The notes below the pieces were generated by a model. That model worked only from the letters and a program-made list of their open reading frames with translations, had not been told where the DNA came from and searched no databases. Positions 1-36,377 of a DNA stretch of 36,377 nt are shown piece after piece (the stretch's first letter is position 1; the number at the start of each line of letters is the position of its first letter). The stretch covers positions 1 to 36,377 of IMG/VR virus record IMGVR_UViG_3300018428_000078; one strand, 5' to 3'. The translations under genes and the position numbers were made by a program. This DNA is from a virus.

Positions 1-438
1 CATGGAGGCAATTGGGATGCAATTAGCACTTTTGTCCCAAGCGTTGAAGGAAAGAAAATATTTGTACAAAACAAAACGGTTGCCACTTACCAAATAGCCA
101 CAAAACTAGAACGCGAAACGGCAGAAAGTTTACCAATTGCGGGGTGGCGACCTGTTTACGAAACGACGCAATTTGGCGAAGAGTTAGTAGGGGCAGAGTT
201 GGCAACTATACGACGAGCGGACTTTAATGATTACACGATACAAGACGCAGTTACGGTATATGCGGATGAAAGTGATCTTCAATATGATGATGCATTGAAT
301 ACTTTTTACACGGTAGACCATCCATATAGGCAAGGTTACAAATACGATGTTGTTAGTTTGGCATTACAGCACGATGACGCTGGAGGCTTTACTCGCGAAA
401 GGCAATATGATGGTGGAGGAGTGCACGCATTTGGTTAA
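1..438 (+). CDS. C-terminal 145 residues of an unknown protein (5' truncated)
   Basis: The frame is open from the first base to a TAA at 436-438, so the gene begins outside the window. The visible part is acidic and aromatic-rich, with a glycine-rich end, and has no motif I recognise. There is no membrane segment or signal. Its stop overlaps the start of the next gene (TAATG), so the two are probably translated together. A TTG inside the frame at 199 is not a convincing start, because coding continues upstream of it. The neighbour is a glycosyltransferase-like gene, but that does not reveal this protein's job. Confidence 0.6.
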   Translation, partial: HGGNWDAISTFVPSVEGKKIFVQNKTVATYQIATKLERETAESLPIAGWRPVYETTQFGEELVGAELATIRRADFNDYTIQDAVTVYADESDLQYDDALNTFYTVDHPYRQGYKYDVVSLALQHDDAGGFTRERQYDGGGVHAFG

Positions 439-1484
439 TGATTATTGCAACATACGCTACAAAAAAATATGTGTACGCATTGCCAAATTTCGGCAGGCGT
501 TTAGCGAGTGCATTGTATGAGGCAGAAGCAAAAAAAACAAAGTTCTTGTTTGTAGGCGACCAAAGTCCCGAAATTGAAGAGCACGCGCACACATACATAA
601 AAAATATTTTGCCGAATGGAGTTGATTTTGACTTTATTGGATTGCCTCTTAGTGATTTGGCAAAGGACAATTACAAAGAGGATGCACAACTGCTGATTGC
701 ACAAATGCAGTCCGAGGCTTTTACTTATGCAAGGGCAAATGACGCAAAGAAATTCTGGAGCATTGAAAGCGATGTGCTAGTGCCTGCTAATGCATTGCGT
801 GTGTGCAAAGATATATTGCAATTTGACAATGGATTTTATGATGTAGCAATGTGTACTTATCCGAGCCAAGGTGGTGGTGCTTTTTTAGGTGGTCGGGGCA
901 ATTACACACGGCAAATTGCTGAAGATTTTCATGAAAGCGAAAAAATAATTCCAAAAGAATTAAAATCTGAAAAAGCAAAACTTTTAAAAATAAAAAAAAG
1001 AGACAAAGATTGGGTTGAAAAATTTAGAGATGTTGAAGACAAAATCAAGGAATGCCCACCCAAAGCCAATGTGTACACCTTGAACGGCAAGAAATGGAAG
1101 CAACGAGGTTGGATGGAATATGCTTATCCTGCTATTGGTAAAGGAGCAATTGTGCCGACTGATTGGGTTGGTATGGGTTGTACTATGTTAAGTAAAAAAG
1201 CTTTGGCTCACGCACATTTTGACGGATATGAAGGCAGGGGGACGCAAGATCTTTATTTAGGTTGGCACAGATGGAAACCACTAGGATTGAACATGGCCGT
1301 CACAACGCACGCAATATGCGATCATGTCATAAGAGTAAGAAGCAAAGACGAACAAGATTACGAAAATATAAAAATTTGCAATGCTTACCATGAACCGCAA
1401 GGCGAATGCGTTGGGCATTTGCGACAAGAATTAACTGAGCATTATAAATTTGTAGCAGGGGAAACTGCCCCGAAACAACAATAA
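438..1484 (+). CDS. Putative glycosyltransferase (GT-A-like)
   Basis: This 348-residue protein looks like a nucleotide-sugar glycosyltransferase. The N-terminal part alternates short hydrophobic strands with helices (IIATYATKKY, TKFLFVGDQ), as in a Rossmann-like GT-A core. Near residue 110 the segment FWSIESDVLVPANAL resembles a strand followed by an acidic metal/sugar-nucleotide site (ESD in place of DxD). Further on come a GGGAFLGG stretch, a lysine-rich helical insert (about residues 170-205) and a region rich in Trp, His and Gly, as seen in sugar transferases. The ATG overlaps the preceding stop by one base. Phage enzymes of this kind modify host surface glycans, phage DNA or virion proteins; the sequence does not say which. 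The exact family is not recognisable by eye. Confidence 0.5.
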   Translation: MIIATYATKKYVYALPNFGRRLASALYEAEAKKTKFLFVGDQSPEIEEHAHTYIKNILPNGVDFDFIGLPLSDLAKDNYKEDAQLLIAQMQSEAFTYARANDAKKFWSIESDVLVPANALRVCKDILQFDNGFYDVAMCTYPSQGGGAFLGGRGNYTRQIAEDFHESEKIIPKELKSEKAKLLKIKKRDKDWVEKFRDVEDKIKECPPKANVYTLNGKKWKQRGWMEYAYPAIGKGAIVPTDWVGMGCTMLSKKALAHAHFDGYEGRGTQDLYLGWHRWKPLGLNMAVTTHAICDHVIRVRSKDEQDYENIKICNAYHEPQGECVGHLRQELTEHYKFVAGETAPKQQ

Positions 1485-1489
1485 GGAAA

Positions 1490-1510
1490 TTCCCTTACTA
1501 TGTAAGGGAA
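1490..1510 (+). other. Perfect 9-bp hairpin after the glycosyltransferase gene
   Basis: TTCCCTTAC and GTAAGGGAA are exact inverted repeats separated by three bases, starting six bases after the stop codon. The right arm is followed by purines, not a T run, so it is not a standard intrinsic terminator. It could be an mRNA-stabilising 3' hairpin or a protein-binding palindrome. Confidence 0.55.
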
Positions 1511-1565
1511 AGAAGCTTGCGACAAAAAAAGGCTTGCAAGTAAACGGCATTTGCCAGAAAAGAAA

Positions 1566-1597
1566 AAAGCACCCCGCCAAGACTAACGGGATGCTTT
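1566..1597 (+). terminator. Probable weak intrinsic terminator
   Basis: AAAGCACCCCG pairs with CGGGATGCTTT across a 10-base loop, giving a ten-pair stem with one mismatch. The T run is only three bases. Its place between the glycosyltransferase and the recombination operon suits a terminator or an attenuated read-through point. Confidence 0.45.
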
Positions 1598-1614
1598 ACA
1601 ACAACAACAATCAT
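1598..1614 (+). promoter_or_regulatory. CA-rich leader upstream of the annealing protein gene
   Basis: A run of ACA/CAA triplets ending in AATCA lies about 17 bases upstream of the ATG at 1631. Similar C/A-only leaders recur near 5741, 5930, 6592 and 9080. Here an AAAGGA SD-like sequence lies between it and the start. I see no convincing promoter just upstream. Confidence 0.4.
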
Positions 1615-1630
1615 AAATGAAAGGAAAAAA

Positions 1631-2320
1631 ATGCAAGATGACAAGCTAAAAGATGCAATAAAAAAAGCGGAGGAAATGCTACCGACACATGGTGTAAAAG
1701 TAGCAGGGGGGAAAACATATCTAATGGTTGTCCATCGACTAGAGATCTTACGAAGCGTATTCGGGATGGATCTTGGTATCGAAACTTGTGTAATTCACCA
1801 CGATGCAGAGCGTGTAATTGTCCAAGCGAAAATTACGGATAGCAACTGCATGATTTACGGAAGCGGATTAGCAGAGGAATACAGGAACGATGGAAATGTT
1901 AATGCTACATCAGCAATTGAAAACGCCGAGAGTTCGGCAATCGGGCGAGCATTGGCAAGCCTTGGATTGCATGGCGGAGAATACCCTTCAGCAGACGAGA
2001 TGAATAAAGCCCTTAATTCCAAACGAAAGCCACAAAAAGAGCCCTTGCCTGCACCCGCGAGCGGATCTTGGAGTGATGCAATAGTTCCAATCGGGAAAAA
2101 CAAAGGGAAAACTCTGGGCGAGCTTACTGAAAACCAAAGAAAATGGTATTTGGAAAAGTACGAGGCGAACGAAAATTATCCCGAATCGGTAGCATTCCGC
2201 GAGGCTTGCGACAAATGTTTAGCAGGAGATGATGAAACTTTCGAGGAGGAATACACGCAAACCGATGAAATTAGCGAGCAAACTGCACAAGATTTGGAGG
2301 ACGAGGATGTTCCCTTCTGA
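1631..2320 (+). CDS. Rad52/ERF-like single-strand annealing protein with ExoX-C-like domain and SSB-like tip
   Basis: This 229-residue protein probably anneals complementary single strands during phage recombination. Residues 92-113 carry ATSAIENAE-SSAIGRALASLGL, the conserved block of a large family of phage recombinases (N-T-x(3)-ENAET-SAxGRAL). The preceding strands (about 45-75) fit the Rad52/ERF-like fold. Residues 153-180 (PIGKNKGKTLGELTEN...WYLEKY) resemble the small domain at the C terminus of ExoX-type nucleases. The protein ends in acidic residues closing with DEDVPF, very like the SSB C-terminal tip that recruits DNA-repair proteins. The ATG follows AAAGGA. The family assignment is by motif; ERF, Sak and RecT-like groups are hard to separate by eye. 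Confidence 0.7.
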   Translation: MQDDKLKDAIKKAEEMLPTHGVKVAGGKTYLMVVHRLEILRSVFGMDLGIETCVIHHDAERVIVQAKITDSNCMIYGSGLAEEYRNDGNVNATSAIENAESSAIGRALASLGLHGGEYPSADEMNKALNSKRKPQKEPLPAPASGSWSDAIVPIGKNKGKTLGELTENQRKWYLEKYEANENYPESVAFREACDKCLAGDDETFEEEYTQTDEISEQTAQDLEDEDVPF

Positions 2321-2537
2321 TTGGATTGAATGGGCAGGCTTGATCTTTGCATTACTAGCTTATGGATCCATGTTAGGAGTAGCATTGGCATACGCATTTG
2401 CGAAGCATCAACAAACTGAAGAATTAAAAACAAGCAACAGACAACTACATCACGAAATAAAATTAGAAAGAATTAAACAAGACAATGAGCATTATATTCG
2501 ATATCGAGACAAGACCTCAGACACAAATATTATCTGA
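2307..2537 (+). CDS. Small single-pass membrane protein (76 aa)
   Basis: The ATG at 2307 is preceded by GGAGG at 2296-2300 with ideal spacing, and the gene overlaps both neighbours. Residues 7-35 are strongly hydrophobic (WAGLIFALLAYGSMLGVALAY), followed by a charged, probably helical C-terminal half (residues 38-70). This looks like a membrane-anchored coiled coil, N terminus likely outside. A longer reading from 2229 exists but is basic, buried in the upstream gene and lacks this SD. Function unknown. It is odd to find a membrane protein between an annealing protein and an exonuclease. Confidence 0.6.
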   Translation: MFPSDWIEWAGLIFALLAYGSMLGVALAYAFAKHQQTEELKTSNRQLHHEIKLERIKQDNEHYIRYRDKTSDTNII

Positions 2538-3243
2538 GCTAGAAAATAACTATCCCGAATTTGATCCCGACTCGGTTGCCATAGGTAACTTGAAGGACGA
2601 GGAGAAAATTAAGAAAAAGATTGTAGACGCAGGCATCGCCCATTTACAGAAGCAGTCAGAATTGTTTGAGAAAGAGCACAAAAAGGCTTGCTTGGACGCT
2701 GACTTAGGAAAGCTCTCTGCTATTGGGATCTTACACATAGAAGATGGCACTCGCGAAATTATAGACGCAACGCATAACGAAGCCGATTGCTTGGAGCGAT
2801 TTTGGCAGATTGTTGACGGCATAAAAGGGCGGGGGCAATGGGCTTTTGGTTGGAACATAGAAGGCTTTGATTTGCCGTTTCTTTTCGGACGCTCGCGTTT
2901 ATTAGGCGTACAATACGACCCTTATATGATTACAAATTATCGATATTTCGACAAATGCTTTGTAGATTTGCACAAGGTGTGGACATTTGGATCTTTCGGG
3001 AAATTTTGCTCACTGAAAAAAGCGAGCAAGGCATTGGGATATGAGCACAAGAAAATGGATGTCAAAGGCGGAAATTTCTACACTCATTGGGAGAGCACAG
3101 ATGTAGCGACAAAAGACAAGGCGAGGGAATATTTATTTGAGGACCTCGAGCAAACGATGGCGATTTGCTCTGCGACGCATGGATTAATTAAGGGAAGCAA
3201 CAAGGAAGGGATAATTGACGATGACGCATTCGGTACGAGATAA
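2485..3243 (+). CDS. DEDDy-type 3'-5' exonuclease
   Basis: This 252-residue protein is an RNase H-fold exonuclease. All three motifs are visible: Exo I FDIET (D6, E8), Exo II WNIEGFDLPFL (D129), and Exo III YLFED (Y216, D220), whose Tyr-x3-Asp spacing places it in the DEDDy branch with PolB-type proofreading domains. Between Exo I and Exo II lies a charged helical insert (about residues 15-75). There is no polymerase domain, so it acts as a free-standing nuclease. Downstream of an annealing protein it may process ends for recombination, as lambda Exo does for Beta, though its polarity would be 3'-5'. The ATG at 2485 is 4 codons before FDIET, leaving little doubt about the start. It overlaps the membrane gene by 53 bases. 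Confidence 0.85.
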   Translation: MSIIFDIETRPQTQILSELENNYPEFDPDSVAIGNLKDEEKIKKKIVDAGIAHLQKQSELFEKEHKKACLDADLGKLSAIGILHIEDGTREIIDATHNEADCLERFWQIVDGIKGRGQWAFGWNIEGFDLPFLFGRSRLLGVQYDPYMITNYRYFDKCFVDLHKVWTFGSFGKFCSLKKASKALGYEHKKMDVKGGNFYTHWESTDVATKDKAREYLFEDLEQTMAICSATHGLIKGSNKEGIIDDDAFGTR

Positions 3244-3523
3244 TAGCCTAGAGGCTTACTATGAACTAAAAGCAACTCTCAACATTAGGCAGGATGAAAT
3301 CTTATCAATTATTGAGAAATACCCCTTGTTAACTGATAGGGAAATATTAACTAAATATGGGGGGCGGGAAATGAATGAAGTGCGCCCTAGAATAACTGAG
3401 TTAATAAAAAAAGGATTGGTTAAAGAGGCAGGCGATAGCAAATGCCAGATTACAGGCAGGACAGTTCGCATATTGCAAGCAGTAGATTTCAATCACCCCG
3501 AACAAATGCAATTGCAGATATGA
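3221..3523 (+). CDS. Winged-helix DNA-binding protein
   Basis: This 100-residue protein has a helix-turn-helix core, LTDREILTKYG followed by NEVRPRITELIKKGLV, then a wing containing GDSKCQITGRTVRI. The pattern matches small phage winged-helix proteins in replication modules. I chose the ATG at 3221, ten bases after GGAAGGG, over a TTG at 3215 that is too close to it. The gene overlaps the exonuclease end and shares ATGA with the initiator gene. It may regulate the operon or help load replication proteins. Confidence 0.65.
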   Translation: MTHSVRDNSLEAYYELKATLNIRQDEILSIIEKYPLLTDREILTKYGGREMNEVRPRITELIKKGLVKEAGDSKCQITGRTVRILQAVDFNHPEQMQLQI

Positions 3524-4239
3524 AGATGCGTTTTACGGATATACATAAATGGAACAAGAGATGGTTTCGGGATTTAACCCCCGAAGCCAAATTGTTATTG
3601 TTGTATCTTTACGACTCTTGTGGGGACGCGGGCATTATTGAAATTGATCCAAGGAAATATGCGTTTGATACAGGTCTTGATCTGTTGAAGGAAAACAATC
3701 CCTTGGAGGAATTATTAGCTACAGATAAATTACAATACCATGATTCGCGTTATTTTATATTGCCGAAATTTATACGCTTTCAGTATCCCAAGGGATTGAA
3801 GCAGAATTACAATCCTCACATGGGCGTTTGGAAGGAGATAGAAAAGCACAACATCGACATAGATTCTATAGATATTCCAAGCCTTGACCAAGCCTTGACC
3901 AAGCCTTCCAAGATAAGGATAAAGATTAAGGATAGGACTATAATAGAAAGATTAGAATTATTATGGGCGAAATATACGGGAGGACTAAGCCCAAGATTAA
4001 AGATCGACGAGGATCGTTGGCACGCAATTAATGATTTGCTTGGCACATATTCATGGCTTGATCTAATTAGGACATGGAAGAAGGCAGGGGAAAGCGATTT
4101 CCTTACTAATCGATTAAATGTAAATCGGAACGGATGGAAAGCCAACTTTGATTGGATGCACAAGCCTGCAAATTACAGGAAGATAAGGGAGGGCAATTAC
4201 GACAACGAGAAAGGAATGGATTATACAAATGGATTCTGA
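3520..4239 (+). CDS. Replication initiator (DnaD/phage O-like)
   Basis: This 239-residue protein resembles phage replisome organisers. The N terminus (residues 10-60: WNKRWFRDLTPEAKLLLLYLYDSCGDAG) is the typical winged-helix start of such proteins. A basic linker (SKIRIKIKDR) follows, then a C-terminal helical domain with WAKYTGG, DEDRWHAI and WKANFDWM, also typical of DnaD/O-type initiators. The ATG at 3520 overlaps the upstream stop as ATGA; a second ATG lies two codons on. The next gene is a DnaC-type loader, so the pair parallels lambda O and P. The linker-coding DNA contains an 11-bp tandem repeat and an AT/purine-rich tract, described separately as a candidate origin. Confidence 0.7.
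   Translation: MKMRFTDIHKWNKRWFRDLTPEAKLLLLYLYDSCGDAGIIEIDPRKYAFDTGLDLLKENNPLEELLATDKLQYHDSRYFILPKFIRFQYPKGLKQNYNPHMGVWKEIEKHNIDIDSIDIPSLDQALTKPSKIRIKIKDRTIIERLELLWAKYTGGLSPRLKIDEDRWHAINDLLGTYSWLDLIRTWKKAGESDFLTNRLNVNRNGWKANFDWMHKPANYRKIREGNYDNEKGMDYTNGF
3879..3965 (+). other. Candidate replication origin inside the initiator gene
   Basis: AAGCCTTGACC occurs twice in tandem (3879-3889, 3890-3900) and a third time in part (AAGCCTT, 3901-3907). Each unit holds CTTG-AC-CAAG arms with its neighbour. Eleven is not a multiple of three, so the protein is not what is repeated. Directly downstream, 3910-3965 is AT-rich and almost all purine on this strand, with repeated AAGGATA-type words. Iterons followed by a purine-biased AT-rich stretch, inside the initiator gene, is the layout of lambda ori within O. 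Confidence 0.5.
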
Positions 4240-4975
4240 AAAATACATAGATGATACAAGTGTTTCATGGAGGCAAAATCAAACGAGGACAATAACAAGG
4301 CAATGCGAAGAAACAGGCGAGGATTTTCAGCTCACGCAAACACTATGGGGGAATACATGGTTCCCCGATATTAGATATTGCGATGCAGTATTAGAAAGAA
4401 AAGAGCAAGAGGAAGAGGACGCACGAAAAGCATTGTTGAAAAAGCGTATGCAGGAATCAGCCGAAGCTTGGATGGAGGAGAATGTGCCACCAATATATAG
4501 AGAGGAGCTAGATAGAAGTTACCCTATAAATTGGAAAGCTCACGATAAAGCTATGCAAGTAGACGGCTCGATCATATTAATAGGCAATACACGCAAAGGC
4601 AAAACTAGGACGGCTATGGAGCTTTTAAAGAGATATGCGTTGGCGGGCGAGCGACCTATTTTTAAAACTGCTGAGGCGATGGCGGGAGCTTTGGGTGAAG
4701 CTATGAGCAAAACTCGAATGGCTCACAACGGATTGATACATCAATATAGCAAAGTTAAAATTCTGATCGTTGACGATTTAGGCAAGGAAAACATGAGTAA
4801 GCGAGTGCAGAGCGATATGTTCGAGATCTTCAACGCCCGATTTGAGCACAAGCTTAAAACTATTATTACAACTAATTGGGTAGGGGATGCCTTGATCGAA
4901 AGATATCCCGACAAGGAATTAGCAAAACCATTGATTGCGAGATTCAGAGAATTTTGCGAACCCATTAGATTTTGA
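4229..4975 (+). CDS. DnaC-like helicase loader (AAA+ ATPase)
   Basis: This 248-residue protein has the AAA+ core of DnaC/IstB-type loaders: Walker A GNTRKGKT (119-126), Walker B ILIVDDLG (178-185), sensor 1 TTN (214-216) and a C-terminal arginine pair in ARFREFCEPIRF (R238/R240) as a likely arginine finger. The N-terminal 90 residues are charged and probably contact the helicase. Replicative helicase itself is not in the window, so the phage likely recruits the host DnaB. The gene overlaps the initiator by 11 bases, and the pair is the functional equivalent of lambda O/P. Confidence 0.85.
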   Translation: MDSEKYIDDTSVSWRQNQTRTITRQCEETGEDFQLTQTLWGNTWFPDIRYCDAVLERKEQEEEDARKALLKKRMQESAEAWMEENVPPIYREELDRSYPINWKAHDKAMQVDGSIILIGNTRKGKTRTAMELLKRYALAGERPIFKTAEAMAGALGEAMSKTRMAHNGLIHQYSKVKILIVDDLGKENMSKRVQSDMFEIFNARFEHKLKTIITTNWVGDALIERYPDKELAKPLIARFREFCEPIRF

Positions 4976-5256
4976 AAATTTACAATCCACCATTTGAGTT
5001 TCTGGCAGAAGCAAGCAAGGGTGCAGAAATTTACAAAATCGATTTGTTAGGGGATGCAGGAAACGGGGAATGCAGTTGTCCTAATTATCAATATGTTAAA
5101 AAGCCATTGTTAAACAAAGGACACGCACAAAGTTCTATGACAAGATGCAAACACATATTGCAAGCTCGTAACATTGCCTTGACCTTAATTATTAAGGCAG
5201 TAAACGAGGAACATGGAAAGCGAAGTAAAATTTTGGATAAATTGTGTCCCACCTAA
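4972..5256 (+). CDS. Small SWIM-type zinc-finger protein
   Basis: This 94-residue protein carries C34-x-C36 and C59-x-H61 (ECSCPNYQ and TRCKHILQA), the CxCx(n)CxH signature of SWIM zinc fingers, which bind DNA or proteins and in some cases act in recombination. The only plausible start is TTG at 4972, overlapping the loader's stop (TTGA), so translation is probably coupled; no clear SD is present. It lies between the loader and RusA and so belongs to the replication/recombination operon. Confidence 0.65.
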   Translation: MKIYNPPFEFLAEASKGAEIYKIDLLGDAGNGECSCPNYQYVKKPLLNKGHAQSSMTRCKHILQARNIALTLIIKAVNEEHGKRSKILDKLCPT

Positions 5257-5644
5257 AACCACGCACCAATCTGCTCTTAGAATATTCAAAACTAAAAACG
5301 GCAGGCAATTTGTAGGAAGAGACAAGAAGGGATTAAAAGTAGCAAACGAATTGCAAATACTATTGTTACCTTTTAAACCTGCCCAACCAATAAATGAACC
5401 TGTAGAACTTTTTGTTTCTTGGTTTTATCCATATCGTAAAAGCGAGCCGAAGAAAAACAGGAGCAAGCTTATACCATGTGCAACTCGACCCGATGCGGAC
5501 AATATATTAAAGGGGTTAATTGATGCAATGACTGCAGTAGGTTTTTGGCGGGACGACAATTTAATTTTTAAGCTACATTTTGAAAAATATTTTTCGTCTA
5601 CAAGCGGAATAGGCGTCAAGATCCGCATAAATAAAGGGCTTTAG
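5213..5644 (+). CDS. rusA: RusA-like Holliday junction resolvase
   Basis: This 143-residue protein (E. coli RusA is 120) matches the RusA family. The catalytic block PDADNILKGLIDAM (D94, D96, D104) is followed by GFWRDDNLI (D114, D115), the expected order of metal-binding aspartates, and a lysine follows in LHFEKYF. RusA resolves four-way junctions, and its position after the annealing and replication genes fits a role in finishing replication forks and recombination. The ATG follows GAGGA. The gene overlaps the SWIM gene by 44 bases and is the last of this operon. Confidence 0.9.
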   Translation: MESEVKFWINCVPPKTTHQSALRIFKTKNGRQFVGRDKKGLKVANELQILLLPFKPAQPINEPVELFVSWFYPYRKSEPKKNRSKLIPCATRPDADNILKGLIDAMTAVGFWRDDNLIFKLHFEKYFSSTSGIGVKIRINKGL

Positions 5645-5652
5645 CCCGAAAA
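5636..5652 (+). terminator. Weak hairpin at the end of rusA
   Basis: GGGCT and AGCCC flank two bases, overlapping the rusA stop, and are followed by an A run then a T run (5658-5662). The stem is short, so termination is only possible, but the location just before a promoter fits an operon boundary. Confidence 0.3.
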
Positions 5653-5681
5653 AACTATTTTTAAAAAAGTGTTCTTAGGTA

Positions 5682-5710
5682 TTGACTTTATGCGGATTCT
5701 CGCATAATCT
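5682..5710 (+). promoter_or_regulatory. Sigma70-type promoter with operator in the spacer
   Basis: TTGACT (5682-5687) and TAATCT (5705-5710) are 17 bases apart. The spacer holds ATGCGGATTCTCGCAT (5690-5705), with ATGCG/CGCAT inverted arms. The block from 5674 to 5697 matches 8051-8073 almost exactly, so this is a shared regulated promoter. A further ATCCGCAT half-site lies upstream at 5621-5628, inside rusA. Confidence 0.75.
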
Positions 5711-5740
5711 TAATTACATAATCTTAATTATTTAATCTCA

Positions 5741-5764
5741 AATCAACAACCAACAACAACAATG
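5741..5764 (+). promoter_or_regulatory. (CAA)n leader before the 55-residue gene
   Basis: The 5' leader is composed only of A, C and one T, in CAA-like triplets running into the ATG (AACAACAACAATG). No SD is present. A near copy precedes the next start at 5955. Such sequence cannot fold and may serve as a ribosome landing site. Confidence 0.5.
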
Positions 5765-5929
5765 AGAAACACTAGAATATTCCTTCGCCACCAAACAATA
5801 CAAGCCTTGAATTTCCTTAATGGATGGAACGACCAACAATCAGCCGACCACATAAGAATACTTTTTGAAAATCACGGCACAACTCTTGAAGAAATATACG
5901 CAGATTGCACAACTCGCCTTATAGCTTAA
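5762..5929 (+). CDS. Small unknown protein (55 aa), first gene of the operator-controlled unit
   Basis: The reading frame runs from ATG at 5762 to TAA at 5927-5929. The protein is polar and helical (RNTRIFLRHQTIQALNFL, then LFENHGTTLEEIYADC) with no known motif. It starts directly at the end of the CA-rich leader downstream of the 5682 promoter. It uses C-ending codons (TTC, CTT, ATA mix) in the manner of highly expressed genes here. Likely an early host-directed protein, but this rests only on position. Confidence 0.55.
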   Translation: MRNTRIFLRHQTIQALNFLNGWNDQQSADHIRILFENHGTTLEEIYADCTTRLIA

Positions 5930-5957
5930 ATCAACAACACAACCAACAACAACAATG
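5928..5957 (+). promoter_or_regulatory. Second (CAA)n leader
   Basis: A near copy of the 5741-5764 leader sits between the 55-residue gene and the tiny membrane peptide, ending again in AACAACAACAATG, with no SD. Duplication of the leader inside one transcript suggests it works at translation, not transcription. Confidence 0.5.
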
Positions 5958-6029
5958 ATCGCACTACTCTTAATCTTTCCACTTCTTACAATCGCATCTG
6001 CACTTTGGGCAATCGGAGATGTTTATTAA
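5955..6029 (+). CDS. Tiny hydrophobic peptide (24 aa)
   Basis: From ATG 5955 to TAA 6027-6029. Residues 2-20 are almost all hydrophobic (IALLLIFPLLTIASALWA), enough for one membrane span, and the end is GDVY. It follows a CAA leader identical in style to that of the previous gene, which argues it is translated. The gene ends 25 bases before the next start. It could be a membrane micropeptide or a leader peptide. Confidence 0.45.
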   Translation: MIALLLIFPLLTIASALWAIGDVY

Positions 6030-6054
6030 TCAACTACAACAGGAGACAAAAACA

Positions 6055-6273
6055 ATGAGAATCCAAAACACAACACACTTAAAACCTATAGCATCGGACT
6101 GCGACCAATGGAGCGGTTTGCAGAAATGCAATCGTTTAGAGGAATTAATTACTCACGCATACATTCAATATCAAGAAGAGATGTGTGCGATGGGAAATAC
6201 GATTCTCGCTGACAATTTTTTTAATATACTAAAGCGATTAAATTTTCAGCCGAACCACAACGAAAAGGGATAA
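6055..6273 (+). CDS. Small unknown protein (72 aa)
   Basis: I chose ATG 6055, preceded by CAGGAGA at 6038-6044, over an ATG at 6019 that lies within the tiny upstream peptide gene. The protein has three cysteines (SDCDQW, QKCNR, EEMCAMG) and a helical middle (LEELITHAYIQYQEEM). No family is recognised. It lies in the early unit of small genes. Confidence 0.55.
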   Translation: MRIQNTTHLKPIASDCDQWSGLQKCNRLEELITHAYIQYQEEMCAMGNTILADNFFNILKRLNFQPNHNEKG

Positions 6274-6283
6274 AGGGTCAGAT

Positions 6284-6553
6284 ATGAAGCAACCAACATC
6301 ACAAACAAGAGGTATGACAATAGGGGCGATAGTTTACGGAATGCCTGTTAATGGGAGGGAACTTAGGCTTTGCACGGATGAAGCCCTACAAGAAGCCTAT
6401 GCGAACGCTAGAGTTACTATGCAGGAATCAGAAGAAGTTGACAAGCGTCTAGCAAATTTTGAATTGCAGGAAAGATGGTACTTTGAATTGCAAAAACGGA
6501 AGTTAAGCCCCGATGGAAGGGAAGGAGTAAAAAATGGCAACGGCACAACTTAG
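6284..6553 (+). CDS. Small unknown protein (89 aa)
   Basis: The ATG follows an AAAGGG-containing purine stretch. The N-terminal third is polar (TSQTRGMTIGAIVYGMPVNG), and the rest is a charged helix (about residues 30-75, NARVTMQESEEVDKRLANFELQERWYFELQKR). No known domain. The last codons run up to the next promoter, so this is the end of the first small-gene unit. Confidence 0.55.
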   Translation: MKQPTSQTRGMTIGAIVYGMPVNGRELRLCTDEALQEAYANARVTMQESEEVDKRLANFELQERWYFELQKRKLSPDGREGVKNGNGTT

Positions 6554-6556
6554 AGC

Positions 6557-6584
6557 TTGCCATATCCCGACATCCGCATAAGAT
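6557..6584 (+). promoter_or_regulatory. Promoter with inverted copy of the shared operator
   Basis: TTGCCA (6557-6562) and TAAGAT (6579-6584) are 16 bases apart. The spacer ends with GACATCCGCAT (6569-6579), the exact reverse complement of 11 bases of the operator at 8066-8076. A CA-rich leader (about 6592-6612) follows. It would drive the tiny peptide at 6626 and the cyclotransferase-like gene. Confidence 0.6.
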
Positions 6585-6625
6585 AGTTAAATATCAACCA
6601 CAACAACAATAAATCAACACAAGAC

Positions 6626-6715
6626 ATGATTATAGAAATTATATTATTAGCGTACCTATTTGTAGGAATTAATCTACCGATGTATCTATCAATGAGGGAC
6701 AACAATGACAACTAG
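6626..6715 (+). CDS. Tiny membrane peptide (29 aa)
   Basis: From ATG 6626 to TAG 6713-6715. Residues 2-20 (IIEIILLAYLFVGINLPMY) would span a membrane, with a polar tail (SMRDNNDN). It lies behind a CA-rich leader and overlaps the start of the cyclotransferase-like gene at 6705, so translation is probably coupled. Like the peptides at 5955 and 13351, it could be a real micropeptide or a translational leader. Confidence 0.45.
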   Translation: MIIEIILLAYLFVGINLPMYLSMRDNNDN

Positions 6716-7139
6716 GATATTTGTATACGGAACTCTTAAAAAGGGATTACACAACCATCGTTTGCTTGCGGATCAAAAGTTCATTTGTAAGGCGGAAACG
6801 GATGATTTAAAAGTCATGCACTGCATGAACATTCCATTCCTTTATAATGTAGGCGGATATTATTACAAAAATCTCCTGCACCGCGGACATCATGTAACAG
6901 GAGAAGTTTATGATTTGGACGATTGTGCTTTACGCGAGATTGATCGCCTAGAAGGACATCCAAGATGGTACCGCAGGCAACCAATAAGGCTACGATCGGG
7001 GCACACAAGCAATCACAAATCCGAGCCTAAGTATTACTATCGATTTATGGCGGAAGCCTATTTTATGACAATGGATAGCGACGAAATGCAAGGAGGGTTA
7101 CCTATATTACAAACCAATCAAGTTAGGAGGACATTCTAA
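6705..7139 (+). CDS. Gamma-glutamylcyclotransferase-like (GGCT/AIG2) protein
   Basis: This 144-residue protein starts with VYGTLKKG (residues 7-14), the substrate-binding loop of the GGCT/AIG2 fold. GEVYDLDD (66-73) and IDRLEGHPRWYRR (79-91) follow, where E83 matches the catalytic glutamate of gamma-glutamylcyclotransferases. Such enzymes cleave gamma-glutamyl amides to 5-oxoproline and a free amine. The gene overlaps the tiny peptide by 11 bases and follows a GAGGG site. The amidoligase and glutamine amidotransferase genes are 1.0 and 2.0 kb downstream under the same operator type. Their joint presence suggests gamma-glutamyl chemistry on a peptide or polymer. Confidence 0.8.
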   Translation: MTTRIFVYGTLKKGLHNHRLLADQKFICKAETDDLKVMHCMNIPFLYNVGGYYYKNLLHRGHHVTGEVYDLDDCALREIDRLEGHPRWYRRQPIRLRSGHTSNHKSEPKYYYRFMAEAYFMTMDSDEMQGGLPILQTNQVRRTF

Positions 7140-7607
7140 ATGACGACAATAATAACAGAAAATAACGCTAGAGCATTGTGCGGGTGGAAAGGGCGTGAGG
7201 AAATTAATGAATCAGTGCACGCAATTTTGCATTCTAAGGAGCAACTGAAAAAAAGAAACAATGCCGATATGACTAGAACAATACATGATGAGAAAGTAAT
7301 CGATGGGTTACGCTATTGGACAAATCAAATTGACCATCATTGTCGGATCTTGCGAAACATTGAAACAATATACATCAAAGCGTATCCTAAGATTACAGAT
7401 AATAAATGTGTAGGAAAAGAACTTTTCAAAAGTGCAATAAAGAAAGCAAAAAGACATTACGAAAATTTGCAGGCAAAGTATGACGCTCGCGATTATTACG
7501 CTACAGAATATCAAAAAGCGTTTAATAGCGGAGAGCCTACAGAGTATTGGCGCGACCGAATCAGAATTATAGATTCGGAAATAGAAAACTTAGAAAAAAA
7601 GAACTAA
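7140..7607 (+). CDS. Unknown charged helical protein (155 aa)
   Basis: The ATG begins directly after the cyclotransferase-like stop. The protein is basic and mostly helical, with a likely coiled coil in the second half (KSAIKKAKRHYENLQAKYDA, then RIRIIDSEIENLEKK). Residues such as DHHCRIL and a W near the start do not form a known motif. It belongs to the same transcript as the cyclotransferase. Its role may be structural or regulatory; I cannot place it. Confidence 0.6.
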   Translation: MTTIITENNARALCGWKGREEINESVHAILHSKEQLKKRNNADMTRTIHDEKVIDGLRYWTNQIDHHCRILRNIETIYIKAYPKITDNKCVGKELFKSAIKKAKRHYENLQAKYDARDYYATEYQKAFNSGEPTEYWRDRIRIIDSEIENLEKKN

Positions 7608-7753
7608 TGGCTACATTTATGGGTTGGGCGAGTTATTCAACGGACGAAAGATATTGTCCATATTGCAAAGTGTTTTACGATGTACAAGATTCCCATGAAC
7701 ACGACGATTGTAAATCTGACGAAGAAGAAATAGAAAGTGAAGATGATGAGTGA
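7607..7753 (+). CDS. Small zinc-finger-like acidic protein (48 aa)
   Basis: The stop of the previous gene and this ATG overlap by one base (TAATG). The protein contains CPYCKVFYDVQDSHEHDDC, a candidate CxxC...HxH...C metal site, then a very acidic tail (EEEIESEDDE). An upstream TTG in the same frame is inside the previous gene and less likely. Acidic-tailed small phage proteins often bind or mimic DNA-binding partners, but there is no direct evidence here. Confidence 0.55.
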   Translation: MATFMGWASYSTDERYCPYCKVFYDVQDSHEHDDCKSDEEEIESEDDE

Positions 7754-7967
7754 GGCGATACAAACGGAAGATCGAGTAAATCAAGTTTTCAAAGAGCAGA
7801 TAAAACTTTATGAAGTCGCGATTGAATTGTGTCATCGACACGGGAAACCTAAAAGTAAGATTTTAAAAACTCTGGCTGACATATTGCGTGACCGATTAAT
7901 TCAATGTCAGAAGGATTATATTGAATGGAACGAAAAGTTAGAAAATAAAACAAAAACAGAAAAATAA
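7743..7967 (+). CDS. Unknown small helical protein (about 75 aa)
   Basis: Two adjacent ATGs (7743, 7746) overlap the end of the preceding gene; either could be used, and a GTG at 7737 is also in frame. The protein is helical throughout, amphipathic and basic at the end. No motif is known. A strong terminator follows 22 bases after the stop, so it is the last gene of the cyclotransferase transcript. Confidence 0.5.
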   Translation: MMSEAIQTEDRVNQVFKEQIKLYEVAIELCHRHGKPKSKILKTLADILRDRLIQCQKDYIEWNEKLENKTKTEK

Positions 7968-7989
7968 ATTTGTTGGTTGATTGATACGC

Positions 7990-8030
7990 AAGGCGGGAGC
8001 CCGCTAAAATAAAGGGCTTCCGCCTTTTTT
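7990..8030 (+). terminator. Strong intrinsic terminator
   Basis: AAGGCGGGAGCCC pairs with GGGCTTCCGCCTT over an 11-base loop, thirteen pairs with a single G-U, followed by six Ts. It ends the cyclotransferase transcript and insulates it from the amidoligase promoter 30 bases on. Confidence 0.9.
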
Positions 8031-8058
8031 ATGCTACGAAAAAAAATTAACTAAGGTA

Positions 8059-8086
8059 TTGACTTATGCGGATGTCTGCATATTAT
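8059..8086 (+). promoter_or_regulatory. Amidoligase promoter with shared operator
   Basis: TTGACT (8059-8064) and TATTAT (8081-8086) are 16 bases apart, with the quasi-palindrome ATGCGGATGTCTGCAT (8066-8081) between. The block TAAGGTATTGACTTATGCGGAT nearly repeats that of the 5682 promoter. A C/A-rich leader (about 8110-8131) leads to the amidoligase ATG without an SD. Confidence 0.75.
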
Positions 8087-8131
8087 AGTTATTATATTTC
8101 TTTTAATTATTCAAATCCAACCAATCAAAAA

Positions 8132-9079
8132 ATGAACGAACAACAAGCAACTCAAGCAATCAAGAACATCACATTTGGCATCGAAATCGAATGCATGTTT
8201 CCGCTCGATATCGCAAGACAACACAACATCGTAACTACCGCATCAAATTGGAGTAACCCAATATGGATGAACCACATTGAACACGAGGGTGAATCTTTAG
8301 AATTTTGGGGGGCATCTTGGGACCAAACCATTACCCGCAGACAGGGCTACACCCCAATCGAATTTAACTCGAAAATTTTACGGGGCGAAGAAGGATGGAA
8401 GCAAATCAAATTATTCTTTACTTGGCTTGCTTCTGTAGGAGCCAAAGTTGACCGCTCTTGCGGATTACATATACATTTAGGCTTTAAGGAAATGGCACGG
8501 GGGCTTGATGTAGATGAAGCCATTGAGGTACTCCTCCGCACATTGAAATTCGGCAATTGCGCCAAGACTGCATTATATGCACAAGGCGGATCAGCACACC
8601 GCTACTTCCATAGCAACTACGCTAGAGCAAGATTTGACCGCAGGGCATCTGAGGTAACCGCATCGCATGGAGCGGTTCCAACTTTAGGCGGGAAATTTTA
8701 TTTTATCAATACTACCAACATCGCTGACGGCGGAATTAATGGACGCAAGGCAACTATTGAATTTCGGGCATTTGCAGGGACTACCAATTATCTTAAAGTG
8801 TTTAATCATTTAGCTACTGCTCTTACCATTGCTTACACAGGCATGGTAATCAAAAGATCATCATGGGAGGGTGCCAATCAAACTGCTGACAAGGGACTTA
8901 AGGCTTTTAATGCACTTGCTTCATACATGAGCCGATCACAATTCTTACGCCAATTCCCTACATTCGAAGAAAACAAACGCAAGATGTGGAAGATCGGTCG
9001 GAAGATGGCTACTAAATTCCAAAACACCGCACGCAGGTGGTCAGCACGAGGCGAAATCAATCTTGAGCTTTACAAATAA
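8132..9079 (+). CDS. Amidoligase (COOH-NH2 ligase of the GCS/Amidoligase_2 type)
   Basis: This 315-residue protein has the marks of the amidoligase family, which is related to glutamate-cysteine ligase and joins a carboxylate to an amine using ATP: FGIEIE at 15-20 (metal-binding glutamates), PIEFNSKIL at 75-83, CGLHIHLGF at 110-118, and TIEFRAFAGTTN at 208-219. I start at ATG 8132; an earlier in-frame reading would begin inside the promoter. It avoids ATA and favours ATC and other C-ending codons more than its neighbours, which hints at high expression. The next gene is a class II amidotransferase, and a cyclotransferase-like gene lies upstream. Together they look like a peptide- or polymer-modifying pathway. 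The substrate is unknown. Confidence 0.85.
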   Translation: MNEQQATQAIKNITFGIEIECMFPLDIARQHNIVTTASNWSNPIWMNHIEHEGESLEFWGASWDQTITRRQGYTPIEFNSKILRGEEGWKQIKLFFTWLASVGAKVDRSCGLHIHLGFKEMARGLDVDEAIEVLLRTLKFGNCAKTALYAQGGSAHRYFHSNYARARFDRRASEVTASHGAVPTLGGKFYFINTTNIADGGINGRKATIEFRAFAGTTNYLKVFNHLATALTIAYTGMVIKRSSWEGANQTADKGLKAFNALASYMSRSQFLRQFPTFEENKRKMWKIGRKMATKFQNTARRWSARGEINLELYK

Positions 9080-9103
9080 TAACAACAACGGAGGAACTAA
9101 AAA

Positions 9104-9817
9104 ATGTGCGTAATAATTCATTGCCCAACTAATAAACGACCAAGCGAAAAAACTTTGCGGAAATGTGAAAAGGAAAACCCCCACGGAATAGGGATAATAA
9201 CTAAGGGCGACCAATCCATGTTTCACATCAATAAGGGAATTAGTTTCGACGCATTGCTTAAAATCGTCAAAGCGAGCACAGGAGAGCTTGCAATACATTT
9301 CAGATATGCAACTGCGGGCGGACAATCAGAAGAGCTATGTCATCCCTTTCCATGCACGAAAGGAGTTAACAATTGGCTCGATTATAAAGCTACTGATATT
9401 TTGATGACCAATGGGACATGGATGAATTGGTCACAGGCATATCTCGTTCTCAAGAAAACACACGGGATGAAAGCCCTTAAAGGTAAAATGTCCGATACTC
9501 GAGCAATGGCTCACATAATAGCAGAAACAGGCAATCATTCATGGTTGAAACACATTACTGATCGTCATCCCAAGCACAAGCGTGTAAGATCCTTGTATTG
9601 CACAAAGCGTAGCAAGAAACAATTTTATCGATACGGCGAATGGCAAGAGCACGAAGGTTGCTTTTATTCCAACATGAGATGGCACACCCCCGAATCAATT
9701 GCGCAAAAACTTTTTCGCAAGCCTTGGCAACCTAGAGCAGAACCCAAAGATGTTCTAGGATATCACGAGCAACAAGATTTCAGCGATTGGATTGGAACCC
9801 ACTACAATAAATATTAG
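9104..9817 (+). CDS. Class II glutamine amidotransferase (Ntn hydrolase)
   Basis: The protein begins Met-Cys, so Cys2 would be the N-terminal nucleophile after methionine removal. The class II signature continues with NPHGIG (26-30 region), HFRYATAGG (65-73, substrate-binding Arg), CHPF (79-82), TNG (102-104, oxyanion Asn-Gly) and SDT (130-132). Such enzymes release ammonia from glutamine or act as peptidases and amidohydrolases. At 237 residues it has no synthetase domain, so it must work with a partner, most likely the amidoligase 24 bases upstream. A good SD (GGAGG, 9090-9094) follows another AACAACAAC leader. Confidence 0.85.
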   Translation: MCVIIHCPTNKRPSEKTLRKCEKENPHGIGIITKGDQSMFHINKGISFDALLKIVKASTGELAIHFRYATAGGQSEELCHPFPCTKGVNNWLDYKATDILMTNGTWMNWSQAYLVLKKTHGMKALKGKMSDTRAMAHIIAETGNHSWLKHITDRHPKHKRVRSLYCTKRSKKQFYRYGEWQEHEGCFYSNMRWHTPESIAQKLFRKPWQPRAEPKDVLGYHEQQDFSDWIGTHYNKY

Positions 9818-9819
9818 GA

Positions 9820-9849
9820 TTGACGCATATCGAAAATCCGCAGATTATA
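9820..9849 (+). promoter_or_regulatory. Promoter for the HTH gene, possibly giving a leaderless mRNA
   Basis: TTGACG (9820-9825) and ATTATA (9844-9849) are 18 bases apart. The spacer holds ATCCGCA (9836-9842), the reverse complement of the core of the shared operator. The expected RNA start is near 9856, at or next to the ATG at 9855, so this transcript would have no leader, like lambda cI from PRM. Confidence 0.5.
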
Positions 9850-9854
9850 AAAAT

Positions 9855-10187
9855 ATGAAAACAGAATATGTAAGACAGATAATAGACAAGACCGCTCGTC
9901 TTATTGCTAGGAAAGACGCAAAAATGGCTGACCTTGCGCGTTTCTTAAACAAGAATTGGAATCAATGCCACGAATGGTTAATTAAGAAAAAATACGAGCC
10001 TTCAGCCGAAGTTGTTCTTGGAATGCTACATTTTGTAGCCGTCCATGATAAAAGCCACGGGGAAGTTACTATTGATTCAGATGGCACTTATTATTTCGAT
10101 GACCGAGCAATGAGCGACAAGGAGAAAGAACTCTGGCAGGAAAACAATCACCTTAAAGCGATACTTGCGGGGAGGATGAATGGATAA
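9855..10187 (+). CDS. Candidate HTH regulator (110 aa)
   Basis: Residues about 15-60 (TARLIARKDAKMADLARFLNKNWNQCHEWLIKKKYEPSAE reading in parts) have the layout of an XRE/Cro-like helix-turn-helix: a helix, MADLARFLN as helix 2, then NQCHEWL as recognition helix, then a conserved-looking PSAEVVLGML. The rest is a short beta segment (GEVTIDSDGTYYFDD) and a helix. The only ATG is at 9855, with no SD; an in-frame TTG at 9792 lies inside the amidotransferase gene. Its own promoter holds an operator half-site, so it may control the four operator promoters. That is inference. Confidence 0.55.
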   Translation: MKTEYVRQIIDKTARLIARKDAKMADLARFLNKNWNQCHEWLIKKKYEPSAEVVLGMLHFVAVHDKSHGEVTIDSDGTYYFDDRAMSDKEKELWQENNHLKAILAGRMNG

Positions 10188-10482
10188 ATCCGCACCATTA
10201 ACAAAAGAAGAACTGCAAGTTCTTTTAGAAAAATGCTTTTGGAAATACGCAAGAACACTCGGACACAATCCGCATCATTACACCTTGCGGGACACATGGA
10301 AGAATAACCAATTATTTGATGATGTAGTAATTTCTTTGCGAGCTTATTCGCGACCAGAAAAATTTTACAAGCAAACATATCAAATGTGCTATTTAGGAAA
10401 CTTCAAATATTGGACTATGGGTTCTCCTTTGCCCGAAACAATATTGATAAACAAAAAGCAAACAGTATTAGCAAAATATTAA
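10180..10482 (+). CDS. Unknown protein (100 aa)
   Basis: The ATG follows a strong SD (GGGGAGG, 10169-10175) and overlaps the HTH gene's stop. The protein is rich in aromatic and basic residues (CFWKYARTLGHNPHHYTLRDTWKNN) and probably folded, with no recognised family. Its stop is followed at once by the next ATG. It is likely co-transcribed with the HTH gene. Confidence 0.6.
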   Translation: MDKSAPLTKEELQVLLEKCFWKYARTLGHNPHHYTLRDTWKNNQLFDDVVISLRAYSRPEKFYKQTYQMCYLGNFKYWTMGSPLPETILINKKQTVLAKY

Positions 10483-11085
10483 ATGAGAGTTGCGATACAA
10501 TGCGTTCCTAGCAGATCACCGCAAGTTGAGAATATTACTAATTTCATCAAGAGCATTGGTTTAATATGCAACGCTTACATGGATCACGACAGGAAAGGAC
10601 CGATGTGGAATTTCAAAAGGATTCTGATTAATGAGCAATACGATGAGCCATTACTTGTTTTGCAAGATGATGTAATTTTTAATCGAAGTTTTGTTTATTC
10701 AATCCATGAGATACTTGCCCACATGGAAAAAAAGAAATGGGGGTGCATCAGCCTGTTCAGTCCGCCACGGAAATATTATTTAGAGCAAGCTAATAAAAGG
10801 GTCAAATATTACAAAGAAAAGGATTACCTATGGCAACCTGCCATCCTAATGTCAAAAGCCTTTAGGGAGGGCTTGTTGGCGATGCAATACACTACAAAGC
10901 ACGATGATGAATATGTAGGAGAATATGCAAAACGCACAAAAGATTATGTGAGAGTAACAATCCCTTCTTTAGTTAGACATGATCTAAAATTGAAAAGCAC
11001 ATTAGGCACGGGAGCTAAAATCGGAAAAGTTGTTAGAGATACACAAATATTTCATCCTGTTCCCGAGGGTTATTTTAATGAATAA
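10483..11085 (+). CDS. Putative glycosyltransferase (GT25-like)
   Basis: This 200-residue protein has PLLVLQDDVIFNRSF near residues 56-70, a strand followed by an acidic DD motif as in GT-A transferases (EDD/DxD), and a downstream ISLFSPP / LWQPAILMSKAF section like that of LPS-type (GT25) phage enzymes. The gene starts right after the preceding stop. It is the second glycosyltransferase-like gene in the window, after the one at 438. It sits next to the methyltransferase and could act on DNA, but a surface-glycan role is as likely. Confidence 0.5.
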   Translation: MRVAIQCVPSRSPQVENITNFIKSIGLICNAYMDHDRKGPMWNFKRILINEQYDEPLLVLQDDVIFNRSFVYSIHEILAHMEKKKWGCISLFSPPRKYYLEQANKRVKYYKEKDYLWQPAILMSKAFREGLLAMQYTTKHDDEYVGEYAKRTKDYVRVTIPSLVRHDLKLKSTLGTGAKIGKVVRDTQIFHPVPEGYFNE

Positions 11086-11602
11086 GAACATCGACATAAT
11101 GGAAGTAGGCAAGGCACCAAACTATGATATATTGTACACGGATCCGCCTTGGGAAAACCGAATGGTTAAATGGTTCGAAACTAAAATGGCAAAAGACACG
11201 GGTGCAATGCGTCCGCAGAATGACATAGATAGTATTTTAAATAAATTGTCTCTTTTAGCGGACACGGAAAAACCGTGCTTTGTAGAATATGGTCAAAGGG
11301 GTTTTGAGCGAGTTATTCAGCAAATGGAAAATTCTGGTCATAAATGTATGCAATGCGTAGCACGATTGCAGAAAAATAATAGTCCGTTTGTAATCATGGC
11401 GTTCAATGCAAATGTAGAAATCCCAAATTTGCAAGGGTTCGATATTGTAACTGCAATTGTTAAAAATTTTAAATCACCCATTGTATGGGATCCATTTGCG
11501 GGCATCGGTGCGACTCGCAAAGCAGTCGAAGCAGGCGGGGGAAAATATATTGGTTACGAGATGAACAAAGCAAGATTTGATAAAATGAATTATGAAAATT
11601 AA
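11078..11602 (+). CDS. Small DPPW-type adenine methyltransferase
   Basis: This 174-residue protein has DILYTDPPWENR (residues 18-27; DPPW is the catalytic motif of N6-adenine and MT-A70-like enzymes). It then has IVWDPFAGIGATRKA (135-148), the SAM-binding loop, in the order catalytic motif first, SAM motif second, as in beta-class enzymes. At 174 residues it is close to a minimal enzyme with no target-recognition domain. I start at ATG 11078, with CGAGGG upstream, because the earlier reading frame is inside the glycosyltransferase gene. It probably protects phage DNA from restriction or marks it for regulation. Confidence 0.75.
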   Translation: MNKNIDIMEVGKAPNYDILYTDPPWENRMVKWFETKMAKDTGAMRPQNDIDSILNKLSLLADTEKPCFVEYGQRGFERVIQQMENSGHKCMQCVARLQKNNSPFVIMAFNANVEIPNLQGFDIVTAIVKNFKSPIVWDPFAGIGATRKAVEAGGGKYIGYEMNKARFDKMNYEN

Positions 11603-12176
11603 ATGTGAATACACCAAATTAGTTGCAATTGATGAATTGCGTCCACATCCCAATAACGCCAATACGCATTCGCCAGAACAATTGGAGCGACTTGCAAAAA
11701 TATTGAAATATCAAGGTTGGAGGAAACCGATTGTTGTTAGCAAGCTTTCGGGTTATATTGTAAGCGGACACGGCAGATTGTTAGCATCTAGAATAGCAGG
11801 ATTTTCGGAAGTACCTGTAAGCGAGCAAGAATATGACAATGAAAAACAAGAATTAGCGGATCTTATCGCGGATAACAAGATTGCTGAACTATCAGAATGG
11901 CAGGGAATTAAATTAAATGACGAAATCGCGTCATTGCGATCAAGCCTGCCAGATGTTGAGCTAACAGGATTTGATGATCTATCTATAGGGGAACTAGCGG
12001 AAAGTCTTTTCAGCCCTACTATGGAGCCCGCAATCGGCAACTCTCAAATTAATCCGAATGATATAAATGCAGTCAGCACTCGATTGTCTTCGCAATTTGA
12101 TGGCAATTCACAAAATTTACAAAGTGTTACATGTCCTTCATGTGGAGATGATTTCCACATAAATGTCGCAAAATGA
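11592..12176 (+). CDS. ParB-like (ParB/Srx fold) protein with C-terminal zinc knuckle
   Basis: Residues 11-66 hold the ParB/sulfiredoxin-like core (LVAIDELRPHPNNANTHS, QLERLAKIL, PIVVSKLSGYIVSGHGRLLAS), with the GHGR box that binds nucleotide in this fold. The middle is helical; the C terminus ends with CPSCGDDFHI (181-190), a half zinc ribbon. ParB-like phage proteins often sit next to methyltransferases and terminases. Here one is coupled with the methyltransferase (11-base overlap) and the PAPS-reductase-like gene (ATGA overlap), so the three probably act together on DNA. Confidence 0.75.
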   Translation: MKIKCEYTKLVAIDELRPHPNNANTHSPEQLERLAKILKYQGWRKPIVVSKLSGYIVSGHGRLLASRIAGFSEVPVSEQEYDNEKQELADLIADNKIAELSEWQGIKLNDEIASLRSSLPDVELTGFDDLSIGELAESLFSPTMEPAIGNSQINPNDINAVSTRLSSQFDGNSQNLQSVTCPSCGDDFHINVAK

Positions 12177-13342
12177 TTTCCTACCTAAAGCACAATGTGT
12201 TTGAAGGTGCAAAAGCACGGCTTAGATATTTGTTTGAAGAGTTCGATGAATTAGTCATCTGTTTTAGTGGCGGAAAGGATTCCACTGCATTATTAAATGT
12301 CGCATTAATTGTTGCGGAAGAAATGGACCGGTTGCCGATGCCCGTTATGTTCTTGGATCAAGAGGCAGAATGGCAAACAGTGATTGATTACACAAGGATC
12401 ACAATGACAGATCCGCGAGTAAAACCTTATTGGTTACAAATTCCGATCCGATTATTCAATGCTACATCAGCAGAAAATACCTGGTTAAATTGTTGGGATG
12501 AAAACGAGGAATGGATGCGTGAAAAAGAAGAGATTTCTATTAAAGAGAATGTTTATGGAACAAATAGATTCCATGCAATGTTTCCAGCGTTCCTCAAATA
12601 TCATTACCCAAACAAGAAAGTTGCAATGCTAACAGGCATTAGAGCAGAAGAGAGTCCTAATAGGCGTGCAGGGCTAACTAATAATGCCACATACAAACAC
12701 ATAACTTATGGCAAAATCTACGATGCTAAATTAGAGCATTACAATTTCCACCCTTTGTATGATTGGGGTTGGAGGGATGTTTGGAAAGCTATACACGATC
12801 ACAATTGGCCGTATGCTAAAACATACGACTATTATTATCGTTATGGCATTGCACCAAGCAAAATGAGAATCAGCAATCTACATCATGAGACGGCAGTGCA
12901 TCAGTTATATTACTTGCAGGAGATCGAAGGCGATACATGGGATAAACTAACAAAAAGATTAGGTGGCATTAATCAAGCTAGGCATTTTACACGAACAGAA
13001 ATGTTCAAATGCGAAAAACTACCATATATGTTTAAGGATTGGGCAGAATACAGAAATTATTTGCTCTCGAAATTTATTCCCGAAGAAAATCAAGAACCAT
13101 TTCGTAAAAGATTTGCGAACATGGATGATTGGTACAAGGAAATGAATAAAGAAAAAATCCATAAAGTTTACCAAGCACAAATCACTACAATCTTAATGAA
13201 CGATTTTGAGTTTACTCGCCTTGCAAACTTCACAAGCAACAATCAATCAATCAATTATAGAAAATGGAAAAACGGGCAAGTATTACCATCGAACTTAACT
13301 GAGCGAGATCTCGAATTTATACCCAAAGATAAAAATATATAA
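12173..13342 (+). CDS. PAPS reductase/IbrA-like adenine-nucleotide hydrolase
   Basis: This 389-residue protein carries the PP-loop SGGKDST (32-38) of the PAPS reductase/ATP pyrophosphatase superfamily. GIRAEESPNRR lies further on, as in IbrA-like proteins, followed by a long C-terminal helical part (about residues 230-389). Two ParB-like genes flank it, the second resembling IbrB. PP-loop enzymes activate a substrate by adenylation and transfer sulfur or cleave a phosphosulfate bond; the exact reaction of phage IbrA-like proteins is not known. I see no Fe-S cluster cysteine pattern. Confidence 0.75.
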   Translation: MISYLKHNVFEGAKARLRYLFEEFDELVICFSGGKDSTALLNVALIVAEEMDRLPMPVMFLDQEAEWQTVIDYTRITMTDPRVKPYWLQIPIRLFNATSAENTWLNCWDENEEWMREKEEISIKENVYGTNRFHAMFPAFLKYHYPNKKVAMLTGIRAEESPNRRAGLTNNATYKHITYGKIYDAKLEHYNFHPLYDWGWRDVWKAIHDHNWPYAKTYDYYYRYGIAPSKMRISNLHHETAVHQLYYLQEIEGDTWDKLTKRLGGINQARHFTRTEMFKCEKLPYMFKDWAEYRNYLLSKFIPEENQEPFRKRFANMDDWYKEMNKEKIHKVYQAQITTILMNDFEFTRLANFTSNNQSINYRKWKNGQVLPSNLTERDLEFIPKDKNI

Positions 13343-13350
13343 AATGTTAT

Positions 13351-13422
13351 ATGACTTCATTGGGCTTACTAACTCTTACTTGTGCCTTATTAATTCTAAT
13401 ATGTTGGCTTTATCATGACTAA
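13351..13422 (+). CDS. Tiny membrane peptide (23 aa)
   Basis: ATG 13351 to TAA 13420-13422. The middle is hydrophobic (LLTLTCALLILICWLY), ending HD. The next gene starts at 13415, inside it. It repeats the arrangement at 5955 and 6626. No SD is obvious, so translation is uncertain. A different frame (13344) also gives a short peptide, less hydrophobic. Confidence 0.35.
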   Translation: MTSLGLLTLTCALLILICWLYHD

Positions 13423-14098
13423 ACGGAAGACTGCCTCCCAAATTGCAAGGACATTAGATGTCCTTTTAGAAACGCTGGAAGAGCTTGAAGAAAACGAGCA
13501 AATTGAAGAAATTGAGCTTGTTCGCGAAATATTACATCGGGCACATCCAATCAATCAGCCAATTGATCGAGTCAAATGGGTAAACATAGATGAAGTAGAG
13601 GCAAATGATTATAATCCCAATAGCGTAGCATCTAAAGAAATGCAATTGTTGTACACTTCGATATTACATGATGGATATACTCAGCCTGTAGTAACTATTA
13701 GAGATCAAGATCGAGGCAAATATGTAATAATTGACGGATTCCACAGATATTTTACTGCGAAAAGCAATCCCGATATATTAGAAAGAAACAAGGGGAAATT
13801 ACCAATAGTTGTATTAGAAAAAGATATAAATGACAGAATGGCAAGTACGGTAAGGCACAACAGAGCTAGAGGATCTCATTCTGTAAACGGAATGTCTAAC
13901 ATGGTGTTTAAAATGTTAGATAATGGATGGAGTGATGACCGCATTTGCAATCATTTAGGCATGGATCCCGAAGAGCTTGTCAGACTGAAGCATATAACGG
14001 GATTTAGTAAACTATTTGAAAACGCAGAATATGCAAAAGCTTGGGTATCAAGAAACCAAATCAAATTAGCAAAAGAATACGACAGAAAGCCAGAATGA
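13415..14098 (+). CDS. IbrB-like ParB-domain protein
   Basis: This 227-residue protein starts with a charged helix (residues 1-40). A ParB-like core follows: WVNIDEVEANDYNPNSV, YTQPVVTIRD, then YVIIDGFHRYFTA (DGFHR replaces GHGR), and RHNRARGSHSV, hallmarks of IbrB-type proteins. IbrA and IbrB were first described in E. coli as paired regulators and occur together in many phages. Here they are 73 bases apart, with a tiny membrane peptide between. The C-terminal part (LGMDPEELVRLKHITG) looks like an HTH that could read DNA. The stop overlaps the next start (ATGA). Confidence 0.7.
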   Translation: MTKRKTASQIARTLDVLLETLEELEENEQIEEIELVREILHRAHPINQPIDRVKWVNIDEVEANDYNPNSVASKEMQLLYTSILHDGYTQPVVTIRDQDRGKYVIIDGFHRYFTAKSNPDILERNKGKLPIVVLEKDINDRMASTVRHNRARGSHSVNGMSNMVFKMLDNGWSDDRICNHLGMDPEELVRLKHITGFSKLFENAEYAKAWVSRNQIKLAKEYDRKPE

Positions 14099-14547
14099 CG
14101 GCAAAAAAGAAATCGTTTATCAGTAGAGCATATCCCGTAGGAGATTGGGGTGCTAATAAATTCGAGGACGATTTTTATTTTGACGAAGACACTGAGGAAT
14201 GGCAGGAGGAACGAGAGAAGGCATTGGCATTGTTGTCGCAAATGCTTTCGCAAATACTTGCTTGGTTGTGCGAGGGATCAATGGATCATGAAACATACAA
14301 AGAGCGAGTTTTCCGTAAGACAATTGCGTTTATTTGGTGTATGCGACCAGATTTATTAGGTAATCAGAGTTTGCGTAATCTAGCAAAGCGGGGGGGAGTA
14401 AAATTGAGCCATGCTTCAATCAGCAAGAATGTAGCAATGTTTACTAATGCTTTTGGCAGATTCCATAACGGCACTAAAAGTGACGAGGCAAAACAGAAAT
14501 ATAGCGAAATAACAAAGCGGTATCACCAAAAGCAAAAAGGATTATGA
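14095..14547 (+). CDS. Unknown helical protein (150 aa)
   Basis: I chose ATG 14095, overlapping the IbrB-like stop, over a start inside that gene. The protein has an acidic patch (FEDDFYFDEDTEEWQEERE), a helical centre and a C-terminal part that might be an HTH (LRNLAKRGGVKLSHASISKNVAMFTNAFG). The last section is basic. It may be a DNA-binding partner of the terminase or a regulator. I do not recognise the family. Confidence 0.55.
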   Translation: MTAKKKSFISRAYPVGDWGANKFEDDFYFDEDTEEWQEEREKALALLSQMLSQILAWLCEGSMDHETYKERVFRKTIAFIWCMRPDLLGNQSLRNLAKRGGVKLSHASISKNVAMFTNAFGRFHNGTKSDEAKQKYSEITKRYHQKQKGL

Positions 14548-14918
14548 TTGCAGATATTAACAATAGTGGGTGGGCTAAAGACTTAGAAGCTGATGTAGCC
14601 CTTAATTTAGCAAAGCATTACGACGAACCAAATGAAAGTGAAAGCTTTTCGTCCTTATGTGCTAAGCAATCAGAAAAAGATGCTAAAGCCTTGCCACAAG
14701 AAAGCGAGGAGGAGGCTATGTTGCACATAGCAAAATACATTATTGATCTATTAGAAGGCGAAGCAATTGACAAGGCTGATGAACTCAATGGAATGACTAA
14801 GGAGTATGTCATTTATTTGTTAACTATTCAACTATCAGTAATAGCGAGATATAAATTAAAGGAATCTTTTACTATTGAACCCTGCAGGGAAGAGCGGAGC
14901 GCACCGAGAGTTCTTTAG
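14544..14918 (+). CDS. Unknown acidic helical protein (124 aa)
   Basis: The ATG overlaps the preceding stop. The protein is acidic and helical (LEADVALNLAKHYDEPNES, EEEAMLHIAKYIIDLLEGEAI, YVIYLLTIQLSVIARYKL). No motif is known. The last 15 residues (PCREERSAPRVL) are unlike the rest and come from GC-rich DNA that continues beyond the stop, possibly a site with another function. Confidence 0.5.
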   Translation: MIADINNSGWAKDLEADVALNLAKHYDEPNESESFSSLCAKQSEKDAKALPQESEEEAMLHIAKYIIDLLEGEAIDKADELNGMTKEYVIYLLTIQLSVIARYKLKESFTIEPCREERSAPRVL

Positions 14919-15006
14919 CGACCGAAAAAAATTTTCAATGTCCCATGAAAGATCTATCCAACGCCCGCGCGCGTAGAGCGGGGCATGACGAGACAAAAAA
15001 TCTATT
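14880..15006 (+). other. GC-rich stretch before the small terminase gene (possible packaging site)
   Basis: Between the end of the preceding gene and the terminase ATG lies AT-poor sequence containing GGAAGAGCGGAGCGC, CCCGCGCGCG and GAGCGGGGC, unusual for this AT-rich genome. In lambda, cos lies just before nu1. No single perfect inverted repeat is evident. I suggest it as a cos/pac candidate only. Confidence 0.3.
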
Positions 15007-15609
15007 ATGACAGAAAATAATTTTACAGATGCACAATTAGATGCGATTCGGAAAAAAGAAAAAGCAAACATTATCAAGCGGTTAGAGCAGGGGCACACCT
15101 TGACAGATTCGCAGAGATTAATTTTATACGGAAAAGAAACAGATAACAGATATGCAAAAAATCAAACAGAGCTTGCGGAATATTTGGGAGTTGATCGCAA
15201 AACTATTCAGCGTTGGAGGAAGGAAAATAATTTTCCTGTCGCTATGGCTGACGGCAGATGGGATGTGGTTGCTGTTAGGAATTGGAGAGAAAATACAAGA
15301 AATAGTTCAGATATTTCTGAAGAAGATATGTCCAAGGCGGAAGGAGAAGCACGCAGAGTGTGGTTGCAAGTTGAGAAATTGGAACACGAGATCGAAGTGT
15401 CTAAAGGGAATTATATTACGGTCGATCAAGCGAAATCCGAAATCAGCCGAATGTGTTCAATCGCAAGAGGAATCTTGTTGGCGATCCCCGATACTATAGC
15501 TCCGTTAATAATTGGATTGTCAGCTATAGAAGCACAAGAAAAATTACGCAAGGAAATCGATCATGCACTTAGGCAAATCTCGTCTGAAAAAATGGATTTA
15601 CGCGAGTGA
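15007..15609 (+). CDS. Terminase small subunit (Nu1-like)
   Basis: This 200-residue protein has a helix-turn-helix at 53-72 (TELAEYLGVDRKTIQRWRKE) followed by NNFPV, as in Nu1-type small terminases, which bind cos DNA. The remainder is helical, with the usual order of a long central helix (EARRVWLQVEKLEHEIEVSKG) and a C-terminal region (ARGILLAIPDTIAPLIIGLSA) that binds the large subunit. It is the first of the head genes, and GpA-type large terminase is downstream, although three small genes lie between, unlike in lambda. Confidence 0.75.
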   Translation: MTENNFTDAQLDAIRKKEKANIIKRLEQGHTLTDSQRLILYGKETDNRYAKNQTELAEYLGVDRKTIQRWRKENNFPVAMADGRWDVVAVRNWRENTRNSSDISEEDMSKAEGEARRVWLQVEKLEHEIEVSKGNYITVDQAKSEISRMCSIARGILLAIPDTIAPLIIGLSAIEAQEKLRKEIDHALRQISSEKMDLRE

Positions 15610-16312
15610 TTTGCATGGTGACATGCAACGCACTGATGTAGTCGAGGAATTGTTAAAGTTCTGCGATTTATTCAAGCCCGACATTAAAATATTCGGCGGG
15701 GACTTATTTGATTTCCGTGCAATAAGAAGAGGAGCGTCTGCAACAGAGCGTGCAGATAGTATGGCATTAGATGTAGAGCTAGGTTTACAATTCTTAAAAG
15801 ATTTTAAACCTCAAGTATTTCTTCGAGGCAATCATGACGAAAGATTATGGGATACTGCAAAATATGCAGGAGACGGACTAGTTAGAGATCACGCACAAGA
15901 GGGAGTGCGTATGATTGAGAACAAATGCAAGATCCAGAAAATAAAGCTACTTCCTTATAGCGTAGAAAAGGGAGTTTATAAATTAGGGAAGCTTTGTTTT
16001 ATACACGGATTTCATGCAGGCGTTTTTGCTACTAAAAGGCACGCTGAAGTTTTTGCCGATCAAGGTGGTGCCGTAATACATGGGCACACGCATTCTATAC
16101 AACAACAAAGCATTGCACGATTAGGGGGAGCAGGCGGTTATGGGGTTGGATGCCTTTGCAGATTAGATATGGAATACAACAGGCATTTTACAGGAAGATT
16201 AATGCATGAGCATGGATGGGCGTATGGGTTCTGTAATAAGGATGATTACCAAGTTTATCAAGCTCGCAAAATGGGGGACAAGTGGCATTACGCCATAAAA
16301 TTTAATGAATGA
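15563..16312 (+). CDS. Calcineurin-like metallophosphoesterase
   Basis: All the motifs of the family are present: SDLHGD (15-20), GGDLFD (45-50), RGNHDE (88-93), HG at 148-149 and GHTH (174-177), the di-metal ligands. The protein has 249 residues, typical for a soluble phosphodiesterase or protein phosphatase. It overlaps the small terminase by 47 bases and precedes a winged-helix-like gene. Its substrate (nucleic acid ends, nucleotides or protein phosphate) cannot be told. Placing a phosphoesterase between small and large terminase is unusual. Confidence 0.85.
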   Translation: MHLGKSRLKKWIYASDLHGDMQRTDVVEELLKFCDLFKPDIKIFGGDLFDFRAIRRGASATERADSMALDVELGLQFLKDFKPQVFLRGNHDERLWDTAKYAGDGLVRDHAQEGVRMIENKCKIQKIKLLPYSVEKGVYKLGKLCFIHGFHAGVFATKRHAEVFADQGGAVIHGHTHSIQQQSIARLGGAGGYGVGCLCRLDMEYNRHFTGRLMHEHGWAYGFCNKDDYQVYQARKMGDKWHYAIKFNE

Positions 16313-16574
16313 TTGGATAAGAAAACTAGAAAACATAAGTTTTAATAATTCGATAGAGCCAATAGAAAAAGGTTGGCACACTATGGTTGAACTGCGTTCC
16401 GTTTTAGGGACTGGGGACAATAAAACTAGGAGGATTGTTAGGCAGGCACTAAAAGATAATAAGGGTAAAATATTTATAGGCAGGCAAAAAAACACTTGCG
16501 GTAATTTATCAAAACAAGTTTGGTACAAGCTCGATGCCGAAATCTTACAGCAAGTCCGCAATAGCAATAGATGA
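16305..16574 (+). CDS. Winged-helix-like small protein (89 aa)
   Basis: The ATG overlaps the phosphoesterase stop. Residues 22-60 (EKGWHTMVELRSVLGTGDNKTRRIVRQALKDNKGKI) have the helix-turn-helix layout, with a strand pair after it (IFIGRQKNTCG..VWYKLD). A DNA-binding role in packaging or late regulation is possible. No family is recognised. Confidence 0.55.
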   Translation: MNDWIRKLENISFNNSIEPIEKGWHTMVELRSVLGTGDNKTRRIVRQALKDNKGKIFIGRQKNTCGNLSKQVWYKLDAEILQQVRNSNR

Positions 16575-16791
16575 AGGGCACGCTCGTTTTTGGAGGAAGA
16601 GAGGCATAGAACCCCATGAAGTTCCTGTAAGCACATATTGTGTAGGATCCTTCTTCCTGTTAGATCCGAACAAGAACATATACAAATACAATGGAACAGT
16701 TAAGGTCCGCATTCCAAATGGCGATGACTCCGCCAGATCGATCAACTCCGTGGGAATGGTGCGAGAAAAATGTAAAAGTAGACCCAACTAG
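16534..16791 (+). CDS. Unknown small protein (85 aa), overlapping both neighbours
   Basis: This frame overlaps the winged-helix gene by 41 bases and the large terminase by 101. The core (EGHARFWRKRGIEPHEVPVS, YCVGSFFLLDPNKNIYKYNG) reads like real protein, with strands and a hydrophobic pattern. There is no SD, and the last 30 residues, inside the terminase, look less like native sequence. It may end earlier by frameshift, or the terminase may start later than annotated. Confidence 0.4.
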   Translation: MPKSYSKSAIAIDEGHARFWRKRGIEPHEVPVSTYCVGSFFLLDPNKNIYKYNGTVKVRIPNGDDSARSINSVGMVREKCKSRPN

Positions 16792-18469
16792 CCCGTTTCA
16801 AGGTTTGTGGAAATCGGATGTTAGCCCTTGGGTGCGTCCAATCATGGAGGAATTTGCGAATCCCCGTTGTAGCCAATTGACAATTATGTGTTCAGCACAA
16901 TCCTCCAAAACGCAAACACTTATATGCTTGCTTGCATGGGCATTGTCGCAGGAGCCTGCACCCGCTATGTGGGTGACATCTAATGGAGGTGAAGCGGGTT
17001 ATTTCATGAAAACTCGCATGACTCCAACTATTCTTTCGTGTGCCCCATTAGCAAGGCAATTGCTTACTACGCAGTACGCATTAACTACTAGCGAGGCAAA
17101 TTTTAACAACGCATCACTATATGTAACGGGAGCGGTAAGTAAATCGTCGTTGCAATCTAAACCTGTACGCTGGCTTTTCCTTGATGAAGTTAGGAACTAT
17201 CCCGACGGAGCTTTAGAGATGGTGCAAAAAAGAACAAGAGCGTATTGGAACTCGAAACAAACTATCGTAAGCACGCCCGACATGGAAAACGATGGAATCC
17301 ATCGAAGTTTCCTAGATGGTAACCAACAAACATATCATTACCAATGCCCAAATTGCGAAGAATACAATCCATTACAATGGGGCAATGTAAAATGGGCAGA
17401 TGATTGCAAAGTAGACGGCAAGTATGATTTCGACAAGCTTGCAGATACAATAAGATTAGTTTGTCCTATTTGCGAACATGAGGTCGCTGACGAGCCTAAA
17501 GCTCGAAACGCCATAGCAAACAATGGAAAGTTCATTGCGTTGAATCCAACGGCTCCAGAGTCAAGATCTAGTTATTATTGGAATGCACTTCTACCTCCAT
17601 GGGTAAAATGGCGAGATTTAGTTGAGGAGTTTTTAAGTGCAACAACCGCAATGAAAAACGGGGATCCGCAACCGCTCAAAGATTTCATTAACGAATCAGC
17701 GGGCGAGCCTTGGAAAGAAAGTATGACTGCAATAGATGATGACACAATCGATCATAGACGAGAAGATTATACACTCGGCACAGAGTGGGATGACGAATAT
17801 TGCCGATTTATGGCAGTAGATGTTCAAGGAGGCGGAGGGTTGCATTACTGGTACACAATACGAGCCTTTGCCCGCGAGGGTGCTCATTCGCGACTTATAG
17901 CTTACGGCAAGGCATTCTCTGAAATAGAATTATTAGAAATAGCCAAAACAAACAAAGTAAGCCCATTAAGATGCGTAATTGATAGCGGATGGAACACTGC
18001 TACAGTTATTAGATTCTGCCAAAGGCATGGATGGAAGCCTTTTCGAGGAGATGGAGCAAAACATTATAGTGCGAGAGATAAAACAACAGGAAAAACAATA
18101 AAACAAATATGGACTGAAACATGGGCGGATCCCGAAATGGGCACAAAAGCTCAAGGTTTGAAAAAGAGAGTTAAGCGTTATATTTGGTCAAACGACGCGA
18201 CTAAAAATATATTAGCCGAATTAATGGGTGGAACAATTGGGAGGTGGACGATCCCGAAAAATACTGGGCAGGACTACATTCAACAATTAACTAGCGAAAT
18301 ACGAGAAGAGAAAAAAGAGGCAAATGGGAGAATCTCATACGCATGGAAACAAATACGCAGAGATAACCATTTGCGTGATTGCGAACTTATGATCCTAGTT
18401 GCGAGCATAGCGACTAAGCAACTAGGATATGATCGCGAACCTCTTGACAATGAATCTTTATTAGTATGA
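16691..18469 (+). CDS. Terminase large subunit (lambda GpA family)
   Basis: This 592-residue protein is the packaging motor of the GpA type. The ATPase has a deviant Walker A (CSAQSSKTQT, 67-76) and Walker B WLFLDEV (161-167). CPNC (219-222) and CPIC (258-261) form the zinc-ribbon insertion typical of GpA. The nuclease begins near 374 with FMAVDVQGGGG, where D377 should bind metal. GpA relatives pair with a Nu1-type small subunit, which is upstream. The ATG has no SD, and a second ATG ten codons on is possible. It overlaps the next gene (ATGA). Confidence 0.9.
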   Translation: MEQLRSAFQMAMTPPDRSTPWEWCEKNVKVDPTSPFQGLWKSDVSPWVRPIMEEFANPRCSQLTIMCSAQSSKTQTLICLLAWALSQEPAPAMWVTSNGGEAGYFMKTRMTPTILSCAPLARQLLTTQYALTTSEANFNNASLYVTGAVSKSSLQSKPVRWLFLDEVRNYPDGALEMVQKRTRAYWNSKQTIVSTPDMENDGIHRSFLDGNQQTYHYQCPNCEEYNPLQWGNVKWADDCKVDGKYDFDKLADTIRLVCPICEHEVADEPKARNAIANNGKFIALNPTAPESRSSYYWNALLPPWVKWRDLVEEFLSATTAMKNGDPQPLKDFINESAGEPWKESMTAIDDDTIDHRREDYTLGTEWDDEYCRFMAVDVQGGGGLHYWYTIRAFAREGAHSRLIAYGKAFSEIELLEIAKTNKVSPLRCVIDSGWNTATVIRFCQRHGWKPFRGDGAKHYSARDKTTGKTIKQIWTETWADPEMGTKAQGLKKRVKRYIWSNDATKNILAELMGGTIGRWTIPKNTGQDYIQQLTSEIREEKKEANGRISYAWKQIRRDNHLRDCELMILVASIATKQLGYDREPLDNESLLV

Positions 18470-19440
18470 GTACGATTATTGAACCTGCTACAAAAGCGTC
18501 ATTATTGCACGACGGCATAACATATTCTGCACAAGTAGCGGGATCGGAGGGCAATTTGATTACTATAGGATTTTCGTCCGAAAAACCAGAGCAGGGATTG
18601 GATTTGAGTTTGGTGGGTCAAGCAATTACTATAAATTATTATATTGCTGACTCTGCAGTAATTCCTGCAACTAATCATTCGGGAATTTTACAAGGAATTA
18701 CTTTTACTTATGGAACTGCGGGAAATGTTGTCGAACCAATTGTAATTATTGAACAAGAGCAATCCGCCGATACAATTATTATCGAAAGCGATTATGATGA
18801 CGAAGGCGTGACGCGAACAAGATTCAGAATACAATTGTTTTATCAAGCGACCGCGTACACCCAACAAGAAATCAAAGACATATACGACGCAAGCACGGGC
18901 ATTGATGGGGCGTTTACTCTAAGCTTGTCTGACGCAAGTGCTAATTTAGACGGAGCAGGGCAAGTTTATTTGTCGGGCGGTGCAGACGAACAACCGATTG
19001 ACGCAATAACATTATCAAGTTACACGCACCACGATATTACGAGTGCGTACCACGATTCTAGCGATGACATAAAAGCTTTGGTAGACATTAAGGCACCACA
19101 CGGCAACCAAGCTTTGACCACAGAAATACAAGCTAATTTAAGTGGCGGGAAAGATGAAACAGAGCCTGTTCTTGCACGGGGATTATATGCAGGAGCCAGC
19201 GAATCAGAACTTCTTGATTTGCGCACGCAGTTAAGAAAATCCCTAACAGATATTACATCGGGCAAACAAGTAATTAGCGTTGCGATTGCAGGCAAGCAAG
19301 TAACAAAGAAATTACCCGAGTATTCCGAGATCAAACAAGAACTTGCAGGAGTTAATACTGCATTGTTGCAAATTAACCCACAAAAATATGGCAAGCCAAG
19401 AAGACGATTCTTAATGGATCACAGGAGGCGTAGCACATGA
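18466..19440 (+). CDS. gpW-like head-tail connector with large N-terminal beta domain
   Basis: The last 80 residues (ESELLDLRTQLRKSLTDITSG..VISVAIAGKQVTKKLPEYSEIKQELAGVNTAL) match the pattern of lambda gpW: a helix, a beta hairpin and a helix. gpW alone has only 68 residues, while this protein has 324. Residues 1-235 are beta-rich with many T, S, G and I residues, no known domain and no signal. The gene lies between large terminase and portal, as W does in lambda. The C terminus is very basic (RRRFLMDHRRR). The W identity is by pattern and position. Confidence 0.55.
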   Translation: MSTIIEPATKASLLHDGITYSAQVAGSEGNLITIGFSSEKPEQGLDLSLVGQAITINYYIADSAVIPATNHSGILQGITFTYGTAGNVVEPIVIIEQEQSADTIIIESDYDDEGVTRTRFRIQLFYQATAYTQQEIKDIYDASTGIDGAFTLSLSDASANLDGAGQVYLSGGADEQPIDAITLSSYTHHDITSAYHDSSDDIKALVDIKAPHGNQALTTEIQANLSGGKDETEPVLARGLYAGASESELLDLRTQLRKSLTDITSGKQVISVAIAGKQVTKKLPEYSEIKQELAGVNTALLQINPQKYGKPRRRFLMDHRRRST

Positions 19441-20936
19441 TCAAATTTTTAAGAAAAAAACAATCTGCCAAAAAGCAGGGATTAACCGCTCGTAACGAAG
19501 CCCGTGCAAGAGGGGGGTATACATTTATCGACGGCTTAGGTAGAGGAGATCCTAACAGGCAGGCAATTCCGTATTATTTCCGACAAAAGGATCCTATACC
19601 GAAATGGGAGCGAGTAGAACTTATAGAAATGGGGAGGTATTTGTATTCCAACGACGGCATAGTCAAGGGTGCAATTGACGATTTGGCTCGTTATTCTTTC
19701 CCGCTTATACCGCAAGCGATAACAAGCAATCCCGAATGGAATTTTTTAGCAGAAGGTTATTTCTCAGAGTGGGCAATGAATGCCGACTTAAAAGGGCGAA
19801 TGCATTTTTACGATTTGCAAAGATTGGCGTCGATTTGCTTAGATCGAGACGGCGATGTTGGAATATTGCATGTAGACACTGACGAGGGAATAAGATTGCA
19901 AATCATTGAGGCTGATTTGATACAAGACCAACCCAAAAATACAGGTAAATACGATCAAGGAGTAGCTTATGACGCTCAAGGCAGGGCAGTTGCATATAGC
20001 GTTTTAGAAGATAATGACAGGCAGGACGAATATCGAATCATACCAGCTAGTCAAATGTGTTTATTGTTTGATCCCGAACGAGCGGACCAACAACGAGGAA
20101 TTTCATCGATAGCACATGCAGTAGCACATATAAGAGACAAAAAAGAAATTCTGTCTTATGAAAAAATGGGCGTTAAAAACTTGAGTTCATTTAGTGCAGT
20201 TTTGCAAAGCGAGTATGACGAGCCAGATGAAGATGCGTTTGGTTTGGCAGAAATCGACGGAGTTGATGGTAAAGGAAATCCGACCGAAGTAACAGTTTCA
20301 CAAATGCAATCGGGGGAAATACCGATTTTGCGGAAAGGGGAAACTTTAACTGCATTTCAAGGCAATCGTCCGAGTCCTACTTTTCAAGGGTTTTTGGAAT
20401 TTTTAGTGCGGGAATTTGCAGTTGGATTAGGTATGCCTTACGAATTTATATGGAATCCACAATCGTTAACGGGTCCAAGCCAGCGTTTTGTAATGGGCAA
20501 AGCACAAAGAAAATTCGAGGAAAGGCAAAGATTGTTTACCAAAGTTGTAAACAAAACATGGATGCAAGTCATAGCAGAAGGGATCGACTCGGGTGCATTG
20601 CCTGCTCAAGAAGGATGGCAGAAGTGTCGAATACAACCACCCGCAAGGCTTACTATAGATATAGGTAGAGAAAGCAGGGAGGAGCGAGAAGATGTAACTG
20701 CGGGATTAATGTCGTTGTCCAACCATTACGGACAACGAGGTTTAGATTGGCAGACAGAAATAGATCAACAAACAAAAGAGTTTAGTTATATCATGGAAAA
20801 ATCAAAAGAGCTTGCGGATAAGTACGACATACCTGTAGATGTTGCATTGAATAGATTAGGCGGGAAAGTAGCAGGTAGCCAAGAACCCATGATCGACACA
20901 GAGCAAGAAGACGCAAATAACAAAGGATCCAAATAA
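19437..20936 (+). CDS. Portal protein (lambda GpB family)
   Basis: This 499-residue protein fits the lambda-type portal: it follows terminase/W, overlaps the previous stop (ATGA), and precedes the S49 protease. The central clip region (RGISSIAHAVAHIRDKKEILSYEKMG), followed by VREFAVGLGMPYEFIWNPQSLTG and RFVMGKAQRKFEERQRL, is typical of GpB. The C-terminal acidic tail follows the barrel. The portal forms the dodecameric ring through which DNA enters and leaves. Confidence 0.85.
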   Translation: MIKFLRKKQSAKKQGLTARNEARARGGYTFIDGLGRGDPNRQAIPYYFRQKDPIPKWERVELIEMGRYLYSNDGIVKGAIDDLARYSFPLIPQAITSNPEWNFLAEGYFSEWAMNADLKGRMHFYDLQRLASICLDRDGDVGILHVDTDEGIRLQIIEADLIQDQPKNTGKYDQGVAYDAQGRAVAYSVLEDNDRQDEYRIIPASQMCLLFDPERADQQRGISSIAHAVAHIRDKKEILSYEKMGVKNLSSFSAVLQSEYDEPDEDAFGLAEIDGVDGKGNPTEVTVSQMQSGEIPILRKGETLTAFQGNRPSPTFQGFLEFLVREFAVGLGMPYEFIWNPQSLTGPSQRFVMGKAQRKFEERQRLFTKVVNKTWMQVIAEGIDSGALPAQEGWQKCRIQPPARLTIDIGRESREEREDVTAGLMSLSNHYGQRGLDWQTEIDQQTKEFSYIMEKSKELADKYDIPVDVALNRLGGKVAGSQEPMIDTEQEDANNKGSK

Positions 20937-20939
20937 CAA

Positions 20940-21752
20940 ATGAGCAAATACAAAGCTTTGCAGAGATTAAATCAGCCATGGTTGCTAGAAGGCAGTCATT
21001 TTTACGCATTGCGTGACACTATCGCAGAATGGGATGAAGATATTACTGCGGATAATGCCCAAGAAGACAATTATGTGGAATCTAACGGAATTGCATTGTT
21101 AAGCTTGCGTGGCACAATGATGAAAAACCCAAGCATTGTAGAAAAAGTTCTTTTAGGTGCTACATGTACGCAGGCTTTTGCTACAAATTGCGAAGAAATA
21201 AGAAAAAACAATAGTATACAAGGAGTGCTATTAGATGTTGATAGCGGAGGCGGAAGCGTGCAAGGAGTTATTGAAGCGAGTCAAGCCTTGCGGGAAGTTC
21301 ATAAAACAAAACCTGTAGTTGCGTACACTGATGGATTGATGGCTTCTGCAAGTTATTGGGTAAGTAGTCAAGCTACTGCAATTGTTGGATCTCCGAGTTC
21401 AAGAATAGGTTCCATAGGTGTTTATATGCCTGTCGCAGATTATAGCGAGCAATACGCTAAAGAAGGAATTAATGTAGAAGTTATTTCTAACAAAGACGGG
21501 ATCCACAAAGGAGCAGGGCTAGAAGGCACAAGCTTGTCAGATGCACAAAAAAAACAAATACAAGCTGAAGTGGAAGAGCTTTATGGAGAATTTAAGAAGG
21601 CCGTGCTTGCAGTCAGAAAAATTCCCGAAGACGCTATGAAAGGGCAGGCGTTTATGGGGAAATCAGCCAAAGAACAAAATTTGATAGATGCCGTCGGCAG
21701 TTTCGATGATGCAATATTTTTATTGGCAAATGAAATAAAAAACAGGGCGTAG
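20940..21752 (+). CDS. Head maturation protease (S49/SppA-like, GpC-type)
   Basis: Residues 92-200 hold the S49 core: SIQGVLLDVDSGGGSVQGV, then VAYTDGLMASASYWVSSQA, where S136 matches the catalytic serine, and RIGSIGVYMP. A lysine in GIHKGAG (K190) is the likely dyad partner. At 270 residues it matches the protease half of lambda GpC. The scaffold-like gene is next, as C and Nu3 lie together in lambda. It should cleave scaffold and capsid-assembly proteins in the prohead. Confidence 0.9.
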   Translation: MSKYKALQRLNQPWLLEGSHFYALRDTIAEWDEDITADNAQEDNYVESNGIALLSLRGTMMKNPSIVEKVLLGATCTQAFATNCEEIRKNNSIQGVLLDVDSGGGSVQGVIEASQALREVHKTKPVVAYTDGLMASASYWVSSQATAIVGSPSSRIGSIGVYMPVADYSEQYAKEGINVEVISNKDGIHKGAGLEGTSLSDAQKKQIQAEVEELYGEFKKAVLAVRKIPEDAMKGQAFMGKSAKEQNLIDAVGSFDDAIFLLANEIKNRA

Positions 21753-21775
21753 TGTTGACACGGAATCTTAAATAT

Positions 21776-22246
21776 ATGAGCGAAGTAAAAAGCATAGTTG
21801 AAGACAACGAGAGTTTAAAAAAAGCAATCGATGAATTGAAAGAATCTTTAAAGGGCTACGAGAAAGATTATGACGAGCTCTGCCAAGAAAACGAAAATTT
21901 GCGAGCTGAAATAGAAGCATATAAAGCCAACGAAGCGACTGAAAAATATCCAGAAGAGGAGGCGTCGATGGAAGACGAAGAATCAATGGAGGACGAGGAG
22001 TCTATGGAAGACGAAGAAGAGGCAGGCGAAGAAGAAAAAGAAGCTTTGGTGCCTACCCCCGAAGAAACACAAGCTAAAGTATTGGCTTCGGCTCTTCGTC
22101 AATTAGGAGTAGTACAACCAATAGCAACTAAGCCACAAGCAAGACAAATGAATCGCGACGAAATCCTTGCGAAATTTGCAGATATTACTGACGCAAAAGA
22201 AAAAGGCGAATTTTTCGCAAAACACAGAAAGATAATCTTTAACTAA
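21776..22246 (+). CDS. Scaffold-like capsid assembly protein
   Basis: From ATG 21776 the protein has 156 residues; a GTG at 21752 would add eight. Residues 1-60 form a clear coiled coil (LKKAIDELKESLKGYEKDYDELCQENENLRAEIEAY). Three tandem SMEDEE units follow, with a very acidic stretch, then a helical C terminus (AKVLASALRQLG..., NRDEILAKFADITDAKEKGEFFAKHRK) that may bind capsid. Position between protease and capsid, size and composition all fit a Nu3-like scaffold, but there is no specific motif. Confidence 0.6.
   Translation: MSEVKSIVEDNESLKKAIDELKESLKGYEKDYDELCQENENLRAEIEAYKANEATEKYPEEEASMEDEESMEDEESMEDEEEAGEEEKEALVPTPEETQAKVLASALRQLGVVQPIATKPQARQMNRDEILAKFADITDAKEKGEFFAKHRKIIFN
21965..22018 (+). 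repeat. Three 18-base tandem repeats coding SMEDEE
   Basis: Units at 21965-21982, 21983-22000 and 22001-22018 encode the same six residues with synonymous differences (TCG/TCA/TCT, GAA/GAG). Protein-level selection for an acidic spacer is likely. Repeats of this type vary easily in copy number by slippage. Confidence 0.8.
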
Positions 22247-22254
22247 TATAAAAA

Positions 22255-23181
22255 ATGGCTAATTCATTCGATACAGTTGCAGTTGATGTAATCGCACAAG
22301 AGGCGCTTACTCGACTAATTCAAAAGCTCAGTTTCATTAAGAGCATCCACAAGGATTTCTCTACGACCTCTCTTACCAAGGGATCCGATGTAATTACGCA
22401 CATCATTACAGAAATGAGTGCAAGTGATGTTACATTATCTAGTTCGACTGAAACTGACAACGGATACATTGAATCTACCGGTACAGACCTTATTCAAAGC
22501 GATGTTAAGATATCCTTGAACAAACACAAGGCAGTCACATTTACATTGTCAGACGACGAACGCGATGCCTCAAGCATTGATCTTTTCAATCGCTTTGCAG
22601 AAGTTGCATCTTATGGACTCGCCAAAGGCATTGTAGACACCTTAATCGGGACGGACACTCTTGGCACAGGCGGGGCATCCATTACAAACACTGCAATTGC
22701 GGGAGGTTTGACTATGGACACTCTTATTGATCTTGGGGCAACATTTGACGCCGCAGGAGTGCCAGAAACGCAAAGATGGATTGTTGCTCATCCTAATACT
22801 TTAGCAGAGCTTGAGAAGGAAGTAACTGCGGTAACCAACTCTTCTTTTAGCGTCAATAGTTCTATTATTGAAGGCGGAGTAAATCGGATTCGCGGATTTG
22901 ATCTCTATTCTTACAATGGCGGAATCCTAACCAATTCTTCTAGTGCGGTAGGAGCCATCGCAGGGTTTTCTGACTCACTTGCCCTTGTAACTGCCCCGCC
23001 TTCAAGTCCGCCTAATACCGCAGGTGCCGATCTTGGATATGTGTCAGATCCCGAAACTGGACTTACTATTCAGCGTAGGCAATGGTATGATGCAAACAAA
23101 GCCAAATTCGCATTCTCATTAACTTTGTATTTAGGCACCAAACTAACCGCAGGAAATCGCATGTGGAAAGTTAATAACTGA
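22255..23181 (+). CDS. Major capsid protein (HK97-fold)
   Basis: This 308-residue protein follows the portal, protease and scaffold, and has the features of an HK97-type capsid: an N-terminal helix (SFDTVAVDVIAQEALTRLIQKL), an E-loop-like beta region (SDVITHIITEMSASDVTLSSST), a spine/P-domain section (GLAKGIVDTLIGTDTLGTGG), a conserved WIVAHPNTLAELEK, and a C-terminal FAFSLTLYLGTK. It uses few ATA codons and more C-ending ones than nearby genes. It starts with an A-rich leader lacking an SD, which suggests this phage relies on other initiation signals for a highly expressed gene. Confidence 0.8.
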   Translation: MANSFDTVAVDVIAQEALTRLIQKLSFIKSIHKDFSTTSLTKGSDVITHIITEMSASDVTLSSSTETDNGYIESTGTDLIQSDVKISLNKHKAVTFTLSDDERDASSIDLFNRFAEVASYGLAKGIVDTLIGTDTLGTGGASITNTAIAGGLTMDTLIDLGATFDAAGVPETQRWIVAHPNTLAELEKEVTAVTNSSFSVNSSIIEGGVNRIRGFDLYSYNGGILTNSSSAVGAIAGFSDSLALVTAPPSSPPNTAGADLGYVSDPETGLTIQRRQWYDANKAKFAFSLTLYLGTKLTAGNRMWKVNN

Positions 23182-23324
23182 TGAGAATCAAGGATATATT
23201 ATTGCATTTAAAAAAGTTTCCTAAGAAGAAACAAAAATTGTTGGAGGCGTTAGGAGTGGCGAGTCCAACAAAGCAAGAACCTATTACCGCAGAGCCAACA
23301 AGCGATGAAGTAGTAGAAAGCTAA
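23181..23324 (+). CDS. Unknown small protein (47 aa)
   Basis: The ATG overlaps the capsid stop (TGATG) and the frame ends at TAA 23322-23324. The first half is basic and lysine-rich (LKKFPKKKQKLLEALG); the second is acidic (ITAEPTSDEVVES). It lies directly before the capsid operon's terminator. It may be a small connector or an assembly factor; nothing shows function. Confidence 0.45.
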   Translation: MRIKDILLHLKKFPKKKQKLLEALGVASPTKQEPITAEPTSDEVVES

Positions 23325-23345
23325 TATCTAAGAATCAAATCGTAG

Positions 23346-23378
23346 AAAGCCCTGCCACCCAAGTGGTGGGGCTTTTTG
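23346..23378 (+). terminator. Intrinsic terminator after the head genes
   Basis: AAAGCC..CCACC pairs with GGTGG-GGCTTT, a stem interrupted by a three-base bulge with a short loop, followed by five Ts. It ends the capsid transcript or lowers expression of the downstream genes. Confidence 0.8.
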
Positions 23379-23385
23379 TTTACAA

Positions 23386-23781
23386 ATGTCATTATTTACT
23401 GAAACAATTAGAGTAGGCTTTGAGGAGCTTGCGGGATACGCAGAAACAACTGCTAGATTCGGAGATAAGGATTACCCTTGCCTGCAGGGTGAAACGCAGG
23501 AAATCGCGACTTTGGTAATTGGTGGAGTAGATGAACAATTAGATGGCGTACTTGTATTTTTAAAAAGCGATTTTGAGTCGATCCCGCGAATTGGTAGAGG
23601 TTTTATTTATGGAAATGATTATCTGCGGGTTGAAACAATTACGACCGACAAAGCCGATCCAACATTTACAATTGCGTTTAGTAAATTGGGCGTAATCGAA
23701 GGAATACCGACAAATTTAGGCGATCCTAGCGTTCCATGTTTTTATGTAGATGGAGGCGGTGCCACGCATCGGTGCGAATAA
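23386..23781 (+). CDS. Probable head-tail joining protein (131 aa)
   Basis: The protein is a small beta-rich one (LVIGGVDEQLDGVLVFLKSDFESIPRIGRGFIYGNDYLRVETI...) similar in size and strand pattern to lambda FII-type connectors. It follows the capsid terminator and overlaps the giant adhesin by one base (TAATG). No sequence motif makes this certain; position is the main argument. Confidence 0.45.
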   Translation: MSLFTETIRVGFEELAGYAETTARFGDKDYPCLQGETQEIATLVIGGVDEQLDGVLVFLKSDFESIPRIGRGFIYGNDYLRVETITTDKADPTFTIAFSKLGVIEGIPTNLGDPSVPCFYVDGGGATHRCE

Positions 23782-26700
23782 TGAGTCAATCCGTCAGAAT
23801 ACAACTTCGCAAAGCGACGGAAACAGAATGGGCAACTGCTAATCCGACTCTTTTAATTGGAGAAATTGGAATAGATGTAACTCATTACCGAGCAAAAACG
23901 GGAGACGGATTCTCATCATGGTTAGAACTGCCTTATTTGGACGAGGCGGGCATTGATGATCTATCTGCTAAATACGGCGACGAGGTTGATTTTTTAAATC
24001 AATTAAATGGAACAAGTCAAAATGAGCCTGTTACAATATTAGGAAAAGCAGGTAAAGAGACAGGGGCAAGGCTTGCAGATTTATTAAATCAGATTCAAGG
24101 CATTGATCTAACGCAATTAGCGGGCGATGTATCTGTCGAAGGTTCATTCAATGCCGACCACATAGATTGTAAAAGCCTTATTGTTAGAGGAGAAACTAAG
24201 TTAATAAACTCGCAAGTTGTGGAAATAGGCGACGACTTGTTAGAATTAAATAAGGCTGAAGATGGAACCAAGACAAGCGAAGTTTCGGGCATACAGATAT
24301 ATCAAGGAAATTACACGCAAAAAGAAAGCACAGATTTATTAAGTTTGTCGCAAAATACAGAAGGGGTGACTCTTCTCAAGCTTGATTCTTACGATACGAT
24401 TACGCCAGAAAACGAAATTCCTTTAGTGCAAGGCATTTTAGTCGCATATAACGCAGAGGACATTTTAGTAAATTTTGCCAAGCTCGAAGGAAGTGCGGAT
24501 TTTGTTGATTTAGACACAAACACAAAATATTCAACAGAGTATTACGCAGATTACAATGGCGTAAGCCTGTACATAAAAACAAGATTCTCAGAGACGCAAA
24601 CAAGCGACATCGAAAACAATGCAACTTATTTGGGCGACGCAACTGAATTGTATTATCGCGGGCTTGAAATAGAAGGTAAGCGGGACGGCGAAAGAGTGCT
24701 TCTTGGCACATTCCTTAATGTTGATTATGTAATTGTAGAAAACGAAAAGCCGAAATTTGTTTGGGATGCACAAACACAAAATTGGCAACTTAATTTAGCG
24801 GGCAATTTATCAAATTTATTAGCAATATTCGACGCACAAGATGGTAGCAATTTGCTTATTGATGCCGAGCCAATTGGTAATTACGAGCAATTTTCCACAG
24901 AATTACAGAGAGCCTACGAGCAAATCGATAGCACGCCCGTAAGTTTGTTAGGGAAATGCGGAAAAATTGCAGGCGATTATTTACGAGGACAAGTTGCAGA
25001 TGGCGACTTTGTAACCAAGCCCGAAATGGGCACAATGCAAGAATTTAACGAGGTTTTTCAAGAACTAGCATCGCCCGACGCTGATGGAGATGGAGTGCCC
25101 GACATAAACGACGCTTTCCCGTTAGATCCTACCGAATGGGCAGACACTGATTCTGATGGCGTAGGAGACAATGCCGATGCCTTTCCTAACGACCCAAGCG
25201 AAACTAAGGATACAGATAGCGATGGGGTCGGAGATAACAAAGATGCGTTCCCATCGGATCCATCAGAATGGTTAGATACTGACAATGACGGAGTAGGAGA
25301 TAATGCCGATGCTTTCCCCAGAGACGCAACCCAACAAACTGACCGAGATGGCGATGGATGCGGGGATAATTTAGACGGCAATCATCCCGATTTGTATCCC
25401 GATGATCCAACAGAGTGCAAGGATAGTGACGGCGATGGCATACCCGACGGACAAGATGATACGCCAAACGAATTTAGTGACGCAGATGGCGATGGCGTAT
25501 CAGATTTCCACGACGCTTTCCCCGAAGATCCAACTGAGTGGGTTGATACGGACGACGACGGAACAGGCGATAACTCTGATGCGTTTAAGTTAGATCCGAC
25601 ACAACAAACCGATACAGATGGGGATGGTTATGGCGACAATCCCGAAGGCACAAATCCCGATGACTTTCCCGAAGATCCAACAGAATGGAGAGATACGGAT
25701 GGCGATGGGACGGGTGACAATACCGACGCATTTGTCGATGACGCAAGCCAAACGACAGATAGTGACGGCGATGGATATGGAGATAATCCACTTGGGAAAA
25801 ACCCCGATGCTTTCCCCGAAGATCCAACGGAGTGGGTTGATTCTGACGGCGATGGTGTAGGGGATAATTCGCAAGAGAGAGGTGATTGGATATTAGTTCC
25901 CGCAGGCGAAGGCGTAATCGGGCACCAAGATAGCACTTCAACGAGTTATACGCACGATGTAAGATTCCGCACAACAAACGAATTTTATGCGATGAGTACG
26001 CCCGTTACTAACAAATTAGTAACTGCCGTTTTGACTTCGCAGGAAATCTATGATGCGTCCGTAATCTCCAAATACAATCCCGACAACCCATATTATTGGA
26101 AACCTGCAAACACGCCCGATCATAGTGCGCTAGGGATGGGCGATTCGCTCATTGTGGCGTTTATTAATAAGTTTAATCAGATTGCGCGAAACGAAGGCAC
26201 TCTAGACAACGGATGGCAGATTGATTTAATTGATGTTTTTCAACACGAATGGATTAGTCGTGCAGGGACTAATACGAAATATTGGTGGGGCGATAATTAT
26301 GACGAAACCAAAGCAAATTTAGGTTCTACGCCATATTTAGAAGCAAAGGCATATCCGCCTAATCAATGGGGGTTTTACGATGTAGTTGGAGGGGTTCCCG
26401 AATATACTCGCACAAACAGAGATGATATGTACGAGGGCAATTATGGGTGGCTAACATCTAAGCGAGACGAAACGGGCAAAACTACAAAAACAACCGACCT
26501 TGTTGTAAAAAGTGGGAAAAATGTAATATCGTGGTTTGGCATCTCAAGCATGAAGAGATCGGGTGGTTCCGAAAATATTCGACTTGCAAAAAATCGAATA
26601 CACGGGAACCGCATGGAGTTGATTACAAATCCATCTGAAGGGGTGTATCAATTGCCAAATATTGAAGAAAACCATTTAGTGACAAAAGCCCAAATTTTAG

Positions 26701-29249
26701 ATTTACCAAGATTTCAATGGGATACACCCTTTGAAATTAATAGCGTAAATCATTGTTTTTCGATTGGCATGAAATTCAAGCTAAGTGGAGAAAACAACAA
26801 TGATTTAATCGACCGCTATGGGCGTTATTACGACGAATCGAAATATCAAATATTTGGATCAATTGGCGAAGACTTCAATGGGTTCCAGCGAGGAAAATTT
26901 GCAACATACATTACAATTACTGATAATGTAGCAACTTTAACGCACGATACATTAAACTCAACATACAATATAACGCAATCGGCAGTAATACCCGACCCTA
27001 ATAATTGGCAATCTTTAATGTTGGTGTGCGAGCCAAACCCAAATCCCGACCGCCCCGAAGTATATAGTTATTTGCTCAAATATTATTTGAATGGCGAGTC
27101 ATTAATGACCATTAACACTTACAACCGAAATTATGTGCCAAGCACTAATTTTAGCCTTGGTCATAGTTATTTTCAAGGCAGGGAAGTGTTTTATTATGCC
27201 GATGTTGCGTATTATGATCGTCCATTAACAAGCGAAGAAGTAACACAAACATATCAAGGCAGGCACGAAAATCCTAAAGCCTTGTACCCATTGGATGGTG
27301 GCGAGGAAAATGTAATTTTTAGAACAATTAACAAAGTTTATGACGCGACGGGAAATTACGACATTTTACACGAAGCTGAAAGCGTAGATGACATTTCTCA
27401 AAATTATTATATGGGTTTGCCAAGAATCCATAACGCACGATCAAACACAGATTTTCATACCGCTTTTGATTCAGACAACGATGCAATTATAGACGAGGAA
27501 GATTATTTCCGATTAGCAGGAACATATCGACAAACTTACGATGATTTGCAGTATTATGTAGTTGACGAAACGACCCCATTGCAACTTGGCGATATTATAC
27601 GATTTAATACCCCAAAGACTGATTCTTTGGGCAATTACATAAGTTATCCCGTTTATGCACGCGTAACTGACATGATTTACGGCAACACGACATGGCGGAG
27701 GGCGACAACACGCGAAGGTGGTACACTTGATGTAAATTTAAACTACAGAGGCACAGACCCATTGACGAGCGACGGAGAAGCACGACCCGAAATGGTTTGG
27801 GATTTAATAGTTCCCCCACAAAACAATGTTGATACAGACGGGGATGGATATTTGGACACGGAAGATGCCTTTGCTAATGACCCAACCGAATGGGCAGATT
27901 CCGATAAAGATTTAGTTGGCGACAATTCTGATGCATTCCCTAATGATCCAACGGAAACTGCCGATACAGATGAAGATGGCGTAGGAGATAACGCAGATGC
28001 TTTTGAAACAATTGCAAGCGAGCAATTTGACTCTGACAACGATGCAGTCGGAGACAATGCAGATTCCTTACCCTTAAGTGCAGATAATTTTTCTGTGCAC
28101 TTGCACAATTTAAGCGACTTGCGTTCCCATAACTCTGGGGAATTGTCTAATTATACAAACTTCCCGCCACCCAAAAGCGGTATAACTATTTATTCAGATG
28201 TTGAATGGATATTACGCGAACAATATGACGAATTTATGCTGGGCACTAATTCGCAAGCAACCAATTTTATGTATGGGCTTGGCAGTTGGAGTGGTTCAGT
28301 TTATTTGACAATTGATGGCGATAATACGGCATCGAATCCGTTCGACATACGACAAACATGGATTGTCGAAAATCGAGAAGAAAACAAAGAATTAAATCGA
28401 TGGGGGTTAGGAATAATTTCCGCATATCCGCACGCCATTTCAAGGCGGTACATTTTCTTGTGGAATACAACAACAAATCAATTTGAGTTTACACATCCAT
28501 CAATGCCAAGTGTCCCTGTTGATATTAATCGAGTAAATCAAGTTTACTACAACACAACATCAACAGTTGCGGACGGAGGGAATATGTTTGTTCCGAAAGA
28601 TGAATCGTTATCGCCTAATGGCTCAATGTATTTCCTAGATTGCGACCAAAACCAAACAAATAACAATCGCAATCAAATACTCGCCCCCAACGAAAACATA
28701 CAAGAGGATTGGGCGGGCTACAAATTAGTCGGAGATTGGGCAACATTCAACACAGACGAAATAGAGCCAAGAGGCACTTGCATCAAGTTCGAGAGCTTAA
28801 TGCACAATGATGGTGCGGTTCTAGTGCATTATCGACCGATTATCGCAACAAGCCCATTAACTTACGGAGATGTAAGGAGTTTTATGCTTTCCGATTATTG
28901 GCAAAACTCCGAATTTTGGTTAAAATATTACGAGTTTCCCAATCAACTTTCTCGAATGGGTTTGCATTTTTATGATAGTGACGGCGATGGTTCCCCCGAT
29001 TTTAATAATCCGCAAGCAGGCGGTGCAATAGACGCATTCCCCGACGACCCAACCGAATGGGCGGATACTGACAATGATGGAGTAGGTGACAATGCTGACG
29101 CATTCCCAAGCGACCCGACTGAATGGGCAGATACCGATGGAGATGGCAGGGGCGACAATTCGGATGTATATCCGCTTGATACGCTTGCAAGACGCGACTA
29201 TTGCATGGACATTTGCCGAACAAGACGATCAAGTGCTTACGCCGATTGA
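23781..29249 (+). CDS. Giant tail adhesin (1822 aa) with Mtd-N, calcium repeats, C-type-lectin/FGE-like and LamG-like domains
   Basis: I start at ATG 23781 (TAATG overlap). The N terminus (IQLRKATETEWATANPTLLIGEIGIDVTHYRAKTGDG in part) matches the Mtd N-terminal fold of phage fibres. Thrombospondin type-3 calcium repeats follow at about residues 432-696 (12 units), 1350-1432 (4) and 1732-1800 (3). Between them lie a formylglycine-enzyme/C-type-lectin-like region (about 697-940; NEFYAMSTPVTNKL, PPNQWGFYDVVGG) without active-site cysteines, and a LamG-like lectin domain (about 960-1170). This is probably the receptor-binding protein. The last 20 residues (ARRDYCMDICRTRRSSAYAD) look foreign. A +1 shift near 29180-29200 would join it to the next frame. 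Confidence 0.85.
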   Translation: MSQSVRIQLRKATETEWATANPTLLIGEIGIDVTHYRAKTGDGFSSWLELPYLDEAGIDDLSAKYGDEVDFLNQLNGTSQNEPVTILGKAGKETGARLADLLNQIQGIDLTQLAGDVSVEGSFNADHIDCKSLIVRGETKLINSQVVEIGDDLLELNKAEDGTKTSEVSGIQIYQGNYTQKESTDLLSLSQNTEGVTLLKLDSYDTITPENEIPLVQGILVAYNAEDILVNFAKLEGSADFVDLDTNTKYSTEYYADYNGVSLYIKTRFSETQTSDIENNATYLGDATELYYRGLEIEGKRDGERVLLGTFLNVDYVIVENEKPKFVWDAQTQNWQLNLAGNLSNLLAIFDAQDGSNLLIDAEPIGNYEQFSTELQRAYEQIDSTPVSLLGKCGKIAGDYLRGQVADGDFVTKPEMGTMQEFNEVFQELASPDADGDGVPDINDAFPLDPTEWADTDSDGVGDNADAFPNDPSETKDTDSDGVGDNKDAFPSDPSEWLDTDNDGVGDNADAFPRDATQQTDRDGDGCGDNLDGNHPDLYPDDPTECKDSDGDGIPDGQDDTPNEFSDADGDGVSDFHDAFPEDPTEWVDTDDDGTGDNSDAFKLDPTQQTDTDGDGYGDNPEGTNPDDFPEDPTEWRDTDGDGTGDNTDAFVDDASQTTDSDGDGYGDNPLGKNPDAFPEDPTEWVDSDGDGVGDNSQERGDWILVPAGEGVIGHQDSTSTSYTHDVRFRTTNEFYAMSTPVTNKLVTAVLTSQEIYDASVISKYNPDNPYYWKPANTPDHSALGMGDSLIVAFINKFNQIARNEGTLDNGWQIDLIDVFQHEWISRAGTNTKYWWGDNYDETKANLGSTPYLEAKAYPPNQWGFYDVVGGVPEYTRTNRDDMYEGNYGWLTSKRDETGKTTKTTDLVVKSGKNVISWFGISSMKRSGGSENIRLAKNRIHGNRMELITNPSEGVYQLPNIEENHLVTKAQILDLPRFQWDTPFEINSVNHCFSIGMKFKLSGENNNDLIDRYGRYYDESKYQIFGSIGEDFNGFQRGKFATYITITDNVATLTHDTLNSTYNITQSAVIPDPNNWQSLMLVCEPNPNPDRPEVYSYLLKYYLNGESLMTINTYNRNYVPSTNFSLGHSYFQGREVFYYADVAYYDRPLTSEEVTQTYQGRHENPKALYPLDGGEENVIFRTINKVYDATGNYDILHEAESVDDISQNYYMGLPRIHNARSNTDFHTAFDSDNDAIIDEEDYFRLAGTYRQTYDDLQYYVVDETTPLQLGDIIRFNTPKTDSLGNYISYPVYARVTDMIYGNTTWRRATTREGGTLDVNLNYRGTDPLTSDGEARPEMVWDLIVPPQNNVDTDGDGYLDTEDAFANDPTEWADSDKDLVGDNSDAFPNDPTETADTDEDGVGDNADAFETIASEQFDSDNDAVGDNADSLPLSADNFSVHLHNLSDLRSHNSGELSNYTNFPPPKSGITIYSDVEWILREQYDEFMLGTNSQATNFMYGLGSWSGSVYLTIDGDNTASNPFDIRQTWIVENREENKELNRWGLGIISAYPHAISRRYIFLWNTTTNQFEFTHPSMPSVPVDINRVNQVYYNTTSTVADGGNMFVPKDESLSPNGSMYFLDCDQNQTNNNRNQILAPNENIQEDWAGYKLVGDWATFNTDEIEPRGTCIKFESLMHNDGAVLVHYRPIIATSPLTYGDVRSFMLSDYWQNSEFWLKYYEFPNQLSRMGLHFYDSDGDGSPDFNNPQAGGAIDAFPDDPTEWADTDNDGVGDNADAFPSDPTEWADTDGDGRGDNSDVYPLDTLARRDYCMDICRTRRSSAYAD
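25076..25870 (+). repeat. Thrombospondin type-3 repeat block, 12 units
   Basis: Units of the form D-x-D-x-DG-x-G-D-N-x-DAFP-x-DP-x-E repeat about every 22-27 codons. Aspartates at alternate positions bind calcium and stiffen the adhesin. The DNA repeats are imperfect, so it is not a CRISPR or slippage-only array. Confidence 0.9.
27829..28078 (+). repeat. Thrombospondin type-3 repeat block, 4 units
   Basis: Four units of the same type as the first block (DTDGDGYLD, DSDKDLVGD, DTDEDGVGD, DSDNDAVGD), the last two being more degenerate. They separate the LamG-like part from the next globular region. Confidence 0.85.
28974..29180 (+). repeat. Thrombospondin type-3 repeat block, 3 units at the adhesin end
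   Basis: Three units (DSDGDGSPD, DTDNDGVGD, DTDGDGRGD) close the adhesin. The reading frame ends soon after in sequence unlike the repeats, while the +1 frame opens into protein-like sequence. Confidence 0.85.
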
Positions 29250-30039
29250 TACATACATAAAAGTATTAGACGGGGAAGCTTCTGGAATATATGAGGCAAC
29301 TCCAACAGGCTATCAAGGATATTACCCAGGTATTTACTATATAAAAGTATGCGAACTAGATGGCAGTCCCATACTCGAGCCAAATAGACGCGGGGCTTGG
29401 TATTACAATAAATATGTAGATTCGAATGGGTTAACTTTAGGCAAATATGTTTTGTCTACCGATATGACTCTTGACCCAACGCAAGAAATTACAAATGGAT
29501 TATTTACGACTGAATCAAATGTAAACACAGGATCGTCAACGACAGAAATTTTCCAAGTCCGCACTATGGCAAGCGATATTTGCTCACAAGGAAATTTTCA
29601 GCTTGTTTCGAGAGGCACAGACTTAGAACCTTATTTTCTTAGTCACATAATTAATGAAACAAGCCCAACAGACCACCAATATTACACGGGAACAATATTA
29701 GATGGCAGGGCACACTACCCACCATCTTGCGATCTTGGACTTGGGGGTAACAATTTTAAAAATTGGATCATTACTTTAAATCATATTACGGGCAGGTATG
29801 ATTACTATTATGTTAAAGAAATTATTTCTGATTTGGATTATGCGACAGGCACTTCTGATTATTATATCAGAGTTGTAGATCGTGGCGGATTTAGTCCAAT
29901 GTATCGCGGGCACGATTTTGCAGGAAGCATTGCTGATTACCCTTTGCAAACTCAAGGAGTGTTTAATGTGCGAAATAGCATACACTTCGAAACTAGGTGG
30001 TGCGAAACTTTGTTTCGCGTAGTTGATTCATCGGCATGA
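29164..30039 (+). CDS. Adhesin continuation in the +1 frame, or separate fibre protein
   Basis: From about 29190 this frame reads as real protein (DATIAWTFAEQDDQVLTPID, then a Tyr- and Gly-rich beta domain ending FETRWCETLFRVVDSSA) with no good start. The nearest ATG, 29164, lies inside the repeat block and reads MYIRLIRLQ. GGCAGGGG upstream could be a weak SD. The most economical reading is that the adhesin frame shifts +1 near 29180-29200 and this is its C-terminal domain of about 285 residues. A sequence error or an independent gene with an overlapped start remain possible. Confidence 0.5.
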   Translation: MYIRLIRLQDATIAWTFAEQDDQVLTPIDTYIKVLDGEASGIYEATPTGYQGYYPGIYYIKVCELDGSPILEPNRRGAWYYNKYVDSNGLTLGKYVLSTDMTLDPTQEITNGLFTTESNVNTGSSTTEIFQVRTMASDICSQGNFQLVSRGTDLEPYFLSHIINETSPTDHQYYTGTILDGRAHYPPSCDLGLGGNNFKNWIITLNHITGRYDYYYVKEIISDLDYATGTSDYYIRVVDRGGFSPMYRGHDFAGSIADYPLQTQGVFNVRNSIHFETRWCETLFRVVDSSA

Positions 30040-30524
30040 GCATTTTAACTGATTTAGCGGTTACAATTGGCGAGGCTTTGCAAGCTTTGCGCGACGAAAT
30101 TAATGCAATTAATGTCCGCGATGTGGGGAATTATCAAGATTTCTTAAATGGATATGGGGCAAAGTATGTTGATGATGTAAAAGTGCAACCCAACCCGCCT
30201 TATCTAGCTGACCCGTATTTTAATTTCGATAATTATAGTGCTGAGACTGGAGCACATAATATTTACCACCTTGTGCCATACACTAACACAAAAACAGGCA
30301 CGCCCGTACAATATCCTGCGGGTGCAGTATTTCGCACGATAGGCGGTGGCACAGGCAGAGACGGAGAAACCTTAATTAGAGTCGAAGACGAATCAAACCC
30401 GCGAGATTATCCGTACAGCACAAGCTACGAAAATACATCGAGTGGAGTATGGGATTGGTTTGATATTGCTGACAGAGGAACAAAATGGGAGTTTTGTACA
30501 TTAGGGACACCAACTCCGCCGTAA
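30036..30524 (+). CDS. Tail-associated protein (162 aa), coiled coil plus beta domain
   Basis: The ATG overlaps the upstream stop (ATGA). The N terminus is a short coiled coil (LTDLAVTIGEALQALRDEINAIN), as in trimeric fibre proteins, followed by a Pro/Tyr/Asn-rich section (about 50-160). It lies between adhesin and lectin genes and is probably a fibre or fibre-associated subunit. No family is recognised. Confidence 0.5.
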   Translation: MSILTDLAVTIGEALQALRDEINAINVRDVGNYQDFLNGYGAKYVDDVKVQPNPPYLADPYFNFDNYSAETGAHNIYHLVPYTNTKTGTPVQYPAGAVFRTIGGGTGRDGETLIRVEDESNPRDYPYSTSYENTSSGVWDWFDIADRGTKWEFCTLGTPTPP

Positions 30525-30530
30525 TAAGTA

Positions 30531-30731
30531 ATGGCAACAGAAGACACAGATTTATACAAAATAGGAAATTTTTTAAAAGGAGAAATTTCTAACATTTATG
30601 TAAGCTTGGGCATTTCAAACCAAGACTTTTTAGATTTAATTAATTTACGCGCAACAACTGAGTCAGTAGATAATTTAGAAGTTCGCGTAGAAGCATTAGA
30701 AACCGAAATCGATGGAGGATCCTACTCTTAA
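30531..30731 (+). CDS. Small coiled-coil tail protein (66 aa)
   Basis: The short protein has a heptad-like pattern (NLEVRVEALETEID) near the end and a helical middle. Its ATG follows TAATAAGTA, without a clear SD. It may trimerise with fibre neighbours. Confidence 0.45.
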   Translation: MATEDTDLYKIGNFLKGEISNIYVSLGISNQDFLDLINLRATTESVDNLEVRVEALETEIDGGSYS

Positions 30732-30748
30732 CTTAACACACAAAAAAA

Positions 30749-31303
30749 ATGGCTATTATAAAACTAACTCGTAAAACTACTACGGGGGGCACACCGCCAA
30801 CCGCAGAGGGACAAATATCATGTAATATCTTCGACAAAAATATTTTTGTTGGAGATGGGAACGCTGGATCAATCAAGTTCATTGACCAAACACAAGTCAC
30901 AAGCCAAATAAATAGTGCGATTGGCGGATTGTCTTCAGCTTTTGAATACAAAGGTGCAGTTGCAGGGAATGGGCAAGCATCTACTGCAACTGCCGTTGAT
31001 GCACAAGAATTGGCTACTACTCCTGCACAAGGAGATTATTGGAGAATCTCGACCGCAGGTTATGTAAAAAAAGATGGAGCGACAGACGCAAATGCGTTTT
31101 TTGTTAATGTATCGGACGCGGTTGTTTACAACGGGTCAGATTGGGACAAGATCGACAATACCAATAGCGGAATCACTTCGGCAGATAGTGGGGCGGATAT
31201 CCAAGTTACAGGCTCAACCGATGCGGGATTTGTGATCGGATTTTCCTCGACTGCTACCCTCGACCAAGCAAATCAAGTGGTTGACGGCGGGCAATATACT
31301 TAA
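30749..31303 (+). CDS. Tail fibre-like protein (184 aa), Mtd-N-like start
   Basis: The first 50 residues (IKLTRKTTTGGTPPTAEGQISCNIFDKNIFVGDGN in part) match the start of the adhesin at 23781: basic patch, then a GEI-like strand, D-K-x-F and a GDG turn. The middle has A/T/G-rich beta sequence (AVAGNGQASTATAVDAQEL..GDYWRIST) common in fibres. It is started by an A-rich leader without an SD, like the capsid. It probably attaches to the same baseplate surface as the adhesin. Confidence 0.55.
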   Translation: MAIIKLTRKTTTGGTPPTAEGQISCNIFDKNIFVGDGNAGSIKFIDQTQVTSQINSAIGGLSSAFEYKGAVAGNGQASTATAVDAQELATTPAQGDYWRISTAGYVKKDGATDANAFFVNVSDAVVYNGSDWDKIDNTNSGITSADSGADIQVTGSTDAGFVIGFSSTATLDQANQVVDGGQYT

Positions 31304-31845
31304 TGGCAAAAATATTACCAAAAAGATCTAGCGTTGGGGGCGTTGTCCCCGACGCTAATGATCTTGTCGATGGTGAAATCGCGATTAATTACGCCGACAG
31401 GAAAATTTATGGCCGTTCTGGCAATAATGTTCTAGTGCTTTCCGATTTTAATCAATCAAGCATCGGCGGGGCGTCGCCGTTTGCTTTTGGAGCGTTAACA
31501 CAAACTACGCCCGCAAAGCAATATACAGGAATGACTGCAAGTGCTATGACATATATTTCGGGCACAAGTAGTTATATCGATTTTACCTTTGATACTGCAC
31601 AAGCCGACACAAATTATGCCGTGATAACAGATTACGAGCTAACAGATTTCGGAGGCATGGATGTAACAAACAAAACGACCAATGGATTCAGAGTTCATTT
31701 CTACGACACAAATGGCACCGAAGTGTCAGACCAGAATTTAATTGGCGTTTATCGACCGATTGTCATGGTGTATTCTTCTAATTTGTCATCGGGCGGAGTT
31801 GGTTCGACTATGCAATCTTTGGCAGTAAATTTAATCTTAAATTAA
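31303..31845 (+). CDS. Tail fibre-like protein (180 aa), Mtd-N-like start
   Basis: The gene overlaps the previous stop (TAATG). Residues 1-50 (KILPKRSSVGGVVPD, DLVDGEIAINYADRKIYGRSG) again show the Mtd-N pattern, so this is the third protein in the window with it. The rest is beta-rich (AQADTNYAVITDYELTDFG) and ends hydrophobic. These may be paralogues that share an attachment site. Confidence 0.55.
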   Translation: MAKILPKRSSVGGVVPDANDLVDGEIAINYADRKIYGRSGNNVLVLSDFNQSSIGGASPFAFGALTQTTPAKQYTGMTASAMTYISGTSSYIDFTFDTAQADTNYAVITDYELTDFGGMDVTNKTTNGFRVHFYDTNGTEVSDQNLIGVYRPIVMVYSSNLSSGGVGSTMQSLAVNLILN

Positions 31846-31846
31846 T

Positions 31847-32221
31847 ATGACAACCCCCAACATAAACGACGCTACAAAAAACATAACAGGGCACAATGCG
31901 GGCGTTAGCGTAGGCACGACCGAAATAGCTTTACTAAGCAATGCGGATGCGAGTGGCAAGTTGATGCGTGTCGCAGGCATTTATGTCTCAAATGTTGACG
32001 GAACTAATGCATCGAGTGTAACTATTAAGATCTTTAATCAAGCTAGTTTGGGTGGCACGGGGATTCATTTGGCAAAAGAAATGCCTGTGCCCGCAGGCAC
32101 GACTTTGTTGGTCGTCAATAAAGACGCGCCAATATATTTGCGTGAAAATTCGAGCATCGGGATAACTGCATCAACTGCAAGCGATTTGGAATCTATTGTA
32201 ACTTACGAGGTAATTAGCTGA
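31847..32221 (+). CDS. Probable virion surface protein (124 aa)
   Basis: This small, beta-rich protein has T/S/G-rich strands (VGTTEIALLSNADASGKLMRVAGIYVSN, TIKIFNQASLGG) and looks like a jelly-roll-type decoration. It lies among tail fibre genes and its stop overlaps the next start (TGATG). No family is recognised. Confidence 0.45.
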   Translation: MTTPNINDATKNITGHNAGVSVGTTEIALLSNADASGKLMRVAGIYVSNVDGTNASSVTIKIFNQASLGGTGIHLAKEMPVPAGTTLLVVNKDAPIYLRENSSIGITASTASDLESIVTYEVIS

Positions 32222-33051
32222 TGAGATGGAATGGCTCAAGGATTGGTGCATATCAAGAACCATTAGTTGGGCAGAATGCGGGCATATATGACTTGCGGAG
32301 CATGGGATTATATCATCGGGAGGGAGCATGGTCGGAATGGACTCCTGCGGGCATATTGACTGAGGCATGGTGGGACGCAAGTGATTCATCGACAATTACG
32401 ACAAGTGGTTCAGAAGTTACGGCAGTAACCGATAAGAGTGGGAATGGGTATACGCTAGAACCAATAATTCAAGTCGCAACGGGTCCAAGCTACGGAACAA
32501 GAACACAAAATGAACTTGATGTTTTTGAGTTTACGGAATCGAATTACAATGTTCTGGAAAATAATACTTTTGCGTGGGATCAAGCAAACAACGCTCTTGG
32601 TTTTGCGATAATTTACAGATTAGATGACGACGGAGTCAGCGATCAAGATTTCTTAATGAGTGGTACAGAGTCTAATCCTCGAATTGGCATTCGCCGATTA
32701 ACAGATAATCGATGGCAAATTTTGTGTTCGGGTGGAAGTATAACTACATCGAGTTATCTTGGGGCGGAACCCGTTACTCAAATTATGGTCGCCCGATTTA
32801 ATGGATCTAATTCATACATACGCATTAACGGGAGCGATGAGGCAACAGGAGCGATTGGCTCAACTGCGTTTTCTTCCCTTAACATCAATGGGAATTATTT
32901 AGAGCAACAAGGGTTGGCGGGGTTCATAGGCGAAATTATTTTTTTTAGTGATTTAACCCAAGATCAAAAAATTGAAGGTTATCTTGCACACAAATGGGGA
33001 CTTAGTGCAGATTTGCCATCAACTCATCCATACAAAAACATTGCCCCGTAA
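32221..33051 (+). CDS. LamG/concanavalin-like lectin (276 aa)
   Basis: Residues 46-80 (TEAWWDASDSSTITTSGSEVTAVTDKSGNGYTLEP in part) are the start typical of this lectin-like fold, and IEGYLAHKWGLSADLPSTHPYK at the end is a motif seen in many marine bacterial surface proteins and phage adhesins. The protein would bind glycans as an accessory receptor-binding unit. The start of the frame has MRWNGSRIGAYQEP, a stretch of unknown role. It is probably a virion lectin. Confidence 0.7.
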   Translation: MRWNGSRIGAYQEPLVGQNAGIYDLRSMGLYHREGAWSEWTPAGILTEAWWDASDSSTITTSGSEVTAVTDKSGNGYTLEPIIQVATGPSYGTRTQNELDVFEFTESNYNVLENNTFAWDQANNALGFAIIYRLDDDGVSDQDFLMSGTESNPRIGIRRLTDNRWQILCSGGSITTSSYLGAEPVTQIMVARFNGSNSYIRINGSDEATGAIGSTAFSSLNINGNYLEQQGLAGFIGEIIFFSDLTQDQKIEGYLAHKWGLSADLPSTHPYKNIAP

Positions 33052-33413
33052 TGGCTACCGAAGTTGGAGAAAGCACGCAAGTAAAGGCGAATCTTGCTTT
33101 TATGGCGAAGGTCATTGCCGTTGTAGGCACGGCAGTTTGGGGTTATAGCGTCATTTGGAACAAGCTTACCACATTAGACAATGGCTTGGATAGGGTTCAG
33201 CACGAAGGCACGCTTCTAGGCGATCTTTCGGCACGCATGATGCACCTAGAAAAATTTGCGGAGCAAGCAAAGGCAGATTTGGAAAAATTAGTAAACAAAC
33301 AAGATGAACCTATTACTTCAGATCATCAACAGTTCGAACGATTGAAATATCTTGAGAAGGAACTAGACAGATTGCGTGACATAATGGAAAACCATTTGTC
33401 GAAAGGACAATGA
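33051..33413 (+). CDS. Membrane-anchored coiled-coil protein (possible i-spanin)
   Basis: Residues 14-38 (LAFMAKVIAVVGTAVWGYSVIW) form a membrane segment; the rest (residues 45-118) is charged and helical (LEKFAEQAKADLEKL, RLKYLEKELDRLRDIMENHL). A membrane anchor plus periplasmic coiled coil is the layout of an i-spanin. A holin-like gene follows in the next frame, and a lipoprotein-like frame lies inside it. The classification is from layout only. Confidence 0.5.
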   Translation: MATEVGESTQVKANLAFMAKVIAVVGTAVWGYSVIWNKLTTLDNGLDRVQHEGTLLGDLSARMMHLEKFAEQAKADLEKLVNKQDEPITSDHQQFERLKYLEKELDRLRDIMENHLSKGQ

Positions 33414-33417
33414 AAAA

Positions 33418-33879
33418 ATGGGTGAAATTCTTCTCATGTTACTTACAGGCGGTGGTTCTACGGCAATGGGGGCGATACTCAAGGGTGTGTTCGGTTTCCT
33501 TTTCGAGAATCGCAGGCAAAAGCACGAATTGGAATTGGCAAGAGAAACTCGTGCAAATGAAAATTTCATTAAGTTACAAAATTCAATACATCAAGGAGGC
33601 AATGGGGAATTTGTTTCTTTTAGCAGGCGTATCATTGCTTTTATGGGCGTTGGTACTCTTTGCCTGTGCGTCTTGCTCTGCACCATCTTCCCACAAGCAG
33701 AATTTCTCTCAATCACGAATGCAAGCGGAGAAGGACGGACAGAATGGTTCTTTGGGTTTTTATCCTACCCCGCAAGCCAAGAACCAATTTTACTCTCTAG
33801 TGGACACCTCGCCTTTATGGGGCAAACGGCACTCTGCGGAATTTTGGGTTTTTATTTCGGACCTGCACCAAAAAGATGA
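33418..33879 (+). CDS. Holin-like protein (3TM GTA-type)
   Basis: This 153-residue protein resembles the 3-TM holin-like family: an N-terminal glycine-rich membrane-proximal part (EILLMLLTGGGSTAMGAILKGVFGFLFENR), a charged helix (QKHELELARETRANENF), then two membrane segments (IIAFMGVGTLCLCVLLCTIF and FMGQTALCGILGFYFG) ending PAPKR. SD AAAGGA lies at 33403-33408. It would form lesions in the inner membrane at lysis. No endolysin gene is in the window. Confidence 0.65.
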   Translation: MGEILLMLLTGGGSTAMGAILKGVFGFLFENRRQKHELELARETRANENFIKLQNSIHQGGNGEFVSFSRRIIAFMGVGTLCLCVLLCTIFPQAEFLSITNASGEGRTEWFFGFLSYPASQEPILLSSGHLAFMGQTALCGILGFYFGPAPKR

Positions 33880-33883
33880 ATGA
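33602..33883 (+). CDS. Embedded lipoprotein-like frame inside the holin gene (possible o-spanin)
   Basis: The +1 frame (ATG 33602) encodes a signal-like stretch (NLFLLAGVSLLLWALVLFAC) followed by CASCSAPSS, a lipobox-like site, then a 70-residue polar tail with FYPTP. AAGGAGG stands only two bases upstream of the ATG, too close for good use. Embedded lipoprotein genes, as in lambda Rz1, are known in lysis cassettes, but membrane coding sequences often read hydrophobic in other frames too. Confidence 0.35.
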   Translation: MGNLFLLAGVSLLLWALVLFACASCSAPSSHKQNFSQSRMQAEKDGQNGSLGFYPTPQAKNQFYSLVDTSPLWGKRHSAEFWVFISDLHQKDE

Positions 33884-34055
33884 TTTGAACAATACAATTT
33901 TGCTAGGGGCAAGCGGAACGGGCACAACTTTGTTGTTGAATGAGTTGGTGAATCCTTTGCTTGCTACAATTACGGGCGTTTTAACAATATTGATACTTGT
34001 GCAAAAATTGTACAAAGAGCACAAATCCATGAGGAACAAAGATGAGAGGGCTTGA
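33876..34055 (+). CDS. Small membrane protein (59 aa)
   Basis: ATG 33876 overlaps the holin stop (ATGA), and TGA is at 34053-34055. Residues 15-42 are hydrophobic (GTTLLLNELVNPLLATITGVLTILIL), then a basic tail (KLYKEHKSMRNKDERA). It may be a second holin/antiholin. The next gene begins within its end. Confidence 0.55.
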   Translation: MNDLNNTILLGASGTGTTLLLNELVNPLLATITGVLTILILVQKLYKEHKSMRNKDERA

Positions 34056-34434
34056 AACTTTAGTCGGGCAAAAGATACAAGGAGCACTCCAAGATTCATT
34101 AGATGTGCGAGTTGCCGAGCAATTGAACGATATTCCAAAAGACAAAGTTTGCGTTGTGAACCTAGACACAAAACGCCAGAAGGATCCTGCATTAATCGAT
34201 GTATTTGAAAATACTTTTAAAATAGAATTACGAATGCGTTATGGTGACGCGACCGAAAACGAAATGGAAATTGCGGGCAAAGCTATACACTTTGCGTTGA
34301 TTAATCCCCATGCTTGGCAAAATAACAACGATGTGTTGCATTTCAGTTTGCAAGAGGTAAAAAAATTCATTTCCGACAATTATTGGAGGCAAGAGTTCAG
34401 TTACATGATCGTTGCCGTTGACAAAGAATCTTAA
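34042..34434 (+). CDS. Tail terminator-like protein (130 aa)
   Basis: SD GAGGA (34031-34035) precedes ATG 34042. The length is close to lambda gpU (131), with an alternating helix/strand pattern (LETLVGQKIQGALQDSL, KVCVVNLDTKRQKD, IELRMRYGD). It sits just before the tail tube-like gene as tail-terminator genes do. No specific motif confirms it. Confidence 0.45.
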   Translation: MRGLETLVGQKIQGALQDSLDVRVAEQLNDIPKDKVCVVNLDTKRQKDPALIDVFENTFKIELRMRYGDATENEMEIAGKAIHFALINPHAWQNNNDVLHFSLQEVKKFISDNYWRQEFSYMIVAVDKES

Positions 34435-34451
34435 CTAGAAAGGTATTTATT

Positions 34452-34910
34452 ATGACTATTGAAAAATACGGCGACGCTGCAAATATTGATTTTGGTACAG
34501 ACCAAAAAGGAGTAGGGGCGGGTTTAGACATCGTAACTTCCTACTCAGTTGAGGAAACTTATGCGACCGAATTGTTTCTAAAAGATGCAACAGGCGCAAC
34601 CGTTGGGCTTGTGCAAGGAGACGCTAGAACCACAGGAACGGTTTCGGGATATGGTACAGGGAGTACGGTAACTTTAGGCGCGTCATTTGATAATGATTTA
34701 GGAGTCGGTGATGCAAATTGTGCCGTGTCCTCAGTTCGTGCAAGTGGCTCCAATGAAGATTTTACAAATTACGAGTTGAGCTTCAATGCGTTTCAAGGTG
34801 TAACCATTACTTGCGACGCAAAAGCAAAACACGACATCGAGCCTTTGCAAGACGCACCAAGGAACGACGATTTGTCCGAGCTTGCTTACCTTGTCAGCGA
34901 ACTACTCTGA
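34452..34910 (+). CDS. Tail tube-like protein that leads into an S74-type domain
   Basis: The first 115 residues (SYSVEETYATELFLKDATGATVGLVQGDARTTG, ELSFNAFQGVTI) show the strand pattern of a siphophage tail tube protein. The sequence then reads CDAKAKHDIEPLQ, the start of a Peptidase_S74 intramolecular chaperone, which normally begins SDxRxKxxI; here cysteine replaces serine. The frame ends 21 residues later in TGA (34908-34910), after CTA CTC. The +1 frame continues as the rest of an S74 domain. An AAGG SD precedes the ATG. The zero-frame product might be the main tube protein. Confidence 0.55.
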   Translation: MTIEKYGDAANIDFGTDQKGVGAGLDIVTSYSVEETYATELFLKDATGATVGLVQGDARTTGTVSGYGTGSTVTLGASFDNDLGVGDANCAVSSVRASGSNEDFTNYELSFNAFQGVTITCDAKAKHDIEPLQDAPRNDDLSELAYLVSELL

Positions 34911-35145
34911 AAGTGAATTGTTAGAAAAAGTAAGGCAATTAAAGCCTGTACAATTTCGATACAATGAAGATTTCGACCCCGACTGCGTATTGCGGGCAGG
35001 GTTTGTCGCACAACAAGTGCAAAAAGTATTTCCCGAATTAGTTAAGGAAATCGATGGATATTTAAGAGTGAACACGACCGCCTTGGGCGGATATATAGAT
35101 CGAGCATTACATGAACATAAGAAACGCAAACTCCGCGCTTGCTAA
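34882..35145 (+). CDS. S74-type chaperone domain (reached by +1 frameshift)
   Basis: The frame encodes SELLEKVRQLKPVQFRY, AGFVAQQVQKVFPELV and a C-terminal helix (NTTALGGYIDRALHEHKKRK), the core of an endosialidase-type intramolecular chaperone. These domains help trimeric proteins fold and often cut themselves off. There is no good start codon: only TTG at 34882, without an SD. The preceding frame ends with the first S74 motif. At the stop, CTC TGA A, skipping one base gives SELL-ESELLEKVRQL, a smooth join. Frameshifted expression or a sequencing error explains this better than a separate gene. Confidence 0.6.
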   Translation: MLTLSANYSESELLEKVRQLKPVQFRYNEDFDPDCVLRAGFVAQQVQKVFPELVKEIDGYLRVNTTALGGYIDRALHEHKKRKLRAC

Positions 35146-35536
35146 AGGCGATCAATTTTTAAGAACAAGGGACACAAGATTTGCAAGTGCCTTACTTACT
35201 CTAGGTTTTAAATTATATGAAAAAACGCCTTACACGCTTTTCGAAGATGTAAAAACGGGGCAACAACAAATCATTTGGCAGTTTTCCCATAAATCAGAGT
35301 GCGGGAGATATTCTGCCTATAAAATGCTAAAGGCGTACAAGAGCCCAAAACTACTTGTGGCGGAAGACGATCACTCTATCGCTTTGGCGAATTGCATTGC
35401 GACATTAAAAAATCGAGAGCTTTTAATTGACATCTGCAATAACGCCGAACCAATTTTGCGTAAATGGCGAGATGATGGCAATTTGTGGTATGTGCCCGCA
35501 AATACGGAATTGGGGCAAGAGGTTTCGGCGGAATAA
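35111..35536 (+). CDS. Unknown protein (141 aa)
   Basis: The ATG overlaps the S74-like frame by 35 bases. The protein has a mixed fold with conserved-looking GFKLYEKTPYTLFED and WYVPANTELG. No family is recognised. It lies between the tail tube and the tail chaperone genes and is probably a virion or assembly protein. Confidence 0.5.
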   Translation: MNIRNANSALAKGDQFLRTRDTRFASALLTLGFKLYEKTPYTLFEDVKTGQQQIIWQFSHKSECGRYSAYKMLKAYKSPKLLVAEDDHSIALANCIATLKNRELLIDICNNAEPILRKWRDDGNLWYVPANTELGQEVSAE

Positions 35537-35557
35537 TAAAAAGAACATAAAATAGAC

Positions 35558-35974
35558 ATGAACCAAAAAAGAATCAAAAAACAAATGCTCGAAGGTGACA
35601 CCATCGAGATTAGCGGTATAATATTCAACAAAGTCACGGCATCGAGTTTTACGCTTTGCGAAATGCTAGAACTTTCCATGCTAAAAGACAACAAGGCAGA
35701 GTTCTCGCAAATTGAAATTCTAATGTTCTTATATTTGCACCATATAGGCTCCAGAGAGGCACGAGAAATCATTTTTGACACAGAAATGGGCGTAGATTCA
35801 AAAGGACGATCAAAGGCGTTTCTCGACGCTTGTTTGGATTGGGGCGATTCTTTGTCGATTACTGATTACACAAAGCTTGCACAAGGCGTAAAACTTTTAT
35901 TAGACGACGCTTTTAGTGGGGCAATTGAGGAAGCGAAAGGAACTAAGGAGGGAAACGCACGGAAGGTGGCGTAG
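35558..35974 (+). CDS. Tail assembly chaperone G-like (138 aa)
   Basis: The size (lambda gpG is 140) and place, directly before a second frame joined by a slippery site, identify it as the G chaperone. The protein is helical (ASSFTLCEMLELSML, EFSQIEILMFLYLHHIG). GGGAAAC at 35950-35956 lies seven codons before the stop. It helps tail tube protein assemble around the tape measure protein. The sequence resembles no G family member that I can name. Confidence 0.75.
   Translation: MNQKRIKKQMLEGDTIEISGIIFNKVTASSFTLCEMLELSMLKDNKAEFSQIEILMFLYLHHIGSREAREIIFDTEMGVDSKGRSKAFLDACLDWGDSLSITDYTKLAQGVKLLLDDAFSGAIEEAKGTKEGNARKVA
35950..35956 (+). promoter_or_regulatory. -1 slippery heptamer GGGAAAC
   Basis: In the zero frame it reads G GGA AAC, the X XXY YYZ pattern; lambda G/GT uses GGGAAAG at the same point. 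The -1 frame is open from 35947 to 36237. No downstream structure was assessed. Confidence 0.85.
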
Positions 35975-36237
35975 GGTCGTCGCCTTTAAATATGCTTTCC
36001 ATGTGTTATGCGGTCGCAAAGAACGCAAATGATGCCGAGCGGATTTGGTGGGAAATGCCTTTGTGCCGACTTTGGGCAATGCTCCATTGCTTCATGTACC
36101 AAAGCGGGCAAAGTGTCGTATATAGTGAAACCATAAGTAATGTCCAAAAGAATTTTTTGAAAAATGAAAATCAGTTACAAGGTAAACTCAAAGCGTATGA
36201 GCGAAACCTTGCAGAAGTTGAATATTTACGCAGATGA
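35950..36237 (+). CDS. T part of GT tail chaperone (-1 frameshift product)
   Basis: After the -1 shift at GGGAAAC, translation continues to TAG-free 36237, giving a GT fusion of about 226 residues. The T part has WWEMPLCRLWAMLHCFMYQSG and a charged C-terminal helix (NENQLQGKLKAYERNLAEVEYLRR). An internal ATG at 35992 exists, but fusion expression is far more likely, as in lambda. The tape measure gene would be expected nearby downstream. Confidence 0.75.
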   Translation, partial: GKRTEGGVGSSPLNMLSMCYAVAKNANDAERIWWEMPLCRLWAMLHCFMYQSGQSVVYSETISNVQKNFLKNENQLQGKLKAYERNLAEVEYLRR

Positions 36238-36377
36238 TCAACTTGGGAAAGCGACTGAAAATATTTTACGGCGTGTCATAACAGGCGAAGGGGCGGAATC
36301 ATTGCCAAACGACATTGGGTTGCAGGGGTTAGCAATTAAGCACGCTCCTACGCCTGCTAGGATTAAATCTGATGTTA
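36164..36377 (+). CDS. Start of an unknown tail gene (3' truncated)
   Basis: ATG 36164 opens a frame to the window's end (71 codons), overlapping the T part by 74 bases. The N terminus is basic and helical (YKVNSKRMSETLQKLNIYADDQLGKATENILRRV), followed by APTPARIKSDV. It resembles the start of small tail-completion proteins more than a tape measure protein. A second in-frame ATG at 36197 could be the real start. Confidence 0.45.
   Translation, partial: MKISYKVNSKRMSETLQKLNIYADDQLGKATENILRRVITGEGAESLPNDIGLQGLAIKHAPTPARIKSDV

Follow-up and report, generated by a model that had tools for sequence, protein, structure and literature searches.

We analysed a viral stretch of 36,377 nucleotides (the window) in which genes for an amidoligase, a class II glutamine amidotransferase (GAT) and a gamma-glutamylcyclotransferase-like enzyme (GGCT) lie together among small ORFs and predicted promoters. 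The features of the locus, with the loci of viral relatives given as L numbers, are:

5682-5712, plus strand: predicted promoter P1 (TTGACT) with operator palindrome TATGCGGATTCTCGCATA at 5689-5706, from sequence pattern; precedes small ORFs
6557-6585, plus strand: predicted promoter P2 (TTGCCA) with operator TATCCCGACATCCGCATA at 6563-6580, from sequence pattern; precedes the GGCT gene
6626-6715, plus strand: hydrophobic 29-aa peptide MIIEIILLAYLFVGINLPMYLSMRDNNDN, whose ORF runs into the start of the GGCT gene; L091, L094 and L222 have similar peptides at this position
6705-7139, plus strand: gamma-glutamyl(amine) cyclotransferase (GGCT), putative catalytic E83, from PF06094, phrog_2520, GGACT structures in the PDB and alignment
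7140-7607, plus strand: 155-aa protein, homologue adjoining GGCT in L093; not constant, from homologue comparison
7610-7753, plus strand: 47-aa zinc-ribbon-like protein (CxxC...HxxC); not constant, from homologue comparison
7737-7967, plus strand: helical protein of about 75 aa; not constant, homologue in L011 only
7992-8030, plus strand: intrinsic terminator read from the sequence, an 11-bp stem (7992-8002/8014-8024) followed by T6
8059-8086, plus strand: predicted promoter P3 (TTGACT, -10 TATTAT) with operator TATGCGGATGTCTGCATA at 8065-8082, from sequence pattern
8132-9079, plus strand: amidoligase (GS-fold carboxylate-amine ligase), 315 aa, from PF12224, AF2 model, GS fold and alignment
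9104-9817, plus strand: stand-alone class II glutamine amidotransferase (Ntn, Cys2), 237 aa, from profile, alignment and AF2 model
9855-10187, plus strand: 110-aa protein, HTH-like by eye; always adjoins the GAT in close relatives

The amidoligase matches PF12224 (Amidoligase_2; E 2.3e-9, 37.9 bits against a cut-off of 22). Its ORF has a nominal start at 8066; because this lies inside its own promoter and operator, and relatives start at the equivalent of 8132, we moved the start to 8132. Conserved in the alignment are GIEIE (residues 16-20), D64/E77, HIH (113-115), R157 and EFR (210-212). The GhExE motif by which strand 1 of GS-fold ligases is defined (PMC2588565) corresponds to G16-I-E18-I-E20 on strand 14-24, in both alignment and AF2 model; D64 and E77, the acidic residues of strands 2 and 3, and H113-I-H115, the [HD]x[NH] of strand 4, are invariant in 29 sequences; and of the strand-6 Ex[RK]x2D motif and the active-site arginines, E210-F-R212 and R157 are present, but there is no D at the x2D position. 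Structure models were built from alignments without the rows from annotated phage records. The amidoligase model (pLDDT 95.2) adopts the fold of glutamine synthetase (Z 13.5, rmsd 5.2 over 247 residues), with YbdK, GmaS, gamma-GCS and PafA also among its fold matches. Profile match, motifs and fold bear out the original prediction of an amidoligase, and by sequence and model we place the protein in the GS-fold carboxylate-amine/ammonia ligases, with ATP-dependent amide formation as its predicted activity. Strong expression had also been read from its codon use; in a comparison with 16 other genes this comes closest to that of the major capsid gene, but by a small margin.

The GAT is harder to recognise from one sequence (Pfam GATase_6, E 0.0015, 19 bits, under the cut-off of 27); searched as a profile, its relatives hit the structures of GFAT (1.7e-9), GlmS and PurF with E values of about 1e-9 to 1e-5, a list from which EgtC is missing. 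C2, R67, H80, N103-G104 and D131 are invariant in alignments, and M1-C2, which places the Cys nucleophile straight after the initiator Met, is invariant in 23 sequences. We take R67, N103-G104 (the oxyanion hole) and D131 to be equivalents of the glutamine-holding residues of GlmS, where the counterparts of R67 and D131 presumably hold the amino-acid end of glutamine. The AF2 model (mean pLDDT 75, with residues of about 70-130 and the C-terminus uncertain) has an Ntn amidotransferase fold, matching EgtC (Z 11.1, rmsd 4.0 over 168 residues), GlmS (Z 11.0), GFAT and PurF. The predicted amidotransferase with a Cys2 nucleophile is thus upheld by profile matches, an invariant C2 and an Ntn fold at Z of about 11. 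Its description as lacking a synthetase is not: it is constantly accompanied by the amidoligase immediately ahead of it, which is therefore likely its synthetase.

The GGCT matches PF06094 (E 4.9e-18, 66 bits against a cut-off of 22.8) and phrog_2520, and its nearest solved structures are GGACT/A2LD1 (2kl2, 1vkb, 3jub; E about 1e-9 to 1e-7). Ten aligned phage sequences all share Y8-G-T-L11 (YGTL) and E83, and E83 aligns with the Glu of GGACT that we take to be catalytic, confirming the GGCT-like assignment and its proposed E83. GGACT cleaves gamma-glutamyl-epsilon-lysine. The small proteins between GGCT and amidoligase are real ORFs with some homologues. The zinc-ribbon-like and helical proteins had been suggested as extra parts, and they are not conserved members of the set: the 47-aa protein, which is acidic and ends in Glu, has a homologue in L011 that ends in NND and a longer one elsewhere in L093, and none was seen in other close relatives.

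Loose matches to the operator pattern number 8 in the window against 1.75 expected, with palindromes at 5689, 6563 and 8065; the 6563 operator is the inverted-repeat partner of the 8065 site. The palindrome recurs upstream of the amidoligase in L091, L011, L093, L094 and L222, with a variant in L095; the proposed shared operator holds. As read from the sequence, the predicted terminator at 7992-8030 splits the GGCT unit from the amidoligase unit. The 110-aa protein at 9855-10187, with an operator-like site upstream at 9812-9829, is a candidate regulator; Pfam and PDB searches gave it no HTH or other support, and the only gene of the window with an HTH_3-like match, itself below the cut-off, is the one for the terminase small subunit.

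Across viral loci, the association of amidoligase, GAT and GGCT is far beyond chance. Amidoligase and GAT are both present in 75 of 78 GAT-clade loci; in 159 of 161 pairs the amidoligase precedes the GAT on the same strand, and pairs are all on one strand in 49 independent groups at 60% identity (median gap 34 nt). The trio keeps its order in L091, L093, L094, L095 and L222. GGCT also joins the pair in Arthrobacter and Pseudomonas phages; in Arthrobacter phage Wheelbite the GGCT, amidoligase and GAT genes are adjacent. GAT and GGCT form one ORF in 68 loci. In 55 of these fusions at least 3 kb of upstream sequence is available, and there an amidoligase always precedes the fusion; 47 of these amidoligases came up only with a divergent-family profile (hhalign probability 96.8, E 2.4e-10). 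No amidoligase-GAT fusion was seen among the loci surveyed. Neither partner occurs in the flanks, some of them short, of 26 of 80 amidoligase-anchored loci; GGCT is absent near most amidoligase-GAT pairs; and co-divergence of amidoligase and GAT is weak and marginal (r 0.196 against a permuted maximum of 0.186). The predicted functional linkage holds nonetheless in the constancy of the pair and the presence of GGCT in relatives, and on sequence evidence the three enzymes would work together. Two outcomes that would have spoken against the original prediction, no amidoligase or Ntn fold, and amidoligase relatives that never occur with the other two enzymes, were both looked for and neither was found.

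The window trio is a compact form of a phage cassette that is already known and has been annotated repeatedly. In phiEco32/LUZ24/RIO-1-like podophages (PMC5498523, PMC3890496) a PF12224 amidoligase, a class II GAT and a GGCT likewise lie in one early region, as a “peptidoglycan modification cassette”, the Pseudomonas phage TL locus being an example; those phages add an ATP-grasp enzyme and a PF14395 COOH-NH2 ligase. PF14395, which the same method finds in phage TL, and the ATP-grasp families PF08443 and PF13535 are absent from the window and five relatives, records that may be incomplete. In Arthrobacter Laroyevirus (Wheelbite, Salgado, Laroye; cluster in PMC5513430) the three genes are successive in Wheelbite, with proteins distant from ours (about 20-24% identity). 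Iyer, Burroughs and Aravind (2008; PMC2588565) described a GCS2-size GS-fold ligase with a GAT-like protein or an AIG2 cyclotransferase in different bacterial groups, whereas this phage has all three together. The planctomycete Phage-ZRK32 also has GAT, amidoligase and GGCT genes, with a glutathione synthase besides; PMC10945688 describes its genes as related to Pseudomonas genes, and we liken it by gene content. Genome relatives of the window amidoligase are mostly in Verrucomicrobiota and Planctomycetota, the same broad group, and the sequence suggests a likely host there. A nucleotide search of phages with the window gave no match and no close database relative, single-protein scans of IMG/VR gave no match, and no integrase was found in the window, although the record may be incomplete. 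An anti-phage defence role was rejected, as neither the three enzymes nor the candidate regulator had a PADLOC match; DNA hypermodification was set aside, as the annotated ORFs, a scanned subset, held no hydroxymethyl-pyrimidine or related synthesis gene.

Our best explanation, which we rate a little short of an even chance, is a two-subunit glutamine-dependent amide synthetase accompanied by a GGCT. The GAT would hydrolyse glutamine at Cys2 to supply ammonia, and the amidoligase would activate a carboxylate with ATP and join it to that ammonia (or another amine), the two being glutaminase and synthetase subunits of one amide-forming enzyme. GGCT, whose promoter lies nearby and carries the same operator, would remove gamma-glutamyl groups from amines as 5-oxoproline, and would therefore recycle or edit gamma-glutamyl products; the cassette would be expressed from operator-controlled sigma-70-like promoters. 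The observed basis consists of the folds, the conservation of catalytic residues, the constancy with which the genes are paired and ordered, the fusions of GAT and GGCT that are accompanied by an amidoligase, and the shared operator; from it we infer the ammonia coupling, substrate and role of the cassette. In ergothioneine synthesis (EgtA/EgtC) and in cell-wall amidation (MurT/GatD) a ligase is also paired with a glutaminase-like partner, but these belong to other families and are analogies of mechanism only: GatD is class I, MurT is Mur-ligase-like, and EgtC is an Ntn hydrolase of ergothioneine biosynthesis rather than an ammonia-supplying glutaminase.

The amidoligase-GAT pairing fits equally well a chemistry, possible but less probable in our estimate, in which the amidoligase, like gamma-glutamylcysteine ligase, EgtA and GmaS, would link an amine to glutamate through its gamma-carboxyl, and the GAT (as an EgtC-like amide hydrolase) and GGCT (GGACT- or BtrG-like) would both remove this gamma-glutamyl group, which would act as a transient tag or protecting group. 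In structure, the GAT has EgtC among its best matches, and the amidoligase has YbdK, GmaS and gamma-GCS among its own; the nearest solved GGCT relatives cleave gamma-glutamyl-epsilon-lysine; the GAT-GGCT fusions would unite two gamma-glutamyl-acting domains; and R67 and D131 of the GAT are compatible with gamma-glutamyl amides too. By sequence profile, however, the GAT is nearer to GFAT, GlmS and PurF, which channel ammonia, than it is to EgtC, and most amidoligase-GAT pairs have no GGCT. That the cassette changes or amidates cell-wall peptides against superinfection is a claim about target, compatible with either chemistry. We think it doubtful, though the peptide part of the host envelope is still, tentatively, the likeliest target: the available text of PMC5498523 and PMC10580990, citing Iyer and Hardies, predicts peptidoglycan modification for the same enzyme set in phiEco32/LUZ24-like phages, and MurT/GatD amidation of cell-wall glutamate is a glutaminase-ligase precedent (PMC3267633), but published accounts of the cassette offered prediction and no experiment that we found, and the window has neither the ATP-grasp enzyme nor the second ligase underlying the published scheme.

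An improbable reading, put forward for Phage-ZRK32, is that the enzymes make the infected host assimilate more nitrogen; the similar gene set and the growth effects with nitrate or ammonium (available text of PMC10945688), together with the spread of amidoligase relatives described above, favour it, but those effects are not linked there to single genes, bacterial hosts normally already have glutamine synthetase, and the tight pairing and GAT-GGCT fusion suggest a specific product. Very unlikely is a tagging system in which the amidoligase attaches a small phage protein to targets, as PafA does Pup. PafA is among the amidoligase fold matches and the acidic 47-aa protein with its Glu end lies between GGCT and amidoligase, but this candidate tag was rejected, its C-terminus and position not being conserved and most close relatives having no homologue, and Iyer et al. 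(2008; PMC2588565) found no Pup-like ORF near the amidoligase family.

We consider new here the shared operator, the amidoligase hidden upstream of GAT-GGCT fusions and the likely Verrucomicrobiota/Planctomycetota host. More speculatively, the amidoligase-GAT(-GGCT) sets may be one widespread phage system, with a core pair, a fusion branch whose amidoligase escapes Pfam and an operator-controlled Verrucomicrobiota/Planctomycetota trio; through such a system a macromolecule of the host or the phage would receive a dedicated, as yet undescribed amide or gamma-glutamyl modification. Amidoligase, GAT and GGCT genes recur in phages of very different hosts, and we found no product in published accounts. 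Our comparison defines a core of amidoligase and GAT, an optional GGCT and fused forms, and so turns a vague prediction into testable questions: is glutamine nitrogen used, and which molecule is amidated?

The window is a complete IMG/VR record of 36,377 bases, and its content is that of a tailed-phage genome or a large portion of one. Its replication genes include DnaD/DnaC-like loaders and RusA, and its structural and packaging genes comprise small and large terminase, portal, protease, capsid and tail; an ORF with a Peptidase S74 (endosialidase chaperone) domain lies in the late tail region (34882-35145). The region that separates the replication block from the terminase holds a gamma-glutamyl(amine) cyclotransferase (GGCT), an amidoligase and a class II glutamine amidotransferase (GAT):

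6705-7139, GGCT (PF06094, E 4.9e-18)
8066-9079, amidoligase ORF, nominal (PF12224, E 2.3e-9)
9104-9817, GAT (weak GATase_6 match)
9855-10187, 110-aa protein, 3' of GAT in all close relatives

The predicted amidoligase structure (mean pLDDT 95.2) matches glutamine synthetases, YbdK and gamma-glutamylcysteine ligases (Foldseek, VIA-align; Z 13.5, rmsd 5.2, 247 residues). The protein carries GIEIE, D64/E77, HIH, EFR and R157 from the superfamily motif list (PMC2588565), with the final D of Ex[RK]x2D missing. The GAT model (mean pLDDT 75; uncertain at roughly residues 70-130 and in the tail) has EgtC and GlmS (Z 11) as top matches, and C2, R67, H80, N103-G104 and D131 are invariant among 23 aligned sequences. 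The closest solved structures to GGCT are of GGACT, and YGTL and E83 are invariant in its alignment.

The nominal amidoligase start at 8066 is covered by a palindrome, TATGCGGATGTCTGCATA (8065-8082), flanked by TTGACT and TATTAT. Relatives have their amidoligase start downstream of this same promoter, and their alignment to the window's protein opens at ATG 8132. We therefore place the start there, giving a protein of 315 residues. A terminator stem read from the sequence (7992-8002/8014-8024, followed by six T) precedes this promoter, and amidoligase and GAT would therefore open a separate transcription unit.

Operator-type palindromes at 5689, 6563 and 8065 lie inside sigma-70-like promoters preceding small ORFs, GGCT and amidoligase, respectively. 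The original prediction of a shared operator is supported by conservation of the palindrome in close relatives as well as by its count in the window: TATGCG-N6-CGCATA occurs upstream of amidoligase in five related viral loci (L091, L011, L093, L094 and L222) and in variant form in L095, and in L091 upstream of GGCT as well. Operator-like sites also precede the gene for the 110-aa protein, a candidate regulator that may be of HTH type, in several close relatives. A hydrophobic peptide of 25-29 aa overlaps the GGCT start in four phages (window 6626-6715, L091 4702, L094 4849, L222 1400), and the window has a second short hydrophobic ORF at about 5957; repeated CAACAACCAACAACAACAATG-type leaders (5744-5768, 5937-5961, 6037-6061) occur at several starts lacking a clear Shine-Dalgarno. 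The strong amidoligase expression also predicted gains slight weight from codon use and may be real: the amidoligase's codon similarity to the capsid gene is 0.629, highest of 16 other genes and followed by tail (0.604) and GAT (0.602), with capsid against itself at 0.682.

Profiles of relatives retrieved 80 GAT-like, 80 amidoligase and a further 80 GAT-clade loci from IMG/VR, and 50 loci from GTDB genomes. Amidoligase is present in 75 of 78 loci of the GAT-clade set. Of 161 amidoligase-GAT pairs, 159 have amidoligase upstream on the same strand; across 49 groups at 60% amidoligase identity the pairs all share one strand, with a median gap of 34 nt (<=100 nt in 36). The 80 amidoligase-anchored viral loci contain GAT in 45 cases, GGCT in 13 and neither within the flanks in 26. 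In L091, L093, L094, L095 and L222 the trio keeps its arrangement, with GGCT first, then small genes, amidoligase and GAT, and last the 110-aa protein (amidoligase identity to the window's 38-60% in the four measured), and the genes separating GGCT from amidoligase vary between phages.

For the constant pairing of amidoligase with GAT, the preferred reading is a two-subunit amide synthetase that depends on glutamine, with GGCT as an accessory enzyme that would open gamma-glutamyl amides. The main rival is that the ligase adds gamma-glutamyl groups which GAT and GGCT both remove, as in EgtA/EgtC. Such on/off chemistry is favoured by the GGACT affinity of GGCT and by fusions of GAT and GGCT into a single ORF, found in 68 loci (for example Phage C75C1 and MW202828), a set enriched in fusions by the two fusion proteins in the query alignment. 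By sequence profile, however, GAT is nearer GFAT/GlmS/PurF, which favours the ammonia supply of a two-subunit synthetase.

Amidoligase lies upstream in all 55 fusion loci with at least 3 kb of upstream sequence, a gene that played no part in the search that found them. The canonical profile matched eight of these amidoligases, and the other 47 were matched only by a divergent-family profile (all 18 clusters at 70% identity); that profile was itself trained on 14 sequences from the same loci. Profile comparison relates this family to canonical amidoligases (probability 96.8, E 2.4e-10), and a Pfam match was absent in both members scanned. This divergent GS-fold family stands upstream of GAT-GGCT on viral contigs, as in L006 (4218-5942), L067 (2779-3738) and other fusion loci.

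Adjoining the cassette is a glycosyltransferase-like gene (10483-11085, phrog_854), with a distant homologue in L095 and none found in L091 or L011. Beyond it lie a short N6/N4 methyltransferase-like ORF (11030-11602), which aligns to the C-terminal portion of the profile only; an overlapping ParB-like and PAPS-reductase/DUF3440 pair resembling IbrB/IbrA (11592-13342), conserved in L011, L091 and L095; and another ParB-like gene (13415-14098).

The host likely belongs to Verrucomicrobiota or Planctomycetota, judging from sequence relatives: the 50 GTDB loci with amidoligase relatives are mostly from these phyla, and phage markers like those of the window occur in 17 of them, eight of which have only ParB. 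The terminase matches also include Verrucomicrobia phage P8625.

Ligases of this kind adjoining a glutamine amidotransferase-like protein or AIG2 cyclotransferase were described by Iyer and colleagues (2008), who proposed peptide synthesis (PMC2588565). The enzyme set also occurs in Arthrobacter phages (PMC5513430), amidoligase and GAT in OM43 phages (PMC10580990), and the three enzymes with glutathione synthase in a planctomycete phage, interpreted there as nitrogen metabolism (PMC10945688). In phiEco32/LUZ24-like phages the set is named a peptidoglycan modification cassette (PMC5498523, PMC3890496); unlike that cassette, the window yielded no ATP-grasp partner and no PF14395 ligase, the latter being detected by the same method in a control, Pseudomonas phage TL. 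The window's set is a compact member of an already known kind.

Follow-up and report, generated by a model that had tools for sequence, protein, structure and literature searches.

The window analysed here is the complete 36,377-base record IMGVR_UViG_3300018428_000078, from a virus of bacteria (Table 1). An ATG at 34452 opens what we call the zero frame, which is closed by the TGA at 34908-34910; its 152-residue product ends in CDAKAKHDIEPLQDAPRNDDLSELAYLVSELL, and an S74 (endosialidase-type) chaperone domain begins within the final 32 residues of that product, which make up its opening portion. The +1 frame is free of stops from 34804 to the stop at 35143-35145, and its half of the domain alone matches PF13884 (Peptidase_S74) with 45.3 bits over profile positions 15-58. 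When the halves are joined by skipping one base, the match reaches 49.0 bits over positions 2-58 of 58 (cut-off 22), and the joined frames of a relative reach 55.2 bits over positions 1-57 with the same cut-off. The gain in bits from the zero-frame part is small, yet it is this part that supplies the missing start of the domain. The original prediction that an S74 domain opens in the zero frame, meets a TGA and is completed in the +1 frame is thus upheld, both by the match of the +1 half and by the full-length match of the join.

Table 1. Features of the split S74 gene and its neighbours, in window coordinates.
Feature	Position	Strand	Basis
Upstream neighbour, possible tail terminator/connector	34042..34434	+	weak PHROG 2595 match (E 0.078), gene order
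Zero-frame ORF, predicted major (short) product, 152 aa	34452..34910	+	homologues L016, L017, L018 at 43-45% identity
N-terminal domain of ~120 aa, tail-tube candidate by position	34452..34811	+	gene order
S74 opening (CDAKAKHDIEPL, zero frame); cleavage position occupied by Cys121, with Lys126 five residues on	34812..34847	+	alignment; dyad spacing as described in PMC8326128/PMC3828593
Insert of ~20 residues special to split S74 copies, with LAYLVSEL; holds the zero-frame end	34848..34907	+	
Putative recoding region TAC CTT GTC AGC GAA CTA CTC TGA; candidates CTT_G (34890-34893) and CTC_TGA (34905-34910)	34887..34910	+	alignment, open-frame limits, constraint in relatives
Remainder of S74, +1 frame	34909..35145 (if shift at UGA)	+	PF13884 E 1.1e-11
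Next gene, 35-base overlap with S74 end	35111..35536	+	similar gene at same place in L017 (2172-2585), by eye
G-like gene of the tail assembly chaperone; slippery heptamer GGGAAAC (35950-35956), G_GGA_AAC phase	35558..35974	+	
T-like part, -1 frame continuation of tail assembly chaperone	35992..36237	+	

What occupies the cleavage position of this divided domain? EndoNF is described as cleaving before S911, with K916 as the dyad partner, and S587/K592 of MyRF are equivalent (PMC8326128, PMC3828593). In the window, the codon at 34812-34814 encodes Cys121 and the spacing to Lys126 matches that of the endoNF dyad, in agreement with the Ser-to-Cys replacement that had been noted for this gene. The dyad Lys is present in every split copy; its partner is Cys in the window and in L033, a locus from another phage considered below, and Ser in three relatives of the window, L016-L018. 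Since these relatives are split yet keep Ser, Cys is not required for the split. As in the S74/CIMCD/ICA chaperones of endoNF and MyRF, the joined domain matches the profile over its full length and retains the dyad Lys; it differs from them in being split across two frames, in carrying an insert of ~20 residues, in standing on no recognisable fibre, and in having Cys in two lineages.

Is the frame break genuine? A single-base break is the expected look of a sequencing error or a pseudogene, and the original prediction had itself raised the prospect of an indel. A terminase search of the window returned 12 related records, mostly short fragments apart from the three that contain a homologue of the zero-frame protein (45% identity, E about 1e-25). 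In all three, S74 follows directly 3' in the +1 frame, the same split as in the window. G005 and G008 differ at 3 positions over 721 bases, so that the three relatives represent two sequences, L017/L016 and L018. Synonymous changes predominate among the codon differences between L017 and L018, with 67 against 19 non-synonymous in the zero frame ahead of the stop, 13 against 3 in the S74 stub alone, and 21 against 4 in the +1 part beyond the stop; on the evidence of this one pair, both frames appear to be under purifying selection. Because 3/3 gene-holding relatives have the same +1 split and both frames seem to be constrained in this way, the split is not a sequencing error. We rejected an assembly or sequencing indel, or a decaying gene, given that separate contigs from several sequence groups all show this offset and that amino-acid changes are few in either frame, and consider such an origin very improbable. 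The locus and its relatives display a conserved out-of-frame extension under apparent selection, as is expected of programmed +1 frameshift genes.

Where does the frame change? The join had been placed at CTC TGA by the skipping of one base. This site is not conserved: the bases preceding the UGA are CTC in the window and GCT in L016-L018 and L033, and constraint in one pair begins upstream. No P-site codon is common to the window, the relatives and L033, and we found no conserved shift-prone site among them. Ahead of the UGA, the +1 frame is free of stops over just the final 29 bases in L016-L018 and the final 20 in L033. When L017 is compared with L018, changes at third positions keep to the zero frame as far as L017 position 1929 and to the +1 frame from 1942 on, the UGA being at 1954. 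The last eight zero-frame codons contain one change and none at their eight third positions (resampling p 0.009), and among the 147 eight-codon windows of this comparison the final one alone has so few changes. This pattern points to +1 reading, or a constraint, that would begin upstream of the UGA at L017 1954. The window and its relatives share the string TAY CTT GTC, and base-pairing reasoning makes a slip of the Leu-tRNA from CTT to TTG plausible; the string is missing from L033, in which the +1 frame opens only past that place. In all split copies the UGA is followed by A or G, and therefore +1 reading goes on with Glu. A -2 shift would arrive in the same frame as +1. The RNA structure predicted 3' of the UGA is only slightly more favourable than in the rest of the respective genomes (among the lowest 8.8%, 2.3% and 4.6% of windows); a folding window that takes in the upstream side gave no signal, and Rfam gave no match in the window analysed here.

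Might the second half of S74 instead be started separately? The main rival to recoding is that internal initiation or reinitiation after the UGA, at TTG in the siphophages and at GTG in L033, yields two proteins, the second half acting in trans with the stub as a split chaperone. Conservation of both halves is predicted equally by such an arrangement, a +1-frame TTG or GTG occurs shortly before the UGA in every lineage, and AGGAG lies 12 nt upstream of the L017 TTG. Neither the start codon nor its spacing to the UGA is conserved, however, and a Shine-Dalgarno-like match of at least five bases is absent at the three window starts tried and at the L033 GTG, a counter-argument weakened by several ordinary gene starts here that likewise lack a Shine-Dalgarno sequence. 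The candidate +1-frame starts checked before the S74 half were TTG codons only, with no consistent Shine-Dalgarno upstream, as expected from the earlier claim that the +1 half has no proper start. We consider separate initiation unlikely, and favour a shift of reading frame.

A scan with the +1 halves revealed the same split on a different protein. L033 and L034 (G013/G014) are two contigs of another, unrelated phage, identical over the gene stretch; this phage has a terminase of PHROG 38, and shares one structural protein, at 47% identity, with Synechococcus phage S-EIV1. The L033 protein comprises 165 residues and ends ...CDERCKVDIGELSHETASDPLAKLAYDVKWLREHA, and the S74 remainder is again in the +1 frame. 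By BLASTP against the L033 N part, the best alignment of the window N part has E 0.33 over 11 residues, and that of L017 gave none. The zero-frame S74 stubs of the window and L033, in contrast, are identical at 13/31 positions (E 2e-6, two-sequence search), and the second halves are 50-51% identical; the short zero-frame tail of L017 gave no BLASTP alignment to the L033 tail, that of the window alone aligning.

With the exception of these split copies, every S74 locus examined has the domain intact in one frame (29/29). These loci, 13 from IMG/VR (L041-L053, many near-identical), L002, L003 and 14 from named phages (L057, L061-L073), were chosen from match lists and are thus a non-random set; L046 overruns its contig end, and L074, which repeats the record of L061, was dropped. 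The spacing from Ser/Cys to PVxF is 42, 42 and 44 residues in the split copies and, among ten of the intact copies, 23 residues in eight, with 21 and 25 in the remaining two. The motif LAYxVxxL just before the UGA is common to all split copies. Since the split recurs on an unrelated protein together with the insert, it appears to belong to the S74 module and not to the tube gene, a property that was absent from the original reading. No further split copy was found by tblastn with the zero-frame stubs of L033 and L017 against 50,697 phage records, with the L017 second half against 72,556 plasmid records, or in a search of genome_contigs. The genes inspected before the terminase of phage S-EIV1 hold no such S74, a weak match (E 0.012) lying in a 607-residue frame elsewhere. 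Two named phages have unusual arrangements of their own. In Serratia phage PS2, the S74 domain is whole and has an ORF to itself (L065 799-1125); this ORF is in +1 relative to gp37 and overlaps its end, which may be due to frameshifting where two domains meet or to an error in the sequence. In Aeromonas phage vB_AdhS_TS3 (L057), S74 lies in an open frame of 86 residues that lacks annotation and is preceded by no long ORF, and the fibre gene looks broken.

What kind of protein carries the module in the window? In siphophages, the tube gene is expected before the tail assembly chaperone and the tape measure. The G_GGA_AAC heptamer of the window is a probable Lambda G/T-type -1 frameshift site, and in the relative L026 the GGGAAAG at 6889 is in the same phase (G_GGA_AAG). 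The order in L026 is gene 4538, the split gene at 5091, genes 5771 and 6141, a G/T-type tail assembly chaperone, and a tape measure at 7714-10794 (PF10145, 8.5e-25; TIGR01760, 4e-29). The window resembles this order up to the chaperone, although a counterpart of gene 6141 was not noticed, and it ends before a tape measure. The split gene is thereby placed between a weakly supported terminator and the tail assembly chaperone and tape measure, the position of a major tail tube protein, and from this gene order we lean towards a tail tube as the identity of the N domain. The tail tube assignment made originally therefore holds as regards position and finds no echo in profiles: the N domain has no significant match in Pfam, PHROG or NCBIfam, and a PDB profile search likewise returned nothing significant. 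AF2 predictions of the N domain from four sequences had pLDDT 29 and 35 and were unusable. Homology to gp16 of Verrucomicrobia phage P8625, which is alike by eye, was not supported (z 0.6 and 1.1; hhalign probability 0.4%). Alternatively, the N domain could be a trimeric appendage or the base of a fibre, where an S74 domain is normal, and the case for recoding would be unchanged. The S74 matches listed for named phages are mostly tail fibres, those listed for the N domain consist largely of tail fibre segments with non-significant E values of 0.1-0.6, and no tube profile matches. The gene nonetheless precedes the frameshifted tail assembly chaperone and the tape measure, with no other tube candidate seen between, and we regard an appendage as possible but less probable.

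Several other features of these genomes deserve mention. The window encodes, at 23736-29249, a protein of 1837 residues with many DxDxDGxxDxxDAFPxDPxEWxDTD repeats, which we take to resemble thrombospondin type 3 calcium-binding repeats. Long ORFs of 157 and 153 residues overlap in different frames at 33410-33883 and 33418-33879. The lowest RNA-fold z-scores of 182 windows in 29000-36250 (-5.0 at 31320, -4.5 at 31480 and -4.1 at 31280) fall at 31280-31600, at and within the start of gene 31303. In L026, a very stable predicted RNA fold (2001-2116, z -7.4) lies within a 735-residue gene at 1724-3931, and a protein at 15786-16859, integrase-like by eye, hints at a temperate phage group.

How does the split gene compare with known recoding systems? 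Text searches of open-access literature listed no paper that, judging by its title and abstract, deals with S74 recoding. To our knowledge, the extensions of tsh in Listeria phages PSA, A118 and A500 are not S74 domains. In SPP1, the tail tube proteins gp17.1 and gp17.1* are described as arising through a +1 shift at CCCUAA, at about 3:1 (PMC6316719), and tsh of the three Listeria phages is reported to shift +1 at CCC_UGA (PMC5009743); the analogy drawn originally to the minor long tube proteins of SPP1 and PSA agrees with these accounts. Like gp17.1*, the long form would be a protein from the siphophage tube position that is extended at its C terminus out of the +1 frame (PMC6316719, PMC8718954). 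In SPP1, however, a whole FN3 domain is appended to the tube protein, whereas in the window the shift is inside S74 and the site is not CCC_stop. The Listeria genes share a +1 shift beside UGA in a tail gene (PMC5009743), but the window has no CCC codon at this place. The GCG_UGA site of the S. cerevisiae antizyme has an Ala codon before the UGA and a +1 shift, as proposed for L017, L018 and L033 (PMC5009743); it is eukaryotic and regulated, and serves as an analogy only. It has also been suggested that Ig-like domains happen to arrive in the wrong frame and that frameshifting subsequently preserves them (PMC5009743). Such chance landing fits a shift at a domain boundary, and fits less well a shift at the same intradomain place on two unrelated proteins.

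We propose that the S74 chaperone of this phage is probably completed by programmed +1 recoding inside the chaperone itself, with the long form as a minor product. Our proposal is drawn from sequences, from which we infer both the ribosomal shifting and the product ratio. Most ribosomes would halt at the UGA at 34908 and release a 152-residue protein consisting of the N domain and an incomplete chaperone stub. A minority would change to the +1 frame, either over the ~8 codons that precede the UGA or at the UGA itself, and complete S74. The long form would then trimerise via S74 and may cut itself before Cys121 by means of Lys126, freeing the chaperone. The shift would take place in the insert of ~20 residues that accompanies the S74 module, and the module would in this way limit its own dose. 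Taken this way, the locus suggests that the ribosome shifts frame within the S74 helper and thereby sets the amount of helper. More tentatively, there may be a class of self-recoding S74 chaperones, in which a mobile module whose insert contains the +1 shift is transferred to unrelated virion proteins and regulates its own dose from within, the nascent LAYxVxxL peptide in the exit tunnel perhaps helping.

The known phage +1 extensions of the SPP1 and PSA type, as described in the sources cited above, add a whole domain; here the frame changes inside the chaperone. If our proposal is true, dose control would be built into an intramolecular chaperone and would recur with that chaperone on unrelated proteins, and the site would be a bacterial example of +1 shifting that lacks the customary shift-prone codons. 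The copies with Cys offer a test case for the replacement of Ser by Cys in S74 self-cleavage.
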